Below, one piece after another: positions 1 through 64,000 of a DNA stretch of 64,000 bases. How positions within the stretch are numbered: the stretch's first letter is position 1; each line of letters opens with the position of its first letter. A program made the position numbers and the translations under genes. Location of the stretch: assembly GCF_000223375.1 (NCBI RefSeq), contig NC_017385.1, forward strand, positions 124,001 through 188,000, in the 5' to 3' direction. The notes under the pieces were generated by a model. That model had not been told where the DNA came from, did not search any database, and saw only the letters and a program-made list of their open reading frames with translations. The DNA comes from Ketogulonicigenium vulgare WSH-001 (GTDB lineage Bacteria > Pseudomonadota > Alphaproteobacteria > Rhodobacterales > Rhodobacteraceae).

Positions 1-1
1 C

Positions 2-1090
2 GTGCGTAGCCATATCTTTACCTATGGCCACCGTAACCCGCAGGGCATCACCTTTGGCCCCGACGGCACCATTTATGCCACCGAACACGGCCCCGATACG
101 GATGACGAGCTGAACATCATCGCCGGCGGTGGCAACTATGGGTGGCCGAATGTGGCCGGCTATCGCGATGGCAAATCCTATGTCTACGCTGATTGGAGCC
201 AAGCGCCCGCTGACCAGCGTTACACCGGTCGCGCCGGTATCCCCGACACCGTGCCGCAATTCCCCGAGCTGGAATTCGCGCCCGAGATGGTCGATCCGCT
301 GACAACCTATTGGACGGTGGATAATGATTACGATTTCACCGCCAATTGCGGCTGGATCTGTAATCCGACGATCGCGCCTTCGTCTGCCTATTACTATGCG
401 GCGGGCGAGAGCGGTATCGCGGCTTGGGATAATTCGATCCTGATCCCGACGCTGAAACATGGCGGCATCTATGTGCAGCACCTCAGCGATGATGGCCAAT
501 CTGTCGACGGCCTGCCCGAGCTGTGGTTCAGCACCCAGAACCGCTATCGCGATATCGAGATCAGCCCCGATAACCATGTTTTTGTGGCGACCGACAACTT
601 TGGCACCTCGGCGCAGAAATATGGCGAGACCGGCTTTACCAACGTGCTGCATAACCCCGGCGCGATCCTTGTCTTTAGCTATGTCGGCGAGGATGCTGCG
701 GGTCAGACCGGAATGATGACCGCGCCCGCACCGCAGACGCAATACACGCAAGTGCCCGCCGAGGGTGCAGGCGCGGGCGCGACTGAGGTTGCGGATGTCG
801 ATTACGACACGCTGTTCACCGAAGGCCAGACCCTTTATGGCAGCGCATGTGCCGCGTGCCATGGTGCCGCTGGCCAAGGTGCGCAGGGCCCGACCTTTGT
901 GGGCGTGCCGGATGTGACGGGTGACAAGGACTACCTTGCCCGCACCATCATCCACGGTTTTGGCTATATGCCGTCGTTTGCGACTCGGCTGGATGACGAG
1001 GAGGTTGCCGCCATCGCGACCTTTATCCGCAACAGCTGGGGCAATGACGAAGGCATCCTGACCCCGGCCGAGGCCGCTGCCACCCGCTGA
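2..1090 (+). CDS. PQQ-dependent sugar dehydrogenase-cytochrome c fusion (3' part)
   Basis: C-terminal 362 residues of a glucose/sorbosone dehydrogenase-type beta-propeller quinoprotein; the signal peptide and first blades lie left of the window, so position 2 is not a true start. The family signature is visible as GHRNPQGITF followed by EHGPDTDDELN and GGGNYGWP. At about residues 270-350 there is a class I cytochrome c domain with the haem motif CAACH and a distal Met in GYMPSF. Such fusions oxidise an aldose or aldonolactone-type substrate in the periplasm and pass electrons through the haem. An L-sorbosone dehydrogenase is one possibility given the likely host group, but the substrate cannot be read from the sequence. 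A strong terminator follows directly. Confidence 0.85.
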   Translation: MRSHIFTYGHRNPQGITFGPDGTIYATEHGPDTDDELNIIAGGGNYGWPNVAGYRDGKSYVYADWSQAPADQRYTGRAGIPDTVPQFPELEFAPEMVDPLTTYWTVDNDYDFTANCGWICNPTIAPSSAYYYAAGESGIAAWDNSILIPTLKHGGIYVQHLSDDGQSVDGLPELWFSTQNRYRDIEISPDNHVFVATDNFGTSAQKYGETGFTNVLHNPGAILVFSYVGEDAAGQTGMMTAPAPQTQYTQVPAEGAGAGATEVADVDYDTLFTEGQTLYGSACAACHGAAGQGAQGPTFVGVPDVTGDKDYLARTIIHGFGYMPSFATRLDDEEVAAIATFIRNSWGNDEGILTPAEAAATR

Positions 1091-1105
1091 ATGCTGTAAA
1101 AACCA

Positions 1106-1147
1106 CCCTCGCCTGCACATCAGGCGGGGGTATTTCATTTATTTTCA
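1106..1147 (+). terminator. Rho-independent terminator after sugar dehydrogenase
   Basis: A 10-bp stem pairs 1106-1115 with 1121-1130 (one G-T wobble) around the loop CACAT. It is followed by a T-rich run (TATTTCATTTATTTTC). It lies 15 bases after the stop codon of the dehydrogenase. Confidence 0.85.
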
Positions 1148-1156
1148 CATCTGCCT

Positions 1157-1185
1157 TTGACATGTGCCGCTATCACGGTTAATGC
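1157..1185 (+). promoter_or_regulatory. Candidate sigma-70 promoter for the DEAD-box helicase
   Basis: Perfect -35 box TTGACA at 1157-1162. After 17 bases comes the weaker -10-like TAATGC at 1180-1185. It sits between the upstream terminator and the helicase. Transcription from here would give a leader of roughly 95 bases before the TTG start at 1287. Confidence 0.4.
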
Positions 1186-1286
1186 GGCCCCTTCGGCTGT
1201 TCTGGGTCTAAGCGGGTGTGTTGCCCGATAAGAGAGACGGTTCAGTCCCTCCCGCCCTATTTAGGGCCCATTTAGGCAGAATAGTT

Positions 1287-3305
1287 TTGACTCATCAAAA
1301 TATCGCCGCGCCTCTGGCCGCGGCCCTTTCGCAACGTGGATATGAAACGCTGACCGCCGTGCAGCAAGCTGTGCTTGCGCCCGAGGCTGATGGCCGCGAC
1401 CTGCTGGTGTCGGCACAGACCGGTTCGGGTAAGACGGTGGCCTTTGGTATCGCAGTCGCGCCCGACCTTTTGGGCGACGACAATATCCTGCCGCTGAACA
1501 CGCCGCCTGTTGCGCTGTTCATCGCCCCCACGCGCGAGCTTGCGCTGCAAGTTGCTCAGGAACTGACCTGGCTTTACGCCAATGCAGGTGCCCAGATCGC
1601 GACCTGCGTCGGCGGTATGGATTACCGCACCGAGCGCCGCGCCCTTGCACGTCTGCCGCAAATCGTTGTCGGCACGCCCGGCCGTCTGCGCGACCATATC
1701 GACCGTGGCGGCCTTGACCTGTCCGAATTGCGCGTGACCGTGCTGGACGAAGCGGATGAGATGCTCGACCTCGGCTTCCGCGATGATCTGCAATATATCT
1801 TGCAAGCCGCGCCCGAAGATCGCCGCACGCTGATGTTCTCGGCCACCGTGCCGCGCGAGATTGAAAAACTGGCCCGCGACTTCCAAAATGACGCCCTGCG
1901 TCTGGAAACCCGTGGCGAGGCCAAGCAGCACAACGACATCAGCTACCAAGCTTTGTCGGTCACCATGCGCGATCGCGAAAACGCCATTTTCAACATGCTG
2001 CGTTTTTATGAATCGCGCACGGCGATCATCTTCTGCAAGACCCGCGCCAATGTGAATGATCTGCTGTCGCGGATGAGCGGTCGTGGCTTCCGCGTGGTGG
2101 CCCTGTCGGGCGAGCTGTCGCAACAGGAACGCACCAACGCGCTGCAAGCGCTGCGTGATGGCCGCGCCAACGTTTGTATCGCGACCGACGTCGCGGCGCG
2201 CGGCATTGACTTGCCGGGCCTCGAGCTGGTGATCCACTACGATCTGCCGACCAATGCCGAAACCCTGCTGCACCGCTCGGGCCGTACCGGCCGCGCGGGT
2301 GCCAAGGGCGTCTCGGCGCTGATCGTCACCCCCGGCGATTTCAAAAAAGCGCAGCGTTTGCTGAGCTTTGCCAAAGTGACCGCGGAATGGGGCAAGGCGC
2401 CTTCGGCCGAAGAAGTCAGCGCCCGCGACGATCTGCGCATGGTCGAGCATCCGGCCCTGACCACCAAGCTGGATGATATGACTGTCGCGAATGATCTGCT
2501 GGCCCGATTTGGTGCCGAGCAAATCTCTGCCGCATTCGTCCAACTGTGGCGCGAAGGTCGCCCCGCCCCCGAGGCGCTGACCGTCGTGAACACGCCCACC
2601 CCCGGTGCCGCCCCCGCCCCGCGCGAGCCGCGTACCTCGCCGCGCGAATTTGGCGCGTCGGTCTGGTTCAGCCTGTCGGCAGGTCACGTCGACCGCGCCG
2701 AAGCCCGTTGGCTGCTGCCGAAAATCTGTGATGCGGGCGGTATCACCCGCGATGCGATCGGTGCGATCCGCGTGCGCGAGTCCGAGACCTTTGTGCAGAT
2801 CGCGGCCAATGAAGCGGGCCGTTTCGCCAATGTCTCGGAAATCGAGCCTGGCCTGACGCTGACGCAAATCGACGGCGAGCCGAACCTGGAACAGCGCAGC
2901 AGCGGCCCGAAGAAATTCGGCGCAGGCAAGCCCGGTAAATTCGCCAAGGGCGGTGAGAGCTGGGGCGATAAAAAGCAGACCGGCTGGGTCGAGCGCAAGA
3001 ACGACGGCTGGGACGACAAGCCCGCGCCGAAAAAGCATCGCAAGGGCGAGTTTGAGGCCGGCATGGCCGATGCACCCGCCGCAGCGCCGCGCAAGCCGCG
3101 TTTCGATGACGCCCCCGCCGCGACCAAAACCGCACGGATCAAGCCGCGTTGGACCGAAGAACAGCCCAGCTTCAAGGCCAAGCGCCCCAGCGCCGCAGGC
3201 GCACCGGCCAAGCCGCGTGATGGCGCAAAGCCCGCGTTCAAAGGCAAGCCCTATGCCGCGAACACCACCGGCGGCGCGCCGCGCAAAAGCAAGTTCAAGG
3301 CCTGA
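1287..3305 (+). CDS. DEAD-box ATP-dependent RNA helicase with DbpA-like RNA-binding domain
   Basis: Unwinds or remodels RNA (ribosome assembly, cold adaptation, mRNA decay in the family). All helicase motifs are present in order: Q motif region, AQTGSGKT (I), PTRELA (Ia), TPGR (Ib), DEAD (II), SAT (III) and HRSGRTGRAG (VI). A DbpA/CsdA-type RNA-binding domain follows (ASVWFSLSAGHVDRAEARW, with GAIRVRESETFVQI). The last ~130 residues form a Lys/Arg/Pro-rich low-complexity tail. The TTG start at 1287 is chosen because the protein then begins MTHQNIAAPL, as is usual for this group, with an AGGCAGA ribosome site upstream. A GTG at 1218 would add 23 residues of non-family sequence. The gene ends at a bidirectional terminator. 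Confidence 0.9.
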   Translation: MTHQNIAAPLAAALSQRGYETLTAVQQAVLAPEADGRDLLVSAQTGSGKTVAFGIAVAPDLLGDDNILPLNTPPVALFIAPTRELALQVAQELTWLYANAGAQIATCVGGMDYRTERRALARLPQIVVGTPGRLRDHIDRGGLDLSELRVTVLDEADEMLDLGFRDDLQYILQAAPEDRRTLMFSATVPREIEKLARDFQNDALRLETRGEAKQHNDISYQALSVTMRDRENAIFNMLRFYESRTAIIFCKTRANVNDLLSRMSGRGFRVVALSGELSQQERTNALQALRDGRANVCIATDVAARGIDLPGLELVIHYDLPTNAETLLHRSGRTGRAGAKGVSALIVTPGDFKKAQRLLSFAKVTAEWGKAPSAEEVSARDDLRMVEHPALTTKLDDMTVANDLLARFGAEQISAAFVQLWREGRPAPEALTVVNTPTPGAAPAPREPRTSPREFGASVWFSLSAGHVDRAEARWLLPKICDAGGITRDAIGAIRVRESETFVQIAANEAGRFANVSEIEPGLTLTQIDGEPNLEQRSSGPKKFGAGKPGKFAKGGESWGDKKQTGWVERKNDGWDDKPAPKKHRKGEFEAGMADAPAAAPRKPRFDDAPAATKTARIKPRWTEEQPSFKAKRPSAAGAPAKPRDGAKPAFKGKPYAANTTGGAPRKSKFKA

Positions 3306-3322
3306 TATTTAAGGCCGAATGC

Positions 3323-3354
3323 AAAAAGGGTGGGGTGAAAACCCCGCCCTTTTT
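3323..3354. terminator. Bidirectional terminator between helicase and maeB
   Basis: A near-perfect 14-bp stem pairs 3323-3336 with 3341-3354. It has an A5 tract on the left, a T5 tract on the right, and the stable GAAA loop at 3337-3340. It separates two convergent genes and has a U tract in both directions. Confidence 0.93.
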
Positions 3355-3372
3355 CTATGCCTATCGGCTGGT

Positions 3373-5664
3373 TTAGCCGTAATGGCCGACCGGCGTGCCC
3401 GCGATGGCCGACATGTTCAGCAGCCCGCGCGTGGTGATGGATGGCGTCACCACATGGGCGCGGTTGCCCATGCCGATCAGGATCGGGCCGACTTCCAGCC
3501 CGCCTGCCTTGGCCTTCAGGATATTGCGCACGCCCGAGGCCGCATCGGTCGAGGCAAAGACCAGCACATTTGCCGAACCCTCGAACCGCGCATTGGGCAG
3601 TTGGCGCTCGCGCAAAGACTGGTCCAGCGCGGAATCGACGTTCATCTCGCCCTCATAAAGGAAGTCGGGCGCGATATCGTCCAGCATTTCCAACGCGCCG
3701 CGCATCCGGCGGCCCGCATCGGTGTCCATATTGCCGAACTGGCTTTGGGTGCAGAGCGCGATTTTCGGGGTCAGGCCAAAGCGGCGCACGTGACGCGCTG
3801 CGCCCAGCACCGTTTCCTTGATCTGATCGGGCGTCGGGTCCGAATGCACCTGCGTGTCCGCAATGAAGAGCGGCCCGTCTTCCATGATCATCAGCGACAT
3901 GGCGGCAACCGGTCGCAATTGGCCGCGCGCCAGAATTTGACGAATGAAATCAAGATGCTGGTGATATTGGCCGTAGGTGCCGCAAATCATGCTGTCGGCC
4001 TCGTCGCGGTGCACCATGACGGCGGCGATCGCGGTCGTATTGGTGCGCATGATCGAGCGGGCGGTATCGGGGCTGACGCCGCGCCGGGCCATCAACTCGT
4101 GATACGTGCCCCAATAATCGCGATAACGCGGGTCGTCCTGCGGGTTCACGATGTGGAAATCGCGGCCCGGACGGATCGGCAGGCCGTAACGCTCGCAGCG
4201 AGCCTCGACCACATCGGGGCGACCGATCAAGATCGGCACATCGGTGGTTTCCTCCAACATCGCGGCGGCGGTGCGCAGCACGCGTTCATCCTCGCCCTCG
4301 GCAAAGACGATGCGGCGCGTGGTCTGGCGCGCGGCCTCGAACACGGGGCGCATCAGCAGCGCCGATTTGAACACCGAACTGTCCAACTGCGCGCGATAGG
4401 CGGCGATATCAGGCAGCGGGCGGGTGGCGACGCCCGTCTCCATCGCAGCTTGCGCCACGGCGGATGCGACGACGCCCATCAGGCGCGGATCGAAAGGCTT
4501 CGGGATCAGGTAATCGGGGCCAAAGGTCAGCTGCTCGCCCTGATAGGCGGCAGCCGCCTCGGCCGAGGTGGTAGCGCGCGCCAGTGCCGCGATGCCTGCG
4601 ATACAGGCCAGCTCCATCTCGTCATTGATCTCGGTCGCGCCCACGTCCAGCGCCCCGCGGAAGATAAAGGGGAAGCACAGCACGTTGTTGACCTGATTGG
4701 GAAAATCAGACCGTCCAGTGGCGATGATCGCATTCGGGGCAGCGGCGCGGGCAAGGTCGGGCAGGATCTCGGGCGTGGGGTTTGCGAGGGCGAAGATAAT
4801 CGGCGCGGGGGCCATTTTCGCGACCATCTCGCCGGTCAAAACGCCCGGGCCGGACAGGCCAAGGAACAGGTCTGCACCGGTGATCACATCACCCAGCGTC
4901 GCGGGGCTGTCGCCTTGGGCAAAGGCCTGCTTTTGCGGCGTCATTTGCGCGGTGCGGCCGTTATAGACTAGCCCCTCAAGGTCGCAGAGGTAGATATTCT
5001 CGCGCTTGACGCCCAGTTTCACCAGCATCTCGAGGCAGGCGATGCCCGCCGCGCCGCCGCCGGTCGAGACGACTTTGATCTGATCAAACGCCTTGCCGGC
5101 CACCAGCAGCGCATTCGTTGCCGCCGCGCCGACCACAATGGCGGTGCCGTGCTGGTCATCGTGGAAAACGGGGATGTTCATCCGCTCGCGGCACAGTTTT
5201 TCGACGATAAAACAATCGGGTGCTTTGATATCTTCCAGGTTGATGGCGCCAAATGTCGGCTCAAGCGCGCAGACGATATCGGCCAGCTTTTCGGGGTCGC
5301 TCTCGTTCAATTCGATATCGAAACAGTCGATATTGGCGAATTTCTTGAACAGGACCGCCTTGCCCTCCATCACCGGTTTTGACGCCAGCGGGCCGATATT
5401 GCCGAGGCCCAGAACAGCGGTGCCGTTCGAGACCACCGCCACCAGATTGCCGCGCGATGTATAGCGGCTGGCGGTCGAGGGATCGTCCCTAATCTCAAGA
5501 CACGCCTCGGCCACGCCCGGCGAATAGGCGCGGCTAAGGTCGCGCCCATTGGCCAGCGGTTTCGTCGCGCGGATTTCCAGCTTACCGGGGCGGGGAAATT
5601 CGTGATAGTTCAGCGCGGCCTGTCGCGCGGCCTGTGCGGCTTCGTCCTGCATGCCCGAGGTCAT
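3373..5664 (-). CDS. maeB: NADP-dependent malic enzyme with phosphotransacetylase-like domain
   Basis: Oxidatively decarboxylates malate to pyruvate, giving NADPH. The length (763 aa) and architecture are typical of MaeB. The malic enzyme N-domain occupies about residues 1-160 ([23 protein letters not shown]). The NAD(P)-binding domain is about 165-400 ([25 protein letters not shown]). A phosphotransacetylase-like domain covers about 430-760 ([29 protein letters not shown]). In this family the last domain is regulatory, commonly acetyl-CoA responsive, and not a working Pta. The start has a strong ribosome site (AAAAGGAGAGGGCG before ATG). The D-aminopeptidase stop lies 75 bases upstream on the same strand with no terminator between them. 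Confidence 0.95.
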
Positions 5665-5739
5665 CGCCCTCTCCTTTTCATTTGGGCCGGGCCTAGCCTA
5701 GTTTGCCACCCGCGCCAATATCGCCGTTGCGTATCTGCC

Positions 5740-7251
5740 TCAGGCAGGCGCTTTCTCGTATTCAATCATACGTGCGCGCGCGAGGGCGAGGTCAATCCGC
5801 CCATCCCCCCGATAATGGAGGCAAATTTTCCGCTGCGAGGGGCCATCTTCCAGCGTGAACAGGAACCGCCCACCGCCAAGGTGATGCAGCGGCATCGCAC
5901 GGCGCAGGGGGCCGGTGCCCATGATCACCGCGTTACCGGCGATTTCCAGCACCGCGCCAAAGGCATGGCTGCGCCAGATGCCGGCAAGGCCCGACGGCGC
6001 AGGCGAGGCGGCCACAGGGCGATAGCGTTTGGACGCATGGCCGACGAGGCCCACGATATCATCACCCTCCATCCGCAATTGCAGGCGTGAGGTGGGCGAC
6101 AGGCTATCAACGCCGCCGGTGCCGTCGGGATAGACCGAAACCGCATCATCCAGCCGCGTTACCGAATTGCCGCTGACGGCCAGCCAATCGGCGCCTTCGC
6201 TTGCGACATAAAGGCCGGGGGTCAGGGTGCTTTCGGGACTTTGACTTTTTTCGCCCAACAATGCGGCCATGATGTCGGTCGCGATACAGGTTGGGTTCAC
6301 ATCATCGCGGTTCGCAACAATCGCGCAGCCGGTGCCGGTGGCGGGGTCCAACAGCAGATAGCTGCGATAGCCGGGCTGCGAGCCGCCATGACCGACCAGC
6401 GTCAACGCCCCGACCGCCTGCTGCCGCAGGCCCAGACCGTAGCCCGTCGGGCGGCCGTCCGTCAGATAACGCGGCGCCGATAGCGCGGCCAAGCGGCCCG
6501 CGAAATCGCCCTCGCCGCGCAGCAGCAGACGGCCCCATTCGGCCAGCGCGCGCCCGCTGCCCGACAGGCTGCCCGCCGCCGACAGATGCATACCCTGCAG
6601 TCCCATTTTCCAGCCCGTGCCATCGTGCCAATAGCCGGTCGAGAGGTTGCGCACCGGATCGGTCCACATCTCTGAGGCATGCAGCGGCAGGTCGTGTTTT
6701 TCGCGCAGCGTCGCGCGCAGGAAATCGTCGAACAGCAGGCCGTGGCTGCGCATCGCCTCTTCGACCAGACGATAGCCGCCGTTCGAATAATGCACCTCGG
6801 TGCCGGTTTCATAGTTCAGGCGGGGCATCGCCGCATGAAAATCCAGCAGTTGCGGCGCGCGGGTCTGATTGAACATCGACAGCCCCAACAGGCTGAGGGC
6901 CTCGCGCGTGTCAGGGATGCCGCCGGACATGTCCAGCGCGCGCCCCACTGTCACGGCGCCTGTCACCGCATTGAGCTGCGGCAGATGTTTTGACAGCGGA
7001 TCGTCAAGGCTGATCACCGCGGGATGTGCCAGCACGAAACTCGCAAAAACATGTTTAGTGACAGAGGCATAGCGCATGATGCTGTCGACGCTGATCGGGC
7101 TCATTGTGGCCAGGCTTTCGACCCCTGCAACCGCGCTATCGCGCAGGCCGGCGGTGTCGAACAGGATGATCGCGCCGCCGGGTTGATCAGCCTCCCAGCC
7201 CGCTGCGTTTCGCGCCATTTCGGCGGCGGCATCCCAGTTCAGCATTGCCAT
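5740..7251 (-). CDS. dap: D-aminopeptidase (MEROPS S12, beta-lactamase fold)
   Basis: Serine hydrolase closely matching the layout of the Ochrobactrum D-aminopeptidase, which removes N-terminal D-amino acids from short peptides. SxxK is at residues 63-66 (YASVTKHV), the YxN motif is YSN at 155-157, and a His-Gly motif (VGHGGSQPGYRS) lies near 290. These positions fit the family's Ser62, Lys65, Tyr153 and His287. Two smaller beta-barrel domains would make up residues ~330-503. The start at 7251 (MAMLNW) is supported by AGGGGAC seven to eight bases upstream; a longer frame to 7332 adds a basic, non-homologous tail. No signal peptide, so cytosolic. It is divergent from a broken LysR regulator that may once have controlled it. 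Confidence 0.85.
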   Translation of the reverse strand: MAMLNWDAAAEMARNAAGWEADQPGGAIILFDTAGLRDSAVAGVESLATMSPISVDSIMRYASVTKHVFASFVLAHPAVISLDDPLSKHLPQLNAVTGAVTVGRALDMSGGIPDTREALSLLGLSMFNQTRAPQLLDFHAAMPRLNYETGTEVHYSNGGYRLVEEAMRSHGLLFDDFLRATLREKHDLPLHASEMWTDPVRNLSTGYWHDGTGWKMGLQGMHLSAAGSLSGSGRALAEWGRLLLRGEGDFAGRLAALSAPRYLTDGRPTGYGLGLRQQAVGALTLVGHGGSQPGYRSYLLLDPATGTGCAIVANRDDVNPTCIATDIMAALLGEKSQSPESTLTPGLYVASEGADWLAVSGNSVTRLDDAVSVYPDGTGGVDSLSPTSRLQLRMEGDDIVGLVGHASKRYRPVAASPAPSGLAGIWRSHAFGAVLEIAGNAVIMGTGPLRRAMPLHHLGGGRFLFTLEDGPSQRKICLHYRGDGRIDLALARARMIEYEKAPA

Positions 7252-7342
7252 CTTTATTGTCCCCTTGACGTTTTTGCCGCGATTCGTACGCAAACTTTTG
7301 CTTTTCTTGGGCCATTTACCCCGCAAAGCCAAGCGCTGCCGC

Positions 7343-7371
7343 TTGGATGCCGCCGCAGCGGGCGCTATATA
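7343..7371 (+). promoter_or_regulatory. Candidate promoter of the lysR gene
   Basis: TTGGAT at 7343-7348 is followed by a 17-base spacer and TATATA at 7366-7371. It lies in the 146-base divergent spacer between the D-aminopeptidase and lysR, 26 bases before the lysR start. Confidence 0.5.
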
Positions 7372-7397
7372 GGCACGGTGTCAACGGGGGGGCCGCG

Positions 7398-8305
7398 ATG
7401 GAAAGCAAGTGGCTTGAGGATTTTCTGGCACTGGCCCTGCACAAGAATTTTTGCCGTGCCGCCGAGGCCCGTAACATCACCCAATCCGCCCTGTCGCGCC
7501 GCATCAAATTGCTGGAAGGCTGGATGGGCGCGCCCCTGATCGAGCGCCGTACAAATCCGATCAGCCTGACCGAGGCGGGCGAGAAATTCCTGCCGCGGGC
7601 CGAGGAAATGTACAATATGATCCTGTCGGTGCGCGATGAATTGCGCGCGCCCTATATGGCGGCGCAAGAGGTGCTGACCGTCTGCATGATGAGCACGCTG
7701 TCCATCACCACCTTTCCTCGCCTCGTCGCGCAATTGGAACAGCGGGGCGAGCAGTTTCGTTTCCGCTTTGCCGATAGCCGCACCACCATGCCTGATTGGG
7801 TGGAGCTGCTGCGCAGCGGCAATGCCGATTTCCTGCTGACCTATGCCCATAGCAGCGTCGCCGTGCTGAACACGTTGAACGAATTCGAATATCTGACGGT
7901 GGGAACCGAGCGCTGCATCCCCGTCTCGGTGCCCGGCACGGGCGGGCGGCCACGCTATGATCTGACGCAGCAAGATCGCCCGGTCGATTACCTCAGCTAT
8001 CGCAACCACTCCTTTTTCGCCAATGCCTTGCCCGGCATCATCAAACGCGGCGGGTTTCGCCTGAACACCGTCTATGAAAACGCGCTGTCTGCGGCATTGC
8101 TGGCGGCGGTGCGGGTCGGCCTCGGGGTGCGTGGATTCCCGAAAAACTGCTGGAAGACGACCTTGCGACGGGGCGCTTGCTGCGCGCCGCCACGCCCGAA
8201 TATGACCTGTTGGTCGACGTGCGGCTTTATCGTCCCATGGACGATGGCTCGCGGATCAAGAACAGATTCTGGCGCAAACTGGGCGAGCTTTCCCCGCTGC
8301 AATAG
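7398..8305 (+). pseudogene. LysR-family transcriptional regulator, frameshifted
   Basis: N-terminal LysR helix-turn-helix is intact (FLALALHKNFCRAAEARNIT, then QSALSRRIKLLEGWMGAPL), followed by an effector-binding domain. After GLGV, near 8129, the reading frame turns into Cys/Arg/Pro-rich nonsense that runs on to 8330. Shifting one base restores a normal LysR C-terminus beginning AWIPEKLLEDDLATGRLL and ending at the TAG at 8303-8305. The repaired protein would be about 302 aa, the usual family length. One base appears missing in or near GGGGTGCGTGG (8124-8134). As read, the last ~58 residues of the effector domain are replaced, so ligand response is probably lost. A sequencing error cannot be excluded. 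It is divergent from the D-aminopeptidase gene, its likely original target. Confidence 0.85.
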
Positions 8306-8574
8306 CATGGATTGGGCGTTCAAATCGTGAAAACGACCAAATTTTAGTCGCCGCGCCTTGACCCGACGACATTGCCATCCGGCGCTGTTTTCAGGCTTAA
8401 GCCTTGATTTCATGGACAGGGCCCGCGCCGCGCCCGCGCCTCATTCCAAAACGGAATAGCGCTTTCCAATAACGCACTGGAGCCGCCGCCCCGCCGTGGG
8501 CCAGCGTGCAGGAATGCGCGATCTCCGTATTGCCGCAGAAGGTTTCAAGGATGTGACAATCAAAGGACAAGTGT

Positions 8575-10401
8575 GTGGCCGATACTGTGATTAAAACCGA
8601 CACGCCCCCCGGCATGACGTCATTTGGCATCACCGCCCTGACCGCCATGCGCGAGGCGCGGGCCGAGGCTGTCTCGACCGATGGCGCATCGCTTGTCTAT
8701 CTGTCCAATGCCAGCGGGACCAATCAGATCTGGTCGCAATCACTTGCGGGCGGCCCCGCCCTGCGCCTGACCGATCTGGCCGAGCGCGTCAGCAGCTTTG
8801 CCTTTAACCCCAAATCGAACGATATCCTGATCGTCACCGATACCGGCGGCGATGAGCGTTTCCAGTTTCTGCTGCTGCGCGCGGGTGCGGATGCGCCCGT
8901 GGCGCTGACCGCCGCCCCGACGGTGGTGCATCAATGGGGCGCATGGTCCCCGGATGGCAGCCAGATCGCCTATTCCAGCAACGCCCGCGCACCGCATCTG
9001 ATGGATGTGCATCTGATGGATGTCGCCAGCGGCGCGGTGACCACGCTGCTCGAGGGCAACGGCTTTATCGAGGCGATCGCCTTTACCCCCGACGGCAGCG
9101 CGCTGATCTTGCGCGATAGCGCGCGCGGCATGGGCGATCAGGACCTGTTGTTGCTGGATATCGCGACGCGCGCTTGCGCTGCGATCATGCCGCATGACGG
9201 CCCTGCCCGCTATATGAATGCCCGCCTGCGCAAAGACGGGGCGACGGTTTTTCTGCTGTGCGATCAGGGCAGCGATTTCCATCAGGTGCAACAACGCGAT
9301 CTGGCCAGCGGCGCGCTCGTCTCCTGCATCGCGGCGGATGGCCATGATATCGACGCCTATGCGCTGACACCCGACCAACAGCAGGCGGCATGTGCGATCA
9401 ATATCGACGGCGCAACGCAGCTTGTGCTGAGCGATCTGAATGGCGACAACCGGATTGAGGTCGCCCTGCCCTTTATCGGCTGCGTGAATTCACTACGCTT
9501 CACCCCCGATGGCGCGGCGCTGCTGATGTCTCTCGATAGCACGACGCATAGCTGCGATGTCTGGCAATATACACTGGCCAGCGGCACCTTTACGCAACTG
9601 ACCGATGCACCCAAAGGCGGTATCAGCGCGGCAAGCCTGATCGCGCCGGTGCTGGAACGTTTCACCAGCTTTGACGGCCTGTCGGTGCCCGCGCTGGTTT
9701 ACCGCCCCGCTGGCACGCCGCCCGCGAAGGGCTGGCCTGTGCTGTTCCTTGTCCATGGCGGCCCCGAGGGGCAATGGAGCCATAACTGGCGCCCTGATGT
9801 ACAGCATCACCTGTCGCAAGGTGTGATGGTGGTGGCGCCGAATGTGCGCGGCTCGACCGGATATGGCCGCTCCTATCATGCCAGCGATGACCGCGAAAAA
9901 CGCTATGACAGCGTGGCGGATCTGAACGCGATCGCCGATGCCATCGCCGCGCGTCCCGATGTGGACGCCAGCCGTATCGGCGTGCAGGGCCAATCCTATG
10001 GCGGTTTCATGGTGCTGGCGGCGCTGACGACGCGCCCCGATCTGTGGAAATGCGGCATCGATCTCTATGGCATCTCGAATTTCACCACGATGATGCAAAC
10101 CACCGGCCCGTGGCGCAAAGTGCTGCGCGCGGTCGAATATGGCACCGATGCTGCGCTGCTGGACAGCCTGTCGCCGATCCACAAGATGGACCAGATCCGC
10201 GCCCCGCTGCTGCTGGTGCATTGCCACGAAGACCCGCGCGTCGCGATGGAGCAAAGCGAGCAGGTCTATTCCACGCTGCGCGGCCTTGGCAAACCTGTCG
10301 AGATTCTGCGCGTCGCCGCCGAAGGGCACGGCTTTGCCCGCCGCGAAAACCGCATCCACGCGTTCAGCACGATTGCCGCTTTCGTGCAGCGCAACCTCTG
10401 A
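8575..10401 (+). CDS. Prolyl oligopeptidase family (S9) serine peptidase
   Basis: An N-terminal beta-propeller (about residues 30-350, with repeats such as WSPDGSQIAYSSN and FTPDGSALIL) precedes an alpha/beta hydrolase domain. The catalytic triad is clear: Ser474 in GQSYGGF, Asp553 in CHEDPRV, His585 in EGHGFAR. The family resembles acylaminoacyl peptidases and dipeptidyl peptidases that cleave short peptides. No signal peptide is visible, so cytosolic. The GTG start at 8575 has AAAGGACAA upstream. The next gene begins 29 bases downstream, so it probably leads the peptide-import operon 8575-19559. Confidence 0.85.
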   Translation: MADTVIKTDTPPGMTSFGITALTAMREARAEAVSTDGASLVYLSNASGTNQIWSQSLAGGPALRLTDLAERVSSFAFNPKSNDILIVTDTGGDERFQFLLLRAGADAPVALTAAPTVVHQWGAWSPDGSQIAYSSNARAPHLMDVHLMDVASGAVTTLLEGNGFIEAIAFTPDGSALILRDSARGMGDQDLLLLDIATRACAAIMPHDGPARYMNARLRKDGATVFLLCDQGSDFHQVQQRDLASGALVSCIAADGHDIDAYALTPDQQQAACAINIDGATQLVLSDLNGDNRIEVALPFIGCVNSLRFTPDGAALLMSLDSTTHSCDVWQYTLASGTFTQLTDAPKGGISAASLIAPVLERFTSFDGLSVPALVYRPAGTPPAKGWPVLFLVHGGPEGQWSHNWRPDVQHHLSQGVMVVAPNVRGSTGYGRSYHASDDREKRYDSVADLNAIADAIAARPDVDASRIGVQGQSYGGFMVLAALTTRPDLWKCGIDLYGISNFTTMMQTTGPWRKVLRAVEYGTDAALLDSLSPIHKMDQIRAPLLLVHCHEDPRVAMEQSEQVYSTLRGLGKPVEILRVAAEGHGFARRENRIHAFSTIAAFVQRNL

Positions 10402-10430
10402 CCAACAGCCCTTTTGACACAGGCCGAATA

Positions 10431-11861
10431 ATGAAGAACAGCGATATCATCTGGGATTATGTCGACGCCAAAGGCGCTGAATTCTCGGAGTTCTCCGATG
10501 TGATCTGGGACATGCCCGAGATTGCCTATACCGAATACCGCTCGGTCGCCGAGCACAAGAAGATGTTGGAGGCCCAAGGTTTCAGCATCACCGAAAACGT
10601 CGCCGATATCCCGACCGCCATTATGGGCGAGGCTGGAACCGAGGGCCCCGTCATCGCGATCCTTGGCGAATATGACGCGCTGCCGGGCCTGAGCCAAGAG
10701 GCGGGCGTTGCCGAATACCGCCCGATTCCGGGCAATGGTCACGGCCACGGCTGCGGCCATAATATGCTGGGCTCTGCCGCGCTGCTGGCCGCGACCGCGA
10801 TCAAGGACTGGCTGGCCACCAGCGGTTTCAAAGGCCGCGTGCGCTATTACGGCTGCCCCGCCGAAGAAGGCGGCGCCGCGAAATCCTTTATGGCGCGCGC
10901 CGGTGCTTTTGCCGATGTCGATATCGCCATCTCGTGGCACCCCGCCTCGTTCACACGCGTGGATGAAGCCCTGTCGCTGGCCAATACCCGCATGGATTTC
11001 GCCTTTACGGGCCGCGCCTCGCATGCGGCGGCCGCGCCGCATCTGGGCCGTTCGGCACTGGACGCGGTCGAGCTGATGAATGTCGGCGTCAACTACCTGC
11101 GCGAACACGTCCCCGCCGATAGCCGCATCCATTATGCGATGCTGGATTCGGGTGGCATTGCGCCCAACGTGGTGCAGGCCAAGGCCAAAGTGCGCTATGC
11201 GATCCGCTCGACCACGCTGCCGGCGATGTTCCACCTGCTCGAGCGCGTCAAGAAAGTCGCGAAGGGCGCCGCGATGATGACCGAGACCGAGGTCGAGATC
11301 ACCACCATTTCCGCCGTCTCGAACCTGCTGGGCAACGGTCCGCTGGAACAGGCGATGCAGGGCTGCATGGACCGCCTCGGCGGTGTGCCGTTTGACGAAG
11401 CCGACCGCGCCTTTGCCCGCGAAATTCAGGCGACCTTGCTGGATCAGGATATCGAGAACGATTTCCTGCGCGTCGGCATTGAAACCGACCCCGCACTGCC
11501 GCTGCACGAAGGCGTCATCCCCTTTGACCAGCGCGGCGAGCCGATGATCGGCTCGACCGATCTTGGCGATATCAGCTGGGTCGTGCCGACCGTACAGGCG
11601 CGCGTCGCCACCCATGCCATCGGCACCCCCGGCCATAGCTGGCAGATCACCGCGCAGGGCAAAATGCCTGCCGCCCACAAGGGCATGATCTATGCCGCCA
11701 AAGTCATGGCGGGCACGGGTGTGGAAATGCTGCTCGACGCCGATCAACTGGCGGCGGCCAAGGCCGACCACGCCCGCCGTCTGGCGAAAACGCCCTACAC
11801 CTGCCCCATTCCGACCGAGGTCAACCCGCCGCTGCAACCGCGCCCGGCAGATCTTGGCTAA
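10431..11861 (+). CDS. M20 family amidohydrolase, AbgB-like
   Basis: Zinc-dependent amidohydrolase of 476 aa. Ligand motifs are GHGHGCGHNMLG and CPAEEGG, and the dimerisation-domain motif is GRASHAAAAPHLGRSALDAV. The closest recognised type is AbgB (p-aminobenzoyl-glutamate hydrolase subunit B) and related N-acyl amino acid hydrolases. The actual amide substrate is unknown. ATG 10431 is chosen because the homologous protein starts there (MKNSDIIWDYVDAKG); a longer frame runs into the preceding gene. It is followed after 64 bases by the importer's binding protein, with a weak GC hairpin at 11878-11891 between them. Confidence 0.85.
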   Translation: MKNSDIIWDYVDAKGAEFSEFSDVIWDMPEIAYTEYRSVAEHKKMLEAQGFSITENVADIPTAIMGEAGTEGPVIAILGEYDALPGLSQEAGVAEYRPIPGNGHGHGCGHNMLGSAALLAATAIKDWLATSGFKGRVRYYGCPAEEGGAAKSFMARAGAFADVDIAISWHPASFTRVDEALSLANTRMDFAFTGRASHAAAAPHLGRSALDAVELMNVGVNYLREHVPADSRIHYAMLDSGGIAPNVVQAKAKVRYAIRSTTLPAMFHLLERVKKVAKGAAMMTETEVEITTISAVSNLLGNGPLEQAMQGCMDRLGGVPFDEADRAFAREIQATLLDQDIENDFLRVGIETDPALPLHEGVIPFDQRGEPMIGSTDLGDISWVVPTVQARVATHAIGTPGHSWQITAQGKMPAAHKGMIYAAKVMAGTGVEMLLDADQLAAAKADHARRLAKTPYTCPIPTEVNPPLQPRPADLG

Positions 11862-11925
11862 ACCGCACTTTACCGGACGGGCCCCCGCCCGCCGTTAAAT
11901 TCCGCCCAACCACAGGGAGACTATA

Positions 11926-13533
11926 ATGAAAAAGACGTCGTTCTTGCGCAATTCCGCGCTGACGCTGGCGCTTGCCGCCACGGTCAGCGCCCCTGCACTG
12001 GCGCAGACTCCGCCGAACGCGCTGGTCATGGCATGGAATATCGACGCGATTTCCACCTTTGACCCCGCCCAAATCGCCGAAGTCGTCACCGACGAGATCT
12101 ATCGCAACGCCTGCGAAAGCCTTGTCGATTTCGACGTCGCGGACGAGTCGAACTATGTCCCCGCGCTGGCCGAAAGCTGGGAGACCTCGGAAGACGGTCT
12201 GACCATGACCTTTCACCTGCGCGAAGGCCTGACCTTCCGCGATGGCTCGCCCGCAACGGCGGGTGATCTGGCCTGGTCGATGCAGCGCGTCGTACGCCTC
12301 GGCTTTGGCAATGCCGCCACGTTGATCGAATACGGCTTTACGGCTGCAAATATCGAACAGACCATCACCGCGCCCGATGACCGCACGCTGGTGCTGACGC
12401 TGGACCGGCCCTATCCGGCCAGCCTGATCCTCGGCTCGATCGCTGCAAACCGCGTCGCCAGCTTGCTGGACCGCAAGGTGGTCGAGGCGAATGCGACGGG
12501 CGACGATTTGGGCAATGCGTACCTTGCGACCCGCACGGAATGCGTCGGCCCCTATAACCTTGTGCGCTGGAACCCCGGCGAAGTCGTGATGCTGCAGGCG
12601 AATGAAACCGCGGGCGGCAGCCGCACCCCCGGCCTTGACCAGATCCTGATCCGCCATGTGGCCGAAACCGGCAGCCAGCGTCTGCTGATCGAACGCGGCG
12701 ATGTCGATGTTGCCCGCAACCTGAATGCCGAAGATCTGGCTGATCTTGAGCAGAACGAAAATATCAAAATCGAAACAGTGCTTAAGCCGTCGATGTTCTA
12801 CCTTGCGATGAACATGGATCACCCGGCGCTGAACGATAGCCGCGTGCGTCTGGCGATGCGCTACCTGATCGACTATCAGGGTCTGGGCGATACGGTTATG
12901 CGCGGTGTCGGCGTGCCGCGCGCCAGCTACGTGCAATACCCCGCCGTTGGCGCGTTGGATCTAGAGGAAGGTCAACCCTTCTCGCTGGATCTGGATAAGG
13001 CCCGCGAACTGCTGACCGAGGCAGGCTATCCCGATGGTTTCACCGCCACGCTGCTGATCGGCTCGCACCCCTATGGCTCGCCCATCGGTCAAGCGCTGCA
13101 AGAGACCGCAGCCCAGGTCGGCATCACGCTGAACATGGAGCGTATGTCGAATTCGCAGCTGTTCTCGCGCACCCGTGGCCGCGAGTTCGAGACCGCGCTG
13201 CTGGGCTTTGGCGCCTCGATCCCCGATGCGCATATGATGTCCTCGCGCATGGTGTTTAACCCCGACAACGCCGCCGAAGCGAACCTTGGCCAATATCCGA
13301 GCTGGCGTTCGGCCTATTTCGACGAGGATGCCAATGCCCGCGTCGAAGAAGCCATGATGGAGCGCGACCCCGCCCGCCGGATCGAGCTGTATCACGCGCT
13401 GCAACGTGACCAGATGGAAAACGGCCCGCTGGCGTTCATCATGCAAACGATGGACCCCGCTGCGCTGCGCACCACGATCACCGCCTATCCGCGCAATGGT
13501 TTCCGCGTCTATTACGACGCTGTCACCAAGTAA
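11926..13533 (+). CDS. ABC transporter solute-binding protein family 5 (peptide type)
   Basis: Periplasmic binding protein for a Dpp/Opp-type importer, 535 aa. It has a Sec signal peptide (about residues 1-27, cleavage after APALA). The usual domain order is kept: domain I/II first, with TFHLREGLTFRDGSPATAGD at about 95-114, and the C-terminal domain last, with KARELLTEAGYPDGF at about 357. It serves as the normal-order reference for the permuted paralogue at 39828. Peptides are the likely ligands given the flanking peptidases, but this family also binds nickel, sugars and other solutes. Ribosome site CAGGGAGA precedes the ATG. A strong hairpin separates it from the permease genes. Confidence 0.9.
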   Translation: MKKTSFLRNSALTLALAATVSAPALAQTPPNALVMAWNIDAISTFDPAQIAEVVTDEIYRNACESLVDFDVADESNYVPALAESWETSEDGLTMTFHLREGLTFRDGSPATAGDLAWSMQRVVRLGFGNAATLIEYGFTAANIEQTITAPDDRTLVLTLDRPYPASLILGSIAANRVASLLDRKVVEANATGDDLGNAYLATRTECVGPYNLVRWNPGEVVMLQANETAGGSRTPGLDQILIRHVAETGSQRLLIERGDVDVARNLNAEDLADLEQNENIKIETVLKPSMFYLAMNMDHPALNDSRVRLAMRYLIDYQGLGDTVMRGVGVPRASYVQYPAVGALDLEEGQPFSLDLDKARELLTEAGYPDGFTATLLIGSHPYGSPIGQALQETAAQVGITLNMERMSNSQLFSRTRGREFETALLGFGASIPDAHMMSSRMVFNPDNAAEANLGQYPSWRSAYFDEDANARVEEAMMERDPARRIELYHALQRDQMENGPLAFIMQTMDPAALRTTITAYPRNGFRVYYDAVTK

Positions 13534-13541
13534 AACCTGCG

Positions 13542-13580
13542 GGCGCGGGGGGTGACATTCATCCTCCCGCGCCTCTTTTC
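13542..13580 (+). terminator. Hairpin between binding protein and permease genes (attenuating/processing)
   Basis: An 11-bp stem pairs 13542-13552 with 13563-13573 (one G-T wobble) around a 10-base loop, followed by TCTTTTC. It lies inside the operon. It probably causes partial termination or protects the 3' end of the binding-protein message, so that the binding protein is made in excess of the permeases. Confidence 0.65.
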
Positions 13581-13594
13581 CCACAGGAGCCCGC

Positions 13595-14653
13595 ATGACC
13601 GATCTGCCGGTTACAACAGATGACGAGCGCCGCGCCGATCGGCGCGCCTTTGTCACCCGCGCCCTACGCCTTATTATTTCCGTAGCCGTGACGCTGCTGG
13701 GCTTGATTACGCTTACCTTTTTCATCGGTCGCTTGCTGCCGCTGGACCCGGTGCTGGCGATCCTTGGCGACAATGTCAGCCAAGAGGCCTATGACCGTAT
13801 GCGCACGCAGCTTGGCCTCGATCAGCCGATCTGGGTGCAATATTGGATGTATCTGACCAAGGCGTTGACGCTTGATTTTGGCATGTCGCTGACATCGAGC
13901 CGTCCCGTGGTCGAGGATATCGCCCGCGTCTTTCCCGCCACGATCGAGCTGGCGACCGTGGCTATTTTCATCGGCACATTCCTGGGTATTCCCGCCGGCG
14001 TACTGGCCGCGATGTATCGCGGCTCGATCTTTGACCACATGATCCGCCTGTTCAGCCTTGTGATCTATTCCATGCCGAATTTCTGGCTGGGTCTGATGGG
14101 CCTTATGGTCTTTTACGCTGGCCTTGGTTGGGTCGCGGGGCCGGGCCGGATCGGCTTTGTCTATGAATTCTCGGTCGCGCCGGGCACCGGATTTTTGCTG
14201 ATCGACACGGCGTTGCAGGGCAATTGGGACGCGTTCAAGAATGTGTTCAGCCATATCATCCTGCCCGCCTCGCTGCTGGGTTTTGGCGCCATGGCCTATA
14301 TCAGCCGCATGACCCGCAGCTTTATGACCGAGCAGCTCTCGCAAGAATATATCATCACCGCCCGTGTCAAAGGTCTGAGCTGGGCGCGCACCGTCTGGGG
14401 CCATGCATTTCGCAATATCGCGGTGCAATTGGCAACGGTGGTCGCGCTGTCCTATGCCTTCTTGCTGGAAGGCGCCGTGCTGATCGAGACCGTTTTCGTC
14501 TGGCCGGGCTTTGGCCGTTATCTGACCACCGCGCTGATGGCGGGCGATATGAATGCTGTCGTCGGCTGCACGCTGGTTGTCGGCATCATTTTCGTCGTGA
14601 TCAACCTGATCTGCGATCTTCTTTACCGGGTCCTTGATCCGCGCACGCGCTGA
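13595..14653 (+). CDS. ABC transporter permease (DppB/OppB type)
   Basis: First membrane subunit of the importer, 352 aa. The N-terminal membrane segment is followed by the family motif (LGLDQPIWVQYWMYL) and later by the EAA loop region (ITARVKGLSWARTVWGHAFRN) that contacts the ATPases. The C-terminus ends in the common LLYRVLDPRTR. It carries an extra periplasmic stretch around residues 180-215 (GPGRIGFVYEFSVAPGTG). ACAGGA precedes the ATG. The partner permease starts 7 bases after the stop. Confidence 0.9.
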   Translation: MTDLPVTTDDERRADRRAFVTRALRLIISVAVTLLGLITLTFFIGRLLPLDPVLAILGDNVSQEAYDRMRTQLGLDQPIWVQYWMYLTKALTLDFGMSLTSSRPVVEDIARVFPATIELATVAIFIGTFLGIPAGVLAAMYRGSIFDHMIRLFSLVIYSMPNFWLGLMGLMVFYAGLGWVAGPGRIGFVYEFSVAPGTGFLLIDTALQGNWDAFKNVFSHIILPASLLGFGAMAYISRMTRSFMTEQLSQEYIITARVKGLSWARTVWGHAFRNIAVQLATVVALSYAFLLEGAVLIETVFVWPGFGRYLTTALMAGDMNAVVGCTLVVGIIFVVINLICDLLYRVLDPRTR

Positions 14654-14660
14654 GGCTGCC

Positions 14661-15584
14661 ATGACATCTACCCCTGACACATCCAACCCGACGGGCCTGC
14701 GCGCATGGCTGCACGCCCCGGTGCCGCAAACCGCGCGGCAGGCGCGCGCGCAGCATATCTGGCGCAAGATCAAACAGATGCTGGCGAACCCTTCGGGGAT
14801 GATCGGCCTTGGCGTGCTGTTGGTCATTATCATGGCCGCCCTGCTGGCGCCCATGATTGCGCCCTATAGCCCGTTCAGCCAGAATTTGCAGGCGCGTCTG
14901 CTGCCGCCATCAGCGGCGCATTGGCTGGGCACGGACGAGCTGGGCCGCGATGTGCTGTCGCGCCTGCTCTATGGCTCGCGCATCACGCTCTATATGGCGT
15001 TTCTGACGGCTGCGATTGTCGGGCCGGTCGGTCTGATCATCGGTACCGTTTCCGGCTATTTCGGCGGCCTCGTCGATACGGTTCTGATGCGGGTCGTTGA
15101 TTTGTTCATGGCTTTTCCCAGCCTGATCCTTGCCATGGCCTTTTCGGCCGCACTGGGGCCGGGGATTGAAAACGCGGTCATCGCTATCTCGCTGGCCGCC
15201 TGGCCGCCGATCGCGCGCCTCGCGCGGGCCGAGACGCTGATGATCCGCAATTCCGATTACGTCGCCGCCGTCCGCCTGCAGGCGACACCTGCCTGGCGCA
15301 TCATCATTGGCCATATCGCACCGATGTGCATCCCTTCGGTCATCGTGCGCGTCACGCTGAACATGGCCGCGATTATCCTGACGGCGGCGGGACTTGGCTT
15401 TTTGGGCCTTGGCGCGCAACCGCCCAGCCCGGAATGGGGCGCGATGCTGTCGGTGGGCCGCGATTTCATGTTCACCCATTGGTGGATCGCCGCCATTCCC
15501 GGCTGTGCGATCTTGATCACCAGCCTTGCCTTTAACCTGCTGGGCGATGGCCTGCGCGATGTATTGGATCCCCGCAATGTCTGA
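14661..15584 (+). CDS. ABC transporter permease (DppC/OppC type)
   Basis: Second membrane subunit, 307 aa. It has the DppC N-terminal segment (IKQMLANPSGMIGLGVLLVI), the motif HWLGTDELGRDVLSRLLYGS, and an EAA loop near LMIRNSDYVAAVRLQATPAW. ATG 14661 is preferred over the in-frame ATG at 14634, which lies inside the upstream gene. Its last 8 bases overlap the next ATPase gene, indicating translational coupling. Confidence 0.9.
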   Translation: MTSTPDTSNPTGLRAWLHAPVPQTARQARAQHIWRKIKQMLANPSGMIGLGVLLVIIMAALLAPMIAPYSPFSQNLQARLLPPSAAHWLGTDELGRDVLSRLLYGSRITLYMAFLTAAIVGPVGLIIGTVSGYFGGLVDTVLMRVVDLFMAFPSLILAMAFSAALGPGIENAVIAISLAAWPPIARLARAETLMIRNSDYVAAVRLQATPAWRIIIGHIAPMCIPSVIVRVTLNMAAIILTAAGLGFLGLGAQPPSPEWGAMLSVGRDFMFTHWWIAAIPGCAILITSLAFNLLGDGLRDVLDPRNV

Positions 15585-16449
15585 TAATCTGTTGCATGTC
15601 CGAAACCTGCGCGTCTCGTTCAAGACGGCGCGCGGCCCCGTCGATGTGGTGCGCGGCATCTCGTTCGATATCGGGCGGGAAAAGGTCGGGATTGTGGGCG
15701 AAAGCGGCTCGGGCAAATCGCTGACCGGGCGCTCGATGCTAAAGCTGCTGCCAAAAACCGCAACCATCACCGCCGACAAGCTGGAATTCATGGGCGAGGA
15801 CCTGCAAGGCGCGTCCGAGCGGCGGATGCGTCAAATCCGCGGCCGCCATATCTCGATGATCCTGCAGGACCCGAAATTCTCGCTGAACCCGCTGGTCAAG
15901 ATTGGGCCGCAGATTGTCGAGGCGTATCGCGTCCACCACAAGGTTGCAGGGGCCGCCGCCAAGGCCCGCGCCATCGAGATGCTGGAATCCGTCCATATCC
16001 GCGACCCTGAACATGTCTTTAACCTCTATCCGCACGAAGTGTCGGGCGGGATGGGCCAGCGCGTGATGATCGCGATGATGCTGATCCCCGAACCCGATCT
16101 GATCATCGCGGACGAGCCGACCTCGGCCCTCGATGTGACGGTGCGCCGTCAGGTCCTGAGCATTCTGGACGAGTTGGTCACCCGGCGCGGCACCGGCCTC
16201 ATGTTCATCAGCCACGATCTGAACATGGTGGCCAGTTTCTGCGACCGCGTGCTGGTCATGTATGCCGGCCGCATCATGGAGGATCTGCCCGCCCGCGACC
16301 TGCATAAGGCGCAGCACCCCTATACCCGCGCCCTACTGCAAAGCCTGCCCCGCCTTGATAAGCCGACCGACCGCCTTGTCGTGCCCACCCGCGATCCCGC
16401 ATGGCTGACCGAGCCGACCCTGCAAACCAAATTCGAGCCATCCGCATGA
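15577..16449 (+). CDS. ABC transporter ATP-binding protein (DppD/OppD type)
   Basis: First ATPase of the peptide importer, 290 aa. Walker A is GESGSGKS and Walker B is [12 protein letters not shown]. The signature is VSGGMGQR, slightly different from the usual LSGGMRQR. The H-loop is FISHDL. The C-terminal region continues to the peptide-transport extension but looks short, without the CxxxxxxC cluster seen in many DppD proteins. ATG 15577 overlaps the upstream stop; the gene ends in an ATGA overlap with its partner ATPase. Confidence 0.88.
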
Positions 16450-17216
16450 GTGACCAGAACTTTGTCAATGTCACCGGAATGACGATTTCTTTCGGCACCG
16501 GCAGCAAGCGCCGTCAGGTCGTGCGCGATGTGTCGTTCCAGATCCCCAAAGGCGGCGCTTACGGCCTGATCGGGGAATCGGGTTGCGGCAAATCGACGAT
16601 CCTGCGCGCGCTGGCCGGGCTGAACACCGATTTTTCCGGCACCTTCCAGTTCGACGGCGAAACCGTCGGCAACAAGCGCGGCAAGCCGTTCTTTTCCCGC
16701 GTGCAGATGGTGTTTCAGGACCCCTATGCCTCGCTGCATCCGCGCAAGCTGGTGCAGGATGTGCTGACCGAGCCGCTGAAAGTCCATGGTTTTGACAATA
16801 TCCACCAGCGCATTGACGATGTGCTGCGGGCCGTGGGTCTGGGGCCGCAGTTCCGTTTCCGCTATCCGCATGAACTCTCTGGCGGTCAGCGCCAACGTAT
16901 CGCCATTGCCCGCGCGCTGATTATCGAGCCGACGCTGATGCTGCTGGACGAGCCAACCTCGGCGCTGGATGTCTCGGTGCAGGCGGAAATCCTGAACCTT
17001 TTGAAAACCCTGCGCGAGGAACGCGGCCTGACCTATCTGATGGTCAGTCACGACCTTGCCGTCATTGCCCATATTTGCGAGCGCGCCGGCATCATGCAGC
17101 ACGGCCGCGTCCTCGAGGAAATGACCGCAGACGACATCCGCGCTGGACGGGCAACGGCGGATTATACCCGCACCTTCTTGCAAGCCAGCCTCGACGCCAT
17201 TCCTTCACAAGAGTAA
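16446..17216 (+). CDS. ABC transporter ATP-binding protein (DppF/OppF type)
   Basis: Second ATPase of the same importer, 256 aa. Walker A is GESGCGKS, signature LSGGQRQR, Walker [14 protein letters not shown]-loop MVSHDL. The C-terminal oligopeptide extension typical of OppF is missing, so it is shorter than the family norm of about 320 aa. It starts in the ATGA overlap with the upstream gene. Four bases after its stop begins the serine hydrolase gene, tying import to hydrolysis in one transcript. Confidence 0.88.
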   Translation: MSDQNFVNVTGMTISFGTGSKRRQVVRDVSFQIPKGGAYGLIGESGCGKSTILRALAGLNTDFSGTFQFDGETVGNKRGKPFFSRVQMVFQDPYASLHPRKLVQDVLTEPLKVHGFDNIHQRIDDVLRAVGLGPQFRFRYPHELSGGQRQRIAIARALIIEPTLMLLDEPTSALDVSVQAEILNLLKTLREERGLTYLMVSHDLAVIAHICERAGIMQHGRVLEEMTADDIRAGRATADYTRTFLQASLDAIPSQE

Positions 17217-17220
17217 TCCG

Positions 17221-18204
17221 ATGACCCCCTGCACCAACCCCAACGGCCAATGGCAAAGCGACGACAGCGCCTTTAGCCCCGCCGCCAAAGCCGCGATCAC
17301 CGCCGTTGCTGATAGCCAGAACACTGATGCCGCGCTGGTCATTATCGGCGGCAAAATCGTGTATGCCTATGGTGATACGACCCGCAAATACCTGTGCCAC
17401 TCGATCCGCAAAAGCTTTCTGGCGGCGCTGATGGGGCAGGATGTCGCGGATGGCACCATCGACCTGAATGCCACGATGAAAGACCTGAACATCGACGACA
17501 ACGACGGCCTGTCCGACGTCGAATTGCAGGCGCAGGTCTATGATCTGCTGACCGCCCGTTCCGGCGTGTACCACGCCGCCGGATACGAGACGAAATGGAT
17601 GCAGCGCATCAAGGAAAAGCGCCATTCCCACGCGCCCGGCACCTTTTGGTGCTATAACAACTGGGATTTCAACGCGCTTGGCACGGTCTTTGTGCAGCAA
17701 ACCGGCCTGTCTGTTGCAGACGCCTTCCAGCAGCGCATCGCCGGTCCCGTCGGAATGGAGGATTTCTCGCTTGCGGGTGACACCCCCGATGCTTGGCGAG
17801 AGAGCTTCCAGCAGTCGCGCCATGATGCCTATCCGTTCCGCATGTCCTCGCGCGATTTGGCGCGGTTTGGCCAGCTTTACCTGCAAGGCGGGCGCTGGAG
17901 CGATCAGCAGATCCTGCCCGAAGGCTGGGCCGAGGAATGCGTCATGCTGTATTCCCACGCCGGCGCCCGCGGCGGCTATGGCTATATGTTCTGGCTGGAA
18001 CGCGACGGCGTCTTTGCGCCCGGCGTGAAAACGCCAAAAGGCAGCTATTCCGCCAATGGCGCGGGCGGCCATTACTGCATGGTCGTGCCCGAACATGACA
18101 TGGTGATCATCCACCGCGTCGATACTGAAACACCCGGCACCGAACTGTCCAAATTCGGCTTTGGCAAATTCTTGAAAGCCGTTTTCGCCGCGACTGCGGC
18201 CTGA
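17221..18204 (+). CDS. Beta-lactamase-fold serine hydrolase (class C/S12-like)
   Basis: Cytosolic serine hydrolase of 327 aa, no signal peptide. SxxK is SIRK at residues 61-64 and a YxN-type motif occurs as YNN in CYNNWDFN. A His-Gly-rich segment (NGAGGHYCMVVPEHDMV) stands where class C enzymes carry KTG/HxG. Members include esterases, D-peptidases and amidases, so the reaction cannot be named. Being inside a peptide-import operon suggests it opens imported peptides, esters or amides. Confidence 0.75.
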   Translation: MTPCTNPNGQWQSDDSAFSPAAKAAITAVADSQNTDAALVIIGGKIVYAYGDTTRKYLCHSIRKSFLAALMGQDVADGTIDLNATMKDLNIDDNDGLSDVELQAQVYDLLTARSGVYHAAGYETKWMQRIKEKRHSHAPGTFWCYNNWDFNALGTVFVQQTGLSVADAFQQRIAGPVGMEDFSLAGDTPDAWRESFQQSRHDAYPFRMSSRDLARFGQLYLQGGRWSDQQILPEGWAEECVMLYSHAGARGGYGYMFWLERDGVFAPGVKTPKGSYSANGAGGHYCMVVPEHDMVIIHRVDTETPGTELSKFGFGKFLKAVFAATAA

Positions 18205-18212
18205 GGTAAAGC

Positions 18213-19559
18213 ATGACGACCGTTATCCAGAACATCGCCGCGTGGTGCGGCGCACAGACCGACTTTTCCGCCGCCGCCAAACGCCTCGCGGCCGAGGCGA
18301 TCACCGACACGCTGGCCTGCATCGTCGCGGGCCGCGCCGATTCCGCGACGCTGGCCGTGCGCCGTGCAATGGAAAGCCAGATCGGCGCCAGCGGCGCGCG
18401 GATCGTCGGCGGTGGCCGCGCCGCCCCCGCTGTTGCGGCGCTGATCAATGGCACCGCTGCCCATGCCCTTGATTTCGATGACAACTTCCGCCCTGGTATG
18501 AGCCATGCCTCGGCCGTGATCGTACCGGCGCTGCTGGCCATTGCCGATCTGGTTGACGCCAGCGGCGAGGATTTCGTCAAAGCCTATCTGATTGCCTTGC
18601 AGGCGCAGGCCTATGTCGGCTGGGGCGTGGGGTATAACCATTATGTCGCCGGTTGGCATGGCACCTCGACCATCGGCTCGGTCGGGACCGCCGCAGGCAC
18701 GGCATGGCTTTTGGGCCTTGATACCGATGGCATCGCCCGCGCATTGACGCTGGGGGTTAGCATGGCCTCGGGCGTCAAGGGGCAGTTCGGCACCTCGGCC
18801 AAACCGTTCCACGCCGGCATGGCCGCCCGCAATGCGGTCGAGGCGGCGCTGCTGGCGCAGGCAGGCCTGTCGGGCAAGATGGACATCCTTGAGGGTGAGC
18901 AGGGTCTGCGCGAGCTATATTCCGGCGGCATCATCACCGATTTTTGGGACAAGACCCCCATCGACGGCCCCCATGTCATTGAGACCACGGGCGTTGTGCC
19001 AAAACGTCATCCCTGCTGCGGCTCGACCCATATGGTGATCGATGCGATCCTTGATTTGCAGGCGAAACATGGGTTTACGGCAGATGACATCGCCCGCGTC
19101 GATACGCTGGTGGGCGTCGCGAACTGGCGCAACCTGGCCTATCCCGCGCCGGTGGACGAGATGCAGGCCCGTTTCTCGATGCAATATTGCGTCGCGCGTG
19201 CGCTGCGCAAAGGCGTCCTCAGCCTGTCGGACTTTACCCAAAGCGCCGTCGACCAGTATGCCCAAGATCCGCTGATGGCCGTGATCACGATGGAACATTA
19301 CGGCGAGGAAAACAGCAAAAAGGCGCTACATCCGCATAAGGTCACATTGTGGCTTAAGAATGGCGGCCAATTGGAAGGCGCGCGCAGCGTTGCCAAAGGC
19401 AATCTTGGCGATGCGTTCAATGATGCCGACCGGATGGAGAAATTCGTCGATTGCTGCACGGGTCTGACGAATGCCTCCGTCGATGGCCTGTTCGTCACCT
19501 GCGAAACCATCGCCCTGCAGCGCGATCTGAAGGCGATTGATCCGCTGTTCAACGCCTGA
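18213..19559 (+). CDS. MmgE/PrpD family protein
   Basis: 448 aa with the MmgE/PrpD signature: ALDFDDNFRPGMSHASAVIV near residues 85-105, and a helical domain followed by KRHPCCGSTH. The family includes 2-methylcitrate dehydratase, cis-aconitate decarboxylase and isomerases of small di- or tricarboxylic acids. No prpB or prpC gene is nearby, so methylcitrate metabolism is not supported. It is more likely a lyase or epimerase acting on a product of the operon's substrate. GAGGT precedes the ATG. It closes the operon; a 13-bp tandem repeat begins across its stop codon. Confidence 0.8.
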   Translation: MTTVIQNIAAWCGAQTDFSAAAKRLAAEAITDTLACIVAGRADSATLAVRRAMESQIGASGARIVGGGRAAPAVAALINGTAAHALDFDDNFRPGMSHASAVIVPALLAIADLVDASGEDFVKAYLIALQAQAYVGWGVGYNHYVAGWHGTSTIGSVGTAAGTAWLLGLDTDGIARALTLGVSMASGVKGQFGTSAKPFHAGMAARNAVEAALLAQAGLSGKMDILEGEQGLRELYSGGIITDFWDKTPIDGPHVIETTGVVPKRHPCCGSTHMVIDAILDLQAKHGFTADDIARVDTLVGVANWRNLAYPAPVDEMQARFSMQYCVARALRKGVLSLSDFTQSAVDQYAQDPLMAVITMEHYGEENSKKALHPHKVTLWLKNGGQLEGARSVAKGNLGDAFNDADRMEKFVDCCTGLTNASVDGLFVTCETIALQRDLKAIDPLFNA

Positions 19560-19590
19560 TCCTTGGGCCTGATCCCTGGGCCTGATCCTT
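19554..19590 (+). repeat. 13-bp tandem repeat, about 2.8 copies
   Basis: The unit GCCTGATCCTTGG occurs at 19554-19566, again at 19567-19579 (one change) and partly at 19580-19590. The first copy contains the stop codon of the MmgE/PrpD gene. It looks like replication slippage. Confidence 0.85.
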
Positions 19591-19627
19591 GCGTCGCGGC
19601 TGGTTGACCATCCGCCGCGATGCCCGC

Positions 19628-19660
19628 CATGATCGGCCAAACCGCGAAAGGCCGATCATG
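19628..19660 (+). promoter_or_regulatory. 11-bp perfect inverted repeat including the histidine kinase start codon
   Basis: CATGATCGGCC at 19628-19638 and its exact complement GGCCGATCATG at 19650-19660 flank an 11-base spacer (AAACCGCGAAA). The right arm ends with the ATG start codon, and the ribosome site GAAAGG straddles spacer and arm. It could be a DNA operator or an RNA hairpin that hides the start codon. Confidence 0.7.
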
Positions 19661-20992
19661 CGCGCGAAAAATGACAACTCCAGCCCTTTGATGCGGCAGT
19701 TCCTGCTGCTGGCGGGGGTCGTCCTGACCCTTGGCATGACCGGCACCGGCCTGTGGGTCAGTGCCCAGATCGAACGGATCGTCGTGACGAATTCCGGCGC
19801 GATTACAGCGCTTTATGTCGATGCGATGATTGCACCCGTCGCGCAAAAACTGGCGCAGGTCGATGATCTGACACCCGAGGATCAGACCCGCCTTGACCAG
19901 ATCGTGCGGCAAGGTGGCCTCAGCCGCGCCGTATCTACCTTTAACCTGTGGGATCGCCACGGGCGTATTTTATATAGCACCCGGCCCGAGCGGATCGGCC
20001 AGATCCGGCAGGACAACCCGCGCCTGAATACCGCACTGTCGGGCCGCGTCTATGCCTCGCTGCGCAATGTCACCCAGACCGATGGCACGCGCGAGCAATT
20101 GGCCGAAGTTTACAGCCCGATCCACTCGTCCCGCACGGGACAGATCATCGCGGTCGCTGAATTCTATACGGATAGCGCGGATTTACGCGAAGATCTGTGG
20201 CAAAGCCGCCTTGCCAGTTGGATCGTGGTCGCGCTGGTGACGCTGGCGATGTTCGCCGCCCTGTGCACCATCGTCCTGCGCGGCGACCGCACCATTCGCC
20301 AACAGCGCGCGCGCCTTGCCGATCAGGTGCAGGTGCTGTCGCACTCCTTGGCCGCGAATGCCGCGCTGACGCAGCAGATCGAGCAGGCCAACCGCCGCAT
20401 TGCCGAGATCAACGATCTGACCTTGCAGCGCCTCTCTGCCGAACTGCACGACGGCCCCGCCCAGCACCTTGCCTTTGCGGCCATGCGTCTGGACGGCGTT
20501 GCGGGGCAAGAACCCGTCGCATTGGCCGTGAACGAGGCCCTGCGCGAGCTGCGTTATATCTGCCGCGGCCTTGTTCTGCCCGAATTGGGGGATTTGGATG
20601 GCGAAACGATTATCCACCGCGCGACGGCGACCCACCTTGCCCGCACGGATGCGCCGGTCGATGTGCAGATCGCGGGCCCCTTGCCCCCCCTTGGCTTGCA
20701 CGAGAAGAACTGCCTGTATCGTTTCGTGCAAGAAACGCTGAACAACGGCGCGCATCATGCGCCCGGCGCGCGGCAAAGCCTGCGCGCGGCCGCAGCCAAG
20801 GGGGGCCTTCAGGTCGACACGCTTGACGACGGGCCGGGCTTTGATCTGAATGCGGCGACCGACGGCCTGGGTCTGCGGGGCTTGCGCGAACGCGTTTTGG
20901 GTCTTGGCGGCAGGTTTACATTGCACAGCACTGCCAAAGGCGGCACATCGGTCAGCATGTGGCTGCCACAGATGCAGAAAGGCGCTGAATGA
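19658..20992 (+). CDS. Sensor histidine kinase, NarX/DegS (HisKA_3) type
   Basis: Membrane sensor kinase of 444 aa. It has a membrane segment at about 12-35, a periplasmic sensor at about 36-185 with a Cache-like stretch (FNLWDRHGRILYSTRPERIG), a second membrane segment at 186-207, and a coiled linker. The phosphoacceptor is His264 in ELHDGPAQH. The ATPase domain shows the N box (FVQETLNNGAHHAPG), G1 (DDGPGF) and G2 (GLGLRGLRERV). Its partner response regulator overlaps at ATGA. The ferric-type importer downstream is a plausible target, and its substrate or a metal complex a plausible signal; both are inference. Confidence 0.9.
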   Translation: MRAKNDNSSPLMRQFLLLAGVVLTLGMTGTGLWVSAQIERIVVTNSGAITALYVDAMIAPVAQKLAQVDDLTPEDQTRLDQIVRQGGLSRAVSTFNLWDRHGRILYSTRPERIGQIRQDNPRLNTALSGRVYASLRNVTQTDGTREQLAEVYSPIHSSRTGQIIAVAEFYTDSADLREDLWQSRLASWIVVALVTLAMFAALCTIVLRGDRTIRQQRARLADQVQVLSHSLAANAALTQQIEQANRRIAEINDLTLQRLSAELHDGPAQHLAFAAMRLDGVAGQEPVALAVNEALRELRYICRGLVLPELGDLDGETIIHRATATHLARTDAPVDVQIAGPLPPLGLHEKNCLYRFVQETLNNGAHHAPGARQSLRAAAAKGGLQVDTLDDGPGFDLNAATDGLGLRGLRERVLGLGGRFTLHSTAKGGTSVSMWLPQMQKGAE

Positions 20993-21642
20993 TCCGCGTT
21001 TTGATTGTCGATGATCATCCGATCTTTCGCAGCGGGCTAAGCCTGTCGCTGGGCGAAAGCCCCGATCTTCAGATCTGCGGCGAAGCCGATACCGCCGCCG
21101 CCGCCCTGACCCTGGCCCGCGATTTGCGCCCCGATGTGGTGCTGCTGGATCTGTCGCTGCCGGGCGGCGGGCTGAATGTTCTGCCGGATTTGGTTGCGCT
21201 TGACGGGGTGAATGTCGCTGTGCTGACCGCCTCCGAGGCCTGCGACGATGTGATGGCCGCCATCAACACCGGCGCGCGTGGCTATATCCTAAAAGGGATC
21301 GGCGGTGCGCCCCTGATCGACGCCGTGCGCAGCATTGCGGCGGGCGAGGGGTATATCACCCCCACCCTTGCCGCCCGCATCCTGACCGAAATCCGTGTCG
21401 AGGAACGCCTGAGCCCCCAGCGCAGTGCCAGCCTTGACCTTTTGACCCCGCGCGAGGCCGAGGTGCTGAATATGGTCGCCGCCGGGCATTCCAACAAGGA
21501 AATCGCCCGCCTTGGCGATATGCAGGAAAAGACCGTCAAACATCATATGACCCGCATCCTGCACAAGCTGGGGGCGCGCAACCGCACCGAAGCCGCGCTG
21601 CTGCTGCGCGACGGCACGCGATCAGACCAAAGTCGTATCTAA
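20989..21642 (+). CDS. NarL/FixJ-family response regulator
   Basis: 217 aa. The receiver domain has acidic residues in VDDHPIF, the phospho-acceptor Asp54 in LLDLSLPGG, and a conserved Lys in ILKGIGG. A LuxR-type DNA-binding domain lies at about 147-207 (LTPREAEVLNMVAAGHSNKE; TVKHHMTRILHKLGARNRTE). It overlaps the kinase gene by 4 bases. The importer gene starts about 135 bases downstream on the same strand. Confidence 0.92.
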   Translation: MIRVLIVDDHPIFRSGLSLSLGESPDLQICGEADTAAAALTLARDLRPDVVLLDLSLPGGGLNVLPDLVALDGVNVAVLTASEACDDVMAAINTGARGYILKGIGGAPLIDAVRSIAAGEGYITPTLAARILTEIRVEERLSPQRSASLDLLTPREAEVLNMVAAGHSNKEIARLGDMQEKTVKHHMTRILHKLGARNRTEAALLLRDGTRSDQSRI

Positions 21643-21776
21643 GGCGGCATAGGTCCTAGGCCGGTTCTACCGAGTATTTTAGTCAATTATAGCTGCGGCA
21701 TCGCTCGCCAGCCGGTGCCTATCGGCAAGCTATTCAACAGATTGACCCCGCCAATCGCTTGGCGGCGAAAGGATAT

Positions 21777-22775
21777 ATGATGAAGAATGCATATCTTGCT
21801 GGTGTGGCTTTTGCCCTTGGATTTGCCTCGGTCGCAACCATGGCCAGCGCGCAAAGCCTGACGATCTATTCGGGTCGCGGCGAGGCGCTGATCGGCCCGT
21901 TGGTCGCCCAGTTCGAGGCTGAGACCGGCATCGACGCCGAGGTGCGCTATGGCTCGACCGCCGAAATGGCCGCCCTGCTGATGGAAGAGGGTGAAAACAC
22001 CCCCGCCGATCTGTTCTGGGCGCAAGATGCCGGTGCTCTGGGTGCGCTCGCGCCGCATTTCTCGGATCTGGCGGCCGGCGTCAATGAAACCGTGCTGCCG
22101 GTGTTCCGTGATCCGTCGAACAAATGGGTCGCAACCTCGGGCCGGACGCGCGTTCTGGTCTATTCGACCGACCGCGTCGAGGAAGGCGCCCTGCCCGCCG
22201 CCATCACCGATCTGACGGACGAGGCCTATCGCGGCCGCGTTGCCTGGGCGCCGACCAATGGCTCGTTCCAGGCCTTTGTCACCGCGTTTCGCCTGACCCA
22301 TGGCGATGATGCGGCCAAAGCCTGGCTGGAAGGCATGATCGCGAATGAGACCAAGGTCTACCGCAACAACGGCACCCAGATCGAAGGCATCGCGAATGGC
22401 GAGGTCGATTTCGGTCTGGTGAATAACTATTACCTTGGCCGCTACACGGCCGCCGATGCCGAATACCCTGTCGATCAGACCCATTTCGGCGCGGGCGATA
22501 TTGGTAACCTTGTTCTGGTCGCCGGTGCGGGCGTTATCGATGTGTCGGACAACAAGGACAATGCGCAGGCCTTTATCGACTTCCTGCTGTCCCCTGCCGC
22601 GCAACAATATATCACCCTGTCGGGCAACGAATATCCCGTGCGCGAAGGCATCATCCCGCAAGCGACGCTTGAGCCGCTGGCAACCGTGCAAGAGATCAGC
22701 CCCGCTGTGAACGTCAATGATATTGGCGATCTGGAAGGCACCCTGTCGCTGCTGCGCGATGTCGGCCTGCTGTAA
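21777..22775 (+). CDS. fbpA: Ferric iron ABC transporter substrate-binding protein (FbpA-type)
   Basis: Periplasmic binding protein of 332 aa with a Sec signal peptide (cleavage near ASA-QSL). The mature start SLTIYSGRGEALIGPLVAQF is typical of ferric-binding proteins. Adjacent tyrosines 218-219 (NNYYLGRY) match the Tyr-Tyr pair that binds Fe(III) in FbpA. Starts at 21777 and 21780 (ATGATG) are both possible; AAAGG at 21768-21772 is best spaced for 21780. No clear Fur, Irr or RirA box is visible upstream. Confidence 0.88.
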   Translation: MMKNAYLAGVAFALGFASVATMASAQSLTIYSGRGEALIGPLVAQFEAETGIDAEVRYGSTAEMAALLMEEGENTPADLFWAQDAGALGALAPHFSDLAAGVNETVLPVFRDPSNKWVATSGRTRVLVYSTDRVEEGALPAAITDLTDEAYRGRVAWAPTNGSFQAFVTAFRLTHGDDAAKAWLEGMIANETKVYRNNGTQIEGIANGEVDFGLVNNYYLGRYTAADAEYPVDQTHFGAGDIGNLVLVAGAGVIDVSDNKDNAQAFIDFLLSPAAQQYITLSGNEYPVREGIIPQATLEPLATVQEISPAVNVNDIGDLEGTLSLLRDVGLL

Positions 22776-22777
22776 TC

Positions 22778-24358
22778 GTGACGGATAACGGACAGGGGGC
22801 GGTGCGCAAGCGCCGCCCTCCGCTTATTCTGGTGCTGCCTGCGGTGATCTTGGCCGTCGGTACCTGCCTGCCGGTGATCTACCTGCTGATCCGTGCCTTT
22901 GGCGCGGGACCGGACCAGATCGCACAGATCATCCTGCGCCCGCGCATCTTGCTGCTGCTGGGCAACACGCTGCAACTTGTGGCGCTGGTGCTATTGCTCG
23001 GGACGCTGATCGCACTGCCGATGGCCTGGCTGGTGACGCAGACGAACCTGCGCGGACGCCGGATTGCGACATGGCTGATGGTGCTGCCGCTGGCCGTGCC
23101 CGGCTATGTCATGGCCTATGCGCTGATCGGCATGTCGGGGTATTACGGCTTTCTCAGCCATTGGTTCGGGATCACATTGCCGCCCTTGCGCGGGCTATGG
23201 GGCGCGGGCCTTGCGCTGACTTTATATACATTCCCCTATATTTTCCTGCATTTACGCGCGGCTTTCCTTGGAATGGATGGCTCTTTGGTCGAAAGCGCCC
23301 GCAGCCTCGGCCTCTCGCCGTTGCAAGCGTTTTTGCGCATCATCCTGCCGCAGCTCTGGCCCGCACTGGTCAGCAGTTGGCTGATCGTCGGCCTATATGT
23401 GATCGGCGATTTCGGCGCGATCGCCCTGATGCGATACGAGGTCTTTTCCTACGCCATCTACACTCAATATGCCGGCGCTTTTGATCGCACGACGGCGGCG
23501 TGGCTGGCGTTGATCCTGCTGGGCCTCACGCTGATCGCGCTTTGGGCGCAGGCGCGCGTTACGCGCAATCGCCGCTTTAGCAGTGGCACTTTGCGCCGCG
23601 CGCAGGCCCTGCGGTTGGGCCGCTGGCAGGCGTCGGCCTGGGGCGCGATTGCGCTGATCGCGCTGTGCAGCCTCGGCCTGCCGCTGCTGGTGCTGGGGCA
23701 TTGGATGCGTCTGGGACTGCCGGATTTCAACGCCGCCCTGCTGGTCCGCGCCATGGCCGCGACCGCGCTGCTGGCCGCGCCCGCCGCCGCGATCGCGGTG
23801 GCGCTGGCGCTGCCGGTCAGTCTGTTGGCGCTGCGTTATCCCGGCTGGCTGCCGCGCCTGACGGGACGGCTCGCTTATCTTGGCTATGCGACGCCGCCAC
23901 TGCCGCTGGCGCTGGCGATGGTCTTCATGGTGCTGGCGCTGGTGCCGATGCTGTATCAAAGCCATGCCGTGCTGATCTTTGCCTATGTCATCAGCTTTGC
24001 CGCCATCGCCCTTGGGCCGCTACGCCTTGCGCTGATGCAGATCCCCGCGCGCCAAGAGGAAGCCGCCCGCGCCCTTGGCAAGACCGCCCCCCGCGCCTTT
24101 GCCCGCGTGACCCTGCCGCGCTTGCGCCGTCCCGCGCTGGCCGCAGGAGTGCTGGTATTTGTCATGATCGTCAAAGACCTGCCCCTTGCCTATATGCTGG
24201 CACCCACCGGCACCCGCACCCTTGCCATGAGTATTTTTGCCTGGACCTCCGAAGGGATGATGGCCAATGCCGCCCCCTTTGCCCTGCTGCTGCTGATCTT
24301 TTGCGCCTGTTTCGTCGGGCTTTTCCTGAAATATGAATCCGGAGCCGCCCGCCGATGA
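22778..24358 (+). CDS. fbpB: Ferric iron ABC transporter permease (FbpB-type)
   Basis: 526 aa. It is a duplicated permease with about twelve membrane helices and two EAA loops (ESARSLGLSPLQAFLRIILP near 170, and EAARALGKTAPRAFARVTLP near 430), as expected for a two-in-one FbpB/CysW-like subunit. GTG start two bases after the fbpA stop; ends in an ATGA overlap with fbpC. Confidence 0.9.
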   Translation: MTDNGQGAVRKRRPPLILVLPAVILAVGTCLPVIYLLIRAFGAGPDQIAQIILRPRILLLLGNTLQLVALVLLLGTLIALPMAWLVTQTNLRGRRIATWLMVLPLAVPGYVMAYALIGMSGYYGFLSHWFGITLPPLRGLWGAGLALTLYTFPYIFLHLRAAFLGMDGSLVESARSLGLSPLQAFLRIILPQLWPALVSSWLIVGLYVIGDFGAIALMRYEVFSYAIYTQYAGAFDRTTAAWLALILLGLTLIALWAQARVTRNRRFSSGTLRRAQALRLGRWQASAWGAIALIALCSLGLPLLVLGHWMRLGLPDFNAALLVRAMAATALLAAPAAAIAVALALPVSLLALRYPGWLPRLTGRLAYLGYATPPLPLALAMVFMVLALVPMLYQSHAVLIFAYVISFAAIALGPLRLALMQIPARQEEAARALGKTAPRAFARVTLPRLRRPALAAGVLVFVMIVKDLPLAYMLAPTGTRTLAMSIFAWTSEGMMANAAPFALLLLIFCACFVGLFLKYESGAARR

Positions 24359-25359
24359 CCCCCCTTTTGCGCCTTGACCACATCAGCAAAAGCTTTGGCC
24401 CGACCGCCGCCGTGCATGACCTGTCGCTGGATCTGCACGCGGGCGAGATCTTGGCGCTGATCGGCCCTTCGGGCTGCGGCAAGACCACAACCCTGCGCCT
24501 GATCGCCGGGTTCGAGGTGCCGGGCAGCGGCCAGATCCTGCGCGCGGGTCAGCCGATCACCGCCCTGCCGCCCGAGCGGCGCGGCATCGGCATCGTGTTC
24601 CAGGATTACGCGCTGTTCCCGCATCTGAGCGTCGCGCAAAACATCCTGTTCGGCGCGCCGGACGCTGATCTTGCCGCCCTCTGCGCGCTGGTTGGCCTCA
24701 CGGGCCTCGAGCAGCGCTTTCCCGATCAGCTTTCGGGCGGCCAGCAGCAGCGTGTCGCCCTTGCCCGTACGCTTGCGGTGAAACCCGATATCATCCTGCT
24801 GGACGAGCCGTTTTCCAACCTCGACGCCAGCCTGCGCCAGCGCGCGCGGGCCGAGATGCGGCGCCTGCTGAAAGAGACCGGCTGCGCCATTTTGCTGGTC
24901 ACACATGATCAGGAAGAAGCCCTCGGCTTTGCCGACCGCGTCGCCGTCATGCAGGCCGGCCGGTTGCACCAGATCGACACGGCCCGCGCCGTTTATGACC
25001 ACCCCATCAGCGCGATCGCCGCCCGCGCCCTCGGGCCTGTGATGCTGATCGACGGCATTGCAGATGGCGACGCTTGCGCCACCCCCCTTGGGCCCTGCCG
25101 CCTTGCCAGCCCCGCGCAGGGGCCCGTCACACTTGCGCTGCGCCCGCACCATATCCTGCCCGATCCCAATGGCACCCCCGCACGGCTGATCACCAGCACT
25201 TTTGCGGGCGGCCAATGCCACCACAGCCTGCAAGTGGCTGATATTGATTTACAAATGACCCTCTCTGCCGCCTATCCTTTGCCCGATCCCCTGTTCATTG
25301 CCCTCGACCAAATGCACCGATTCTCGCCACTCTCGCCCGATCAATATCAGGGCAATTGA
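24355..25359 (+). CDS. fbpC: Ferric iron ABC transporter ATP-binding protein (FbpC-type)
   Basis: 334 aa. Walker A GPSGCGKTT, signature LSGGQQQR, Walker B IILLDEPFSNLD, H-loop VTHDQEEAL. A C-terminal TOBE-like regulatory domain begins about residue 240 (VTLALRPHHILP). It energises the FbpAB system with which it overlaps. Confidence 0.9.
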   Translation: MTPLLRLDHISKSFGPTAAVHDLSLDLHAGEILALIGPSGCGKTTTLRLIAGFEVPGSGQILRAGQPITALPPERRGIGIVFQDYALFPHLSVAQNILFGAPDADLAALCALVGLTGLEQRFPDQLSGGQQQRVALARTLAVKPDIILLDEPFSNLDASLRQRARAEMRRLLKETGCAILLVTHDQEEALGFADRVAVMQAGRLHQIDTARAVYDHPISAIAARALGPVMLIDGIADGDACATPLGPCRLASPAQGPVTLALRPHHILPDPNGTPARLITSTFAGGQCHHSLQVADIDLQMTLSAAYPLPDPLFIALDQMHRFSPLSPDQYQGN

Positions 25360-25390
25360 CGAACAAAGTGTGAACATTTATAACAGGGCC

Positions 25391-26623
25391 ATGTCAAAAA
25401 TGTCCCTGAATGAAAAATTGGCGATCCTGTCGGATGCTGCGAAATACGACGCCTCTTGCGCCTCGTCGGGCGGGGAAAAGCGCGATGCGAAAAAGGGCGG
25501 CCTCGGCTCATCGGGCGGCGCGGGCATATGTCATGCCTATACGCCGGACGGGCGCTGTATTTCGCTGCTGAAAATTCTGATGACGAATTTTTGCATTTTC
25601 GACTGCGCCTATTGCATCAATCGCGTCTCATCCAATGTGCAGCGCGCGCGATTTTCGGTCGAAGAGGTGGTGACCCTCACCCTCGAATTCTATCGCCGCA
25701 ATTATATCGAGGGGCTGTTTCTGTCCTCTGGCATTATCCGCTCGCCCGATCAGACCATGGCGGATATGGTGCGCATTGCCCGCACGTTGCGGCAAGATCA
25801 CGGCTTTCGCGGCTATATCCATCTGAAAACCATCCCCGACGCTGCGCCCGAATTGATCCATGAGGCGGGCCTGTGGGCCGACCGGCTATCGATCAATGTC
25901 GAGTTGCCGCAGGACAGCACGCTGCGCCAACTGGCCCCCGAAAAGCGGCCCGAAACGATCCGCACGGCCATGGCGCAGGTACGCCTTGCGGGCGAGGCGG
26001 CAAAGGACAAGACCCATAAGGGACGCGCCGCGCGGCGTTTCGCCCCCGCCGGGCAAAGCACCCAGATGATCATCGGTGCCGATGGCGCGAATGATGTGAC
26101 GATCCTGAACAGTGCCAGCCGCCTTTATACCGGCTATCACCTGCGGCGCGTGTATTATTCGGCCTTCTCGCCCATTCCAGATGCCTCGGCGGCGCTGCCC
26201 CTGGTGCAGCCGCCCCTGCTGCGCGAACATCGCCTGTATCAGGCCGATTGGCTGCTGCGCTTTTATGGCTTTACCGCCGAGGAAATCGCAACCGGCGCGA
26301 CGGGCGGGCATCTTGACCTCGACCTCGATCCCAAACTCGCCTGGGCGTTGCAGCATCGCGGGCTGTTCCCTCTGGATGTGAACCGTGCCAGCCGCGAGAT
26401 GCTGCTGCGCGTCCCCGGCTTTGGCACCCGCACCGTAGATCGTATCATCGCAACGCGCCGCACCCATACCTTGCGCTACGAGGATCTGGTGCGCATGGGC
26501 GCGCTGATGAAAAAGGCGCAGGCCTTCGTCAGCCTGCCCGGCTGGTCGCCGCGCGCCCTGACCGATCAAGCGGATCTGCGTGCCCGTTTCGCGCCGCCGC
26601 CCCAGCAATTGCAACTGCTGTGA
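25391..26623 (+). CDS. Radical SAM protein, putative DNA modification/repair type
   Basis: 410 aa. The 4Fe-4S cluster motif is CxxxCxxC at Cys68, Cys72 and Cys75 (NFCIFDCAYC). A C-terminal helix-hairpin-helix (FPLDVNRASREMLLRVPGFG) suggests DNA binding. This matches the family annotated as putative DNA modification/repair radical SAM protein, which occurs next to a UdgX/DUF4130 gene, exactly as here with a GTGA overlap. The reaction is not known. The start MSKMSLNEKLAIL at 25391 fits the family; a longer frame extends into fbpC. Confidence 0.85.
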   Translation: MSKMSLNEKLAILSDAAKYDASCASSGGEKRDAKKGGLGSSGGAGICHAYTPDGRCISLLKILMTNFCIFDCAYCINRVSSNVQRARFSVEEVVTLTLEFYRRNYIEGLFLSSGIIRSPDQTMADMVRIARTLRQDHGFRGYIHLKTIPDAAPELIHEAGLWADRLSINVELPQDSTLRQLAPEKRPETIRTAMAQVRLAGEAAKDKTHKGRAARRFAPAGQSTQMIIGADGANDVTILNSASRLYTGYHLRRVYYSAFSPIPDASAALPLVQPPLLREHRLYQADWLLRFYGFTAEEIATGATGGHLDLDLDPKLAWALQHRGLFPLDVNRASREMLLRVPGFGTRTVDRIIATRRTHTLRYEDLVRMGALMKKAQAFVSLPGWSPRALTDQADLRARFAPPPQQLQLL

Positions 26624-28050
26624 CCTATGCGGTGCGCCTGCCCACGCGCGACGTCTTCGCCGCATGGCGCAGCGCCGCCCGCCGCGCCATCAGCCACCGC
26701 ATCGCGCCCGCCGATCTGGATTGGGCGCCGCAGGACGGGCTGTTTAGCGCCCGCGCCTTGCCAGATGACGATGGCCCACATCAGGCCCGCGTCAGCAAAG
26801 ACTTTCTGCGCTTTGCAAAATCCGTGCTGTGGCATCGCGCGCCCGAGCGGTTTGATCTGATGTATCAGGCGCTGTGGCGGCTGGACAGCGGTGCGGGCGA
26901 TCCGACCTCGCAGGCCGATCCGCTGGGGCGCAGGCTGCAACTGATGGCGAAATCGGTGGGGCGCGACATCCATAAGATGCATGCTTTCGTCCGTTTTCGC
27001 GAATTGCCCGCACCCGGCCCGCGTCGCCGCTTTGCCGCTTGGTTCGAGCCCGAACATCTGACGCTCGAGCCCGCGAGTTCCTTTTTCGCCAAGCGCTTTG
27101 CCGATATGGATTGGGCGATTTTCACGCCGGATCTGTCGGCGCATTTCACCGATGGCGCGCTGGATTTCCATCAGGGCCAGCCGCGCCCCGACCTGCCCGA
27201 TGACGCATCCGAGGCACTTTGGGGCACCTATTTTACCAATATTTTCAACCCTGCCCGCATCAAACTTCAGGCAATGCGTTCAGAGATGCCAAAGAAATAC
27301 TGGCATAACATGCCAGAGACGCGCCTGATCCCCGCCATGCTACGCGATGCCGAGCGGCGCGTGCGGCAGATGCACGAGGCCGCCGGATCAATGCCGGATC
27401 TGGGCGCGCAGAACATATCCGCTCGCTATCGCGCCGCGATGCCCGCCGCGCCCGATTTACCCGAGACGCTGGAACAGGCCGAGGCCGCCGCCGCGCAATG
27501 CCGTCGCTGCAATCTGTGCGAGGCTGCGACCCAAACCGTCTGGGGCCGCGGTGCCCCCGATGCCGCGCTGATGATCGTGGGCGAGCAGCCCGGCGATCAC
27601 GAGGATCTGGCCGGCGTCCCCTTTGTCGGCCCTGCCGGCCAAGTCCTGCACCGCGCCATGGCCGAGGCCCGCCTTGCCACAGATCAGGTCTGGCTGACCA
27701 ATGCCGTCAAACATTTCAAATTCGCCCCACGCGGCAAACAGCGGATGCACAAAAGCCCCGATGGCCCCGAGATCGCGCAATGCCGCTGGTGGCTGGGGCT
27801 AGAGCTGGCCTTTATCAAACCGCGTCTGACCGTGGCCCTTGGCGCAACCGCCGCCGCCGCGCTGACCGGCGACACATCGCCACTGGCGGCGCGGCGCGGC
27901 GCGATCGAAACCGGCCTGCATGGCGGGCCGGTGCTGATCGCGTGGCATCCCTCGTATATTCTGCGGCTGCCTCATGTCGCAGATAAAGACCGCGTATACA
28001 GCGAGTTATTGCATGATCTTCAACACGCGCATCAATTAATTCAGCATTAA
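26620..28050 (+). CDS. DUF4130 - UdgX-family uracil-DNA binding/glycosylase fusion
   Basis: 476 aa in two parts. Residues ~1-255 match the DUF4130 DNA-metabolism family (GLFSARALPDDDGPHQARVS; MPETRLIPAMLRDAE). Residues ~265-476 match UdgX, a family-4-like uracil-DNA glycosylase: cluster-type cysteines CRRCNLC, motif GEQPGDHEDLAGVPFVGPAG, TNAVKHFKF, and WHPSYILR near the end. The linkage loop reads KQRMH where mycobacterial UdgX has KRRIH; the His that forms the covalent bond to the uracil-site sugar is retained. It probably recognises uracil in DNA and acts with the overlapping radical SAM protein. GTG start in a GTGA overlap. Its last 15 bases overlap the convergent oxidoreductase gene. Confidence 0.88.
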   Translation: MTYAVRLPTRDVFAAWRSAARRAISHRIAPADLDWAPQDGLFSARALPDDDGPHQARVSKDFLRFAKSVLWHRAPERFDLMYQALWRLDSGAGDPTSQADPLGRRLQLMAKSVGRDIHKMHAFVRFRELPAPGPRRRFAAWFEPEHLTLEPASSFFAKRFADMDWAIFTPDLSAHFTDGALDFHQGQPRPDLPDDASEALWGTYFTNIFNPARIKLQAMRSEMPKKYWHNMPETRLIPAMLRDAERRVRQMHEAAGSMPDLGAQNISARYRAAMPAAPDLPETLEQAEAAAAQCRRCNLCEAATQTVWGRGAPDAALMIVGEQPGDHEDLAGVPFVGPAGQVLHRAMAEARLATDQVWLTNAVKHFKFAPRGKQRMHKSPDGPEIAQCRWWLGLELAFIKPRLTVALGATAAAALTGDTSPLAARRGAIETGLHGGPVLIAWHPSYILRLPHVADKDRVYSELLHDLQHAHQLIQH

Positions 28051-29013
28051 GACCACATTGCCACCCGCGCCGCGTTCGACCATCTCATGCGCGGCCGCAG
28101 CCTCGTCCAGCGCAAAGCGCGCGGCGATTGTGGGGCGAAGCTGTCCCTGTGCCAGAAGTGGCAACAGATCGGCGCGGGCGCGGACGATATGCGCGGGTGT
28201 CAACTTCATCCCCTGCACAAAACTGATCCGCGCGCCTTTACGGGCAAAGCCGTAATAGTCGAGGGTCGGAAATTTATCGCTGGTTGCGGAATAGCTGGCG
28301 AGCGTGCCGTGGTCAGCCAGCATCGCCAGATTGCGGGTCTGATTGGCGCCGAAATCCACTTCGACAACCCGCGGCACGCCTGCGCCGCCAGTCATATCGG
28401 CGATGAACTGGGATAGCGCCGGATCATCGGGCGCGCGCACGGCCAACGCCCCGCGTGCCGCCGCCCGCGCCGCGGAATCTGCGCTGCGTGCCGTGGCAAC
28501 GACCCGCGCGCCAAAGGCCACGCCAAGCGCGACCGCCGCTTCGCCCACAGCGCCGCCGCCGCCCTGCACCAGCAGCACCTGATCCATCACCGGCCCGTCG
28601 GCCAGAACCGCCAACCACGCCGTCAACAGCGGCACGCCAAGGCTTGCACCCTCGGCAAAGTCCAACGCATCGGGCAAGGGCAGGACACGCCACGCGGGGA
28701 TGCGCAGATAATCTGCCGCCGTGCCCGCGCCATGGGGTGCACCAAACACCCAAACGCGCGCGCCAATCGCCAGATCGACCCCCGCACCCACCGCTGTCAC
28801 CACCCCCGCGCCGTCACTATGGGGAATAAAGAAATCTTCGGGCGGCGTGCCACCCGTCCAGCCCGCACGGGCCTTGGTGTCATGGGGGTTGATGCCGCTG
28901 GCGTGCAGGCGGATGATCACCTCACCCGCGCCTGGCGCCTCTGGTATGGGGCGGATCTCCAGGTGCAGCACCTCGGCCGCAGGCCCAAGGCGGCGGTAGC
29001 CAACCGCCCGCAT
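28036..29013 (-). CDS. Quinone oxidoreductase-type NAD(P)H-dependent dehydrogenase (zeta-crystallin family)
   Basis: 325 aa zinc-free medium-chain dehydrogenase. The N-terminal GroES-like fold (LHASGINPHDTKARAG) is followed by a Rossmann fold with VQGGGGAVGEAAVALG. Zinc-ligand cysteines are absent, as in quinone oxidoreductases. The start at 29013 (MRAVGYRRLGPAAE) fits the family; the longer frame runs back into the M28-like gene, whose stop codon overlaps this ATG by one base. It is therefore probably cotranscribed with that gene, although a metabolic connection is not evident. Confidence 0.85.
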   Translation of the reverse strand: MRAVGYRRLGPAAEVLHLEIRPIPEAPGAGEVIIRLHASGINPHDTKARAGWTGGTPPEDFFIPHSDGAGVVTAVGAGVDLAIGARVWVFGAPHGAGTAADYLRIPAWRVLPLPDALDFAEGASLGVPLLTAWLAVLADGPVMDQVLLVQGGGGAVGEAAVALGVAFGARVVATARSADSAARAAARGALAVRAPDDPALSQFIADMTGGAGVPRVVEVDFGANQTRNLAMLADHGTLASYSATSDKFPTLDYYGFARKGARISFVQGMKLTPAHIVRARADLLPLLAQGQLRPTIAARFALDEAAAAHEMVERGAGGNVVLMLN

Positions 29014-30692
29014 CACAGCGCGACCGCCTGCGCCGCGCGCGCGAACACATCGACCAGCCGGTTCTGCCCGCGCATAAGCTGCGCGCGCAAAAAGCCCTGC
29101 TGATCCGCCGGGATCTGGTGCCACAGCATCGCATCGGCAATCGCTGGCAGCGGCGGCACATTCAACGCCGGATCATGCGAGAATCGCGGCCCCCGTGTGA
29201 AATGCGCGGGGATGAGCAGGCGCGACAGCGCCATCACCTTATCATTGAACACAGCGGGCGGCAGATCTTGCGCATAAAGCGCGTCAATCGCAGCCGCCAA
29301 TGTCCCCGCCGCCTGCGCCGCCGGTGTCAGATCGAATGCGCAAGCCGCCTGATATTGCGCAATTGTTTCAACATATTCAGCCGCGCTCAGCCGCCAATCG
29401 AACGGCAGTTGATCCGCCTGCGCCAACCCCGCCACGGCGGCGAAATAGAGCGCGATATCCTTTTGCAGCACATCGCGGTCGGCAATTTCGATCGTGTCAT
29501 TCTCGGTGTGCCAGGCGATATTGCCGCCGCAACCGCCCACGACGTAATAGCCCTTTTCGGCCAGAACCTCGGGCGGGAGGTTGGACGAGGCATTGAACAG
29601 GCCCGTCACGCCAATATTATTGAACGTATAATCAGAGTTGCGCTGCGGGCGTTTGCCGCATGCAACCTGCCCGGCCACATCCGCAACCACTTGGCTCACA
29701 TAGGGGGCCGCCTCGGCGGTGCAGGCGATCTCGGCATAGCTGGTCGCCCAGCGGCAACCGGGACTGTCGCAATTCAGATGCGCGACGCAGTGGCGATCCA
29801 GATCGCGCGCGAATGTATCGGCGAACCAGGCCGAGCCGCCATAGCGCCCCGTCGAATGCCCCGGCCACCATGCAATCCGCACCCCCCGTTTTAGCGTCCC
29901 GCGCTGCTGCCACAGTGCCAATGCGACGGCCAGCATACAGGCGTTGCCGGTGCCATTATCGCCCACGCCCTCGCGCCAACTGTCGTAATGACCATGGAGC
30001 AGCACGAAATCTTCGCTGTCCTTGCCGGGGATTTCGACGACCGGCAGATATTGCGGGAACCAGCCAGTCTCGAGTTCGGTCCGGATCACCACCTGACCGC
30101 CGGCCTGCGCCAATGCGATCAGCGCCTGTCCATCGGGCTGATTGACTGCAACCGATGGAATTTTGGGCAGTCGCGCCAGATCCGGCAGCTCGGGCGTGCC
30201 CCAGATGGTCGAGACTGTGCCCCAGTGAATATCCACGCCCGGATTGACCACAATCGCGCCAATGGCGCCCGCTGCCTCTAGCCCTGCTATGAAATTGGGC
30301 AGGGCAAACCCCTCGATAACCGCAATTTTTCCGCGCGCCGCCGCCAATGCACCCAGTGCCGCAGGCGAGCGGTCCAGCGGCGTGCCGCCACCTGCGTCGG
30401 GCAGATAGATCAGATCACCCGTAATCCCTTGGGGGCAGTGCAGCGTGAAGGCAGGCGGCTTTGCCCGCAGAGTTTTTCCGCCAACAATCTGAACTTGCGC
30501 GGTTTTTGGCAGTGACAGGTAAAGCTCTGGCTGATGCATCTGAACCGGCAGACCCGCTGCGCGCAGATGATCTGCGATGATTTGCGCCCCGCGGTTGGCC
30601 TCGACCGGCACCTCGCGGTCCTGGGACGCGAATTGATTGACCAAAGTCCAGGCGATATCAGTGACGCGGTTCAGCTCATTGGACGACAGCAT
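29013..30692 (-). CDS. M28-family peptidase-like protein with PA-type insertion (paralogue 1)
   Basis: 559 aa, no signal peptide. Between about residues 100 and 220 there is a PA-like domain (VIEGFALPNFIAGLEAAGAI). The M28 core follows with metal-ligand candidates His and Asp in HGHYDSWREGVGDNGTG, Asp in NCDSPGCRW, and His in WHTENDTIEIAD. Where M28 aminopeptidases carry the Glu-Glu pair (base plus zinc ligand, AEELGLIGS-like), this protein reads PGHSTGRYGGS. It shares this with the paralogue at 37917. It may be an aminopeptidase variant or have another activity. Divergent from the IclR gene, with which it shares a 106-base control region. Confidence 0.8.
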   Translation of the reverse strand: MLSSNELNRVTDIAWTLVNQFASQDREVPVEANRGAQIIADHLRAAGLPVQMHQPELYLSLPKTAQVQIVGGKTLRAKPPAFTLHCPQGITGDLIYLPDAGGGTPLDRSPAALGALAAARGKIAVIEGFALPNFIAGLEAAGAIGAIVVNPGVDIHWGTVSTIWGTPELPDLARLPKIPSVAVNQPDGQALIALAQAGGQVVIRTELETGWFPQYLPVVEIPGKDSEDFVLLHGHYDSWREGVGDNGTGNACMLAVALALWQQRGTLKRGVRIAWWPGHSTGRYGGSAWFADTFARDLDRHCVAHLNCDSPGCRWATSYAEIACTAEAAPYVSQVVADVAGQVACGKRPQRNSDYTFNNIGVTGLFNASSNLPPEVLAEKGYYVVGGCGGNIAWHTENDTIEIADRDVLQKDIALYFAAVAGLAQADQLPFDWRLSAAEYVETIAQYQAACAFDLTPAAQAAGTLAAAIDALYAQDLPPAVFNDKVMALSRLLIPAHFTRGPRFSHDPALNVPPLPAIADAMLWHQIPADQQGFLRAQLMRGQNRLVDVFARAAQAVAL

Positions 30693-30717
30693 CGGCGGCT
30701 CCTTGGGTAATTTTTCG

Positions 30718-30740
30718 AACAGTGAAAAACTGTTTCAGTT
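30718..30740. promoter_or_regulatory. Overlapping inverted repeats in the M28/IclR divergent promoter
   Basis: AACAGT at 30718-30723 and ACTGTT at 30729-30734 form an inverted repeat with a 5-base spacer. AACTG-TTT-CAGTT at 30728-30740 forms a second. The sequence TGAAACAGTTTT (minus strand of 30726-30737) recurs at 54026-54037. Position between an IclR gene and a divergent gene suggests an IclR operator. Confidence 0.5.
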
Positions 30741-30798
30741 GTATTTTCCGATCTAGGGCCGTATTCCCCGATAAAGCTAGTGTTTTTTGGGGGTTCGG

Positions 30799-31578
30799 TT
30801 GAGCTATACGATCTCTGCCGTTGATCGGGCGTTGCAACTGCTGGAAGCTTTGGCAGATAGCCCCGAGTCCGGCATCTCGGAATTGGCCGAGCGCACCGGC
30901 TTTACCAAAAGCCTGATTTTCCGTCTGCTTTACACGCTGGAGGAACGCGGCTTCGTCTCGAAAGACCCGGTGCGGCGCACCTATAGCCTCAGTTGGCAAG
31001 CGGTGCTGCTGGGGGCAAAGGCGCGGCGACAATCGCGGCTGATCTCGGCGGCGACACCGCATATGGTCGCGCTGCAAAATGCGACCGAATGCAATGTGCT
31101 GGTGCAGGTGCGCGATGATCTGCATTCGGTGACCGTGGCCATGCTGCATACCCGTGCCTCGCATAGCGTATTTGGCGATGTCGGGCGCCAAGGGCCGCTG
31201 CACGCGGGGGCTGGCCCGAAAATCCTGCTGGCCTATGCGCCCGAGGCGATCCGCACCCGCGTCTTGGCCAGCGCCCTGCCGCGCTATACCGAAAACACCG
31301 TGATCGACCCCGAACGCTTGAACGCGTCCCTTGATATCATTCGGCGCGACGGGTGGGTGATCACCGAGGGCGAGTTGGATCACTCGACCTGTTCGGTCGC
31401 CGTGCCGCTGTTCAATGGCGCGGGCGAGGCGATTGCGACCATGGCCGTGAACGGTCCTGTCGCCCTGCTGCCGCCGGAAAAGCGCGGCGCGGTGCTGGAT
31501 GCTTTGCGCGACGCCGCCCGCCAGATTGCAGGCCTGATCGGCAATTACGGCAGCCCGCCCGAGCGGGACGAGATCTAG
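30799..31578 (+). CDS. IclR-family transcriptional regulator
   Basis: About 259 aa. N-terminal winged helix (SAVDRALQLLEALADSPESG; ISELAERTGFTKSLIFRLLY) and a C-terminal effector domain (GPLHAGAGPKILLAYAPE; ELDHSTCSVAVPLFNGAGE), both complete. TTG at 30799 is preferred because the protein then starts at the family's usual point with GGGGG just upstream; TTG at 30787 is the longer option. It lies between the M28-like gene and the M20-HyuAB operon and probably controls them, with peptides or their breakdown products as effectors. Confidence 0.88.
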   Translation: MSYTISAVDRALQLLEALADSPESGISELAERTGFTKSLIFRLLYTLEERGFVSKDPVRRTYSLSWQAVLLGAKARRQSRLISAATPHMVALQNATECNVLVQVRDDLHSVTVAMLHTRASHSVFGDVGRQGPLHAGAGPKILLAYAPEAIRTRVLASALPRYTENTVIDPERLNASLDIIRRDGWVITEGELDHSTCSVAVPLFNGAGEAIATMAVNGPVALLPPEKRGAVLDALRDAARQIAGLIGNYGSPPERDEI

Positions 31579-31597
31579 CTTTGCCTGCAAAAGTGCC

Positions 31598-31630
31598 AAA
31601 CCCGCCCCTTGGGCGGGTTTTTTCATTTTT
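31598..31630 (+). terminator. Rho-independent terminator after iclR
   Basis: A 10-bp perfect stem pairs 31598-31607 with 31611-31620 (AAACCCGCCC / GGGCGGGTTT). The loop is CTT, and TTTTTTCATTTTT follows. Confidence 0.92.
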
Positions 31631-31661
31631 AGCGCCAAATCCCATTGCCACTTTGGCTGAT

Positions 31662-31700
31662 TGTTTCTACCTTTAAAATATCGTTTCGATAGGTGAAACA
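31662..31700 (+). promoter_or_regulatory. Candidate IclR-type operator in front of the M20-hyuAB operon
   Basis: GTTTC-GATAGGT-GAAAC at 31683-31699 abuts the ATG at 31700 and contains the ribosome site AGGTGA. A further outward arm, TGTTTC at 31662-31667, mirrors GAAACA at 31695-31700. The inner site resembles the one at 39736-39753. Confidence 0.4.
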
Positions 31701-33091
31701 TGACTCCTTCCCGCGCTGCGGCTGTTTTGGCCGCGCAAACATTGGCAGATGACGGCCGCTTTCTGGAAACCCTGCGGGCCCGCGTCGCAATTGCGACCGA
31801 AAGCCAGAACGCCGAACGCCTGCCCGACCTTTACCGCTATCTGCATGACGAGATCGGCCCCGCCGTCGCAAAGATGGGCTTTGACTATCGCGTGGTGGAT
31901 AATCCGATCGCAGGCGGCGGCCCGTTCCTGATCGCCACGCGGATCGAGGATGCGGCCCTGCCCACCATTCTTGGCTATGGTCATGGCGATGTCGTGCGCG
32001 GCATCCCCGCACAATGGCGTGAGGGTCTGGACCCTTGGACCATCACTGTCGAGGGCGAGCGCTGGTACGGCCGCGGCACCGCCGACAACAAATCCCAGCA
32101 CGCGATCTGGCTGGCCGCCCTTGGCGAAGTGCTGGCGGCGCGCGGATCGCTGGGGTTTAACGCGAAATTCATCGTCGAGACATCCGAGGAAATCGGCTCG
32201 GTCGGGCTTGACCTGCTGCTCGAGGCCGAGGCCGAGGCTCTGTCCTGCGATCTGCTGCTGGCGTCCGATGGCCCGCGGATGTTGCGCGACAAGGTGGATA
32301 TCAAGCTGGGCAATCGCGGCGCCTATGCCTTTGATCTGAGCGTGAAACTGCGCGAAGGCAGCCGCCATTCGGGTCATTGGGGCGGCGTGCTGGAAGACCC
32401 CGGCCTGATCCTCGCCCATGCGCTCGCCTCGATCACCACGCCGCGCGGGCGCATCTTGATTGACGATTGGTTGCCCAAATCCGTGCCCCCGCGCGTCACC
32501 GCCGCACTGCAAGCGATCCATGTCGACCCCTCGGACCCGACGCTGATCATGCCCGAGGATTGGGGCGAGGCACGCCTGTCGCGCGGCGAAAAGATGTATG
32601 GTTGGACATCGTTTATCGTGCTGGCCTATGTCACCGGCACGCCGGAAAAGCCGATCAACGGCGTCCAACCCGAGGCCTATGCCCGCTGTCAGCTGCGCTA
32701 TACCGTCGATGTCGACGAGGCGCGCTTCATGCCCGCGCTGCGCGAACACCTGGACAGGCATGGCTTTCATCAGGTCGAGATCACCAATCTACCGCTGAAC
32801 CGCTTTCCCGCTTGGCGCACCGACCCCGACAACCCATGGGTTGACCGCGTGCTGGACAGTATCGCGGCGACCATCGGCTATGCGCCCACGCTGATGCCCA
32901 ATTCATCAGGCGGTCTGCCCTCGGAAATTTTCGCCCGCCATCTGAACTGCCCGGTCATCTGGATTCCGCATTCCTATGGCGGTTGCAAACAGCACGGGCC
33001 GGACGAGCATGTGCTGCAACCGCTGATGCGTGAGGGTCTAGGCATTATGGCGGGGCTGTTCTGGGATTTAGGAGCGCGCGATGACGGATGA
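31700..33091 (+). CDS. M20-family metallopeptidase
   Basis: 463 aa, cytosolic. Zinc-site motifs in order: GYGHGDVVRG (His), GRGTADNKSQH (Asp), ETSEEIGSVG (catalytic and ligand Glu), LLASDGPRM (Asp) and IPHSYGGCKQHGPDEH (His). These belong to the dipeptidase/ArgE-DapE-like branch; the substrate is unknown. First gene of the operon 31700-37889. It overlaps the next M20 gene by 11 bases. Confidence 0.85.
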   Translation: MTPSRAAAVLAAQTLADDGRFLETLRARVAIATESQNAERLPDLYRYLHDEIGPAVAKMGFDYRVVDNPIAGGGPFLIATRIEDAALPTILGYGHGDVVRGIPAQWREGLDPWTITVEGERWYGRGTADNKSQHAIWLAALGEVLAARGSLGFNAKFIVETSEEIGSVGLDLLLEAEAEALSCDLLLASDGPRMLRDKVDIKLGNRGAYAFDLSVKLREGSRHSGHWGGVLEDPGLILAHALASITTPRGRILIDDWLPKSVPPRVTAALQAIHVDPSDPTLIMPEDWGEARLSRGEKMYGWTSFIVLAYVTGTPEKPINGVQPEAYARCQLRYTVDVDEARFMPALREHLDRHGFHQVEITNLPLNRFPAWRTDPDNPWVDRVLDSIAATIGYAPTLMPNSSGGLPSEIFARHLNCPVIWIPHSYGGCKQHGPDEHVLQPLMREGLGIMAGLFWDLGARDDG

Positions 33092-34187
33092 CACCTTGCT
33101 GGATGCGATCCGCCACTGGGTCGAGGTTGAAACCCCCACCGGCCATGTCGCGGGACTGACGCGATTGGTGCAAATGGTCGCGGCCGATTATGCCGCCATT
33201 GGCGCCGAGACCGAGATTATCGCGGGCACGGGCGGCCAAGGCCCCCATCTGATCGCACGGCTGAATGCCGGCACCAGCAATGCGGGCATATTGATCCTGA
33301 GCCATCTGGATACGGTACATCCCGTTGGCACGCTTGCCGATTTTCCCTTTCAGATCAAGGGCGACCGCGCCTTTGGCCCCGGCATCTATGACATGAAGGC
33401 GGGGGCCTATATCGCCATGCAGGCGGCAGGGGCAGCCGCGCGCAGCGGTACGCTCAGCCTGCCGATCACGCATCTTTTCGTCTCGGACGAAGAGATCGGC
33501 TCGCCCACCTCGCAGGCGCTGATCGAGGATTTGGCCCGGCGTTCCAAATACGTGCTGGTCACCGAGCCCGCGCGCGAGGGCGGGCAGATTGTCATCGCGC
33601 GCAAGGGCGTCTTTCGCTATCGGGCAGACGCCTTTGGCCGTCCCGCCCATTCAGGCGCGCGGCATCAAGATGGCCGCTCGGCCATTGCGGAAATCGCGCG
33701 GCTGACCTTGGCATTTGAGGCGCTGACCGATTACGACAGCGGCACGACCGTCAATGTCGGAATGATCGGCGGCGGCACGGCGGCGAATGTCGTGCCGGCC
33801 CATGCCTATGCCGAGATTGATCTGCGCGTCGACAATCTGGCCGCCGCCCGCGCGGTCGAGGATTTCGTCGCCGGCTATCGCCCGCATGACCCCGATGTCA
33901 GGCTGCAGATCACAGGCGGGCTGAACCGTCCCCCCTATGAGACAAGCCCCGCCATCCAAGACCTGTTCACAACCGCCGCGACAATCGCGCAAGACATTGG
34001 GTTCACGCTGAAAGGCCTGAAAACCGGCGGCGGATCGGACGGCAATTTCACCGCCGCGCTGGCACCGACCCTTGACGGGCTGGGGGCCGATGGCGCGGGC
34101 GGCCATACGCTAGAGGAATATATCCGCGTGTCTTCCCTGACCGAGCGCCTGCGCCTACTGCAAGGCCTGATGGAGCGCCTGACATGA
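33081..34187 (+). CDS. M20-family peptidase, glutamate carboxypeptidase (CPG2)-like
   Basis: 368 aa. Motifs are LILSHLDTVHPVG (His), GPGIYDMKAG (bridging Asp), FVSDEEIGSPT (Glu pair), LVTEPAREGG (Glu) and a dimerisation domain with RPAHSGARHQDGRSAI. The set is closest to carboxypeptidase G2-type enzymes, which remove C-terminal Glu from peptides or conjugates. It overlaps the genes on both sides, so it is coupled to the upstream M20 peptidase and to hyuA. Confidence 0.85.
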   Translation: MTDDTLLDAIRHWVEVETPTGHVAGLTRLVQMVAADYAAIGAETEIIAGTGGQGPHLIARLNAGTSNAGILILSHLDTVHPVGTLADFPFQIKGDRAFGPGIYDMKAGAYIAMQAAGAAARSGTLSLPITHLFVSDEEIGSPTSQALIEDLARRSKYVLVTEPAREGGQIVIARKGVFRYRADAFGRPAHSGARHQDGRSAIAEIARLTLAFEALTDYDSGTTVNVGMIGGGTAANVVPAHAYAEIDLRVDNLAAARAVEDFVAGYRPHDPDVRLQITGGLNRPPYETSPAIQDLFTTAATIAQDIGFTLKGLKTGGGSDGNFTAALAPTLDGLGADGAGGHTLEEYIRVSSLTERLRLLQGLMERLT

Positions 34188-36250
34188 CCACCCCCGATTA
34201 CCGGATCGGCTGCGATGTCGGCGGCAGCTTTACCGATTTCATCCTGTTCGATGCGGCGACCGGCGCGCTCGAGACGCTGAAAGTCGCAACCACACCCGCC
34301 GCGCCCGAACAAGGGATCATGCAGGGCCTATCGCAACTGGCGGCCCGCCACCCGGATCTTGCCGCGCATCTGAACACGTTCATCCATGGCACAACACTGG
34401 TCATCAACGCCATTTTGGAACGCAAAGGCGCGAAAACCGCCCTGCTCACCACCGAAGGTTTTCGCGATATCATCGAGACGCGGCGTGAAATCCGCTATGA
34501 CATCTATGATATCCGCCAGACCTACCCCTCGCCCATCGTGCCGCGCAATCTGCGCCGTCCGGTGCCCGAGCGGATGGGCCATGACGGCCAGATCGTGGCC
34601 CCCCTCGACACCGCCAAGGTGCGCGCGGCACTGATGGAACTGGCGAACGAGGGCGTCGAATCCGTCGCGGTGTGCCTGATCAATGCCTATGCCAATCCCG
34701 CGCATGAGCGCGAGATCGCCAAGATCGCGCAAGACCTGCCGCTGACGCTGTCCTTGTCGCTGTCGGCGGATATCCTGCCCGAAGTGCGCGAATTCGAACG
34801 CTTTTCCACCACCGCGCTGAATGCCTATGTCAAGCCGAAGGTCGACCGCTATCTGGGTGCGCTCGAGGAAAACCTGCGCGGCGATGGCTTTGCCGTGCCG
34901 GTCTATCTGATGCAATCGGGCGGCGGCATTGTCACCGCCGCAACCGCCCGTGCCGCGCCCGTGCGTCTTGCCGAAAGCGGGCCGGTCGGCGGCGTTCTGG
35001 CCGCGCGCGATCTGGCGCTGGCGGCGGGTTATCATGATGCCATCGCCTTTGATATGGGCGGCACCACCGCCAAGACCTGCCTGATCCGCAAGGGCGAGAT
35101 GCCCGTCACCCGCGCCTATGAGGTCGACCGCGTGCACCGTTTCAAACGCGGCTCGGGCACGCCACTCGCGGTGCCGACGGTCGATCTGATCGAGATCGGC
35201 GCGGGCGGCGGCTCGATCGCACATATCGACGGGCTGGGTCGGCTTTGTGTCGGCCCCGAAAGCGCGGTCGCCGACCCGGGCCCCGCCTGTTTCGGGCGCG
35301 GCGGAGCGCTGCCCACCGTCACCGATGCAAACCTGCTGCTGGGCTATCTGGACCCCGCCGAATTCGCGGCGGGCGGCATCAGGCTTGACCGCGCGGCGGC
35401 CGAGGCTGCGGTCGCGGCGCTGGCAGTCCCGCTTGGCCTGTCAGTGCTGGGCACCGCCGCCGCCATGATCGAGGTGGTGAATGAAAACATGTCGCAAGCC
35501 GCGCGCATCTATGCGGCAGAAAACGGGGGCGATCTGACCCGCAGCACCATGGTCGCTTTTGGTGGCGGTGGGCCGCTGCACGGGGCCGAGGTCGCGCGCC
35601 GCCTGCGCGTGCCGCGCATTCTGGTGCCCGAGGCGGCTGGCGTCTTTTCCGCGATGGGTTTCCTGATGGCGACGCCGCGCTACGAGGTCGCCCGCTCGCA
35701 CCCGCGGCGCTTGTCGGCCACCACCGCGCCAGAGCTGCAAGCGATCCTTGACGATCTGCTGGCGCAGGCCCGTAGCGTCGTGGCCGCCGCCGCCCCCGAT
35801 GCCCCCCAAGGCGCCAGCCTGTTCGCGGATCTGCGCTATTTCGGTCAGGGTCACCAGTTGCGCGTGCCGCTGGATGATCTGTCCCATGGCGCCATCACCG
35901 CCGCTTTCCGTGCCGCTTATTTGCAAAGCTACGGCTATGCCTATGACGATATGGAGGTTGAACTGGTGACCCTGCGGGCCGAGGTTCACGCCAGCAGCAC
36001 CGGCCCCACCTTTCGCCCGCTGGCAGGGATCGGCGCGGTCAGGCCGACGCGCCTCGCCTGGGACCCCATCGCCCGCGCGATGGTGCCGCATCAGGTCGTG
36101 GCCTTTGCCACCATGAAGGGCCAGATCACCGGCCCCGCGCTGATCAACCAACCCGGCGCCACCATTCACGTCAGCCAAGGCGCGACCGCCACCCGCAACC
36201 CCGCCGGCTGGCTGGACATTTCGCTGCCCCAAGAGGTGCCCCATGATTGA
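34184..36250 (+). CDS. hyuA: Hydantoinase/oxoprolinase family protein, subunit A (copy 1)
   Basis: 688 aa. The ATP-binding ASKHA-type fold shows CDVGGSFTDFILFD near the N-terminus, FIHGTTLVINAILERKGAKT, and DMGGTTAKTCLI around residue 290. HyuA works with HyuB in ATP-dependent opening of cyclic amides such as 5-oxoproline or N-methylhydantoin, or in related carboxylases. Which substrate is used cannot be read here. ATGA overlap with the upstream peptidase and an 8-base overlap with hyuB. Confidence 0.88.
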   Translation: MTTPDYRIGCDVGGSFTDFILFDAATGALETLKVATTPAAPEQGIMQGLSQLAARHPDLAAHLNTFIHGTTLVINAILERKGAKTALLTTEGFRDIIETRREIRYDIYDIRQTYPSPIVPRNLRRPVPERMGHDGQIVAPLDTAKVRAALMELANEGVESVAVCLINAYANPAHEREIAKIAQDLPLTLSLSLSADILPEVREFERFSTTALNAYVKPKVDRYLGALEENLRGDGFAVPVYLMQSGGGIVTAATARAAPVRLAESGPVGGVLAARDLALAAGYHDAIAFDMGGTTAKTCLIRKGEMPVTRAYEVDRVHRFKRGSGTPLAVPTVDLIEIGAGGGSIAHIDGLGRLCVGPESAVADPGPACFGRGGALPTVTDANLLLGYLDPAEFAAGGIRLDRAAAEAAVAALAVPLGLSVLGTAAAMIEVVNENMSQAARIYAAENGGDLTRSTMVAFGGGGPLHGAEVARRLRVPRILVPEAAGVFSAMGFLMATPRYEVARSHPRRLSATTAPELQAILDDLLAQARSVVAAAAPDAPQGASLFADLRYFGQGHQLRVPLDDLSHGAITAAFRAAYLQSYGYAYDDMEVELVTLRAEVHASSTGPTFRPLAGIGAVRPTRLAWDPIARAMVPHQVVAFATMKGQITGPALINQPGATIHVSQGATATRNPAGWLDISLPQEVPHD

Positions 36251-37889
36251 CGACATCCGCCTGCAAGTCATCTGGTCGCGGCTGATCTCGGTCGCGGATG
36301 AGATCGCAACCACGCTGGAGCGCACCGCTTTTTCGCTGATCGTGCGCGACAACCAGGATTATGCCTGCGCGCTTTATGACAGCCGGGGCGTGATGCTGGC
36401 GCAGTCCAGCCAATGCACGCCCGGTCAGGCCGGATCGACCCCGACCGTCATCGCCGAGATGCTGGCCACCTATCCGCCCGAGACGCTGGAAGATGGCGAT
36501 ATCCTGATCTGCAACGACCCTTGGGTCGGCGCGGGCCATGCGCCCGATGTCTTTGTCGCAACGCCGGTTTTCCATCGCGGCGCGCTGATCGGCTTTGCCT
36601 GCACCTGCGCCCATCACGCCGATATGGGCGGCCGCCTTGGCGCGACCGACGCGCGCGAAGTTTACGAGGAAGGCGTCATCATCCCGGTCAGCAAGCTTTA
36701 CCGTGCCGGAATCAAGAATGACGAATTGCACCGTCTGCTGGCGCGCAATGTGCGTATGGCTGAAAAGGTGCTGGGCGATATCAACGCCCAGATCGCCGCG
36801 AACCGCGTGGGGGCCAAGGGCCTTTGCCAGTTACTGGATGATTTCGCCCTGCCCGATCTGCACGCGCTGGCCGATCTGATCACCAACCGCACCGAAGATA
36901 TGTTCCGCCGTGCCCTTGCCCGCCTGCCCGAGGGCAGCGCCGACAGCGAAGTGTTCCACGAACTGCGCGATGCGTCAGGTGCGCGGCTGCGCATCAACCT
37001 CAGGATGCAGGTGCACGCAGGCGCGGTACATCTGGATTTCACCGGTACCTCGGCGCAGGTGGATATGCCGGTCAATGCAGTGCTGAACATCACCCGCGCC
37101 TATTGCCTGTTCCCCTTTATCGCGACGCTCTGCCCCGATCTGCCGATGAATGCGGGGGCGTTCCGGCCCGTTGTTCTGCATGTCCCCGAAGGCACCGTGC
37201 TGAACCCGACCTTCCCCGCACCGGGAATGTACCGCTCGCTGCTGTCCTACTTCACGGTCGAGGCGCTGATGGGCGCGCTTTATAAAATCGCGCCCGATCT
37301 GGCGATGGCCCCCTCGGGCACCTATCCGCTGTGGACCGAGAAATTCTCGGGCACGGCGGATGACGGCACGAAATTCCTGTCGCATTACAATGCCCAAGGC
37401 GGCCAAGGCGCGTTTCGTGACCGCGATGGCGTATCGGCCGTGGTGTTCCCCGGCAATATCGCCACCACCTCGGTCGAGCTGTTCGAACTCGAGGCACCGT
37501 TCCGCATCCTCTCGCGCGAATTGCGCCCCGACAGCGGCGGCCCCGGTAAATATCGCGGCGGGCTGGGGCAGGAAACCGTGATGGAATGCCTGAACGCCAC
37601 CGCAGTGCAAGTCGCCTTCAGCGGCGGGCGGCTGGTCGAGCCTGCCTTGGGCCGCGAGGGCGCCGACGCGGGCGCAAAAGGCGTGATCCGGATCGGGGAT
37701 GAGGCCCCCTTCGAGCGCAGCGGGCGCGGTGTGATGCAAAAGGGCGATATCGTCACCTTTAGCCAACCCGGCGGCGGCGGTTTCGGCCCCCCCGACCAAC
37801 GCGACCCGGCCGCCATCGCCCATGATATCGCGATGGGCTATGTCACCGAGGCAGCGGCAAAGGCCGTATATACCTACCAGCCAGAATAA
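36243..37889 (+). CDS. hyuB: Hydantoinase/oxoprolinase family protein, subunit B (copy 1)
   Basis: 548 aa with HyuB signatures: CNDPWVGAGHAPDVFVATPV, CAHHADMGGRLGATDAREVY, and the Gly-rich C-terminus RPDSGGPGKYRGGLGQE and SQPGGGGFGPP. It forms the active enzyme with HyuA. Last gene of its operon, ending directly at a bidirectional terminator. Confidence 0.88.
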   Translation: MIDDIRLQVIWSRLISVADEIATTLERTAFSLIVRDNQDYACALYDSRGVMLAQSSQCTPGQAGSTPTVIAEMLATYPPETLEDGDILICNDPWVGAGHAPDVFVATPVFHRGALIGFACTCAHHADMGGRLGATDAREVYEEGVIIPVSKLYRAGIKNDELHRLLARNVRMAEKVLGDINAQIAANRVGAKGLCQLLDDFALPDLHALADLITNRTEDMFRRALARLPEGSADSEVFHELRDASGARLRINLRMQVHAGAVHLDFTGTSAQVDMPVNAVLNITRAYCLFPFIATLCPDLPMNAGAFRPVVLHVPEGTVLNPTFPAPGMYRSLLSYFTVEALMGALYKIAPDLAMAPSGTYPLWTEKFSGTADDGTKFLSHYNAQGGQGAFRDRDGVSAVVFPGNIATTSVELFELEAPFRILSRELRPDSGGPGKYRGGLGQETVMECLNATAVQVAFSGGRLVEPALGREGADAGAKGVIRIGDEAPFERSGRGVMQKGDIVTFSQPGGGGFGPPDQRDPAAIAHDIAMGYVTEAAAKAVYTYQPE

Positions 37890-37913
37890 AAGGGGCCCCA
37901 TCGGGGCCCCTTT
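37889..37913. terminator. Bidirectional terminator between hyuB and the second M28-like gene
   Basis: An 11-bp perfect stem (AAAGGGGCCCC / GGGGCCCCTTT) surrounds the loop ATC, starting at the last base of the hyuB stop codon. Convergent genes lie on either side. Confidence 0.9.
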
Positions 37914-37916
37914 CGC

Positions 37917-39662
37917 TTACATCACCGTTTTGATCAGCCGGGTCGCTTCGCGCATCGCGCCTGCGGTGCGATTTGCGCCGCGGATGATCTGGTTCACCGT
38001 GATCGGATACAGCGCCTCGGGCACATGCGGCAGGTCGATGACCTTTTCGATCAACGGCAAGGGCGCGCGCGTGATCGCCGGATCATGGGTGAAACGCGGC
38101 GCGGTGGTGTAGTTCACCGGGATCAAGATACGGGCAAGGCGCATCAGCACCTCGTTCGCATCGGGCGTGGCAATGGCACCCGCCGCAATCGCTGCATAAA
38201 AAGCCGCCAACTGATCATCAAGCGCCTTGATGCTGCTGACAACCGCCGACAGATCGACCGCATCGCCGGCCGCTTTGGTATAGGTTGCTGCGCTGGCGGC
38301 GAATTCCTTGGTCGTCTCGCGCCAATCGACGGGCAGCAGCGGCGTGTTCGCCACGCGCCAGATCGCATCCAGATAGATCTTGATATCGGTCATCAGGATA
38401 TCTTTGTCGGCGATATCCATCGTGTCGTTTTCCGTGTGCCATGCGATATTCCCACCGCAGCCCGACACGGCATAATAGCCTTTTTCCGCGCGCAGATCGT
38501 CTGGCATGGTCGAGGACAGCATGAAGAACGACGAAATCCCGATATTGTTAAAGGAATAATCCCCCGCCTGATGTGGGCGGTCAAAGATCGGCGTCTGTCC
38601 TGCGACCTTTTCGATTACGTCTTTCACCAGCGCGAAGGTCTCGGGCATGGCGGTCGTTGCGTGATACGAGGTCGCCCAGCGGCAACCGGGGCTGTCGCAG
38701 TTGATTTGCATGACGCAGTTCTCGTCCAGATCCAGCGCGAAAGCATCCGAATACCAGGTCGATCCGGCATAACGCCCGGTCGAATGCCCCGGCCACCATG
38801 CGATCCGCACCGAACGATAGAGCTTGTCGCGATTTTCCCACAAAGCGCGGGCAATCTCGAGCATGGCGGCGTCCCCGGTGGCGTTATCACCGACGCCGAC
38901 ATCCCAGCTATCATAGTGACCATGTAGAAAGACGAATTTCTCGGCCTCGACCGTGCCGGGGATCTCGACCGTCGGGATGGCCTGTTCGAACCAGCCTTCC
39001 TGCATCTCGGTCTTGATCGTCGCCGTCGTTGCGCCCGCTTTCGCACGTTCAATCAGCTTGCCGCCGACCAGCTTGTTCACAGCGATCACCGGAATCGTCG
39101 GCTTGCGGCCAAAGTCATCCAGATCGGGCGAGCCCCAGACCGTCGTGCAGGTGCCCCAATGCGTATCAACGCCCGGGTTCACCGCGATCAGCCCGACCGC
39201 ACCCCATTCCATCGCAATCGCCGCCAGCGCGGGATTGCCAAAGCCTTCGGTGATCAGGATCTTGCCCGCGACACGCGCCCGCATCTCGTCATCGGTGCCG
39301 ACGCCCTCGCCAAAAAAGGCGATCGCCTTTTTATTATAGGACCGCAGCGAGGATTTGTTGGCGGGGATATAGAAGAGTTCCGCGCTGACGCCCTCGGGGC
39401 AGCTTTTCGAGGACGAGGGGGGCTTGGCGAACATCTCCTCACCGTCCAGCGTCACGCTGGCCGATAGCGGGATCGACAGCGCCACGATGGGGCGATGGAT
39501 CACCACCGGCAGCCCTAGCGCGCGCAGCCGCGCGCCGATCAATTCGCCGGCGCTATTGACGTCCTCGGGGCGCCAGCGTTCGCGGCCAGCAAAGGTTGTG
39601 ACCAAATCCCAAGCGTGTTCAGGCACGACTTGCTCAATTATTGAGAATTCTTTGTCTAACAT
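37917..39662 (-). CDS. M28-family peptidase-like protein with PA-type insertion (paralogue 2)
   Basis: 581 aa, clearly paralogous to 29013-30692. Shared segments include NPGVDTHWGTCTTVWGSPDL, FLHGHYDSWDVGVGDNATGD, WWPGHSTGRYAGSTWYSD, NCDSPGCRWATSY and WHTENDTMDIAD. It has the same His-Ser in place of the M28 Glu-Glu pair, so the change is not a random mutation. No signal peptide. It is divergent from the second importer operon, sharing its 165-base control region, as paralogue 1 shares one with iclR. Confidence 0.8.
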   Translation of the reverse strand: MLDKEFSIIEQVVPEHAWDLVTTFAGRERWRPEDVNSAGELIGARLRALGLPVVIHRPIVALSIPLSASVTLDGEEMFAKPPSSSKSCPEGVSAELFYIPANKSSLRSYNKKAIAFFGEGVGTDDEMRARVAGKILITEGFGNPALAAIAMEWGAVGLIAVNPGVDTHWGTCTTVWGSPDLDDFGRKPTIPVIAVNKLVGGKLIERAKAGATTATIKTEMQEGWFEQAIPTVEIPGTVEAEKFVFLHGHYDSWDVGVGDNATGDAAMLEIARALWENRDKLYRSVRIAWWPGHSTGRYAGSTWYSDAFALDLDENCVMQINCDSPGCRWATSYHATTAMPETFALVKDVIEKVAGQTPIFDRPHQAGDYSFNNIGISSFFMLSSTMPDDLRAEKGYYAVSGCGGNIAWHTENDTMDIADKDILMTDIKIYLDAIWRVANTPLLPVDWRETTKEFAASAATYTKAAGDAVDLSAVVSSIKALDDQLAAFYAAIAAGAIATPDANEVLMRLARILIPVNYTTAPRFTHDPAITRAPLPLIEKVIDLPHVPEALYPITVNQIIRGANRTAGAMREATRLIKTVM

Positions 39663-39735
39663 GGTGAAGTTTTCCCTTCCTGTAGGTGATTCATGTTTAC
39701 CTGACGTCCGGCCTTTGTAATAGTGAATAAAAATA

Positions 39736-39753
39736 GTTTTCGGCTAGCGAAAC
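39736..39753. promoter_or_regulatory. Candidate IclR-type operator between M28-like gene and importer operon
   Basis: GTTTTCGGCTAGCGAAAC; on the minus strand it reads GTTTC-GCTAGCC-GAAAAC. This has the same GTTTC-N7-GAAA pattern and a similar spacer to 31683-31699. It is placed between divergent start codons. Confidence 0.4.
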
Positions 39754-39827
39754 AAAAACGAAGAAAACGGGTCCAACTCTGCCTGCGGGTGCAGCAAAAC
39801 CGCCCCAGGCGTTAACGGAGGGAAATT

Positions 39828-41504
39828 ATGTCGATTACACGTCGCGCTCTGCTGCGCGGCAGCGCTTATGCTGCCCTTGGCGCAGGACTTTCCACGACTT
39901 TGCCGCGAATCGCCTTGGCACAAGACACCAGTGCGATCCGCCCGATCACCCTTTATAGCCGCGCCCAGGCGGCGAACCCGCAGCAGTATCAATCCGCCGA
40001 ATTGATCGCCCAAGCTTGGAGCGATCTGGGCCTGCAGGTCACGGTGAACGGTCTGCCGCAAAACCAGCTGTCGGATATCGTCTGGTACAACCGCAACAGC
40101 TGGGATGTAACCATGTGGCAGATGGTCGGCCGCCCCGAGCGGTCCGACCCCGATGATTTCGTGATGAACCTGTTCCATTCGTCGAACATCGAGACCGGCT
40201 ATAACTTTGTCGGCTACAACAACCCCGACTATGATGCCGCCGCTGAACAGCAGCGTCTGGCGGTCGACCGCGACGCCCGCCACGCCCTGATCATCAAGGC
40301 GCAAGAGCTGGTGAACGCCGACCAGCCCTATTCCTTCCTTGTCTATCCGACGAAATCCTATGCTTTTGATAAAACCGTGCTGGATGGCGCGACCATGGTC
40401 AATCAGCCCGGCCTCGGCATCCGCAACTTCCTGTCCTATGTCGCGGTCGAACCGCTGGGCGCGCAGCGCGATCTGATCACCAACACCGCGAACGAGCTGA
40501 ACGCCATCAACCCGTTCTATATCTCGGGCGGCGGCGATAGCTGGATCACCGAATGTATCTGGGACCGCGTCATGCGCATCGGCGAGGATGGCCTGCCGCA
40601 GCCATGGGCCGCAGAATCGGTCGTCTGGGACGAGGCCGGCACCACCGCCACCATCACGCTACGCGACGGCATGACCTTCCACGACGGCCAGCCGGTGCGG
40701 ATCGAGGATGTGATCTTCTCGCTTGAGGCGCCGCAGGGCGAAAACGTCGCGCCGATGTATCGTCCCTTTGTCACGCCCATCACCGCCATGGCCAAGGTCG
40801 ATGACCGCACCATGACGTTGACGCTGGACCAGCCCAATGCGGCGTTCGAGACCTCGACCCTGTCGAAAATGAACATCGTCCCCGAACATGTCTGGTCGCC
40901 GCTGCTGGAACGTTTGTCGGCAGGTGAGACCGCCGAAAGCGTGCTGGAAGAAAGCCGTATCGGCTCGGGCCCGTTCAAATTCGACCGCTGGAACCAATCC
41001 GAAGTGGTGCTGTCGTCGGTCAAAGACCACTTCGCCGCGCCCAAGATGGATCGCGTGATCATGCGCGTCGTCCTGAACGTCGAAGCCGCGCTGGGGATGC
41101 TGCGTTCGGGCGAGCTGAACTTCCTGACCGACTATACGGGCGATCCGCAACTGCTGCTGGATGCCGCCGCCGCCGATGGCGATATCGAGGTGGTGGATGT
41201 CGTCGATATGGGCTTCCAGTTCCTGGGCTATAACCTGCGCCGCGCGCCGTTCAGTGACCCGGCTTTCCGCCGCGCGCTGTCCTTTGCGATCAACCGCCGC
41301 CTGATCCTGGGCGCGGCGTACAACGGCTTTGGCGTTCCGGCGAACAGCCATGTCTCGCCCGCGCTGCCCTTCTGGTACGACACCCGGACCGAGGAGATCC
41401 CCGTCGGCCCCGAGGTCGCCATCCAGATGCTGGAGGAGGCCGGCTATTCCATCGTGAACGGCCGTCTGCACTATCCCGCAGGGCAGACCGAAACCCTGCA
41501 ATAA
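39828..41504 (+). CDS. ABC solute-binding protein family 5, apparently circularly permuted
   Basis: 558 aa with a twin-arginine-like signal (TRRALLRG, cleavage near LAQ). Residues ~38-210 match the C-terminal part of family-5 binding proteins (AELIAQAWSDLGLQVTVNGL; PDYDAAAEQQRLAVDRDARH; QPYSFLVYP). Residues ~222-558 match the N-terminal part (INPFYISGGGDSWITECIWD; TITLRDGMTFHDGQPVRIED at 275-294) and end just after VAIQMLEEAGYSIVNGRLHY. In normal paralogues, such as 11926 and 59026, that AGY segment is followed by the part found here at the N-terminus. Each half occurs once, so this is a permutation and not a duplication. The frame is intact, with ribosome site GGAGGGAAA. It feeds the importer 41554-45489. 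Confidence 0.85.
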   Translation: MSITRRALLRGSAYAALGAGLSTTLPRIALAQDTSAIRPITLYSRAQAANPQQYQSAELIAQAWSDLGLQVTVNGLPQNQLSDIVWYNRNSWDVTMWQMVGRPERSDPDDFVMNLFHSSNIETGYNFVGYNNPDYDAAAEQQRLAVDRDARHALIIKAQELVNADQPYSFLVYPTKSYAFDKTVLDGATMVNQPGLGIRNFLSYVAVEPLGAQRDLITNTANELNAINPFYISGGGDSWITECIWDRVMRIGEDGLPQPWAAESVVWDEAGTTATITLRDGMTFHDGQPVRIEDVIFSLEAPQGENVAPMYRPFVTPITAMAKVDDRTMTLTLDQPNAAFETSTLSKMNIVPEHVWSPLLERLSAGETAESVLEESRIGSGPFKFDRWNQSEVVLSSVKDHFAAPKMDRVIMRVVLNVEAALGMLRSGELNFLTDYTGDPQLLLDAAAADGDIEVVDVVDMGFQFLGYNLRRAPFSDPAFRRALSFAINRRLILGAAYNGFGVPANSHVSPALPFWYDTRTEEIPVGPEVAIQMLEEAGYSIVNGRLHYPAGQTETLQ

Positions 41505-41539
41505 GCAAGCCTGCCCGCAAGCAAGCCTGATGCAAGCCT
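41505..41539 (+). repeat. Short direct repeats between binding protein and permease
   Basis: GCAAGCCTG occurs at 41505-41513 and 41521-41529, and GCAAGCCT at 41532-41539. This fills the 49-base spacer where the other peptide importers here carry a hairpin. No strong stem-loop is seen. Confidence 0.75.
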
Positions 41540-41553
41540 AAGGAGTCCCCGGC

Positions 41554-42531
41554 ATGAAATACATGCTGTCCAGATTGTTCTATTCGCTCGTGGTCCTGTG
41601 GATCGTGGCGACAATCCTGTTCTTCATGTTTCGGCTAATGCCGGGGACGCCGCTTGCGGCCTTCATCGACAATACCACGACCAAGGAACAACAAGACGCG
41701 ATCATCGCGCAGTTCGGCCTCGACCGTAGCCTGTTCGAGCAATACCTGTCCTTCCTTGCCAATCTGGCGCAGGGGGATCTGGGCCAGTCGTTTTTCCACA
41801 AACGTCCCGTGATGGATGTGGTGATGGAGGCCCTGCCCAATACGATCATCCTGACCATGACCGGTCTGGTCGTCGCCTATATCTTTGGCGTGCTGGCGGG
41901 GGCTTACCTCGCGTGGAAACGCGGCAGTGTGGCCGAGGCGATCGGTATCCCCATCACCCTTGCCACCCGCGCCGCGCCCGAGTTCTGGCTGGGTATGGTG
42001 CTGCTGGCCATCTTTAGCTTTCAACTGGGCTGGTTCCCGGCGGGCGGCGCGAATTCGGTTGGCATGACCTATGACAATCAATGGCAGCGGGTCTTCTCAT
42101 GGGATTTCCTGCGCCACCTCGCCCTGCCCGCACTGACGCTGGCCATCTATCTGCAAGGCCTGCCGCTGTTGCTGATGCGATCCAATATGATCGAGATCCT
42201 GCAAGAGGAATTCATCACCATGGGCAAGATGAAGGGTCTGACCCCGCGCACCATCGTGTTGAACCATGCCGCGCGCAACGCGCTGCTGCCGGTCGCCACT
42301 GCCTTTGCGCTGGGGGTTGGCGGCGCCATCGGCGGCAATGTGGTGGTCGAGACGATCTTTAGCTGGCCCGGCATCGGGCGCCTCTTGGTGAATGCGGTTT
42401 CCGCCTCGGACTATCCGCTGGCGCAGGGGGCCTTCTTGCTCATCACCTTTGTGCTGATCGCGATGAATTTCATCGCGGACATGACCTATCACCTTCTCGA
42501 CCCGAGGATTCGCCTTGCAGCCAGCAATTGA
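41554..42531 (+). CDS. ABC transporter permease (DppB type), second importer
   Basis: 325 aa. N-terminal helix with ILFFMFRLMPGTPLAAFID, an EAA loop near GKMKGLTPRTIVLNHAARN, and C-terminal DMTYHLLDPRIR. AAGGAG precedes the ATG. It overlaps the next permease by 17 bases. Confidence 0.9.
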   Translation: MKYMLSRLFYSLVVLWIVATILFFMFRLMPGTPLAAFIDNTTTKEQQDAIIAQFGLDRSLFEQYLSFLANLAQGDLGQSFFHKRPVMDVVMEALPNTIILTMTGLVVAYIFGVLAGAYLAWKRGSVAEAIGIPITLATRAAPEFWLGMVLLAIFSFQLGWFPAGGANSVGMTYDNQWQRVFSWDFLRHLALPALTLAIYLQGLPLLLMRSNMIEILQEEFITMGKMKGLTPRTIVLNHAARNALLPVATAFALGVGGAIGGNVVVETIFSWPGIGRLLVNAVSASDYPLAQGAFLLITFVLIAMNFIADMTYHLLDPRIRLAASN

Positions 42532-43462
42532 AAACGCCCCGCGCAAAGCCCTGCCTGATCTAAGCCAAGGCAAACTGAATTCCGGTCTGTGGCCCCGCTT
42601 TATGCGCGGCATCAACACCTTTCTTTCGGTGCCGCGCCAGAATGCCTATGCGATGATCGGGCTGATCATCTATGCGATCTTTATCCTGACGGCGGTCTTT
42701 GCCGATGTGCTGATGACGCATCGCCCACTCGAGATTCTGTTCACCGACAGCTATCAGTTGGCGCGCAATATCGCCCCCGGCCCAGAACATCTGCTGGGTA
42801 CCACCTATGGCGGGCGCGATATCTATTCGCAGCTGGTGATCGGCACGCGCTCGGCGCTGCTGGTGGGGGTCACCGCCGCGGTCTGCGTCGTGGCGATTGG
42901 CACGGTGGTCGGGCTGATCTCGGGCTATTTCGGCGGCTGGGCCGATAACCTGCTGATGCGCCTGTCCGATATCGCGCTTGGCATTCCGTTTTTGCCTTTT
43001 GTCATCGTGCTTGCCTCGTTCCTTGGCGCCAGTCAGATGAATGTCATCATCGGTATCGCCCTGCTGCTGTGGCCAAACTCGGCCCGGGTCATCCGCTCGC
43101 AAGTGATGTCGCTACGCGAGCGCGCCTTTATCGAGGCCGCCCGCGTCACCGGCGCGGGACAATGGAAGATCCTGTTCGTCCATATCGCGCCCAATGTGCT
43201 GTCGCTGGCGTTTCTTTACACATCCGTCGCGGTGGGCTGGGCGATCTTGACCGAGGCCTCGGTCAGCTTCTTGGGCTTTGGCCCGTCCAATACCGTCAGC
43301 TGGGGCTATATGCTGCAAGACGCCTATGCCAGCCAAGCCCTTGGACGCGGCCAATATAATTGGTTTGTGCCGCCCGGCCTCTGCATCGTTCTGGTCGTCA
43401 TGGCGGGTTTTTTCATCAGCCGGGGCTTTGAAGAAGTCCTGTTCCCGAAACTGAAAGGCTGA
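42515..43462 (+). CDS. ABC transporter permease (DppC type), second importer
   Basis: 315 aa. Membrane segment near residues 45-68, motif HLLGTTYGGRDIYSQLVIGT, EAA loop SLRERAFIEAARVTGAGQWK. The TTG at 42515 is the supported start: GAGGA lies 7 bases before it and no ATG is suitably placed. It terminates 3 bases before the ATPase gene. Confidence 0.88.
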   Translation: MQPAIENAPRKALPDLSQGKLNSGLWPRFMRGINTFLSVPRQNAYAMIGLIIYAIFILTAVFADVLMTHRPLEILFTDSYQLARNIAPGPEHLLGTTYGGRDIYSQLVIGTRSALLVGVTAAVCVVAIGTVVGLISGYFGGWADNLLMRLSDIALGIPFLPFVIVLASFLGASQMNVIIGIALLLWPNSARVIRSQVMSLRERAFIEAARVTGAGQWKILFVHIAPNVLSLAFLYTSVAVGWAILTEASVSFLGFGPSNTVSWGYMLQDAYASQALGRGQYNWFVPPGLCIVLVVMAGFFISRGFEEVLFPKLKG

Positions 43463-43465
43463 CCC

Positions 43466-44479
43466 ATGTTGCTTTCGGTCAAAGATCTGAAAATCCACTA
43501 TCAATCCCCGCGCGGCACCGTGCAGGCCGTCGACGGCATCAGCTTTGACGTGCCCGAGGGCAAGGTCGTCGGCGTCGTGGGCGAGTCTGGCTGCGGCAAG
43601 ACAACCGCCGTGCGAGCCCTGACCCGCGTCATGCCCTCGGTCGCGAAATTTGCCGGCGGCGAGGTGCTGTTTGACGGCAAGGATCTGTTGTCCTTGTCCG
43701 AATCCCAGATGAACGCGCTGCGCTGGCGCGATATTTCCTATATCCCGCAAAGCGCGATGAACGCGCTTGATCCCGTCTGGCGCGTCGGCGATCAGATCAT
43801 CGAAGTGCTGGTGAAACGCGGCGGCATGAAAAAGCCCGCCGCGCGCACCCGCGCCGAAGAGCTGTTCGCGATGGTCGGGCTGGAACGCAAACGCCTGCGC
43901 GACTACCCCCACCAGTTTTCCGGCGGGATGCGGCAACGCGCCTCGATCGCGCTGGCGCTGGCGCTGAACCCGCGCCTTGTCATCGCGGACGAGCCGGTGA
44001 CCGCGCTTGATGTGATCATCCAACGCCAGGTGCTGGACACATTCCTGCGCCTGCAACGCGAGACCGGGATCTCCGTCGTGATGGTCACGCATGATATCTC
44101 GGTCGTGGCCTATGTCTGCGATTATGTCGTCGTGATGTATGCGGGAAAGGTCGTCGAAAAGGGCCCCGTGCGCGACGTGCTGACCCAGCCGTCCCATGCC
44201 TATACGATCGGCCTTTATAACGCTTTCCCCGAGCTGTCCGAGGATGCCGCGCGCGAGCTATCCCCGATCGAGGGCGGCCCGCCCTTGCTGCTGAACCCGC
44301 CGACGGGCTGCCGCTTTCGCGCGCGCTGCCCCTTTGCCCTGCCCGTCTGCGCCCAGGAGCCACCCGAAGTGCAGGTCGGCGCGGGCCACACCGCCATGTG
44401 CCACCGCGCGCATGAGGCCGAAGCGCTGCGCGCCGCCGCGCGCGATCCGAAAATCTGGCAGGGAGTTGTCACACAATGA
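43466..44479 (+). CDS. ABC transporter ATP-binding protein (DppD type), second importer
   Basis: 337 aa. Walker A GESGCGKT, signature FSGGMRQR, Walker B LVIADEPVTALD, H-loop MVTHDI. The C-terminal oligopeptide/dipeptide extension has the conserved cysteines (TGCRFRARCPFALPVC), which the ATPases of the first importer lack. ATGA overlap with its partner. Confidence 0.9.
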   Translation: MLLSVKDLKIHYQSPRGTVQAVDGISFDVPEGKVVGVVGESGCGKTTAVRALTRVMPSVAKFAGGEVLFDGKDLLSLSESQMNALRWRDISYIPQSAMNALDPVWRVGDQIIEVLVKRGGMKKPAARTRAEELFAMVGLERKRLRDYPHQFSGGMRQRASIALALALNPRLVIADEPVTALDVIIQRQVLDTFLRLQRETGISVVMVTHDISVVAYVCDYVVVMYAGKVVEKGPVRDVLTQPSHAYTIGLYNAFPELSEDAARELSPIEGGPPLLLNPPTGCRFRARCPFALPVCAQEPPEVQVGAGHTAMCHRAHEAEALRAAARDPKIWQGVVTQ

Positions 44480-45489
44480 CCACCCAATCCGACACGCTGG
44501 TCTCGGTCGAGAACGTCTCGAAAAGCTTTACCCTCAGCCGTTCTTTGTCCGACGTGTTCAATGGCCGCCACCCCAAAGTTGATGCGGTCTCCGAGATCAG
44601 CTTTACCCTAAAGCGCGGCGAAACCATTGGGATCGTGGGCGAATCCGGCTGTGGCAAGACCACGCTGGGGCGCATGCTGCTGAAACTGATCACGCCCACG
44701 GGCGGCGCGATCCGCTTTGACGGGGCGGATATCAATGCGCTATCGGGCGAATCCGAACTGGCCTTTCGGCGCCGCGCGCAATTGGTGTTCCAGAACCCGT
44801 TCGATGCGCTGAACCCGCATTTCACCATTCGCCGCAGCCTGTACGAACCGCTGCTGAACACCCGCGTCCCCGCCGCCGAACACGACCGCATGGTGGGCGA
44901 GGCGATGGTGCGCGTGCAGCTTGACCGCATGTTGCACTTGCTCGACAGCTATCCGCACCAACTGTCGGGCGGGCAGTTGCAGCGCGTGGTGCTGGCGCGG
45001 GCGCTGGTGCTGCAACCCGATTTCATCGTCGCGGACGAGCCGGTCTCGATGCTCGACGTGTCGGTGCGCGCCGGGATCTTGAACGTGCTGCGCGAGGTGC
45101 GTGACACGATGGGCCTTGCCGCCGTTTTCATCAGCCATGACCTCGCCCTTGTGCGCTATGTGTGCGAGCGGACGATCACCATGTATCTGGGCGCGGTGGT
45201 CGAAGACGGCCCGACCAAAGATGTCATCGCGCACCCGCTGCACCCCTATACCCGCGCATTGGTGCAGGCTGTGCCAGTGCCCAATGTCGATCAGTCGCAT
45301 GATCCGCTGCCGTTGATCGGCGCGATGCCTGATGCGCGCAATCCGCCCGCGGGCTGCCGCTTTTCCGACCGTTGCCCGCTGGCCGATGATGGCTGCCGCG
45401 CGGCCCGGCCCCCCTTGCGACCTGTCGGCCCCGGCCGCCGCGTCGCCTGTTTCAAAGTGCCCGCATTCACGACAGCACAGGTGCAGTAA
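44476..45489 (+). CDS. ABC transporter ATP-binding protein (DppF type), second importer
   Basis: 337 aa. Walker A GESGCGKTT, signature LSGGQLQR, Walker B FIVADEPVSMLD, H-loop FISHDL, and the C-terminal cysteine cluster AGCRFSDRCPLADDGC. The stop overlaps the start of hyuB (TAATG), so import and cyclic-amide hydrolysis are translationally coupled. Confidence 0.9.
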   Translation: MTTQSDTLVSVENVSKSFTLSRSLSDVFNGRHPKVDAVSEISFTLKRGETIGIVGESGCGKTTLGRMLLKLITPTGGAIRFDGADINALSGESELAFRRRAQLVFQNPFDALNPHFTIRRSLYEPLLNTRVPAAEHDRMVGEAMVRVQLDRMLHLLDSYPHQLSGGQLQRVVLARALVLQPDFIVADEPVSMLDVSVRAGILNVLREVRDTMGLAAVFISHDLALVRYVCERTITMYLGAVVEDGPTKDVIAHPLHPYTRALVQAVPVPNVDQSHDPLPLIGAMPDARNPPAGCRFSDRCPLADDGCRAARPPLRPVGPGRRVACFKVPAFTTAQVQ

Positions 45490-47312
45490 TGACAGACCAA
45501 CACACGCTGATTGATATCGACGTGCCTGCGGGCACCTGCGATCCCATCACGCTGGAAATCGTGCGCGGCGCGATTGTCGCGACGCAAAAAGAGATGGAGG
45601 CGCTGATCGAGCGTACCGCCATTTCCGCCTTCATTCGCGAGAAGAAGGACTTCTACACTGCGCTGTTCGATGACAAGGGCAAGATGGCCGTGGGCTCGAT
45701 GGTGCCGATCTTTGGCGATCTGACGACGCCGGTGATCGAGAAATTCCCCCGCGCCTCGATGCGTCCGGGCGATCTTTACTGGTATAATGACTGCTATGGA
45801 TCAAAGGGCGCGGTGACACATTCGAATGACCAAGTGCTGCTGGCACCGGTCTTTCACGACAACCGGCTGTGCGCCTTTGTCATGTGTTGGGCGCATTTTG
45901 CCGATATCGGCGGCATTTACCCGGGCTCGATCTCGCCCGATGCGACCTCGATCTATCAAGAGGGGATCATCGTCCCCCCGACCAAACTGGTCGATGCAGG
46001 CGTCGTGAACGAGATGGCGCTGGCGATTTTTCACCGCAATTCGCGCTTTCCGGCGCAATCCGAGGGCGATCTGTCGGCACTGATGGCCGCCGTAGCGCTG
46101 GGATCGGTGCGCGTGGCCGAGATTGTCGCCCTGCGCGGCGCGGATGTGGTGCAGGACGCGCTGGCGCAGCTGCTGGAGCGTAACCGCCTGATGGTGCGCG
46201 GTAAACTGGCCGAGACCTTTGACTACGGCACGTATAAATTCACCGATAGTATCGACACCGATGGCCACGGCAACGGTCCCTTCCGCATCACCTTCAGCCT
46301 GACGCGCGAGCGGGACGCGGACGGCGCGGATATCTTTACCTTTGATGCCTCTGAAAGTGATGATCAGGCCCCCGGCCCCGTCAATCTGCTGATGAACAAG
46401 GGCGTTCCGGGCATGGCCTTGGGGCTTTATTATCTTGGCGGCGATCCCTCGCAGGTCTGTAACGCGGGCGGGCCGCTGTCACTGGACAATGTGATCTATC
46501 GCGAGGGGTCCATCGTGCAGCCGCGCTTTCCTGCGCCTTTGGGGATGCGCGGCCTGACGATGATGCGCACGCTGGCGGTGATCAACGGGCTGGTGAATGT
46601 GGCAGGGGGCGGTGCACCCGCCTCGCATTCTGCCTATGTGATCAATATCATGCGCGGCACCTATACCAATCCGGCAGGGGAATCCGAGCCGTTCTTGCTG
46701 GCCGATGGCATCGGCGTCGGCTATGGCGCGCGCCCCAATGCCGATGGCATTGATGCGGTCTATTTCGTCGCGCAGGAAAACTATCCGGTCGAGTTTTTGG
46801 AAATGGGCTATCCGGTGCGCCTGTTGCGCTATGGCGTGCTGCCTGACAGCGGCGGCCCCGGCAAATTTCGCGGCGGCGTCGGCATTGTGCGCGAATACGA
46901 GATCCTTGCCGACGAGGCGCAAATCGCCATCCGCATCGACGGCGTGCAGAACCCGCCATGGGGCATCGGCGGCGGCATGAGCGGCGGCGTCGGCGCTGCA
47001 ACCGTCAACCCCGGCCAAGCGAACGAGCGTAAACTGCCGCCCCTGTCCGAGGGCACAAAGCTGCATTACGGCGATATTTTGCGGATCGAGACCGGCGGTG
47101 GCGGCGGCTATGGCCACCCGCATGACCGCGCCCCCGCAGATGTGCTCGAGGATGTGTTGGGCGGTTTCGTCACGGCTGAGGCTGCCGAAAAATACTATGG
47201 CGTGAAAATCACCGATGATGCGGTGGATGATGCTGCAACCGCCGCCCTACGCGCGATGCGTCCCGCCACACGTGCCTTCCACCGTAAGGAATATCTTGAT
47301 GAACTCGTCTGA
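45489..47312 (+). CDS. hyuB: Hydantoinase/oxoprolinase family protein, subunit B (copy 2)
   Basis: 607 aa. HyuB motifs: YNDCYGSKGAVTHSNDQV, HFADIGGIYPGSISPDATSI, PDSGGPGKFRGGVGI and GGGGGYGHPHDRAP. It is about 60 residues longer than copy 1, with a C-terminal extension after FVTAEAAEKYYGV. Gene order here is B then A, the reverse of copy 1. It overlaps hyuA by 14 bases. Confidence 0.87.
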   Translation: MTDQHTLIDIDVPAGTCDPITLEIVRGAIVATQKEMEALIERTAISAFIREKKDFYTALFDDKGKMAVGSMVPIFGDLTTPVIEKFPRASMRPGDLYWYNDCYGSKGAVTHSNDQVLLAPVFHDNRLCAFVMCWAHFADIGGIYPGSISPDATSIYQEGIIVPPTKLVDAGVVNEMALAIFHRNSRFPAQSEGDLSALMAAVALGSVRVAEIVALRGADVVQDALAQLLERNRLMVRGKLAETFDYGTYKFTDSIDTDGHGNGPFRITFSLTRERDADGADIFTFDASESDDQAPGPVNLLMNKGVPGMALGLYYLGGDPSQVCNAGGPLSLDNVIYREGSIVQPRFPAPLGMRGLTMMRTLAVINGLVNVAGGGAPASHSAYVINIMRGTYTNPAGESEPFLLADGIGVGYGARPNADGIDAVYFVAQENYPVEFLEMGYPVRLLRYGVLPDSGGPGKFRGGVGIVREYEILADEAQIAIRIDGVQNPPWGIGGGMSGGVGAATVNPGQANERKLPPLSEGTKLHYGDILRIETGGGGGYGHPHDRAPADVLEDVLGGFVTAEAAEKYYGVKITDDAVDDAATAALRAMRPATRAFHRKEYLDELV

Positions 47313-49332
47313 TCTGGCGACTGATTACACCGTTGCTGTCGATATTGGCGGCACGTTTACCGATATCTCGCTGTTGAACCGCGTGACCGGCCAGCGCTGG
47401 CGCGCCAAAACCCCATCCGTGCCGAGCGATCCATCCGAGGCGTTTTTGCGCGGCATCACCATCGCGCTGGAACAGGCGGGCGCGCCTGCCGCGGCGCTGG
47501 GGCGCGTGCTGCATGGCACCACGGTTGCGACCAATATGATCCTGGAAGGCAAAGGCGCGCCGATTGCTTTTCTGACCACCGAAGGGTTCCGCCATGTCCT
47601 TGCCATCGGACGGCAGGATATCCCGCGCAAGGCGAACCTTTATACATGGGTAAAGCCCAAGCCCCCGGTCCCCGCCTCGCGCATTTTCGAGGTGCGCGAG
47701 CGGCTGGCCCCCGGCGGCGATGTGTTGGTCGCGCTTGACGAAGAAACGGTCGTTGCGGCGGCCCGCGCTATCGCAAAGCTGCCGGTGCAGGCGGTCGGCG
47801 TCTCGTTGTTGCACGCTTTTGCAAACCCCGCGCATGAACGCCGCGTGGCCGAGATCCTGCGCGAACATCTGCCCGATCTTTACATCACCATCTCATCCGA
47901 TGTGCTGCCGGTGGTGCGCGAATATGAACGCGGTCTGACCACGGTGCTGAACGCCAGCGTCATGCCGGGCGTCACCACCTATATCGCGCGGCTGGAAGAC
48001 CGCCTGACCAGCGCCAATGCGCCCGCGCCGCTGATGCTGATGCAATCAAACGGCGGCATTGCGGGCGCTGCGAAAATCCGCACCGCTCCCGCGCTGACCG
48101 CGCTTTCTGGTCCCGCCGCAGGTGTGGTCGGTGCGCGCGTCATGGCCGAGGCTTGCGGCATTCGCGATATCATTACCTGTGATATCGGCGGCACGTCTGC
48201 CGATATCTGCCTGATCAAAGATGGCCATATCGGTCTGACACAATCGGGCGCGGTGGGCGATTGGCCGCTGGCGCTGCCGATTGTCGATATGATCACCATC
48301 GGCGCGGGCGGCGGATCTATTGCCAAGGTCGATGCCGGTCGCCTCTCGGTCGGGCCGCAGTCAGCGGGCGCACGCCCCGGCCCTGCCGGTTACGGCCACG
48401 GCGGCACGCTGCCGACTGTCACCGATGCGCATATCGTGCTGGGCCATCTGCCCGCGAGCCTGCTGGGCGGCACGATGCATCTGGATCGCGAGGCGGCACA
48501 GCGCGTCATCCGCGACAGCGTCGCGACCCCCTTGGGCCTGTCGATGGAGCAAGCCGCGCGCGGCATTCTGACCATTGCCGACAATAATATGGTCGGCGCG
48601 ATGCGCGTCATCTCGGTCGAGCGTGGCCATGATCCGCGCAGCTTTGCCCTTGTGCCCTTTGGCGGCGCGGGGCCGCTGCATGGCTGTTCGCTGGCGGAAA
48701 CGCTGGGCACCGATACGGTGGTCATCCCGCCCTCGCCCGGTGTGCTTTGTGCCGATGGGCTGATGGTCGCGGATCTGAAGTCCGAATTCTCGCGCGCGCT
48801 TGGCCGCCCCGGCGCGGTCGATCCGGCGGAATGCGATCCGATCATAGCGGAACTTTCGGCGCAGGCCGATGCCTGGTTTGCCACTGAGAACGTCGCGCCA
48901 GACCTGCGCAACGCACGCACGGTCGCGCTGATGCGGTTCAAGGGCCAAGGCGGCGAGATCGCCGTGCCCTATACATCCGACGGCAAGGTGACCGAGGCGG
49001 CCTTTATCGCCGCCCATACCGAAATGTATGGCTTTGCCCTGCAAGCGCCGGTGGAGCTGGTGACCCTGCGCGTCGAATGCACTGGCACCACGATCCAGCC
49101 CCCCGAAAGCCTGCTGCCCGCAGGCACCGAGGTGCCGGTCGACCAACTTTCCCCCGTCTGGATCGACGGGGCCGAGGTTCAGGTGCCGGTGATCTCGCGC
49201 ACGCGCCTTGGCGCAGGTGCGGTATTTGACGGCCCCGCCATCCTGACGCAACTTGACACGACGACCTATGTCAAACCCGGCTGGCGCGGCACAGTGGACG
49301 CCAGCGGTGCGCTGATTTTAAGGAAAGCCTGA
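47299..49332 (+). CDS. hyuA: Hydantoinase/oxoprolinase family protein, subunit A (copy 2)
   Basis: 677 aa. Motifs: VDIGGTFTDISLLN, LHGTTVATNMILEGKGAP, CDIGGTSADICLIKDG. The start MNSSDLATDYT at 47299 is supported by AAGGA 9 bases upstream; a longer frame runs back inside hyuB. It differs substantially from copy 1 in the spacing and surroundings of these motifs, so the pairs look like separate lineages and not a recent duplication. Confidence 0.88.
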   Translation: MNSSDLATDYTVAVDIGGTFTDISLLNRVTGQRWRAKTPSVPSDPSEAFLRGITIALEQAGAPAAALGRVLHGTTVATNMILEGKGAPIAFLTTEGFRHVLAIGRQDIPRKANLYTWVKPKPPVPASRIFEVRERLAPGGDVLVALDEETVVAAARAIAKLPVQAVGVSLLHAFANPAHERRVAEILREHLPDLYITISSDVLPVVREYERGLTTVLNASVMPGVTTYIARLEDRLTSANAPAPLMLMQSNGGIAGAAKIRTAPALTALSGPAAGVVGARVMAEACGIRDIITCDIGGTSADICLIKDGHIGLTQSGAVGDWPLALPIVDMITIGAGGGSIAKVDAGRLSVGPQSAGARPGPAGYGHGGTLPTVTDAHIVLGHLPASLLGGTMHLDREAAQRVIRDSVATPLGLSMEQAARGILTIADNNMVGAMRVISVERGHDPRSFALVPFGGAGPLHGCSLAETLGTDTVVIPPSPGVLCADGLMVADLKSEFSRALGRPGAVDPAECDPIIAELSAQADAWFATENVAPDLRNARTVALMRFKGQGGEIAVPYTSDGKVTEAAFIAAHTEMYGFALQAPVELVTLRVECTGTTIQPPESLLPAGTEVPVDQLSPVWIDGAEVQVPVISRTRLGAGAVFDGPAILTQLDTTTYVKPGWRGTVDASGALILRKA

Positions 49333-50678
49333 TGGATAAGATTTTCGACTATATCGATGCGCGCGAGGCAGAATATGTCACGCGGGTGATGGATTACGTG
49401 CGTCACCCTTCGATCAGCGCGCATAATATCGGCATCCGCCATGTCGCGGGGCTGCTGGTCGATATGCTGGACGGGCTCGGCTTTCAGACCCAATTGATCG
49501 AGACAGCGGGCCATCCCTTTGTATTCGGGGAGTATCTTGTCGATCCCAGCCTGCCGACCGTGCTGCTTTACGGCCATTACGATGTGCAGCCGCCCGACCC
49601 GCTAGAGAAATGGATCTCGCCGCCCTTTGAACCCACGATCCGCGACGGTCGCATCTGGGCGCGCGGGATCGGCGATAACAAAGGCCAGCATTTCGCGCAG
49701 CTAATGGGGATCGAGGCGCTGCTCGCGGTCACCGGCACCCTGCCGTGCAATGTGAAATTCCTGCTAGAGGGCGAGGAAGAAATCGGCTCGCCCCAGATCG
49801 CGGATTTCGTGGCCGCGCACCGCGAGATGCTGGCCTGCGACCTCGTGATCACATCGGACGGGCCACTACATGATACCGGCCTGCCGCAGGTCACTTACGG
49901 CGTGCGCGGCATGGCCAGTTTCGAGCTGCGGGCAAAGACCGCCGACCGCGACAGCCATTCGGGCAATTACGGCGGCACCATGCCGAACGCCGTCTGGACA
50001 CTGGTGAACCTGCTGGCCACGATGAAAACGCCAGATGGCGAGATCACCATCGCGGGCCTGCACGATCCGATCATCCCCGCCACCAATGCCGAGCGCGCCG
50101 CCGTGGGCGCGCTGCCGCTGGATGTCGATGGCTTTATGGCGGAACTCGGCCTCAAGCATCTGGACGCCCCCGCCAATGTGCCGTTCTATGACCGGCTGAT
50201 GTTCCGCCCGACCCTGACGATCAACGGGCTGCATGGCGGCTACGGCGGCGAGGGCACGAAATCGGTGATCCCCAGCGAAGCCTTTGCCAAATGCGATATC
50301 CGTCTGGTCGAGGCGATGACCCCCGATCAGGTCTTTGATTGCGTGCGTGCCCATGTGGCGATCCATGCGCCCGATGTCGAATTCATCGCGCATGGCGGCA
50401 TGTTGCCGTCGAAGACTTCGCTGGAAAGCCCCTATGCCCGCGCCATCACCGATGGTATCCGCGCGGCGCGTGGCGTGGAACCGCTGCATATTCCCAGCGC
50501 GGGCGGCAGCCTGCCCGATTACGTTTTTACCAAGATCCTCGGCGTTCCGGCCTTTGTCGTGCCCTATGCGAACCATGACGAGGCGAACCACGCGCCGAAC
50601 GAGAACCTGAAACTGGATCTGTTCCACGCCGGTATCCGCACCGGGGCCGCGATGCTGACGAAGATCGGCGGGCAATGA
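49332..50678 (+). CDS. M20-family peptidase, dipeptidase/carnosinase-like
   Basis: 448 aa. Motifs: LYGHYDVQPPDPLEKW (His), ARGIGDNKGQHFAQ (Asp), LEGEEEIGSPQ (Glu pair), VITSDGPLHD (Asp), and YANHDEANHAPNEN near the C-terminus (His). It is of the longer M20 type that hydrolyses dipeptides or N-acyl peptides. It starts within the hyuA stop (TGATG). Last gene of the operon 39828-50678. Confidence 0.87.
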   Translation: MDKIFDYIDAREAEYVTRVMDYVRHPSISAHNIGIRHVAGLLVDMLDGLGFQTQLIETAGHPFVFGEYLVDPSLPTVLLYGHYDVQPPDPLEKWISPPFEPTIRDGRIWARGIGDNKGQHFAQLMGIEALLAVTGTLPCNVKFLLEGEEEIGSPQIADFVAAHREMLACDLVITSDGPLHDTGLPQVTYGVRGMASFELRAKTADRDSHSGNYGGTMPNAVWTLVNLLATMKTPDGEITIAGLHDPIIPATNAERAAVGALPLDVDGFMAELGLKHLDAPANVPFYDRLMFRPTLTINGLHGGYGGEGTKSVIPSEAFAKCDIRLVEAMTPDQVFDCVRAHVAIHAPDVEFIAHGGMLPSKTSLESPYARAITDGIRAARGVEPLHIPSAGGSLPDYVFTKILGVPAFVVPYANHDEANHAPNENLKLDLFHAGIRTGAAMLTKIGGQ

Positions 50679-50703
50679 AAAAGGCGCCCCGCAAGGGGCG
50701 CCC
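50678..50703 (-). terminator. Terminator of the proXWV operon
   Basis: The 8-bp perfect stem GGCGCCCC / GGGGCGCC (50683-50690 with 50695-50702) surrounds GCAA. Read on the minus strand it is followed by CTTTTTC, so the U tract serves proV. On the plus strand the hairpin lacks a U tract but still ends the M20 gene. Confidence 0.75.
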
Positions 50704-50708
50704 CATCT

Positions 50709-51773
50709 TCAGGCGCTGCGCACCAGCATACCATGCATAATATCGTCCATATTGACGATGCCGCGCGGCTGGCCGTTGCGGCCCAGCACCGTGGCAAAGC
50801 TTTCGGGCGCGGGCAAAAGCAGCAGCGCCGCCTCCTCTAGCGTCGTATTGCCGGGCAGTTGCAATTGCGGCCAGTCGCGCTCTGCGGGCTTTGGCTTTAG
50901 CACCGACCGCAAGCGGATCACCCGGCCGCGGTTCACCTCGCGCACAAAGGCGTTCACGTAATCATTCGCGGGGTGCAGGACGATCTCCTCGCCCTTGCCC
51001 TGCTGCGAGACCTCGCCCGCGCGCAAGATGACGATTTTGTCGCCAAGGCGCAGGGCTTCGTCCAGATCGTGGGTGATAAAGACGATGGTCTTTGACACTT
51101 CCTTTTGGATATCCAGCAGCACCGATTGCATATCGACGCGGATCAGCGGATCAAGGGCAGAGAACGCCTCGTCCATCAGCAGGATCGGCGCGTCATTCGT
51201 CAGCGCCCGCGCAAGGCCGACGCGCTGCTGCATCCCGCCCGAAAGTTGCGAGGGATAGCGATCCTCGTAGCCCTTCAGGCCGACGCGCTCGATCCAGTGG
51301 CGGGCGCGGGCGATACTATCGGCGCGCTTTATCCCCTGAATATCCAGACCATAGATCGCATTATCCATCACCGTGCGATGCGGCAGCAGCGCAAAGTTCT
51401 GGAACACCATCGCCGTCTTGTTGCGGCGAAAGACGCGCAGCTCGGACGGGGTCATCTTGGCCACGTCCTGCCCGTCGATCAGCACCTCGCCCGCGGTCGG
51501 CATGATCAGCCCGTTCAGATGGCGCAGCAGCGTCGATTTACCCGACCCCGACAGCCCCATAATGACCGAGATCTTGCCCGCGGGCAGATCGGTATTGATA
51601 TCGCGCAGGCCCAGCGAGTGGCGATGCTTTTGGTTCAGCTCGGCCTTGGTCATGCCATCTTTGACCTTTTCGACATGCTTTGCAGCATCGGGGCCAAAGA
51701 TTTTATACAGGTTGCGGATCGAAATGCCCGGCGTCAGTTCTTCGTCGTCGGGCGCTAAAAACTGGTCACTCAT
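50709..51773 (-). CDS. proV: Glycine betaine/proline-type ABC transporter ATP-binding protein
   Basis: 354 aa. The N-terminal extension IRNLYKIFGPDAAKHVEKVK is characteristic of ProV/OpuAA. Walker A is GLSGSGKS, signature LSGGMQQR, Walker B ILLMDEAFSALD, H-loop FITHDLDEAL. The C-terminus has only a partial CBS-like region (VLGRNGQPRGIVNMDDIMHG), shorter than the ~400 aa of E. coli ProV. The start at 51773 overlaps the end of proW by 8 bases. Confidence 0.9.
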   Translation of the reverse strand: MSDQFLAPDDEELTPGISIRNLYKIFGPDAAKHVEKVKDGMTKAELNQKHRHSLGLRDINTDLPAGKISVIMGLSGSGKSTLLRHLNGLIMPTAGEVLIDGQDVAKMTPSELRVFRRNKTAMVFQNFALLPHRTVMDNAIYGLDIQGIKRADSIARARHWIERVGLKGYEDRYPSQLSGGMQQRVGLARALTNDAPILLMDEAFSALDPLIRVDMQSVLLDIQKEVSKTIVFITHDLDEALRLGDKIVILRAGEVSQQGKGEEIVLHPANDYVNAFVREVNRGRVIRLRSVLKPKPAERDWPQLQLPGNTTLEEAALLLLPAPESFATVLGRNGQPRGIVNMDDIMHGMLVRSA

Positions 51774-52677
51774 CGCTGACCTCCTTATGCCGTTGCAGAC
51801 GTTTGCCATAGGCCTGGCTGGCGCGGTCGAATGTGATTGCAATCGCCACCAGCGCGAAACCGTTCAGGAAACCGATGGTAAAGAACTGGTTGTTGATCGC
51901 CTGCAGCACATTGCGCCCCAGACCGCCAACACCCACCATCGAGGCGACAACCACCATCGACAGCGCCATCATGATCGTCTGGTTCACACCCGTCATCAGC
52001 GTCGGCAGTGCCAGCGGCAGCTGCACATTCCACAGCTTTTGCCGCTCGGACGAGCCAAAGGCATCTGCCGCCTCGATCGCCTCGCGGTCGACAAGGCGAA
52101 TGCCGAGGTTGGTCAGACGGATCATCGGCGGCATGGCATAGATCACCACCGCGATCATCCCCGGCACCTTGCCAATGCCGAAAATCACCACGACCGGGAT
52201 CAGATAGACAAAGCTGGGCATGGTCTGCATCACATCCAACACAGGGGTGATGATGCGCTGCGCGCGATCGGATCGGGCCGTCAAAATGCCAATCGGCAGG
52301 CCAATGATGACCGCGACCAGGGTGCAAACCGTCACCATGGACAGGGTGATCATCGAATCATTCCACAGGCCGAACCAGCCAATGCCGATCAAGGCAACGC
52401 CTGCGCCTGCCGTGATTTTCCACGACCGGGACGTGCCCCAAGTGATGCCCACCAGCACCAAAAACACCACGATCCAAGGTGTGTTGACGAACAGACCCTC
52501 AAGCGTGTTCAAAAAGCTTTGCACCGGCGCTGTCGCCGCGTCGATATAACTGGATGCGCCGCGCACCATATCGCGAAAGCCGGTGTCGATTGTGCGGCGC
52601 ATCGCGCGCATGGCGCTGCCGCTCATTTCCGGAGCGCCGCAGAGGAAATCGGGCAAACCCCAACAGGACGAAGCCAT
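51766..52677 (-). CDS. proW: Glycine betaine/proline-type ABC transporter permease
   Basis: 303 aa with about six membrane helices and the ProW loop region GIRLVDREAIEAADAFGSSE. The motif MQTMPSFVYLIPVVVIFGIG is characteristic of this family. The ATG is followed by MASSCWGLPDFLCGAPEM, and an AGGAGAAG ribosome site lies just upstream. Confidence 0.9.
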   Translation of the reverse strand: MASSCWGLPDFLCGAPEMSGSAMRAMRRTIDTGFRDMVRGASSYIDAATAPVQSFLNTLEGLFVNTPWIVVFLVLVGITWGTSRSWKITAGAGVALIGIGWFGLWNDSMITLSMVTVCTLVAVIIGLPIGILTARSDRAQRIITPVLDVMQTMPSFVYLIPVVVIFGIGKVPGMIAVVIYAMPPMIRLTNLGIRLVDREAIEAADAFGSSERQKLWNVQLPLALPTLMTGVNQTIMMALSMVVVASMVGVGGLGRNVLQAINNQFFTIGFLNGFALVAIAITFDRASQAYGKRLQRHKEVSDE

Positions 52678-52710
52678 AACTTCTCCTTTTCTGTGTTATG
52701 AAAACACAAA

Positions 52711-52734
52711 CTGCCCGGCCCTTTGGCCGGACAG
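52711..52734 (-). terminator. Hairpin between proX and proW (attenuating/processing)
   Basis: A 10-bp stem pairs 52711-52720 with 52725-52734 (one wobble), loop CTTT. In the direction of transcription a T-rich stretch and a second small hairpin (TGTGTT / AACACA) follow. It probably sets binding protein above permease expression. Confidence 0.65.
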
Positions 52735-52756
52735 AATGCAGTGATCTGTCAGGTGA

Positions 52757-53764
52757 TCAGATCGCGGATTCCACGCTTGTACGCGCGTCATCACTCAGCC
52801 AAGCGCCCCAAACTTCGGGGAAATTCTCAAAGAACCACCAGGCGGCATCCTCATTGGTGGCTTGGTTTTCCATCTGCCACGCAAGGATCGCATTCACGGT
52901 ATCATTGCCCCAGGCCCGGGTCTCAAGATAACCCACGGCAACGGGATTATTCTCGGCCATTTGCTGGGTCACAACGGTGAACACTTCAGCCACCGGATAG
53001 GCGGTGACCTGCGGATCGGGGCAGCCCACGACCGAGATACATTCCACGAAATGCTGCTCGTCGACATCCACCTCGAACGGCAGCATCACCATGTCATACA
53101 TGCCGAGCACGGCGGTCGGGGCCCAGTAATAGCCCAGCCACGGCTCGCCGCGCGCATAGGCATTCCCGATCGAGCCGTCGAGGCCCGCGGCCGATCCGGT
53201 TTCGACCAGATCAAAGCCCTGCGCCTCGGCATCAAGCGCGCGAAACAGGTTTTCCGTGGTGATCTGGCACGCCCAACCGGCGGGACAGGTGTAAATGCCG
53301 CCACGCGCCGCGTTTTCAGGGGCGGGGAACAGATCGGGATGCTGCAAGGCCTGCTCGACTGAGGTGATCTCGGGGTTCGCCTCGGCAAAATAGGCCGGAA
53401 CCCACCAACCCTCGACACCGCCATCGGTCAGAATTTCCGACAGCGTGATCAGGCGGCCCTCGGCGACAGCGGCTTCCAGCGGATCTTTCACCGCATTGAT
53501 CCACAGCTCGGGTGCCACATCAGGCTGGCCGCGTTCATTCATCGAGGTGAAGGTCGGCATCGTATCGCCTGTGACCAGCTCGACCTGACAGCCAAAGCCC
53601 TCTTCCAGAACGATTTTATCCACCCAGGCGGCAACGCCCGCCGAGGCCCAGTTCATTTCTGCAATCGTCACCCGACCGCATTCTTGGTTGTCCTGCGCAA
53701 AGGCAGGCGCAGCCATTGCCGATGCGGCAATAGCAAGTACAGAGGCATAAACCAACTTCGTCAT
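52757..53764 (-). CDS. proX: Glycine betaine/proline-type ABC transporter substrate-binding protein
   Basis: 335 aa. Sec signal peptide (about 1-23, cleavage after AFA) and an OpuAC-type domain beginning VTIAEMNWASAGVAAWVDKI. Many Trp/Tyr residues (LGYYWAPTAVL; GWWVPAYF) could form the aromatic cage for a quaternary ammonium ligand. Cysteine pairs (ECG/GFGC; TCPAGWAC; ECISVVGC) suggest disulfides. MTKLVYASV at 53764 has AAGGACAG upstream. Choline, betaine or carnitine cannot be told apart here. Confidence 0.88.
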   Translation of the reverse strand: MTKLVYASVLAIAASAMAAPAFAQDNQECGRVTIAEMNWASAGVAAWVDKIVLEEGFGCQVELVTGDTMPTFTSMNERGQPDVAPELWINAVKDPLEAAVAEGRLITLSEILTDGGVEGWWVPAYFAEANPEITSVEQALQHPDLFPAPENAARGGIYTCPAGWACQITTENLFRALDAEAQGFDLVETGSAAGLDGSIGNAYARGEPWLGYYWAPTAVLGMYDMVMLPFEVDVDEQHFVECISVVGCPDPQVTAYPVAEVFTVVTQQMAENNPVAVGYLETRAWGNDTVNAILAWQMENQATNEDAAWWFFENFPEVWGAWLSDDARTSVESAI

Positions 53765-54239
53765 GACATTTCTGTCCTTCGTCGTTGTGCAGCATAAAAG
53801 GAGACCCGCCAAGGCGCTGCCCCCCGACGACCCGCTGGATTGATTGACCCACATATTGCGTCACAAGAAGTGCGACAGGGCCCTACGCGTCAGACAGAAA
53901 CGACACGCGATCAGTGCTCCACCCGTGTCATGCGATGGGGCGGCACATGGCCAATTCATTTGATCGGCCGTTCAGATTTATAGGCCCCGCATCAACGCGT
54001 GACAACCGCAAAAGGGCAATTTTTGTGAAACAGTTTTGTTAAACGGTTGTTTTTAAATTATATTTTATGACTATCTTGCAAGCCAATCGCCCAGGCTTTG
54101 GCGGAAATCCCGAAACTCTTGCAGGCGATCCCGTGTTGGCCGCCGTCAATTGCGGCCAAATCCCGCCGCAGACTGCCCCTGCGTATTGTGCGATTTTTCA
54201 GTGCCGCTAACATCGCACAAAAGAGGACAGGATCGGGAT
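53765..54239. other. 475-base gene-free divergent region between proX and 54240
   Basis: No convincing gene on either strand. It presumably holds the proX promoter on the minus strand. An AT-rich patch at 54021-54068 contains TGAAACAGTTTT (54026-54037, shared with the iclR promoter). It also has a weak promoter-like TTGTTA (54036-54041) with TTATAT 16 bases on. A small antisense frame at 54058-54330 is not supported. Confidence 0.6.
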
Positions 54240-55052
54240 ATGAAATCGCTTTTATCTGGCGCATCACTGGCGCTGGTGATGCTTGCGCCGCCGCTTGCCG
54301 CGCAGCCCGCCTATACGTCCAATGTCCCAAGTTTGCAGATCACCCATCTGCAAACCCTGCCCGCGCGCGAAAGCCCCGCAACCGCTGAATATTGCGGCGA
54401 TCTGCAGGCCGAGACCAGCGCCGCCGCTCATGTCGCAGCCCAAGGCTGGGCCCCAACCGCCGAGGCGGAGCTGGGCCCCCTCACCCTTGTCAGCTTTGTG
54501 GGCCAGCAGGTGCAGGCCCTCAGCGGCACCTGCGAATTGCTCGAGGGGAATGTCGGTATTTTCTATGGCGATGAGCTGCTGGGCCTGATCTATGGCACGG
54601 ATGCCAGCCTGCCGCAGATCGGCACGATTACGCGTTTCGACGAGAATACGATCCGCATCTGGGACGGCGATCTGCTGCCCCAGCCGGTGGCCGACCTGCA
54701 TCTGGCCGAGGGCGGTGCCCTGACCCTCCAGCCCCCCGCGCGCGAACAAAGCTATTGCGACGGCACGGCAACGATTCCCTTGCTTTACAACCAGCAGATC
54801 AGCAAGGCGCGCCAATTGCTGATGGCCAATGGTTGGCAGCCCGTCGCCACGACCAATCAAGTCGACAGCTTTGCCCAGACCCTTGCCGCGGCGGGCATCC
54901 CCGAAGTGGATAGCTGTGCCGGAACGGGTTTTGGCTTTTGCGCGTTTAACTATCAAACACAGGGCGCAACCGCCTTTGTCGTCACCGCAGGCGAAGGGTC
55001 CGAGGGCGGCACGCCCATTGTTGTCCGCTATGGCGTGACCTGTACGAACTAG
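54240..55052 (+). CDS. Secreted cysteine-containing protein of unknown function
   Basis: 270 aa, not recognised with confidence. It has a Sec signal peptide (MKSLLSGASLALVMLAPPLA, cleavage near AAQ). The mature part holds six cysteines (EYCGD, GTCEL, SYCDG, DSCAG, GFCAF, VTCTN), probably three disulfides. The C-terminal half has KARQLLMANGWQPV and a CAGTGFGFCAF motif that looks like a small conserved domain. ATG 54240 follows AAAGGACAG. It is flanked by proX (divergent) and edd (same strand), with no functional connection obvious from sequence. Confidence 0.7.
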   Translation: MKSLLSGASLALVMLAPPLAAQPAYTSNVPSLQITHLQTLPARESPATAEYCGDLQAETSAAAHVAAQGWAPTAEAELGPLTLVSFVGQQVQALSGTCELLEGNVGIFYGDELLGLIYGTDASLPQIGTITRFDENTIRIWDGDLLPQPVADLHLAEGGALTLQPPAREQSYCDGTATIPLLYNQQISKARQLLMANGWQPVATTNQVDSFAQTLAAAGIPEVDSCAGTGFGFCAFNYQTQGATAFVVTAGEGSEGGTPIVVRYGVTCTN

Positions 55053-55089
55053 CGCTTTGCCGCGACAGGGTGACGCGCAAATTCGCTAT

Positions 55090-55122
55090 TGTTAGCGCTA
55101 TCTTTTCTTGTTAACGCTAACA
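55090..55122 (+). promoter_or_regulatory. Two LacI-family-type operators upstream of edd
   Basis: TGTTAACGCTAACA at 55109-55122 is a near-perfect palindrome. TGTTAGCGCTATC begins at 55090. The two centres are 19 bases apart. They resemble the TGTTAnCGnTAACA-type sites of LacI-family gluconate/sugar repressors. No LacI gene is in the window. Confidence 0.6.
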
Positions 55123-55146
55123 CATCTAGCTTTACGCGAGGTGGAG

Positions 55147-56961
55147 ATGGCTATGCAGCGTCCTATTCACGACACGATAAACCGTGTCACCGACCGCATC
55201 TTGCAACGCTCGGAGGGCGTGCGCAGTGCCTATCTGGACAAGATCGGCAAGGCCGCAAGTGCAGGTCCCGCCCGCGCGCATCTGGCCTGCGGCAATCAGG
55301 CCCATGCCTATGCCGCGATGGGTCAGGACAAGGTGTCGCTGGCCGCTGGCCGCGCGCCCAATATCGGCATCATCACCGCCTATAACGACATGCTATCGGC
55401 GCATCAGCCGTTCGAAACCTATCCCGAATTGATCCGCGCGACCGCCCGCACCGTTGGCGCCACCGCGCAGGTTGCAGGCGGCGTGCCCGCCATGTGTGAC
55501 GGCGTGACTCAAGGCCAGCCGGGGATGGAACTGTCGCTGTTTTCCCGCGATGTCATCGCCATGGCCGCGGGCGTTGGCCTCAGCCATAATTGCTATGACA
55601 CCTCGCTCTATTTGGGCGTTTGCGACAAGATCGTGCCCGGCCTGATCATGGCCGCCTCGACCTTTGGCCATATTCCGGCGGTCTTCGTGCCAGCGGGGCC
55701 GATGGCCTCGGGCATCACCAACAGCGAAAAAGCTGCCGTCCGCAATGCCTTTGCCGAAGGAAAAGCCACGCGCGAAGAACTGATGGCGTCCGAGATGGCC
55801 AGCTATCACGGCCCCGGCACCTGCACCTTTTACGGCACCGCCAATACCAACCAGATGTTGATGGAGGTCATGGGCCTGCACCTGCCCGGCGCGACCTTTA
55901 TCAATCCCGGCCAGCCCATTCGCGATGCGCTGACCGCAGCCGCCGTGCGCCGCGCCGTGGAAATCACCGCGCTGGGGAATGACTTCCGCCCCATCGGCGA
56001 GATCTTGGACGCCCGCGCTTATGTGAATGGGATCGTCGGGCTGATGGCCACGGGCGGCTCGACCAACCTCGTGCTGCACCTGCCTGCGATGGCGCGCGCC
56101 TCGGGCGTGCTGCTGGATCTGCAGGACTTTGCCGATATCGCCGCTGTGGTGCCGCTGATGGCGCGCGTCTACCCGAACGGCTTGGCCGATGTGAACCATT
56201 TCCACGCCGCAGGCGGCCTGCAATTCCTGATTGGCGAGCTGCTGGACGCTGGCCTGTTGCATAACGATGTGCAGACCATCATGGGCGAGGGTCTGGACGC
56301 CTATCGGACCGAGCCGAAGATGATCGACGGCGCCCTGCACTGGGTCGACGGACCAAAGACCACGCTGAACGAGAAAATCCTGCGCCCGGCCGCCGATCCG
56401 TTCGCCGCCACCGGCGGTCTGCGCCAGCTTTCGGGGAACCTCGGGCGCGGCGTCATCAAAATCTCGGCCGTCGCACCGGATCGCCATGTGATCGAGGCGC
56501 CTGCCCGCGTTTTCCACGATCAGCACGACGTGAAAGCCGCCTTCCAGCGCGGCGAATTCACCAGCGATACGATTGTGGTGGTGCGCTTTCAGGGGCCGCG
56601 CGCCAATGGCATGCCCGAACTGCACACGCTGACCCCCGTGCTGTCGGTGCTGCAAGATCGCGGCCTGCGTGTGGCGCTGGTCACCGATGGCCGCATGTCC
56701 GGCGCCTCGGGCAAAGTGCCCGCCGCCATTCACATTTCCCCCGAAGCGGCGGCAGGTGGGACACTAGCACTCTTGCAAGATGGTGATATGCTGCGCCTCG
56801 ATGCGACGAACGGCACGCTGGAGTGCCTGACCGACCTTGCGGGCCGCAAACCCGCGCCGGTTGATCTGGAGGCCAGCGCCAGCGGCATGGGACGCGAGCT
56901 ATTCGCCGCGTTCCGCGCGCAAGTTGGCGGTGCCGAAACCGGAGCAGCCGTGGTCGTTTAA
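55147..56961 (+). CDS. edd: Phosphogluconate dehydratase (Entner-Doudoroff)
   Basis: Converts 6-phosphogluconate to 2-keto-3-deoxy-6-phosphogluconate. About 604 aa, the family length. IlvD/Edd motifs with cluster cysteines are visible: [29 protein letters not shown], and [20 protein letters not shown]. The C-terminal motif is [19 protein letters not shown]. Start at 55147 or 55153 (ATGGCTATG), both served by GAGGTGGAG. eda follows after 38 bases. Confidence 0.95.
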
Positions 56962-56999
56962 GCCGTCGTTTAATGCTAAATCACATCGGAGCCTGACAC

Positions 57000-57644
57000 G
57001 TGACACCCGCCGAACAATCCGCCGCCGCCGCAAAGATTTGCGCGCTTGCCCCCGTCGTTCCGGTTCTGATCGTTGAAAACACCGCAGATGCCAAGCCCTT
57101 GGCCAGCGCGTTGGTCGCAGGCGGCCTGCCCGCGCTGGAAGTCACTTTGCGCACCCCCGCCGCGCTGGATGTCATCCGCGCCATGGCCGAGGTCGAGGGC
57201 GGCGTCGTAGGTGCAGGCACGCTGCTGACCCCCGCCGATGTAAAAGCCGCGAAAGCCGCAGGCGCGAAATTCGGCGTCTCGCCCGGCGCGACCCAGGCCC
57301 TGATTGATGCCTGCGCCGAATATGAGCTGCCCCTGCTGCCGGGCGCGGCCACCGCATCCGAAGTGATGTTTCTTTTGGAACAGGGCTTTACGGTGCAGAA
57401 ATTCTTTCCTGCCGAATATGCGGGCGGCGTGCCGCTGCTGTCGGCATGGTCCTCGCCGCTGCCGCAGGTGAAATTCTGCCCGACGGGCGGCGTCAGCCCC
57501 TCGAATGCGGTCAAATACCTCAGCCTGCCCAATGTCATCTGCGTCGGCGGCAGCTGGGTCGCACCAAAATCCGCCGTTGCATCGGGCAATTGGGCCGAGA
57601 TCACCCGCCTTGCCGCCGATGCCCGCCTGATCGCAGGCGTCTAA
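57000..57644 (+). CDS. eda: KDPG aldolase (2-keto-3-deoxy-6-phosphogluconate aldolase)
   Basis: Cleaves KDPG to pyruvate and glyceraldehyde-3-phosphate. 214 aa with the class I aldolase signature: LEVTLRTPAALDVI, GAGTLLTPADVKAAKAAGAK, and the Schiff-base lysine region VQKFFPAEYAGGVPLL. CPTGGVSPSNA binds phosphate. GTG start with CGGAG upstream. Its stop lies two bases from the stop of the convergent gntR-type gene, with no terminator between them. Confidence 0.95.
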   Translation: MTPAEQSAAAAKICALAPVVPVLIVENTADAKPLASALVAGGLPALEVTLRTPAALDVIRAMAEVEGGVVGAGTLLTPADVKAAKAAGAKFGVSPGATQALIDACAEYELPLLPGAATASEVMFLLEQGFTVQKFFPAEYAGGVPLLSAWSSPLPQVKFCPTGGVSPSNAVKYLSLPNVICVGGSWVAPKSAVASGNWAEITRLAADARLIAGV

Positions 57645-57646
57645 GG

Positions 57647-58336
57647 CTAAATCCCGTCCAAGGTGGTGCGAACCTCGTTCATCAGGGTTTGCATCGCCGC
57701 CTCGGCGGTGGCGCTGTCGCCATTGGCGACACTGACGGCGACCAACTTATGCAGCGCAAGGCTTTCGGGCTTGGGCTTGGTCGGCATCAACTTATGTTCC
57801 GTGCGCCCCTTTAGCACGGCGGCCACGCTGGTCGAAATGGCGCGGAACATTTCATTGCCGCTCGCTTCCAGCAGCAGGGCGTGAAAGTCGATATCATGCG
57901 CCAAAAAGGCCGCAAGATCGCCCTTTTCGCCGGTTTCCATCATAAGATCAGCCAGTTCCACGATCTGCTGCCGCTGTGCATCACTGGCATGCAGCGCGGC
58001 AAAGCGTGTTGCCACCGGCTCGATCGTCTGGCGCAACTGGGTCAAGCTGCGCAGCTGGTTCATCCGATCCGGCCCCGCCATGCGCCAGCGGATGACGCGC
58101 GGGTCGAACACATGCCAATCCGCTTGCGGCATAACCACCAGCCCCAAGGATCGCCGCGCCCGGATCAACCCCATCGATTCGATGACTTTCAACGCCTCGC
58201 GGATGACGGTGCGCGACAGATCAAATTCAGCCGCCAGATCATCGGTGCGCAGCACCTCATGCGCGGCATAGACGCCACCGCAAATCCGTTGGCCCAGTTG
58301 ATCCAGCAGATCGTCATAGATGGTTTGTCGTGACAA
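57647..58336 (-). CDS. GntR/FadR-family (FCD domain) transcriptional repressor of gluconate genes
   Basis: 229 aa. Winged helix with DDLAAEFDLSRTVIREALKV, then an FCD effector domain (HDIDFHALLLEASGNEMF; VAVSVANGDSATAEAAMQTL). A TTG start at 58336 is chosen: GGGAGG stands five bases upstream and the protein then begins (M)SRQTIYDDLLDQLG, typical for the family. A longer frame to 58423 would cross the operator and gntK promoter. It is divergent from gntK and probably represses both genes, with gluconate or 6-phosphogluconate as likely inducer. Confidence 0.88.
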   Translation of the reverse strand: MSRQTIYDDLLDQLGQRICGGVYAAHEVLRTDDLAAEFDLSRTVIREALKVIESMGLIRARRSLGLVVMPQADWHVFDPRVIRWRMAGPDRMNQLRSLTQLRQTIEPVATRFAALHASDAQRQQIVELADLMMETGEKGDLAAFLAHDIDFHALLLEASGNEMFRAISTSVAAVLKGRTEHKLMPTKPKPESLALHKLVAVSVANGDSATAEAAMQTLMNEVRTTLDGI

Positions 58337-58361
58337 GGCATCCTCCCAGCACCAAATCCGA

Positions 58362-58391
58362 TTGACACCGATCATATATCCTACATATGAT
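58362..58391 (+). promoter_or_regulatory. gntK promoter overlapped by an inverted-repeat operator
   Basis: The -35 box TTGACA (58362-58367), an 18-base spacer and the -10 box TATGAT (58386-58391) form a strong promoter. ATCATAT (58371-58377) and ATATGAT (58385-58391) are a perfect 7-bp inverted repeat with a 7-base spacer, covering the -10 box. Repressor bound here would block gntK. Confidence 0.8.
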
Positions 58392-58442
58392 TTATGCGAG
58401 GGCGACTTGTCCCTCATCAGCATCTTCTTTGGGAGGAGAGGG

Positions 58443-58955
58443 ATGGCTGAACCTCAGCACTTTGTGGTGTTCGGCGTTGCCGGCGCCGGTAAAACCACTG
58501 TTGCGCATCAGCTGGCTGATGCAACAGGCCGCATCTTTGCCGATGCGGATGATTTCCATACGCCGGAAGCGGTTCAGAAAATGTCGTCCGGCATTGCCCT
58601 GACGACCGAGGATCGTTTGCCATGGCTTGCGCGTATCCGCGACTGGATGGATATGCAGGCCGCAAATGGCCAACGTACCAGCGTGGCCTGTTCCGCGCTG
58701 CGCCGCGACTATCGCGATATTTTGCGCGGCAAGCCCGGTGATGTCCGCTTTATCTTTCTATCAGGCACCCAAGACCTGATTGGATCGCGCCTTGCGGCGC
58801 GGGCGCATCATTATATGCCCAGCAGCCTACTTGCTTCACAATTCCAAACGCTTGAGCCGCTGTTCCCCGACGAAAACGGGGTAACAATCGACGTATCTGT
58901 GCCGGTCACCGATATCGTCGATCAACTGCGGCGCAGCGATCGACTCGCAGGCTGA
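58443..58955 (+). CDS. gntK: Gluconokinase
   Basis: Phosphorylates gluconate to 6-phosphogluconate, the substrate of Edd. 170 aa, the usual length. P-loop GVAGAGKTT, followed by DADDFHTPEAVQKMSSGIAL and TEDRLPWLARIRDWM, then CSALRRDYRDILRG. ATG 58443 has GGGAGGAGAGGG just upstream; a longer frame would cross the promoter. Confidence 0.95.
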   Translation: MAEPQHFVVFGVAGAGKTTVAHQLADATGRIFADADDFHTPEAVQKMSSGIALTTEDRLPWLARIRDWMDMQAANGQRTSVACSALRRDYRDILRGKPGDVRFIFLSGTQDLIGSRLAARAHHYMPSSLLASQFQTLEPLFPDENGVTIDVSVPVTDIVDQLRRSDRLAG

Positions 58956-59025
58956 CGCCGAGCGACATTCGTCCTCTCCTCACCTCCCGTCGTTGTAATC
59001 GTGTTTGCAAAAGGAACATCTGTTC

Positions 59026-60588
59026 ATGCGACTTTCCCTGATTTCGCGCCGCAGCCTGATGGTTGCAGCGCTCCTGCTTGGCACAACCGCACTGGTCGCC
59101 TGCAAGACCGAAGACACCGCCAGCGCGGATGAAAACCGCACGATCACGGTCGGCGTCCAGCGTCCGCCGAACTCGTATGACCCGCTGCTCAGTGTGTGGG
59201 GCGGCCAATACCAGATGTATCTGCTGCCGGTATACGAGCCGCTGATCCGCCAGAATACCGACGGCACCTATGGCCCCGCCCTTGCTGTCGAATTCGGCTA
59301 TAGCGATGAGGCGCGCCGTGAATATACGCTGACCCTGCGCGAGGGCGTGGTCTTTTCAGATGGCACAACGCCGGTGACGGCGGATGCGGTGAAACAAAAC
59401 CTCGACCGCCTGCTGACGGTATCGGGCCCGCAAACGCGCGAGCTGTCGGATTCCCTCGCGGGCGTCACCGCGCCTGACGCGCGCACCGTCGTGATCAGCC
59501 TGAACCAAGCAAACCCCGACCTCGAGCGTATCATCAGCCAGCTCAGCGGCATGATCGTGAACCCCGCCGCGCTGGCCGAGGGGTCGGATCTGGCGACGAA
59601 CCCCGCAGGCGCTGGCCCCTATGTCCTTGATGCCGCGAATACAATCGTCAACGACACCTATGTCTACACCAAGAACCCGCATTACTACGACCCAGACGCC
59701 TATCCCTATGCGACCATCACGATGAAGGTTTACGGCGACCAGAATGCCATGCTGACCGCACTGCAATCGGGCGTCGCGCAGCTGGGGTATGGCGGCCCTG
59801 ATAACGTCGAGGTTGCCCGCCGTGCCGGTCTGCAGGTCGCCGAACAGCCGACCAACGTCTTCCATATCGTGCTGCATGACCGCGATGGCGCGCTTGCCCC
59901 CGCCCTTGCCGATCAGCGCGTGCGCCAAGCGTTGAACTTTGCCGTCGACCGCGAGGCGATCCTCGCCTCGGTCTATCGCGGTGAAGGCGCGCTGACGACG
60001 CAGATCTTTGGCCCCAATACCGAGGCCTATGACGCGGCGCTGAACGACCTCTATCCCTATGATCCCGATCGCGCCCGCGCCCTGCTGCGTGATGCTGGCT
60101 ACCCCGATGGTTTCACCTTTTCGGTCGCCATGTTCTTTCCGCAGCGCGACGGCGATTACGCACAGGCCATTGCCGCCTATCTGGCCGAGATCGGCGTGAC
60201 CATGCAGATCAATTCGCTGGCGGGCACCACATCCGATCCGTCGATCATGCGCCAGAACGGCGGTTTCGTGAACGGCTTTGGCGGTCAGGGCGCGTTCACC
60301 GATTCCAAAACGCTGTTCCTGTCGCCCGGCACGATCTTTAACGCCTTCGGCTCGGTCGATCCGGAACTCAATGCGCTGTGGGAAGCCGCCGCAAACCAGA
60401 CCAGTGATGCGGCGCGCCAACAGGGCTTCCGTGATCTGGGCCGCGCTGTGGTTGAAAAGGCGTGGTTCTTGCCCACCACCGTCGTCAACGCCGTCGCCTA
60501 TTACCGCGAGGATGCGCTGTCGGACGTGACTTTCACGCCCGGCGTCACCGTGCCGCTGTTCTACGAGCTGCGCAACAAAGCCGAGTAA
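59026..60588 (+). CDS. ABC solute-binding lipoprotein family 5, third importer
   Basis: 520 aa. Lipobox LVAC near residues 22-25 predicts a membrane-anchored lipoprotein. Normal family-5 order: LREGVVFSDGTTPVTAD near 100 and RALLRDAGYPDGFTFSVAM near 355. The M at 59026 (MRLSLISRRSLMV) fits a lipoprotein signal; AAAGGA precedes it by about 11 bases. It lies 70 bases after gntK with no terminator, so partial read-through from the gluconate promoter is possible. The ligand is unknown (peptide or other). Confidence 0.88.
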   Translation: MRLSLISRRSLMVAALLLGTTALVACKTEDTASADENRTITVGVQRPPNSYDPLLSVWGGQYQMYLLPVYEPLIRQNTDGTYGPALAVEFGYSDEARREYTLTLREGVVFSDGTTPVTADAVKQNLDRLLTVSGPQTRELSDSLAGVTAPDARTVVISLNQANPDLERIISQLSGMIVNPAALAEGSDLATNPAGAGPYVLDAANTIVNDTYVYTKNPHYYDPDAYPYATITMKVYGDQNAMLTALQSGVAQLGYGGPDNVEVARRAGLQVAEQPTNVFHIVLHDRDGALAPALADQRVRQALNFAVDREAILASVYRGEGALTTQIFGPNTEAYDAALNDLYPYDPDRARALLRDAGYPDGFTFSVAMFFPQRDGDYAQAIAAYLAEIGVTMQINSLAGTTSDPSIMRQNGGFVNGFGGQGAFTDSKTLFLSPGTIFNAFGSVDPELNALWEAAANQTSDAARQQGFRDLGRAVVEKAWFLPTTVVNAVAYYREDALSDVTFTPGVTVPLFYELRNKAE

Positions 60589-60596
60589 TCGGCCCC

Positions 60597-60625
60597 GGCG
60601 TCCGGCCCGTCCGGACGCCCCTTTT
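60597..60625 (+). terminator. Hairpin between binding lipoprotein and permease (attenuating/processing)
   Basis: A 9-bp perfect stem pairs 60597-60605 with 60611-60619 (GGCGTCCGG / CCGGACGCC), loop CCCGT, followed by CCCTTTTCCC. It is within the operon, 9 bases after the stop. Confidence 0.7.
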
Positions 60626-60640
60626 CCCACGGAGTTCGAC

Positions 60641-61582
60641 ATGCTTTGGTTTGTTGCAAAGCGGCTTTTGACCGCGATTCCAACGCTTCTCATCGTCGCC
60701 ACACTGACCTTCCTGCTGGTCTATATGCTGCCCGGAGACGTGGCGCAGACCATCCTGGGCGATCAGGCGACACCGGATCAAGTGGCTCGCCTGCGGGGCG
60801 AACTTGGTCTAGACCGTCCGTTTTTTGCGCAATATGTCAGTTACTTGGGGCAGCTCGCGCAGCTTGAATTCGGCCGCTCGCTGATCAACAACCAAGATGT
60901 GCTCTATGCGATTGGCCAGCGCTCGACCGTCACGCTGACGCTGGCGATTGGCGCCACGGTGTTTTCGGCCGTCGTTGGTATCGCGCTGGGGATGTGGGCG
61001 GCGCTGAAAGGCGGCGCGGTCGACCGCAGCTTGCGCACGCTGACCTCGATCGGCATGGCGATCCCCAGTTTCTGGGCGGGGCTGCTGCTGGTGTTGCTGT
61101 TTGCGGTGACGCTGATGTGGCTGCCCGCCAATGGCTATACCCCCATCACCCGCAATCCCGGCATGTGGGCAATGTCGCTGATTCTGCCGATTGTGGCGAT
61201 TTCCATCGCTGCCATCTCCACCCTGACGCGCCAGACGCGGGCCTCGTTTCAAGAGGTGCTGGGCAAGGATTTCATCCGCTCGCTACGCGCCAGCGGCCTG
61301 CCGGTGGGCGTCATCGCCTTTAAGCACGGGCTGCGCAATGCCGCCATACCGGTCATCACCGTGATCGGGTTGCAATTCGTCGCCCTTTTGGGCGGCGCGG
61401 TGATTACCGAGACCGTCTTTGCCCTGCCCGGCATCGGCCAGTTGGTCGTCAGCGCCGTGCAACAGCGCGACCTGCCCGTCGTGCAAGGCGTCGTCATCTA
61501 TATCACCGTCATCGTGCTGCTGGTGAACCTCTGCCTCGATCTGGCGCAGGGCTGGCTCAATCCGAAAATGAGGCTGTCGTGA
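60641..61582 (+). CDS. ABC transporter permease (DppB type), third importer
   Basis: 313 aa. N-terminal LVYMLPGDVAQTILGDQATP, then RGELGLDRPFFAQYVSYLGQ. EAA loop near GKDFIRSLRASGLPVGVIAF, and C-terminal CLDLAQGWLNPKMRLS. ACGGAG precedes the ATG. The stop overlaps the following fusion gene. Confidence 0.9.
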   Translation: MLWFVAKRLLTAIPTLLIVATLTFLLVYMLPGDVAQTILGDQATPDQVARLRGELGLDRPFFAQYVSYLGQLAQLEFGRSLINNQDVLYAIGQRSTVTLTLAIGATVFSAVVGIALGMWAALKGGAVDRSLRTLTSIGMAIPSFWAGLLLVLLFAVTLMWLPANGYTPITRNPGMWAMSLILPIVAISIAAISTLTRQTRASFQEVLGKDFIRSLRASGLPVGVIAFKHGLRNAAIPVITVIGLQFVALLGGAVITETVFALPGIGQLVVSAVQQRDLPVVQGVVIYITVIVLLVNLCLDLAQGWLNPKMRLS

Positions 61583-63324
61583 TGACCATAACAACCACAA
61601 ACACCACCGAGCGCCCCATCATCAAACGCAAGAGCTATCTGCGCGATGTGCTGACGCGTCCGACCGCTATCATTGGCCTGTCGTGGATCGTCATCGTTGC
61701 GGTTGCCGCCGTTTTTGCGACCCAGCTTTCGCCCTATTCGCCGATTGAAAACAACCTGCGCGCGACCTTCCAACTGCCGACGCTGGCGCATCCCCTTGGC
61801 ACCGACCAGCTGGGCCGCGATATCCTGTCGCGCCTGATGCATGGCGCGGCCGAGGCGTTGATCGGATCGCTGGTTGCCGTGACCGTCGCTGTGATGATCG
61901 GTCTGCCGCTGGGCTTGCTCGCCGGTTACTATGGCCGCTGGGTGAACCTGATCACCAGCCGTTTGGCCGACCTGCTGCTGACCATCCCCACGATCATCGT
62001 GCTGCTGGCGGTCCTCGCGGTCTTTGGCAATAATATGTATTTTGCCATGATCGCGCTGGGGACCATGCTGTCGGCGGGCTTTATGCGCCTTGCGACATCC
62101 ACCACCCAGGGCGTCGCGCGCGAGCTTTATGTCGATGCCGCCCGCGTCTTTGGCGTGCGTGATCTGCGCATTCTGATCCGCCATGTGTTGCCCAATATGA
62201 TCGGGCCGATCGTGGTGCAGACCTCGATGATGCTGGGGATTGCGCTGCTGCTGCAATCGGGCCTCAGCTTTCTGGGCCTTGGCGCGCGACCACCCTTCCC
62301 CAGCTGGGGCCAGATGGTCGCCGAGGCTTCGCTGCAGGTCTATACCCAGCCGTGGATGATGGTGCCTGCGGGTCTTGCGATTGCGCTGACGACACTGGCG
62401 CTGAACTTTATCGGGGATGCGGCGCGCGATGCACTGCCGCAGGCGCAGCGCGGCAATCTGCTGGCCTCCAGCGCCTCGGCCCCGCGACCCGCGCAGGATC
62501 AAACGCCAAAGGCCGATGACATCGCGCTGTCGGTGCGCGATCTGCATGTCGGTTTCCCCGATGGCAAGGGCGGCACCCACCCGCTGGTGCGCGGCGTCAG
62601 CTTTGACGTCAAACGCGGCACCACGCTTGGCCTCGTCGGCGAAAGCGGCTCGGGGAAAACTATCACCGCGCTGTCGATCCTTGGCCTTCTGCCGACGCCG
62701 CTTTGCATCACCCAAGGCAGCATCATTTTGGATCAGGCAAACCTCGCCGGTGCGGATGAGGCCGGTTACAAAGGCATCCGCGGTCGCCGCATCGCGCTGG
62801 TCTCGCAAGAGCCGATGAACGCCCTCGACCCCTGTTTCAAGGTCAAGACCCACCTGCGGGGGCCGCTGATGCGCTTTCGCGGCCTCTCGCGCCGCGCGGC
62901 CGATGCCGAGGCGCTCGAGCTGTTGAAAACCGTCGGGATGCGCGATCCGAAAAAGGTGTATGAAAGCTATCCGCACCAGCTATCCGGCGGCATGGCGCAG
63001 CGTGTCTCGATCGCTTGGGCGCTGGCGGGTCAGCCCGATATCCTGATCGCGGACGAGCCGACCACCGCCCTTGATGTGACGGTCGAGGCGGGCATTCTGG
63101 ATCTGCTGCGGGAACTCCAGTCGACATTCGACATGTCCATCGTGCTGGTCACCCACGACCTTGGCGTCGTCGCCGATATCTGCACCGAGGTCGTCGTCAT
63201 GCGCGATGGCCAGATCATGGAACACGCCCCCGTCGATCAGATCTTTACCGCGCCGCAGCACCCCTACACCCAATCGCTTTTGCAGCACGCCCGCGCGCTG
63301 GAACGCGACCTTGGACAAGACTGA
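61582..63324 (+). CDS. Fused ABC permease (DppC type) - ATPase (DppD type)
   Basis: 580 aa in one intact frame. Residues ~1-285 are a DppC permease ([32 protein letters not shown] in the EAA loop; [16 protein letters not shown]). A linker ([20 protein letters not shown]) joins it to an ATPase with Walker A GESGSGKT, signature LSGGMAQR, Walker [13 protein letters not shown] and H-loop LVTHDL. In the two other importers here these are separate genes. ATG 61582 overlaps the upstream TGA; GTG at 61579 is an alternative. Confidence 0.9.
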
Positions 63325-63333
63325 GAGGACGCT

Positions 63334-64000
63334 ATGTCAGACACACTTCTTCAGGTCGATAACCTTGTCGTCGAATATCCCGGCAGCGGCTTTTTCGCCA
63401 AGCCCGCCCGTGCGTTACATGGCGTCTCGCTGGATATCCAGCGCGGCGAGACCGTGGGGCTGGTGGGCGAGAGCGGCTCGGGTAAAACCACGCTGGGGCG
63501 CGCGATCCTCGGCCTTGCCGATGTGCATTCGGGCACGATCAGCTATGGCGGGAAGGATATTTCGCGCGCGTCCCGCGGCCAGCGCCGCGCCCTTAGCCGC
63601 GATATCCAGGTGATTTTTCAAGACCCCTATTCATCCTTGAACCCCGTCATGAGTATCGAGGATATCCTGATCGAGCCGCTGCGCGTCCACCGCATCGGCA
63701 CCGCCGAGGATGCCCGCGCCAAAGCCGCCCGTCTGCTCGAGCGGGTGAACATGCCCCGCAGTGCGCTCTCGCGCCTGCCGCGCGAATTCTCGGGCGGTCA
63801 GCGCCAGCGCATCGCCATCGCGCGATCGCTGATGGTCGATCCCAAACTGATCATCTGCGACGAGCCTGTCAGCGCCCTTGATGTGACGACACAGGAACGC
63901 GTGACCAGCCTGCTGGCCGATATCCAGCGCGAAACCGGCGTCGCCTATCTGTTCATCGCGCATGATCTGGCGCTGGTGCGGCAAATCTCGCGCCGCGTCG
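63334..64000 (+). CDS. ABC transporter ATP-binding protein (DppF type), third importer, 5' part
   Basis: The first 222 residues are present; the gene continues past the right edge. Reads MSDTLLQVDNLVVEYPG, Walker [23 protein letters not shown], signature FSGGQRQR, Walker B LIICDEPVSALD, H-loop FIAHDL. GAGAGGA precedes the ATG. It is the partner of the fused ATPase upstream. Confidence 0.92.
   Translation, partial: MSDTLLQVDNLVVEYPGSGFFAKPARALHGVSLDIQRGETVGLVGESGSGKTTLGRAILGLADVHSGTISYGGKDISRASRGQRRALSRDIQVIFQDPYSSLNPVMSIEDILIEPLRVHRIGTAEDARAKAARLLERVNMPRSALSRLPREFSGGQRQRIAIARSLMVDPKLIICDEPVSALDVTTQERVTSLLADIQRETGVAYLFIAHDLALVRQISRRV

Follow-up and report, generated by a model that had tools for sequence, protein, structure and literature searches.

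The gene at positions 39828–41504 of the window, that is, of the whole 64,000-nucleotide stretch of Ketogulonicigenium vulgare DNA analysed here, encodes a family-5 solute-binding protein (SBP) in which the two parts of the ancestral chain follow each other in reversed order. The protein is very probably the periplasmic binding component of a Dpp/Opp-type importer and a representative of a conserved, circularly permuted class within the cluster C binding proteins. Its open reading frame begins with ATG and has no internal stop codon, and each of the two parts of the SBP_bac_5 fold occurs once, so that ORF reading and searches with the separate pieces agreed with the original prediction on both points. 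The protein scored 217.8 bits with the Pfam profile PF00496 (SBP_bac_5), against a gathering cut-off of 32.4. The canonical N-to-C order of the parts, which is usual in SBP_bac_5 and lies outside the Pfam definition, is absent, and the protein was therefore classed as permuted and not as an ordinary family-5 member.

Circular permutation of the binding protein

PF00496 matched the protein in two stretches, the best of which aligned residues 257–546 with profile positions 2–284. When the first 216 residues were scanned alone, residues 46–121 aligned with profile positions 294–366 (E 1.6e-6) at 27.9 bits, which taken alone is below the cut-off. The two paralogues starting at 11926 and 59005 each gave one collinear PF00496 stretch (profile 2–364 and 2–343, respectively), in keeping with the canonical order originally claimed for them; the start of the latter had been placed at 59026, slightly off the listed ORF start. 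Among solved structures the best match was AppA, with residues 214–545 of the SBP on AppA 22–349 and residues 64–182 on AppA 384–497. At E ≤ 1, residues 36–210 alone matched 26 distinct sequences in the PDB, every match starting at or beyond chain residue 345. All of these were deposited as (ABC substrate-)binding proteins except 3rqt, entered as ‘putative uncharacterized protein’, and 5isu, entered as ‘Lmo0135 protein’, which is the binding protein CtaP. The corresponding profile search hit 28 family-5 sequences in their C-terminal part (best E 1.4e-13). The PDB matches listed for the SBP are cluster C proteins, and its homology to this cluster is direct.

The AlphaFold2 model (pLDDT 86.7, pTM 0.83; pLDDT below 50 over residues 1–30) supported the sequence comparisons. 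In the whole model, residues 214–549 superposed on Escherichia coli DppA 1–345, and residues 36–210, folded alone, superposed on DppA 342–506, the two predicted pieces thus tiling DppA in reversed order. Residues 36–210 comprise the greater part of the C-lobe's second half together with the last strands of the N-lobe. The sequence searches had likewise placed residues 36–210 on the C-terminal and residues 210–549 on the N-terminal part of family 5. The predicted circular permutation is therefore supported by the Pfam profile, PDB sequence matches and modelled structure, as well as by the same order in homologues. No viral relatives of the fold were detected at E ≤ 0.001.

Two other explanations of this arrangement were considered. 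The N-terminal 200 residues might be an unrelated added domain preceding a truncated family-5 protein, a reading that the sub-threshold Pfam score of this region would allow; since residues 36–210 alone find family-5 C-terminal parts in both the PDB and the profile search, and their modelled fold matches the same part, we rejected it as highly improbable. A rearrangement of an ordinary gene during assembly or sequencing, for its part, has next to no likelihood and was rejected because independent K. vulgare records carry the same protein. The Y25 protein, encoded on plasmid pYP12, is identical over 558/558 residues and that of strain D3_3 over 555/558. The Y25 record aligns with window positions 28000–51000 at 99.5% identity, differing over these 23 kb by two mismatches and four gaps that total 105 bases. 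The same order also recurs in 119 other listed homologues and in 62 of the 67 loci of the genome scan described below, the other five having broken or cut-off ORFs.

A Tat-like signal, which the original prediction had placed before the permuted parts, was borne out by the motif in the N-terminal residues (Table 1). By crude patterns, a Tat-like motif occurs in 16 and a lipobox-like motif in 11 of 38 diverse permuted proteins, some carrying both; the putative Tat-like signal is accordingly a feature of this SBP and not of the permuted class.

Table 1. Predicted features of the permuted SBP and its neighbouring genes (window coordinates).
Feature	Position	Strand	Basis or remark
Second M28-fold gene, His-Ser motif	29013–30692	−	
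M28-fold protein, divergently transcribed from the SBP gene	37917–39662	−	PF04389
Circularly permuted family-5 SBP	39828–41504	+	558 aa; sequence searches and predicted structure
Signal peptide, Tat-like motif (TRRALL), residues 1–34	39828–39929	+	Sequence reading, pattern; cleavage site unpredicted
Ancestral C-terminal part, residues 36–210 = DppA 342–506	39933–40457	+	Sequence searches and fold
Join of ancestral C- and N-termini, residues 211–213 (∼3 residues)	40458–40466	+	Gap between aligned ranges
Ancestral N-terminal part, residues 214–549 = DppA 1–345	40467–41474	+	PDB sequence match and predicted structure
ABC permease, DppB/OppB type	41554–42531	+	
ABC permease, DppC/OppC type	42515–43462	+	
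ABC ATPase, DppD/OppD type	43466–44479	+	
ABC ATPase, DppF/OppF type	44476–45489	+	
Hydantoinase B/oxoprolinase family protein (HyuB)	45489–47312	+	PF02538
Hydantoinase A/oxoprolinase family protein (HyuA)	47215–49332	+	PF01968, PF05378; longest ORF, a later start being annotated in the Y25 record
M20 family peptidase	49332–50678	+	

Distribution of the permuted class

A homologue search scored 7997 candidates, of which 1411 matched at E ≤ 1e-3; among the best 120 of these, the 119 besides the query are 531–586 residues long and match with 93–100% coverage and 53–79% identity. A scan of GTDB species genomes with two peptide patterns yielded 67 loci, many of them in metagenome bins and five (L038, L060, L064, L065 and L066) left unclassed with broken or cut-off ORFs, from Alphaproteobacteria, Trueperaceae, Thermomicrobia, Caldilineae, other Chloroflexota-type bins, Armatimonadota and ANGP1. 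A survey of the class covered 289 genomes and detected a match at E ≤ 1e-50 in 11 of them; identity was 43–100% in seven and 27–33% in the other four, whose matches were still collinear. A twelfth genome (G011) was detected with a re-cut query and classed as permuted. Within the host genome 39 places matched, the gene in the window being the sole full-length collinear one. The phylum survey with an alignment model found the protein in at least one of 398 genomes (the host itself), a lower bound because three first-look candidates were scored per genome. Records of haloarchaeal plasmids contained matches of 23–30% identity covering 74–95% of the SBP, and all eight examined (L121–L124, L126 and L131–L133) were permuted.

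As a control, all family-5 ORFs of at least 400 residues in the collected loci were scored with both the native SBP and a canonically re-cut version, repeat loci (L095–L103, L113–L117, L068, L120 and L127) being left out. The permuted order, recognized by a long collinear match and the better score, was found in 80 of 117 ORFs, corresponding to 79 genes as L107 repeats the L091 gene, from Alphaproteobacteria, Deinococcota, Chloroflexota-type lineages, Armatimonadota and Haloarchaea. A further 25 were canonical and 12 unclassified; of these 12, 11 match chiefly by the N part, which is situated near their start as in canonical proteins, and L060 is a broken permuted gene. No close un-permuted sister was detected with the re-cut query in 240 genomes of the class, where canonical proteins reached at most 132.6 bits. 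The best canonical protein among the loci, from Deinococcus (L129), scored 144 bits with another program.

Origin of the permutation

Comparison of 38 diverse permuted rows, bacterial and archaeal, revealed one common cut site: the chain stops shortly past a motif of the type ∼EAGY...G.L.YP and begins at the same strand. Longer C-terminal tails extend past this site in L105, L123, L124, L126 and L133, and those of L123, L126 and L133, from haloarchaeal plasmids, might be a remnant of the permuting event.

Trees were computed from these 38 rows (the window protein and 37 relatives), rotated, together with 36 canonical proteins. In the rotated tree all permuted proteins fell on one side of a branch with SH-aLRT 98, and the same was seen with SH-aLRT 99 in the N-part tree, for which no rotation is needed. 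A short free search with the C part did not unite the permuted proteins in one clade; constraining the tree to contain this clade improved it by 22.9 log-likelihood units (p-AU 0.896). The trees are consistent with a single old permutation event, which we regard as likely and not proven because they were computed quickly, have long branches and include a limited set of canonical proteins. Repeated, separate permutations at a preferred cut site would agree with the outcome of the free C-part search, with the long branches and with a canonical sample of just 36, mostly alphaproteobacterial, proteins. Against this stand the shared cut site of bacterial and archaeal rows, the support values of the N-part and rotated trees and the likelihood gain of the constrained C-part tree, so that we consider several origins unlikely.

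Operon and genomic neighbourhood

The SBP gene is encoded with Dpp/Opp-type permease and ATPase genes and, as predicted originally, heads a complete importer operon with hyuB and hyuA, the two permease genes and two ATPase genes being followed by HyuB and HyuA. Fifty of the 67 loci extend over at least 14 kb; each permease is present in 49 of them, the ATPases in 49 and 47, HyuA and HyuB in 26 each and an M20 gene in 20. The HyuB and HyuA genes immediately downstream of the importer genes resemble models of the CapAB caprolactamase and the HyuAB oxoprolinase/hydantoinase; their scores of 234 and 472 bits lie far below the caprolactamase cut-offs of 1000 bits, too low to assign the reaction. 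Window positions 28036–50678 form a compact island that comprises, besides the importer, an IclR regulator gene, two M28-fold genes, three M20 genes and two HyuA/HyuB pairs. The island has the appearance of a single catabolic unit acting on a peptide-like compound. Two of its genes, the HyuA gene at 34184–36250 and the ATPase gene at 43466–44479, are one ORF each in the window and two CDS each in the Y25 annotation. No tRNA genes were found within the window.

The distant permuted SBPs have other neighbours, namely creatininase and M20 genes in Halalkalicoccus, dipeptide epimerase, D-aminoacylase and M81 genes in Haladaptatus pallidirubidus, an ordinary M28 gene of the Glu-Glu type in Haladaptatus YSMS36, and CoA transferase and CoA ester lyase genes in Halorussus. 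The permuted class is probably spread over several substrates.

The product of the divergently transcribed gene scored 54 bits with PF04389 (cut-off 21.3) and is an M28-fold protein. In M28 peptidases a Glu-Glu pair provides the catalytic base and a metal ligand. Where 3iib, 3fec and 4twe have Glu-Glu, the M28-fold protein of the window reads His-Ser, and so do all 74 of the 75 M28-fold rows that cover the site. Together with the second M28-fold gene of the window it may belong to a conserved subfamily that acts differently from, or is not, a peptidase; no NCBIfam model scored above its cut-off for these His-Ser proteins. The subfamily is linked to the importers described here. The M28-fold gene is present in 47 of the 50 long loci (all except L002, L005 and L065). 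In the class survey of 289 genomes it was detected in four at E ≤ 1e-80, each of them one of the seven that have a close permuted SBP. Simple counting gave a chance of 1.2e-7 for this co-occurrence, or 5e-6 without the host genome, figures that ignore kinship and come from a test made once the loci were known. The M28-fold enzyme needs no permuted partner, as in Deinococcus peraridilitoris (L129, 119–3440) a canonical family-5 SBP adjoins an M28-fold gene whose product has 49.6% identity and the His-Ser motif.

Proposed function and ligand

Conservation and operon context point to a binding-protein function, for which we propose the following lobe topology, docking and pathway. The ancestral termini were fused and new ones opened in the C-lobe, at the equivalent of DppA 342–346. 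The lobes of DppA we take to be residues 1–260 plus 479–507 (lobe I) and 261–478 (lobe II). With these limits, the N-lobe would become one contiguous stretch and the C-lobe would be built from both chain ends, the reverse of the canonical members; the export signal, or the lipid anchor of some relatives, would therefore be attached to the C-lobe. The mature SBP would close on its ligand in the manner of Venus-flytrap binding proteins and dock on the pair of permeases whose genes follow its own, and the two ATPases would drive import. The substrate is probably peptide-like and not a plain dipeptide: N-blocked, cyclic, or lactam- or hydantoin-like. HyuBA, the M20 peptidase and perhaps the M28-fold protein would open and hydrolyse it inside the cell.

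According to a study of E. coli DppA, R383 holds the carboxyl end of the dipeptide and D436 its amino end (PMC12136057). Neither this Arg nor this Asp is found in the SBP. The place of R383 is taken by Gln47, an assignment that depends on extending the alignment by two residues without gaps, and is Gln in 63 of 68 bacterial relatives. The place of D436 is taken by Glu104 (Glu in 64/68), with Arg105 beside it in all 68 bacterial rows; position 105 is not always Arg in haloarchaeal rows (Asn in L122, a gap in L132). These residues favour a ligand that is not a plain dipeptide, though the retained acid could also accommodate the amino group of a peptide. Given Gln47, Glu104 and Arg105, and HyuBA and the M20 peptidase downstream, our guess is an N-blocked, cyclic or lactam-like peptide-like compound.

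Conversely, the SBP could serve free di- or oligopeptides, the permutation being a neutral accident and the Hyu and peptidase genes merely salvaging peptides. The conserved acid at the DppA site for the peptide amino group would fit this, as would the M20 and M28-type genes around the operon and the Deinococcus locus, whose canonical SBP makes a permutation unnecessary for the M28-fold context. The replacement of the carboxylate-holding Arg by Gln, the invariant Arg next to the acid in the bacterial rows and the presence of HyuA or HyuB in 26 of the 50 long loci argue in the other direction. We hold such a free-peptide importer to be a substantial possibility, if somewhat short of probable.

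Discussion

The circularly permuted class of family-5 SBPs, with members in both bacteria and archaea, appears to be undescribed in the literature covered. Among the open-licence papers (bioRxiv excluded) listed by full-text searches, titles and abstract openings revealed no permuted SBP of the peptide type (cluster C). The database records compared annotate the protein plainly as ‘ABC transporter substrate-binding protein’, which makes the rearrangement invisible there. Relative to DppA (1DPP), AppA (1XOC) and OppA, the window protein has both halves, the modelled fold, the length and a DppBCDF-type operon in common, but its halves are reversed, its termini lie at DppA 342–346 and Gln47 replaces R383.

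The sole natural precedent that we found in print belongs to another structural cluster. This is TpMglB-2 (Tp0684) of Treponema pallidum, a natural permuted cluster B SBP for which the name ‘Type Ic / Cluster Bc’ was proposed (PMC4990184). Both cases are natural, conserved permutations of an ABC-importer SBP that keep the bilobed fold, but TpMglB-2 is a glucose-binding protein of a different structural class, its order and cut site are not homologous, and its permutation adds a fourth lobe crossing whereas the present one would keep the crossing number (with the DppA limits assumed above).

A second, independent permuted SBP topology can be suggested tentatively: an old ‘cluster Cc’ common to bacteria and haloarchaea, in which the lobes swap contiguity and the anchor moves from one lobe to the other, and whose main branch may have co-evolved with the His-Ser M28-fold enzyme for the uptake and processing of a peptide-like compound outside the range of ordinary peptide importers. 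This extended scenario, taken as a whole, is rather doubtful.

Family-5 SBPs are a much-studied receptor family, and the rotated class within it spans bacteria and archaea. With the canonical SBP of Deinococcus, which stands beside a related M28-fold protein, as a comparison partner, the permuted class offers a natural test of whether the positions of the chain ends matter for closing, docking and anchoring.
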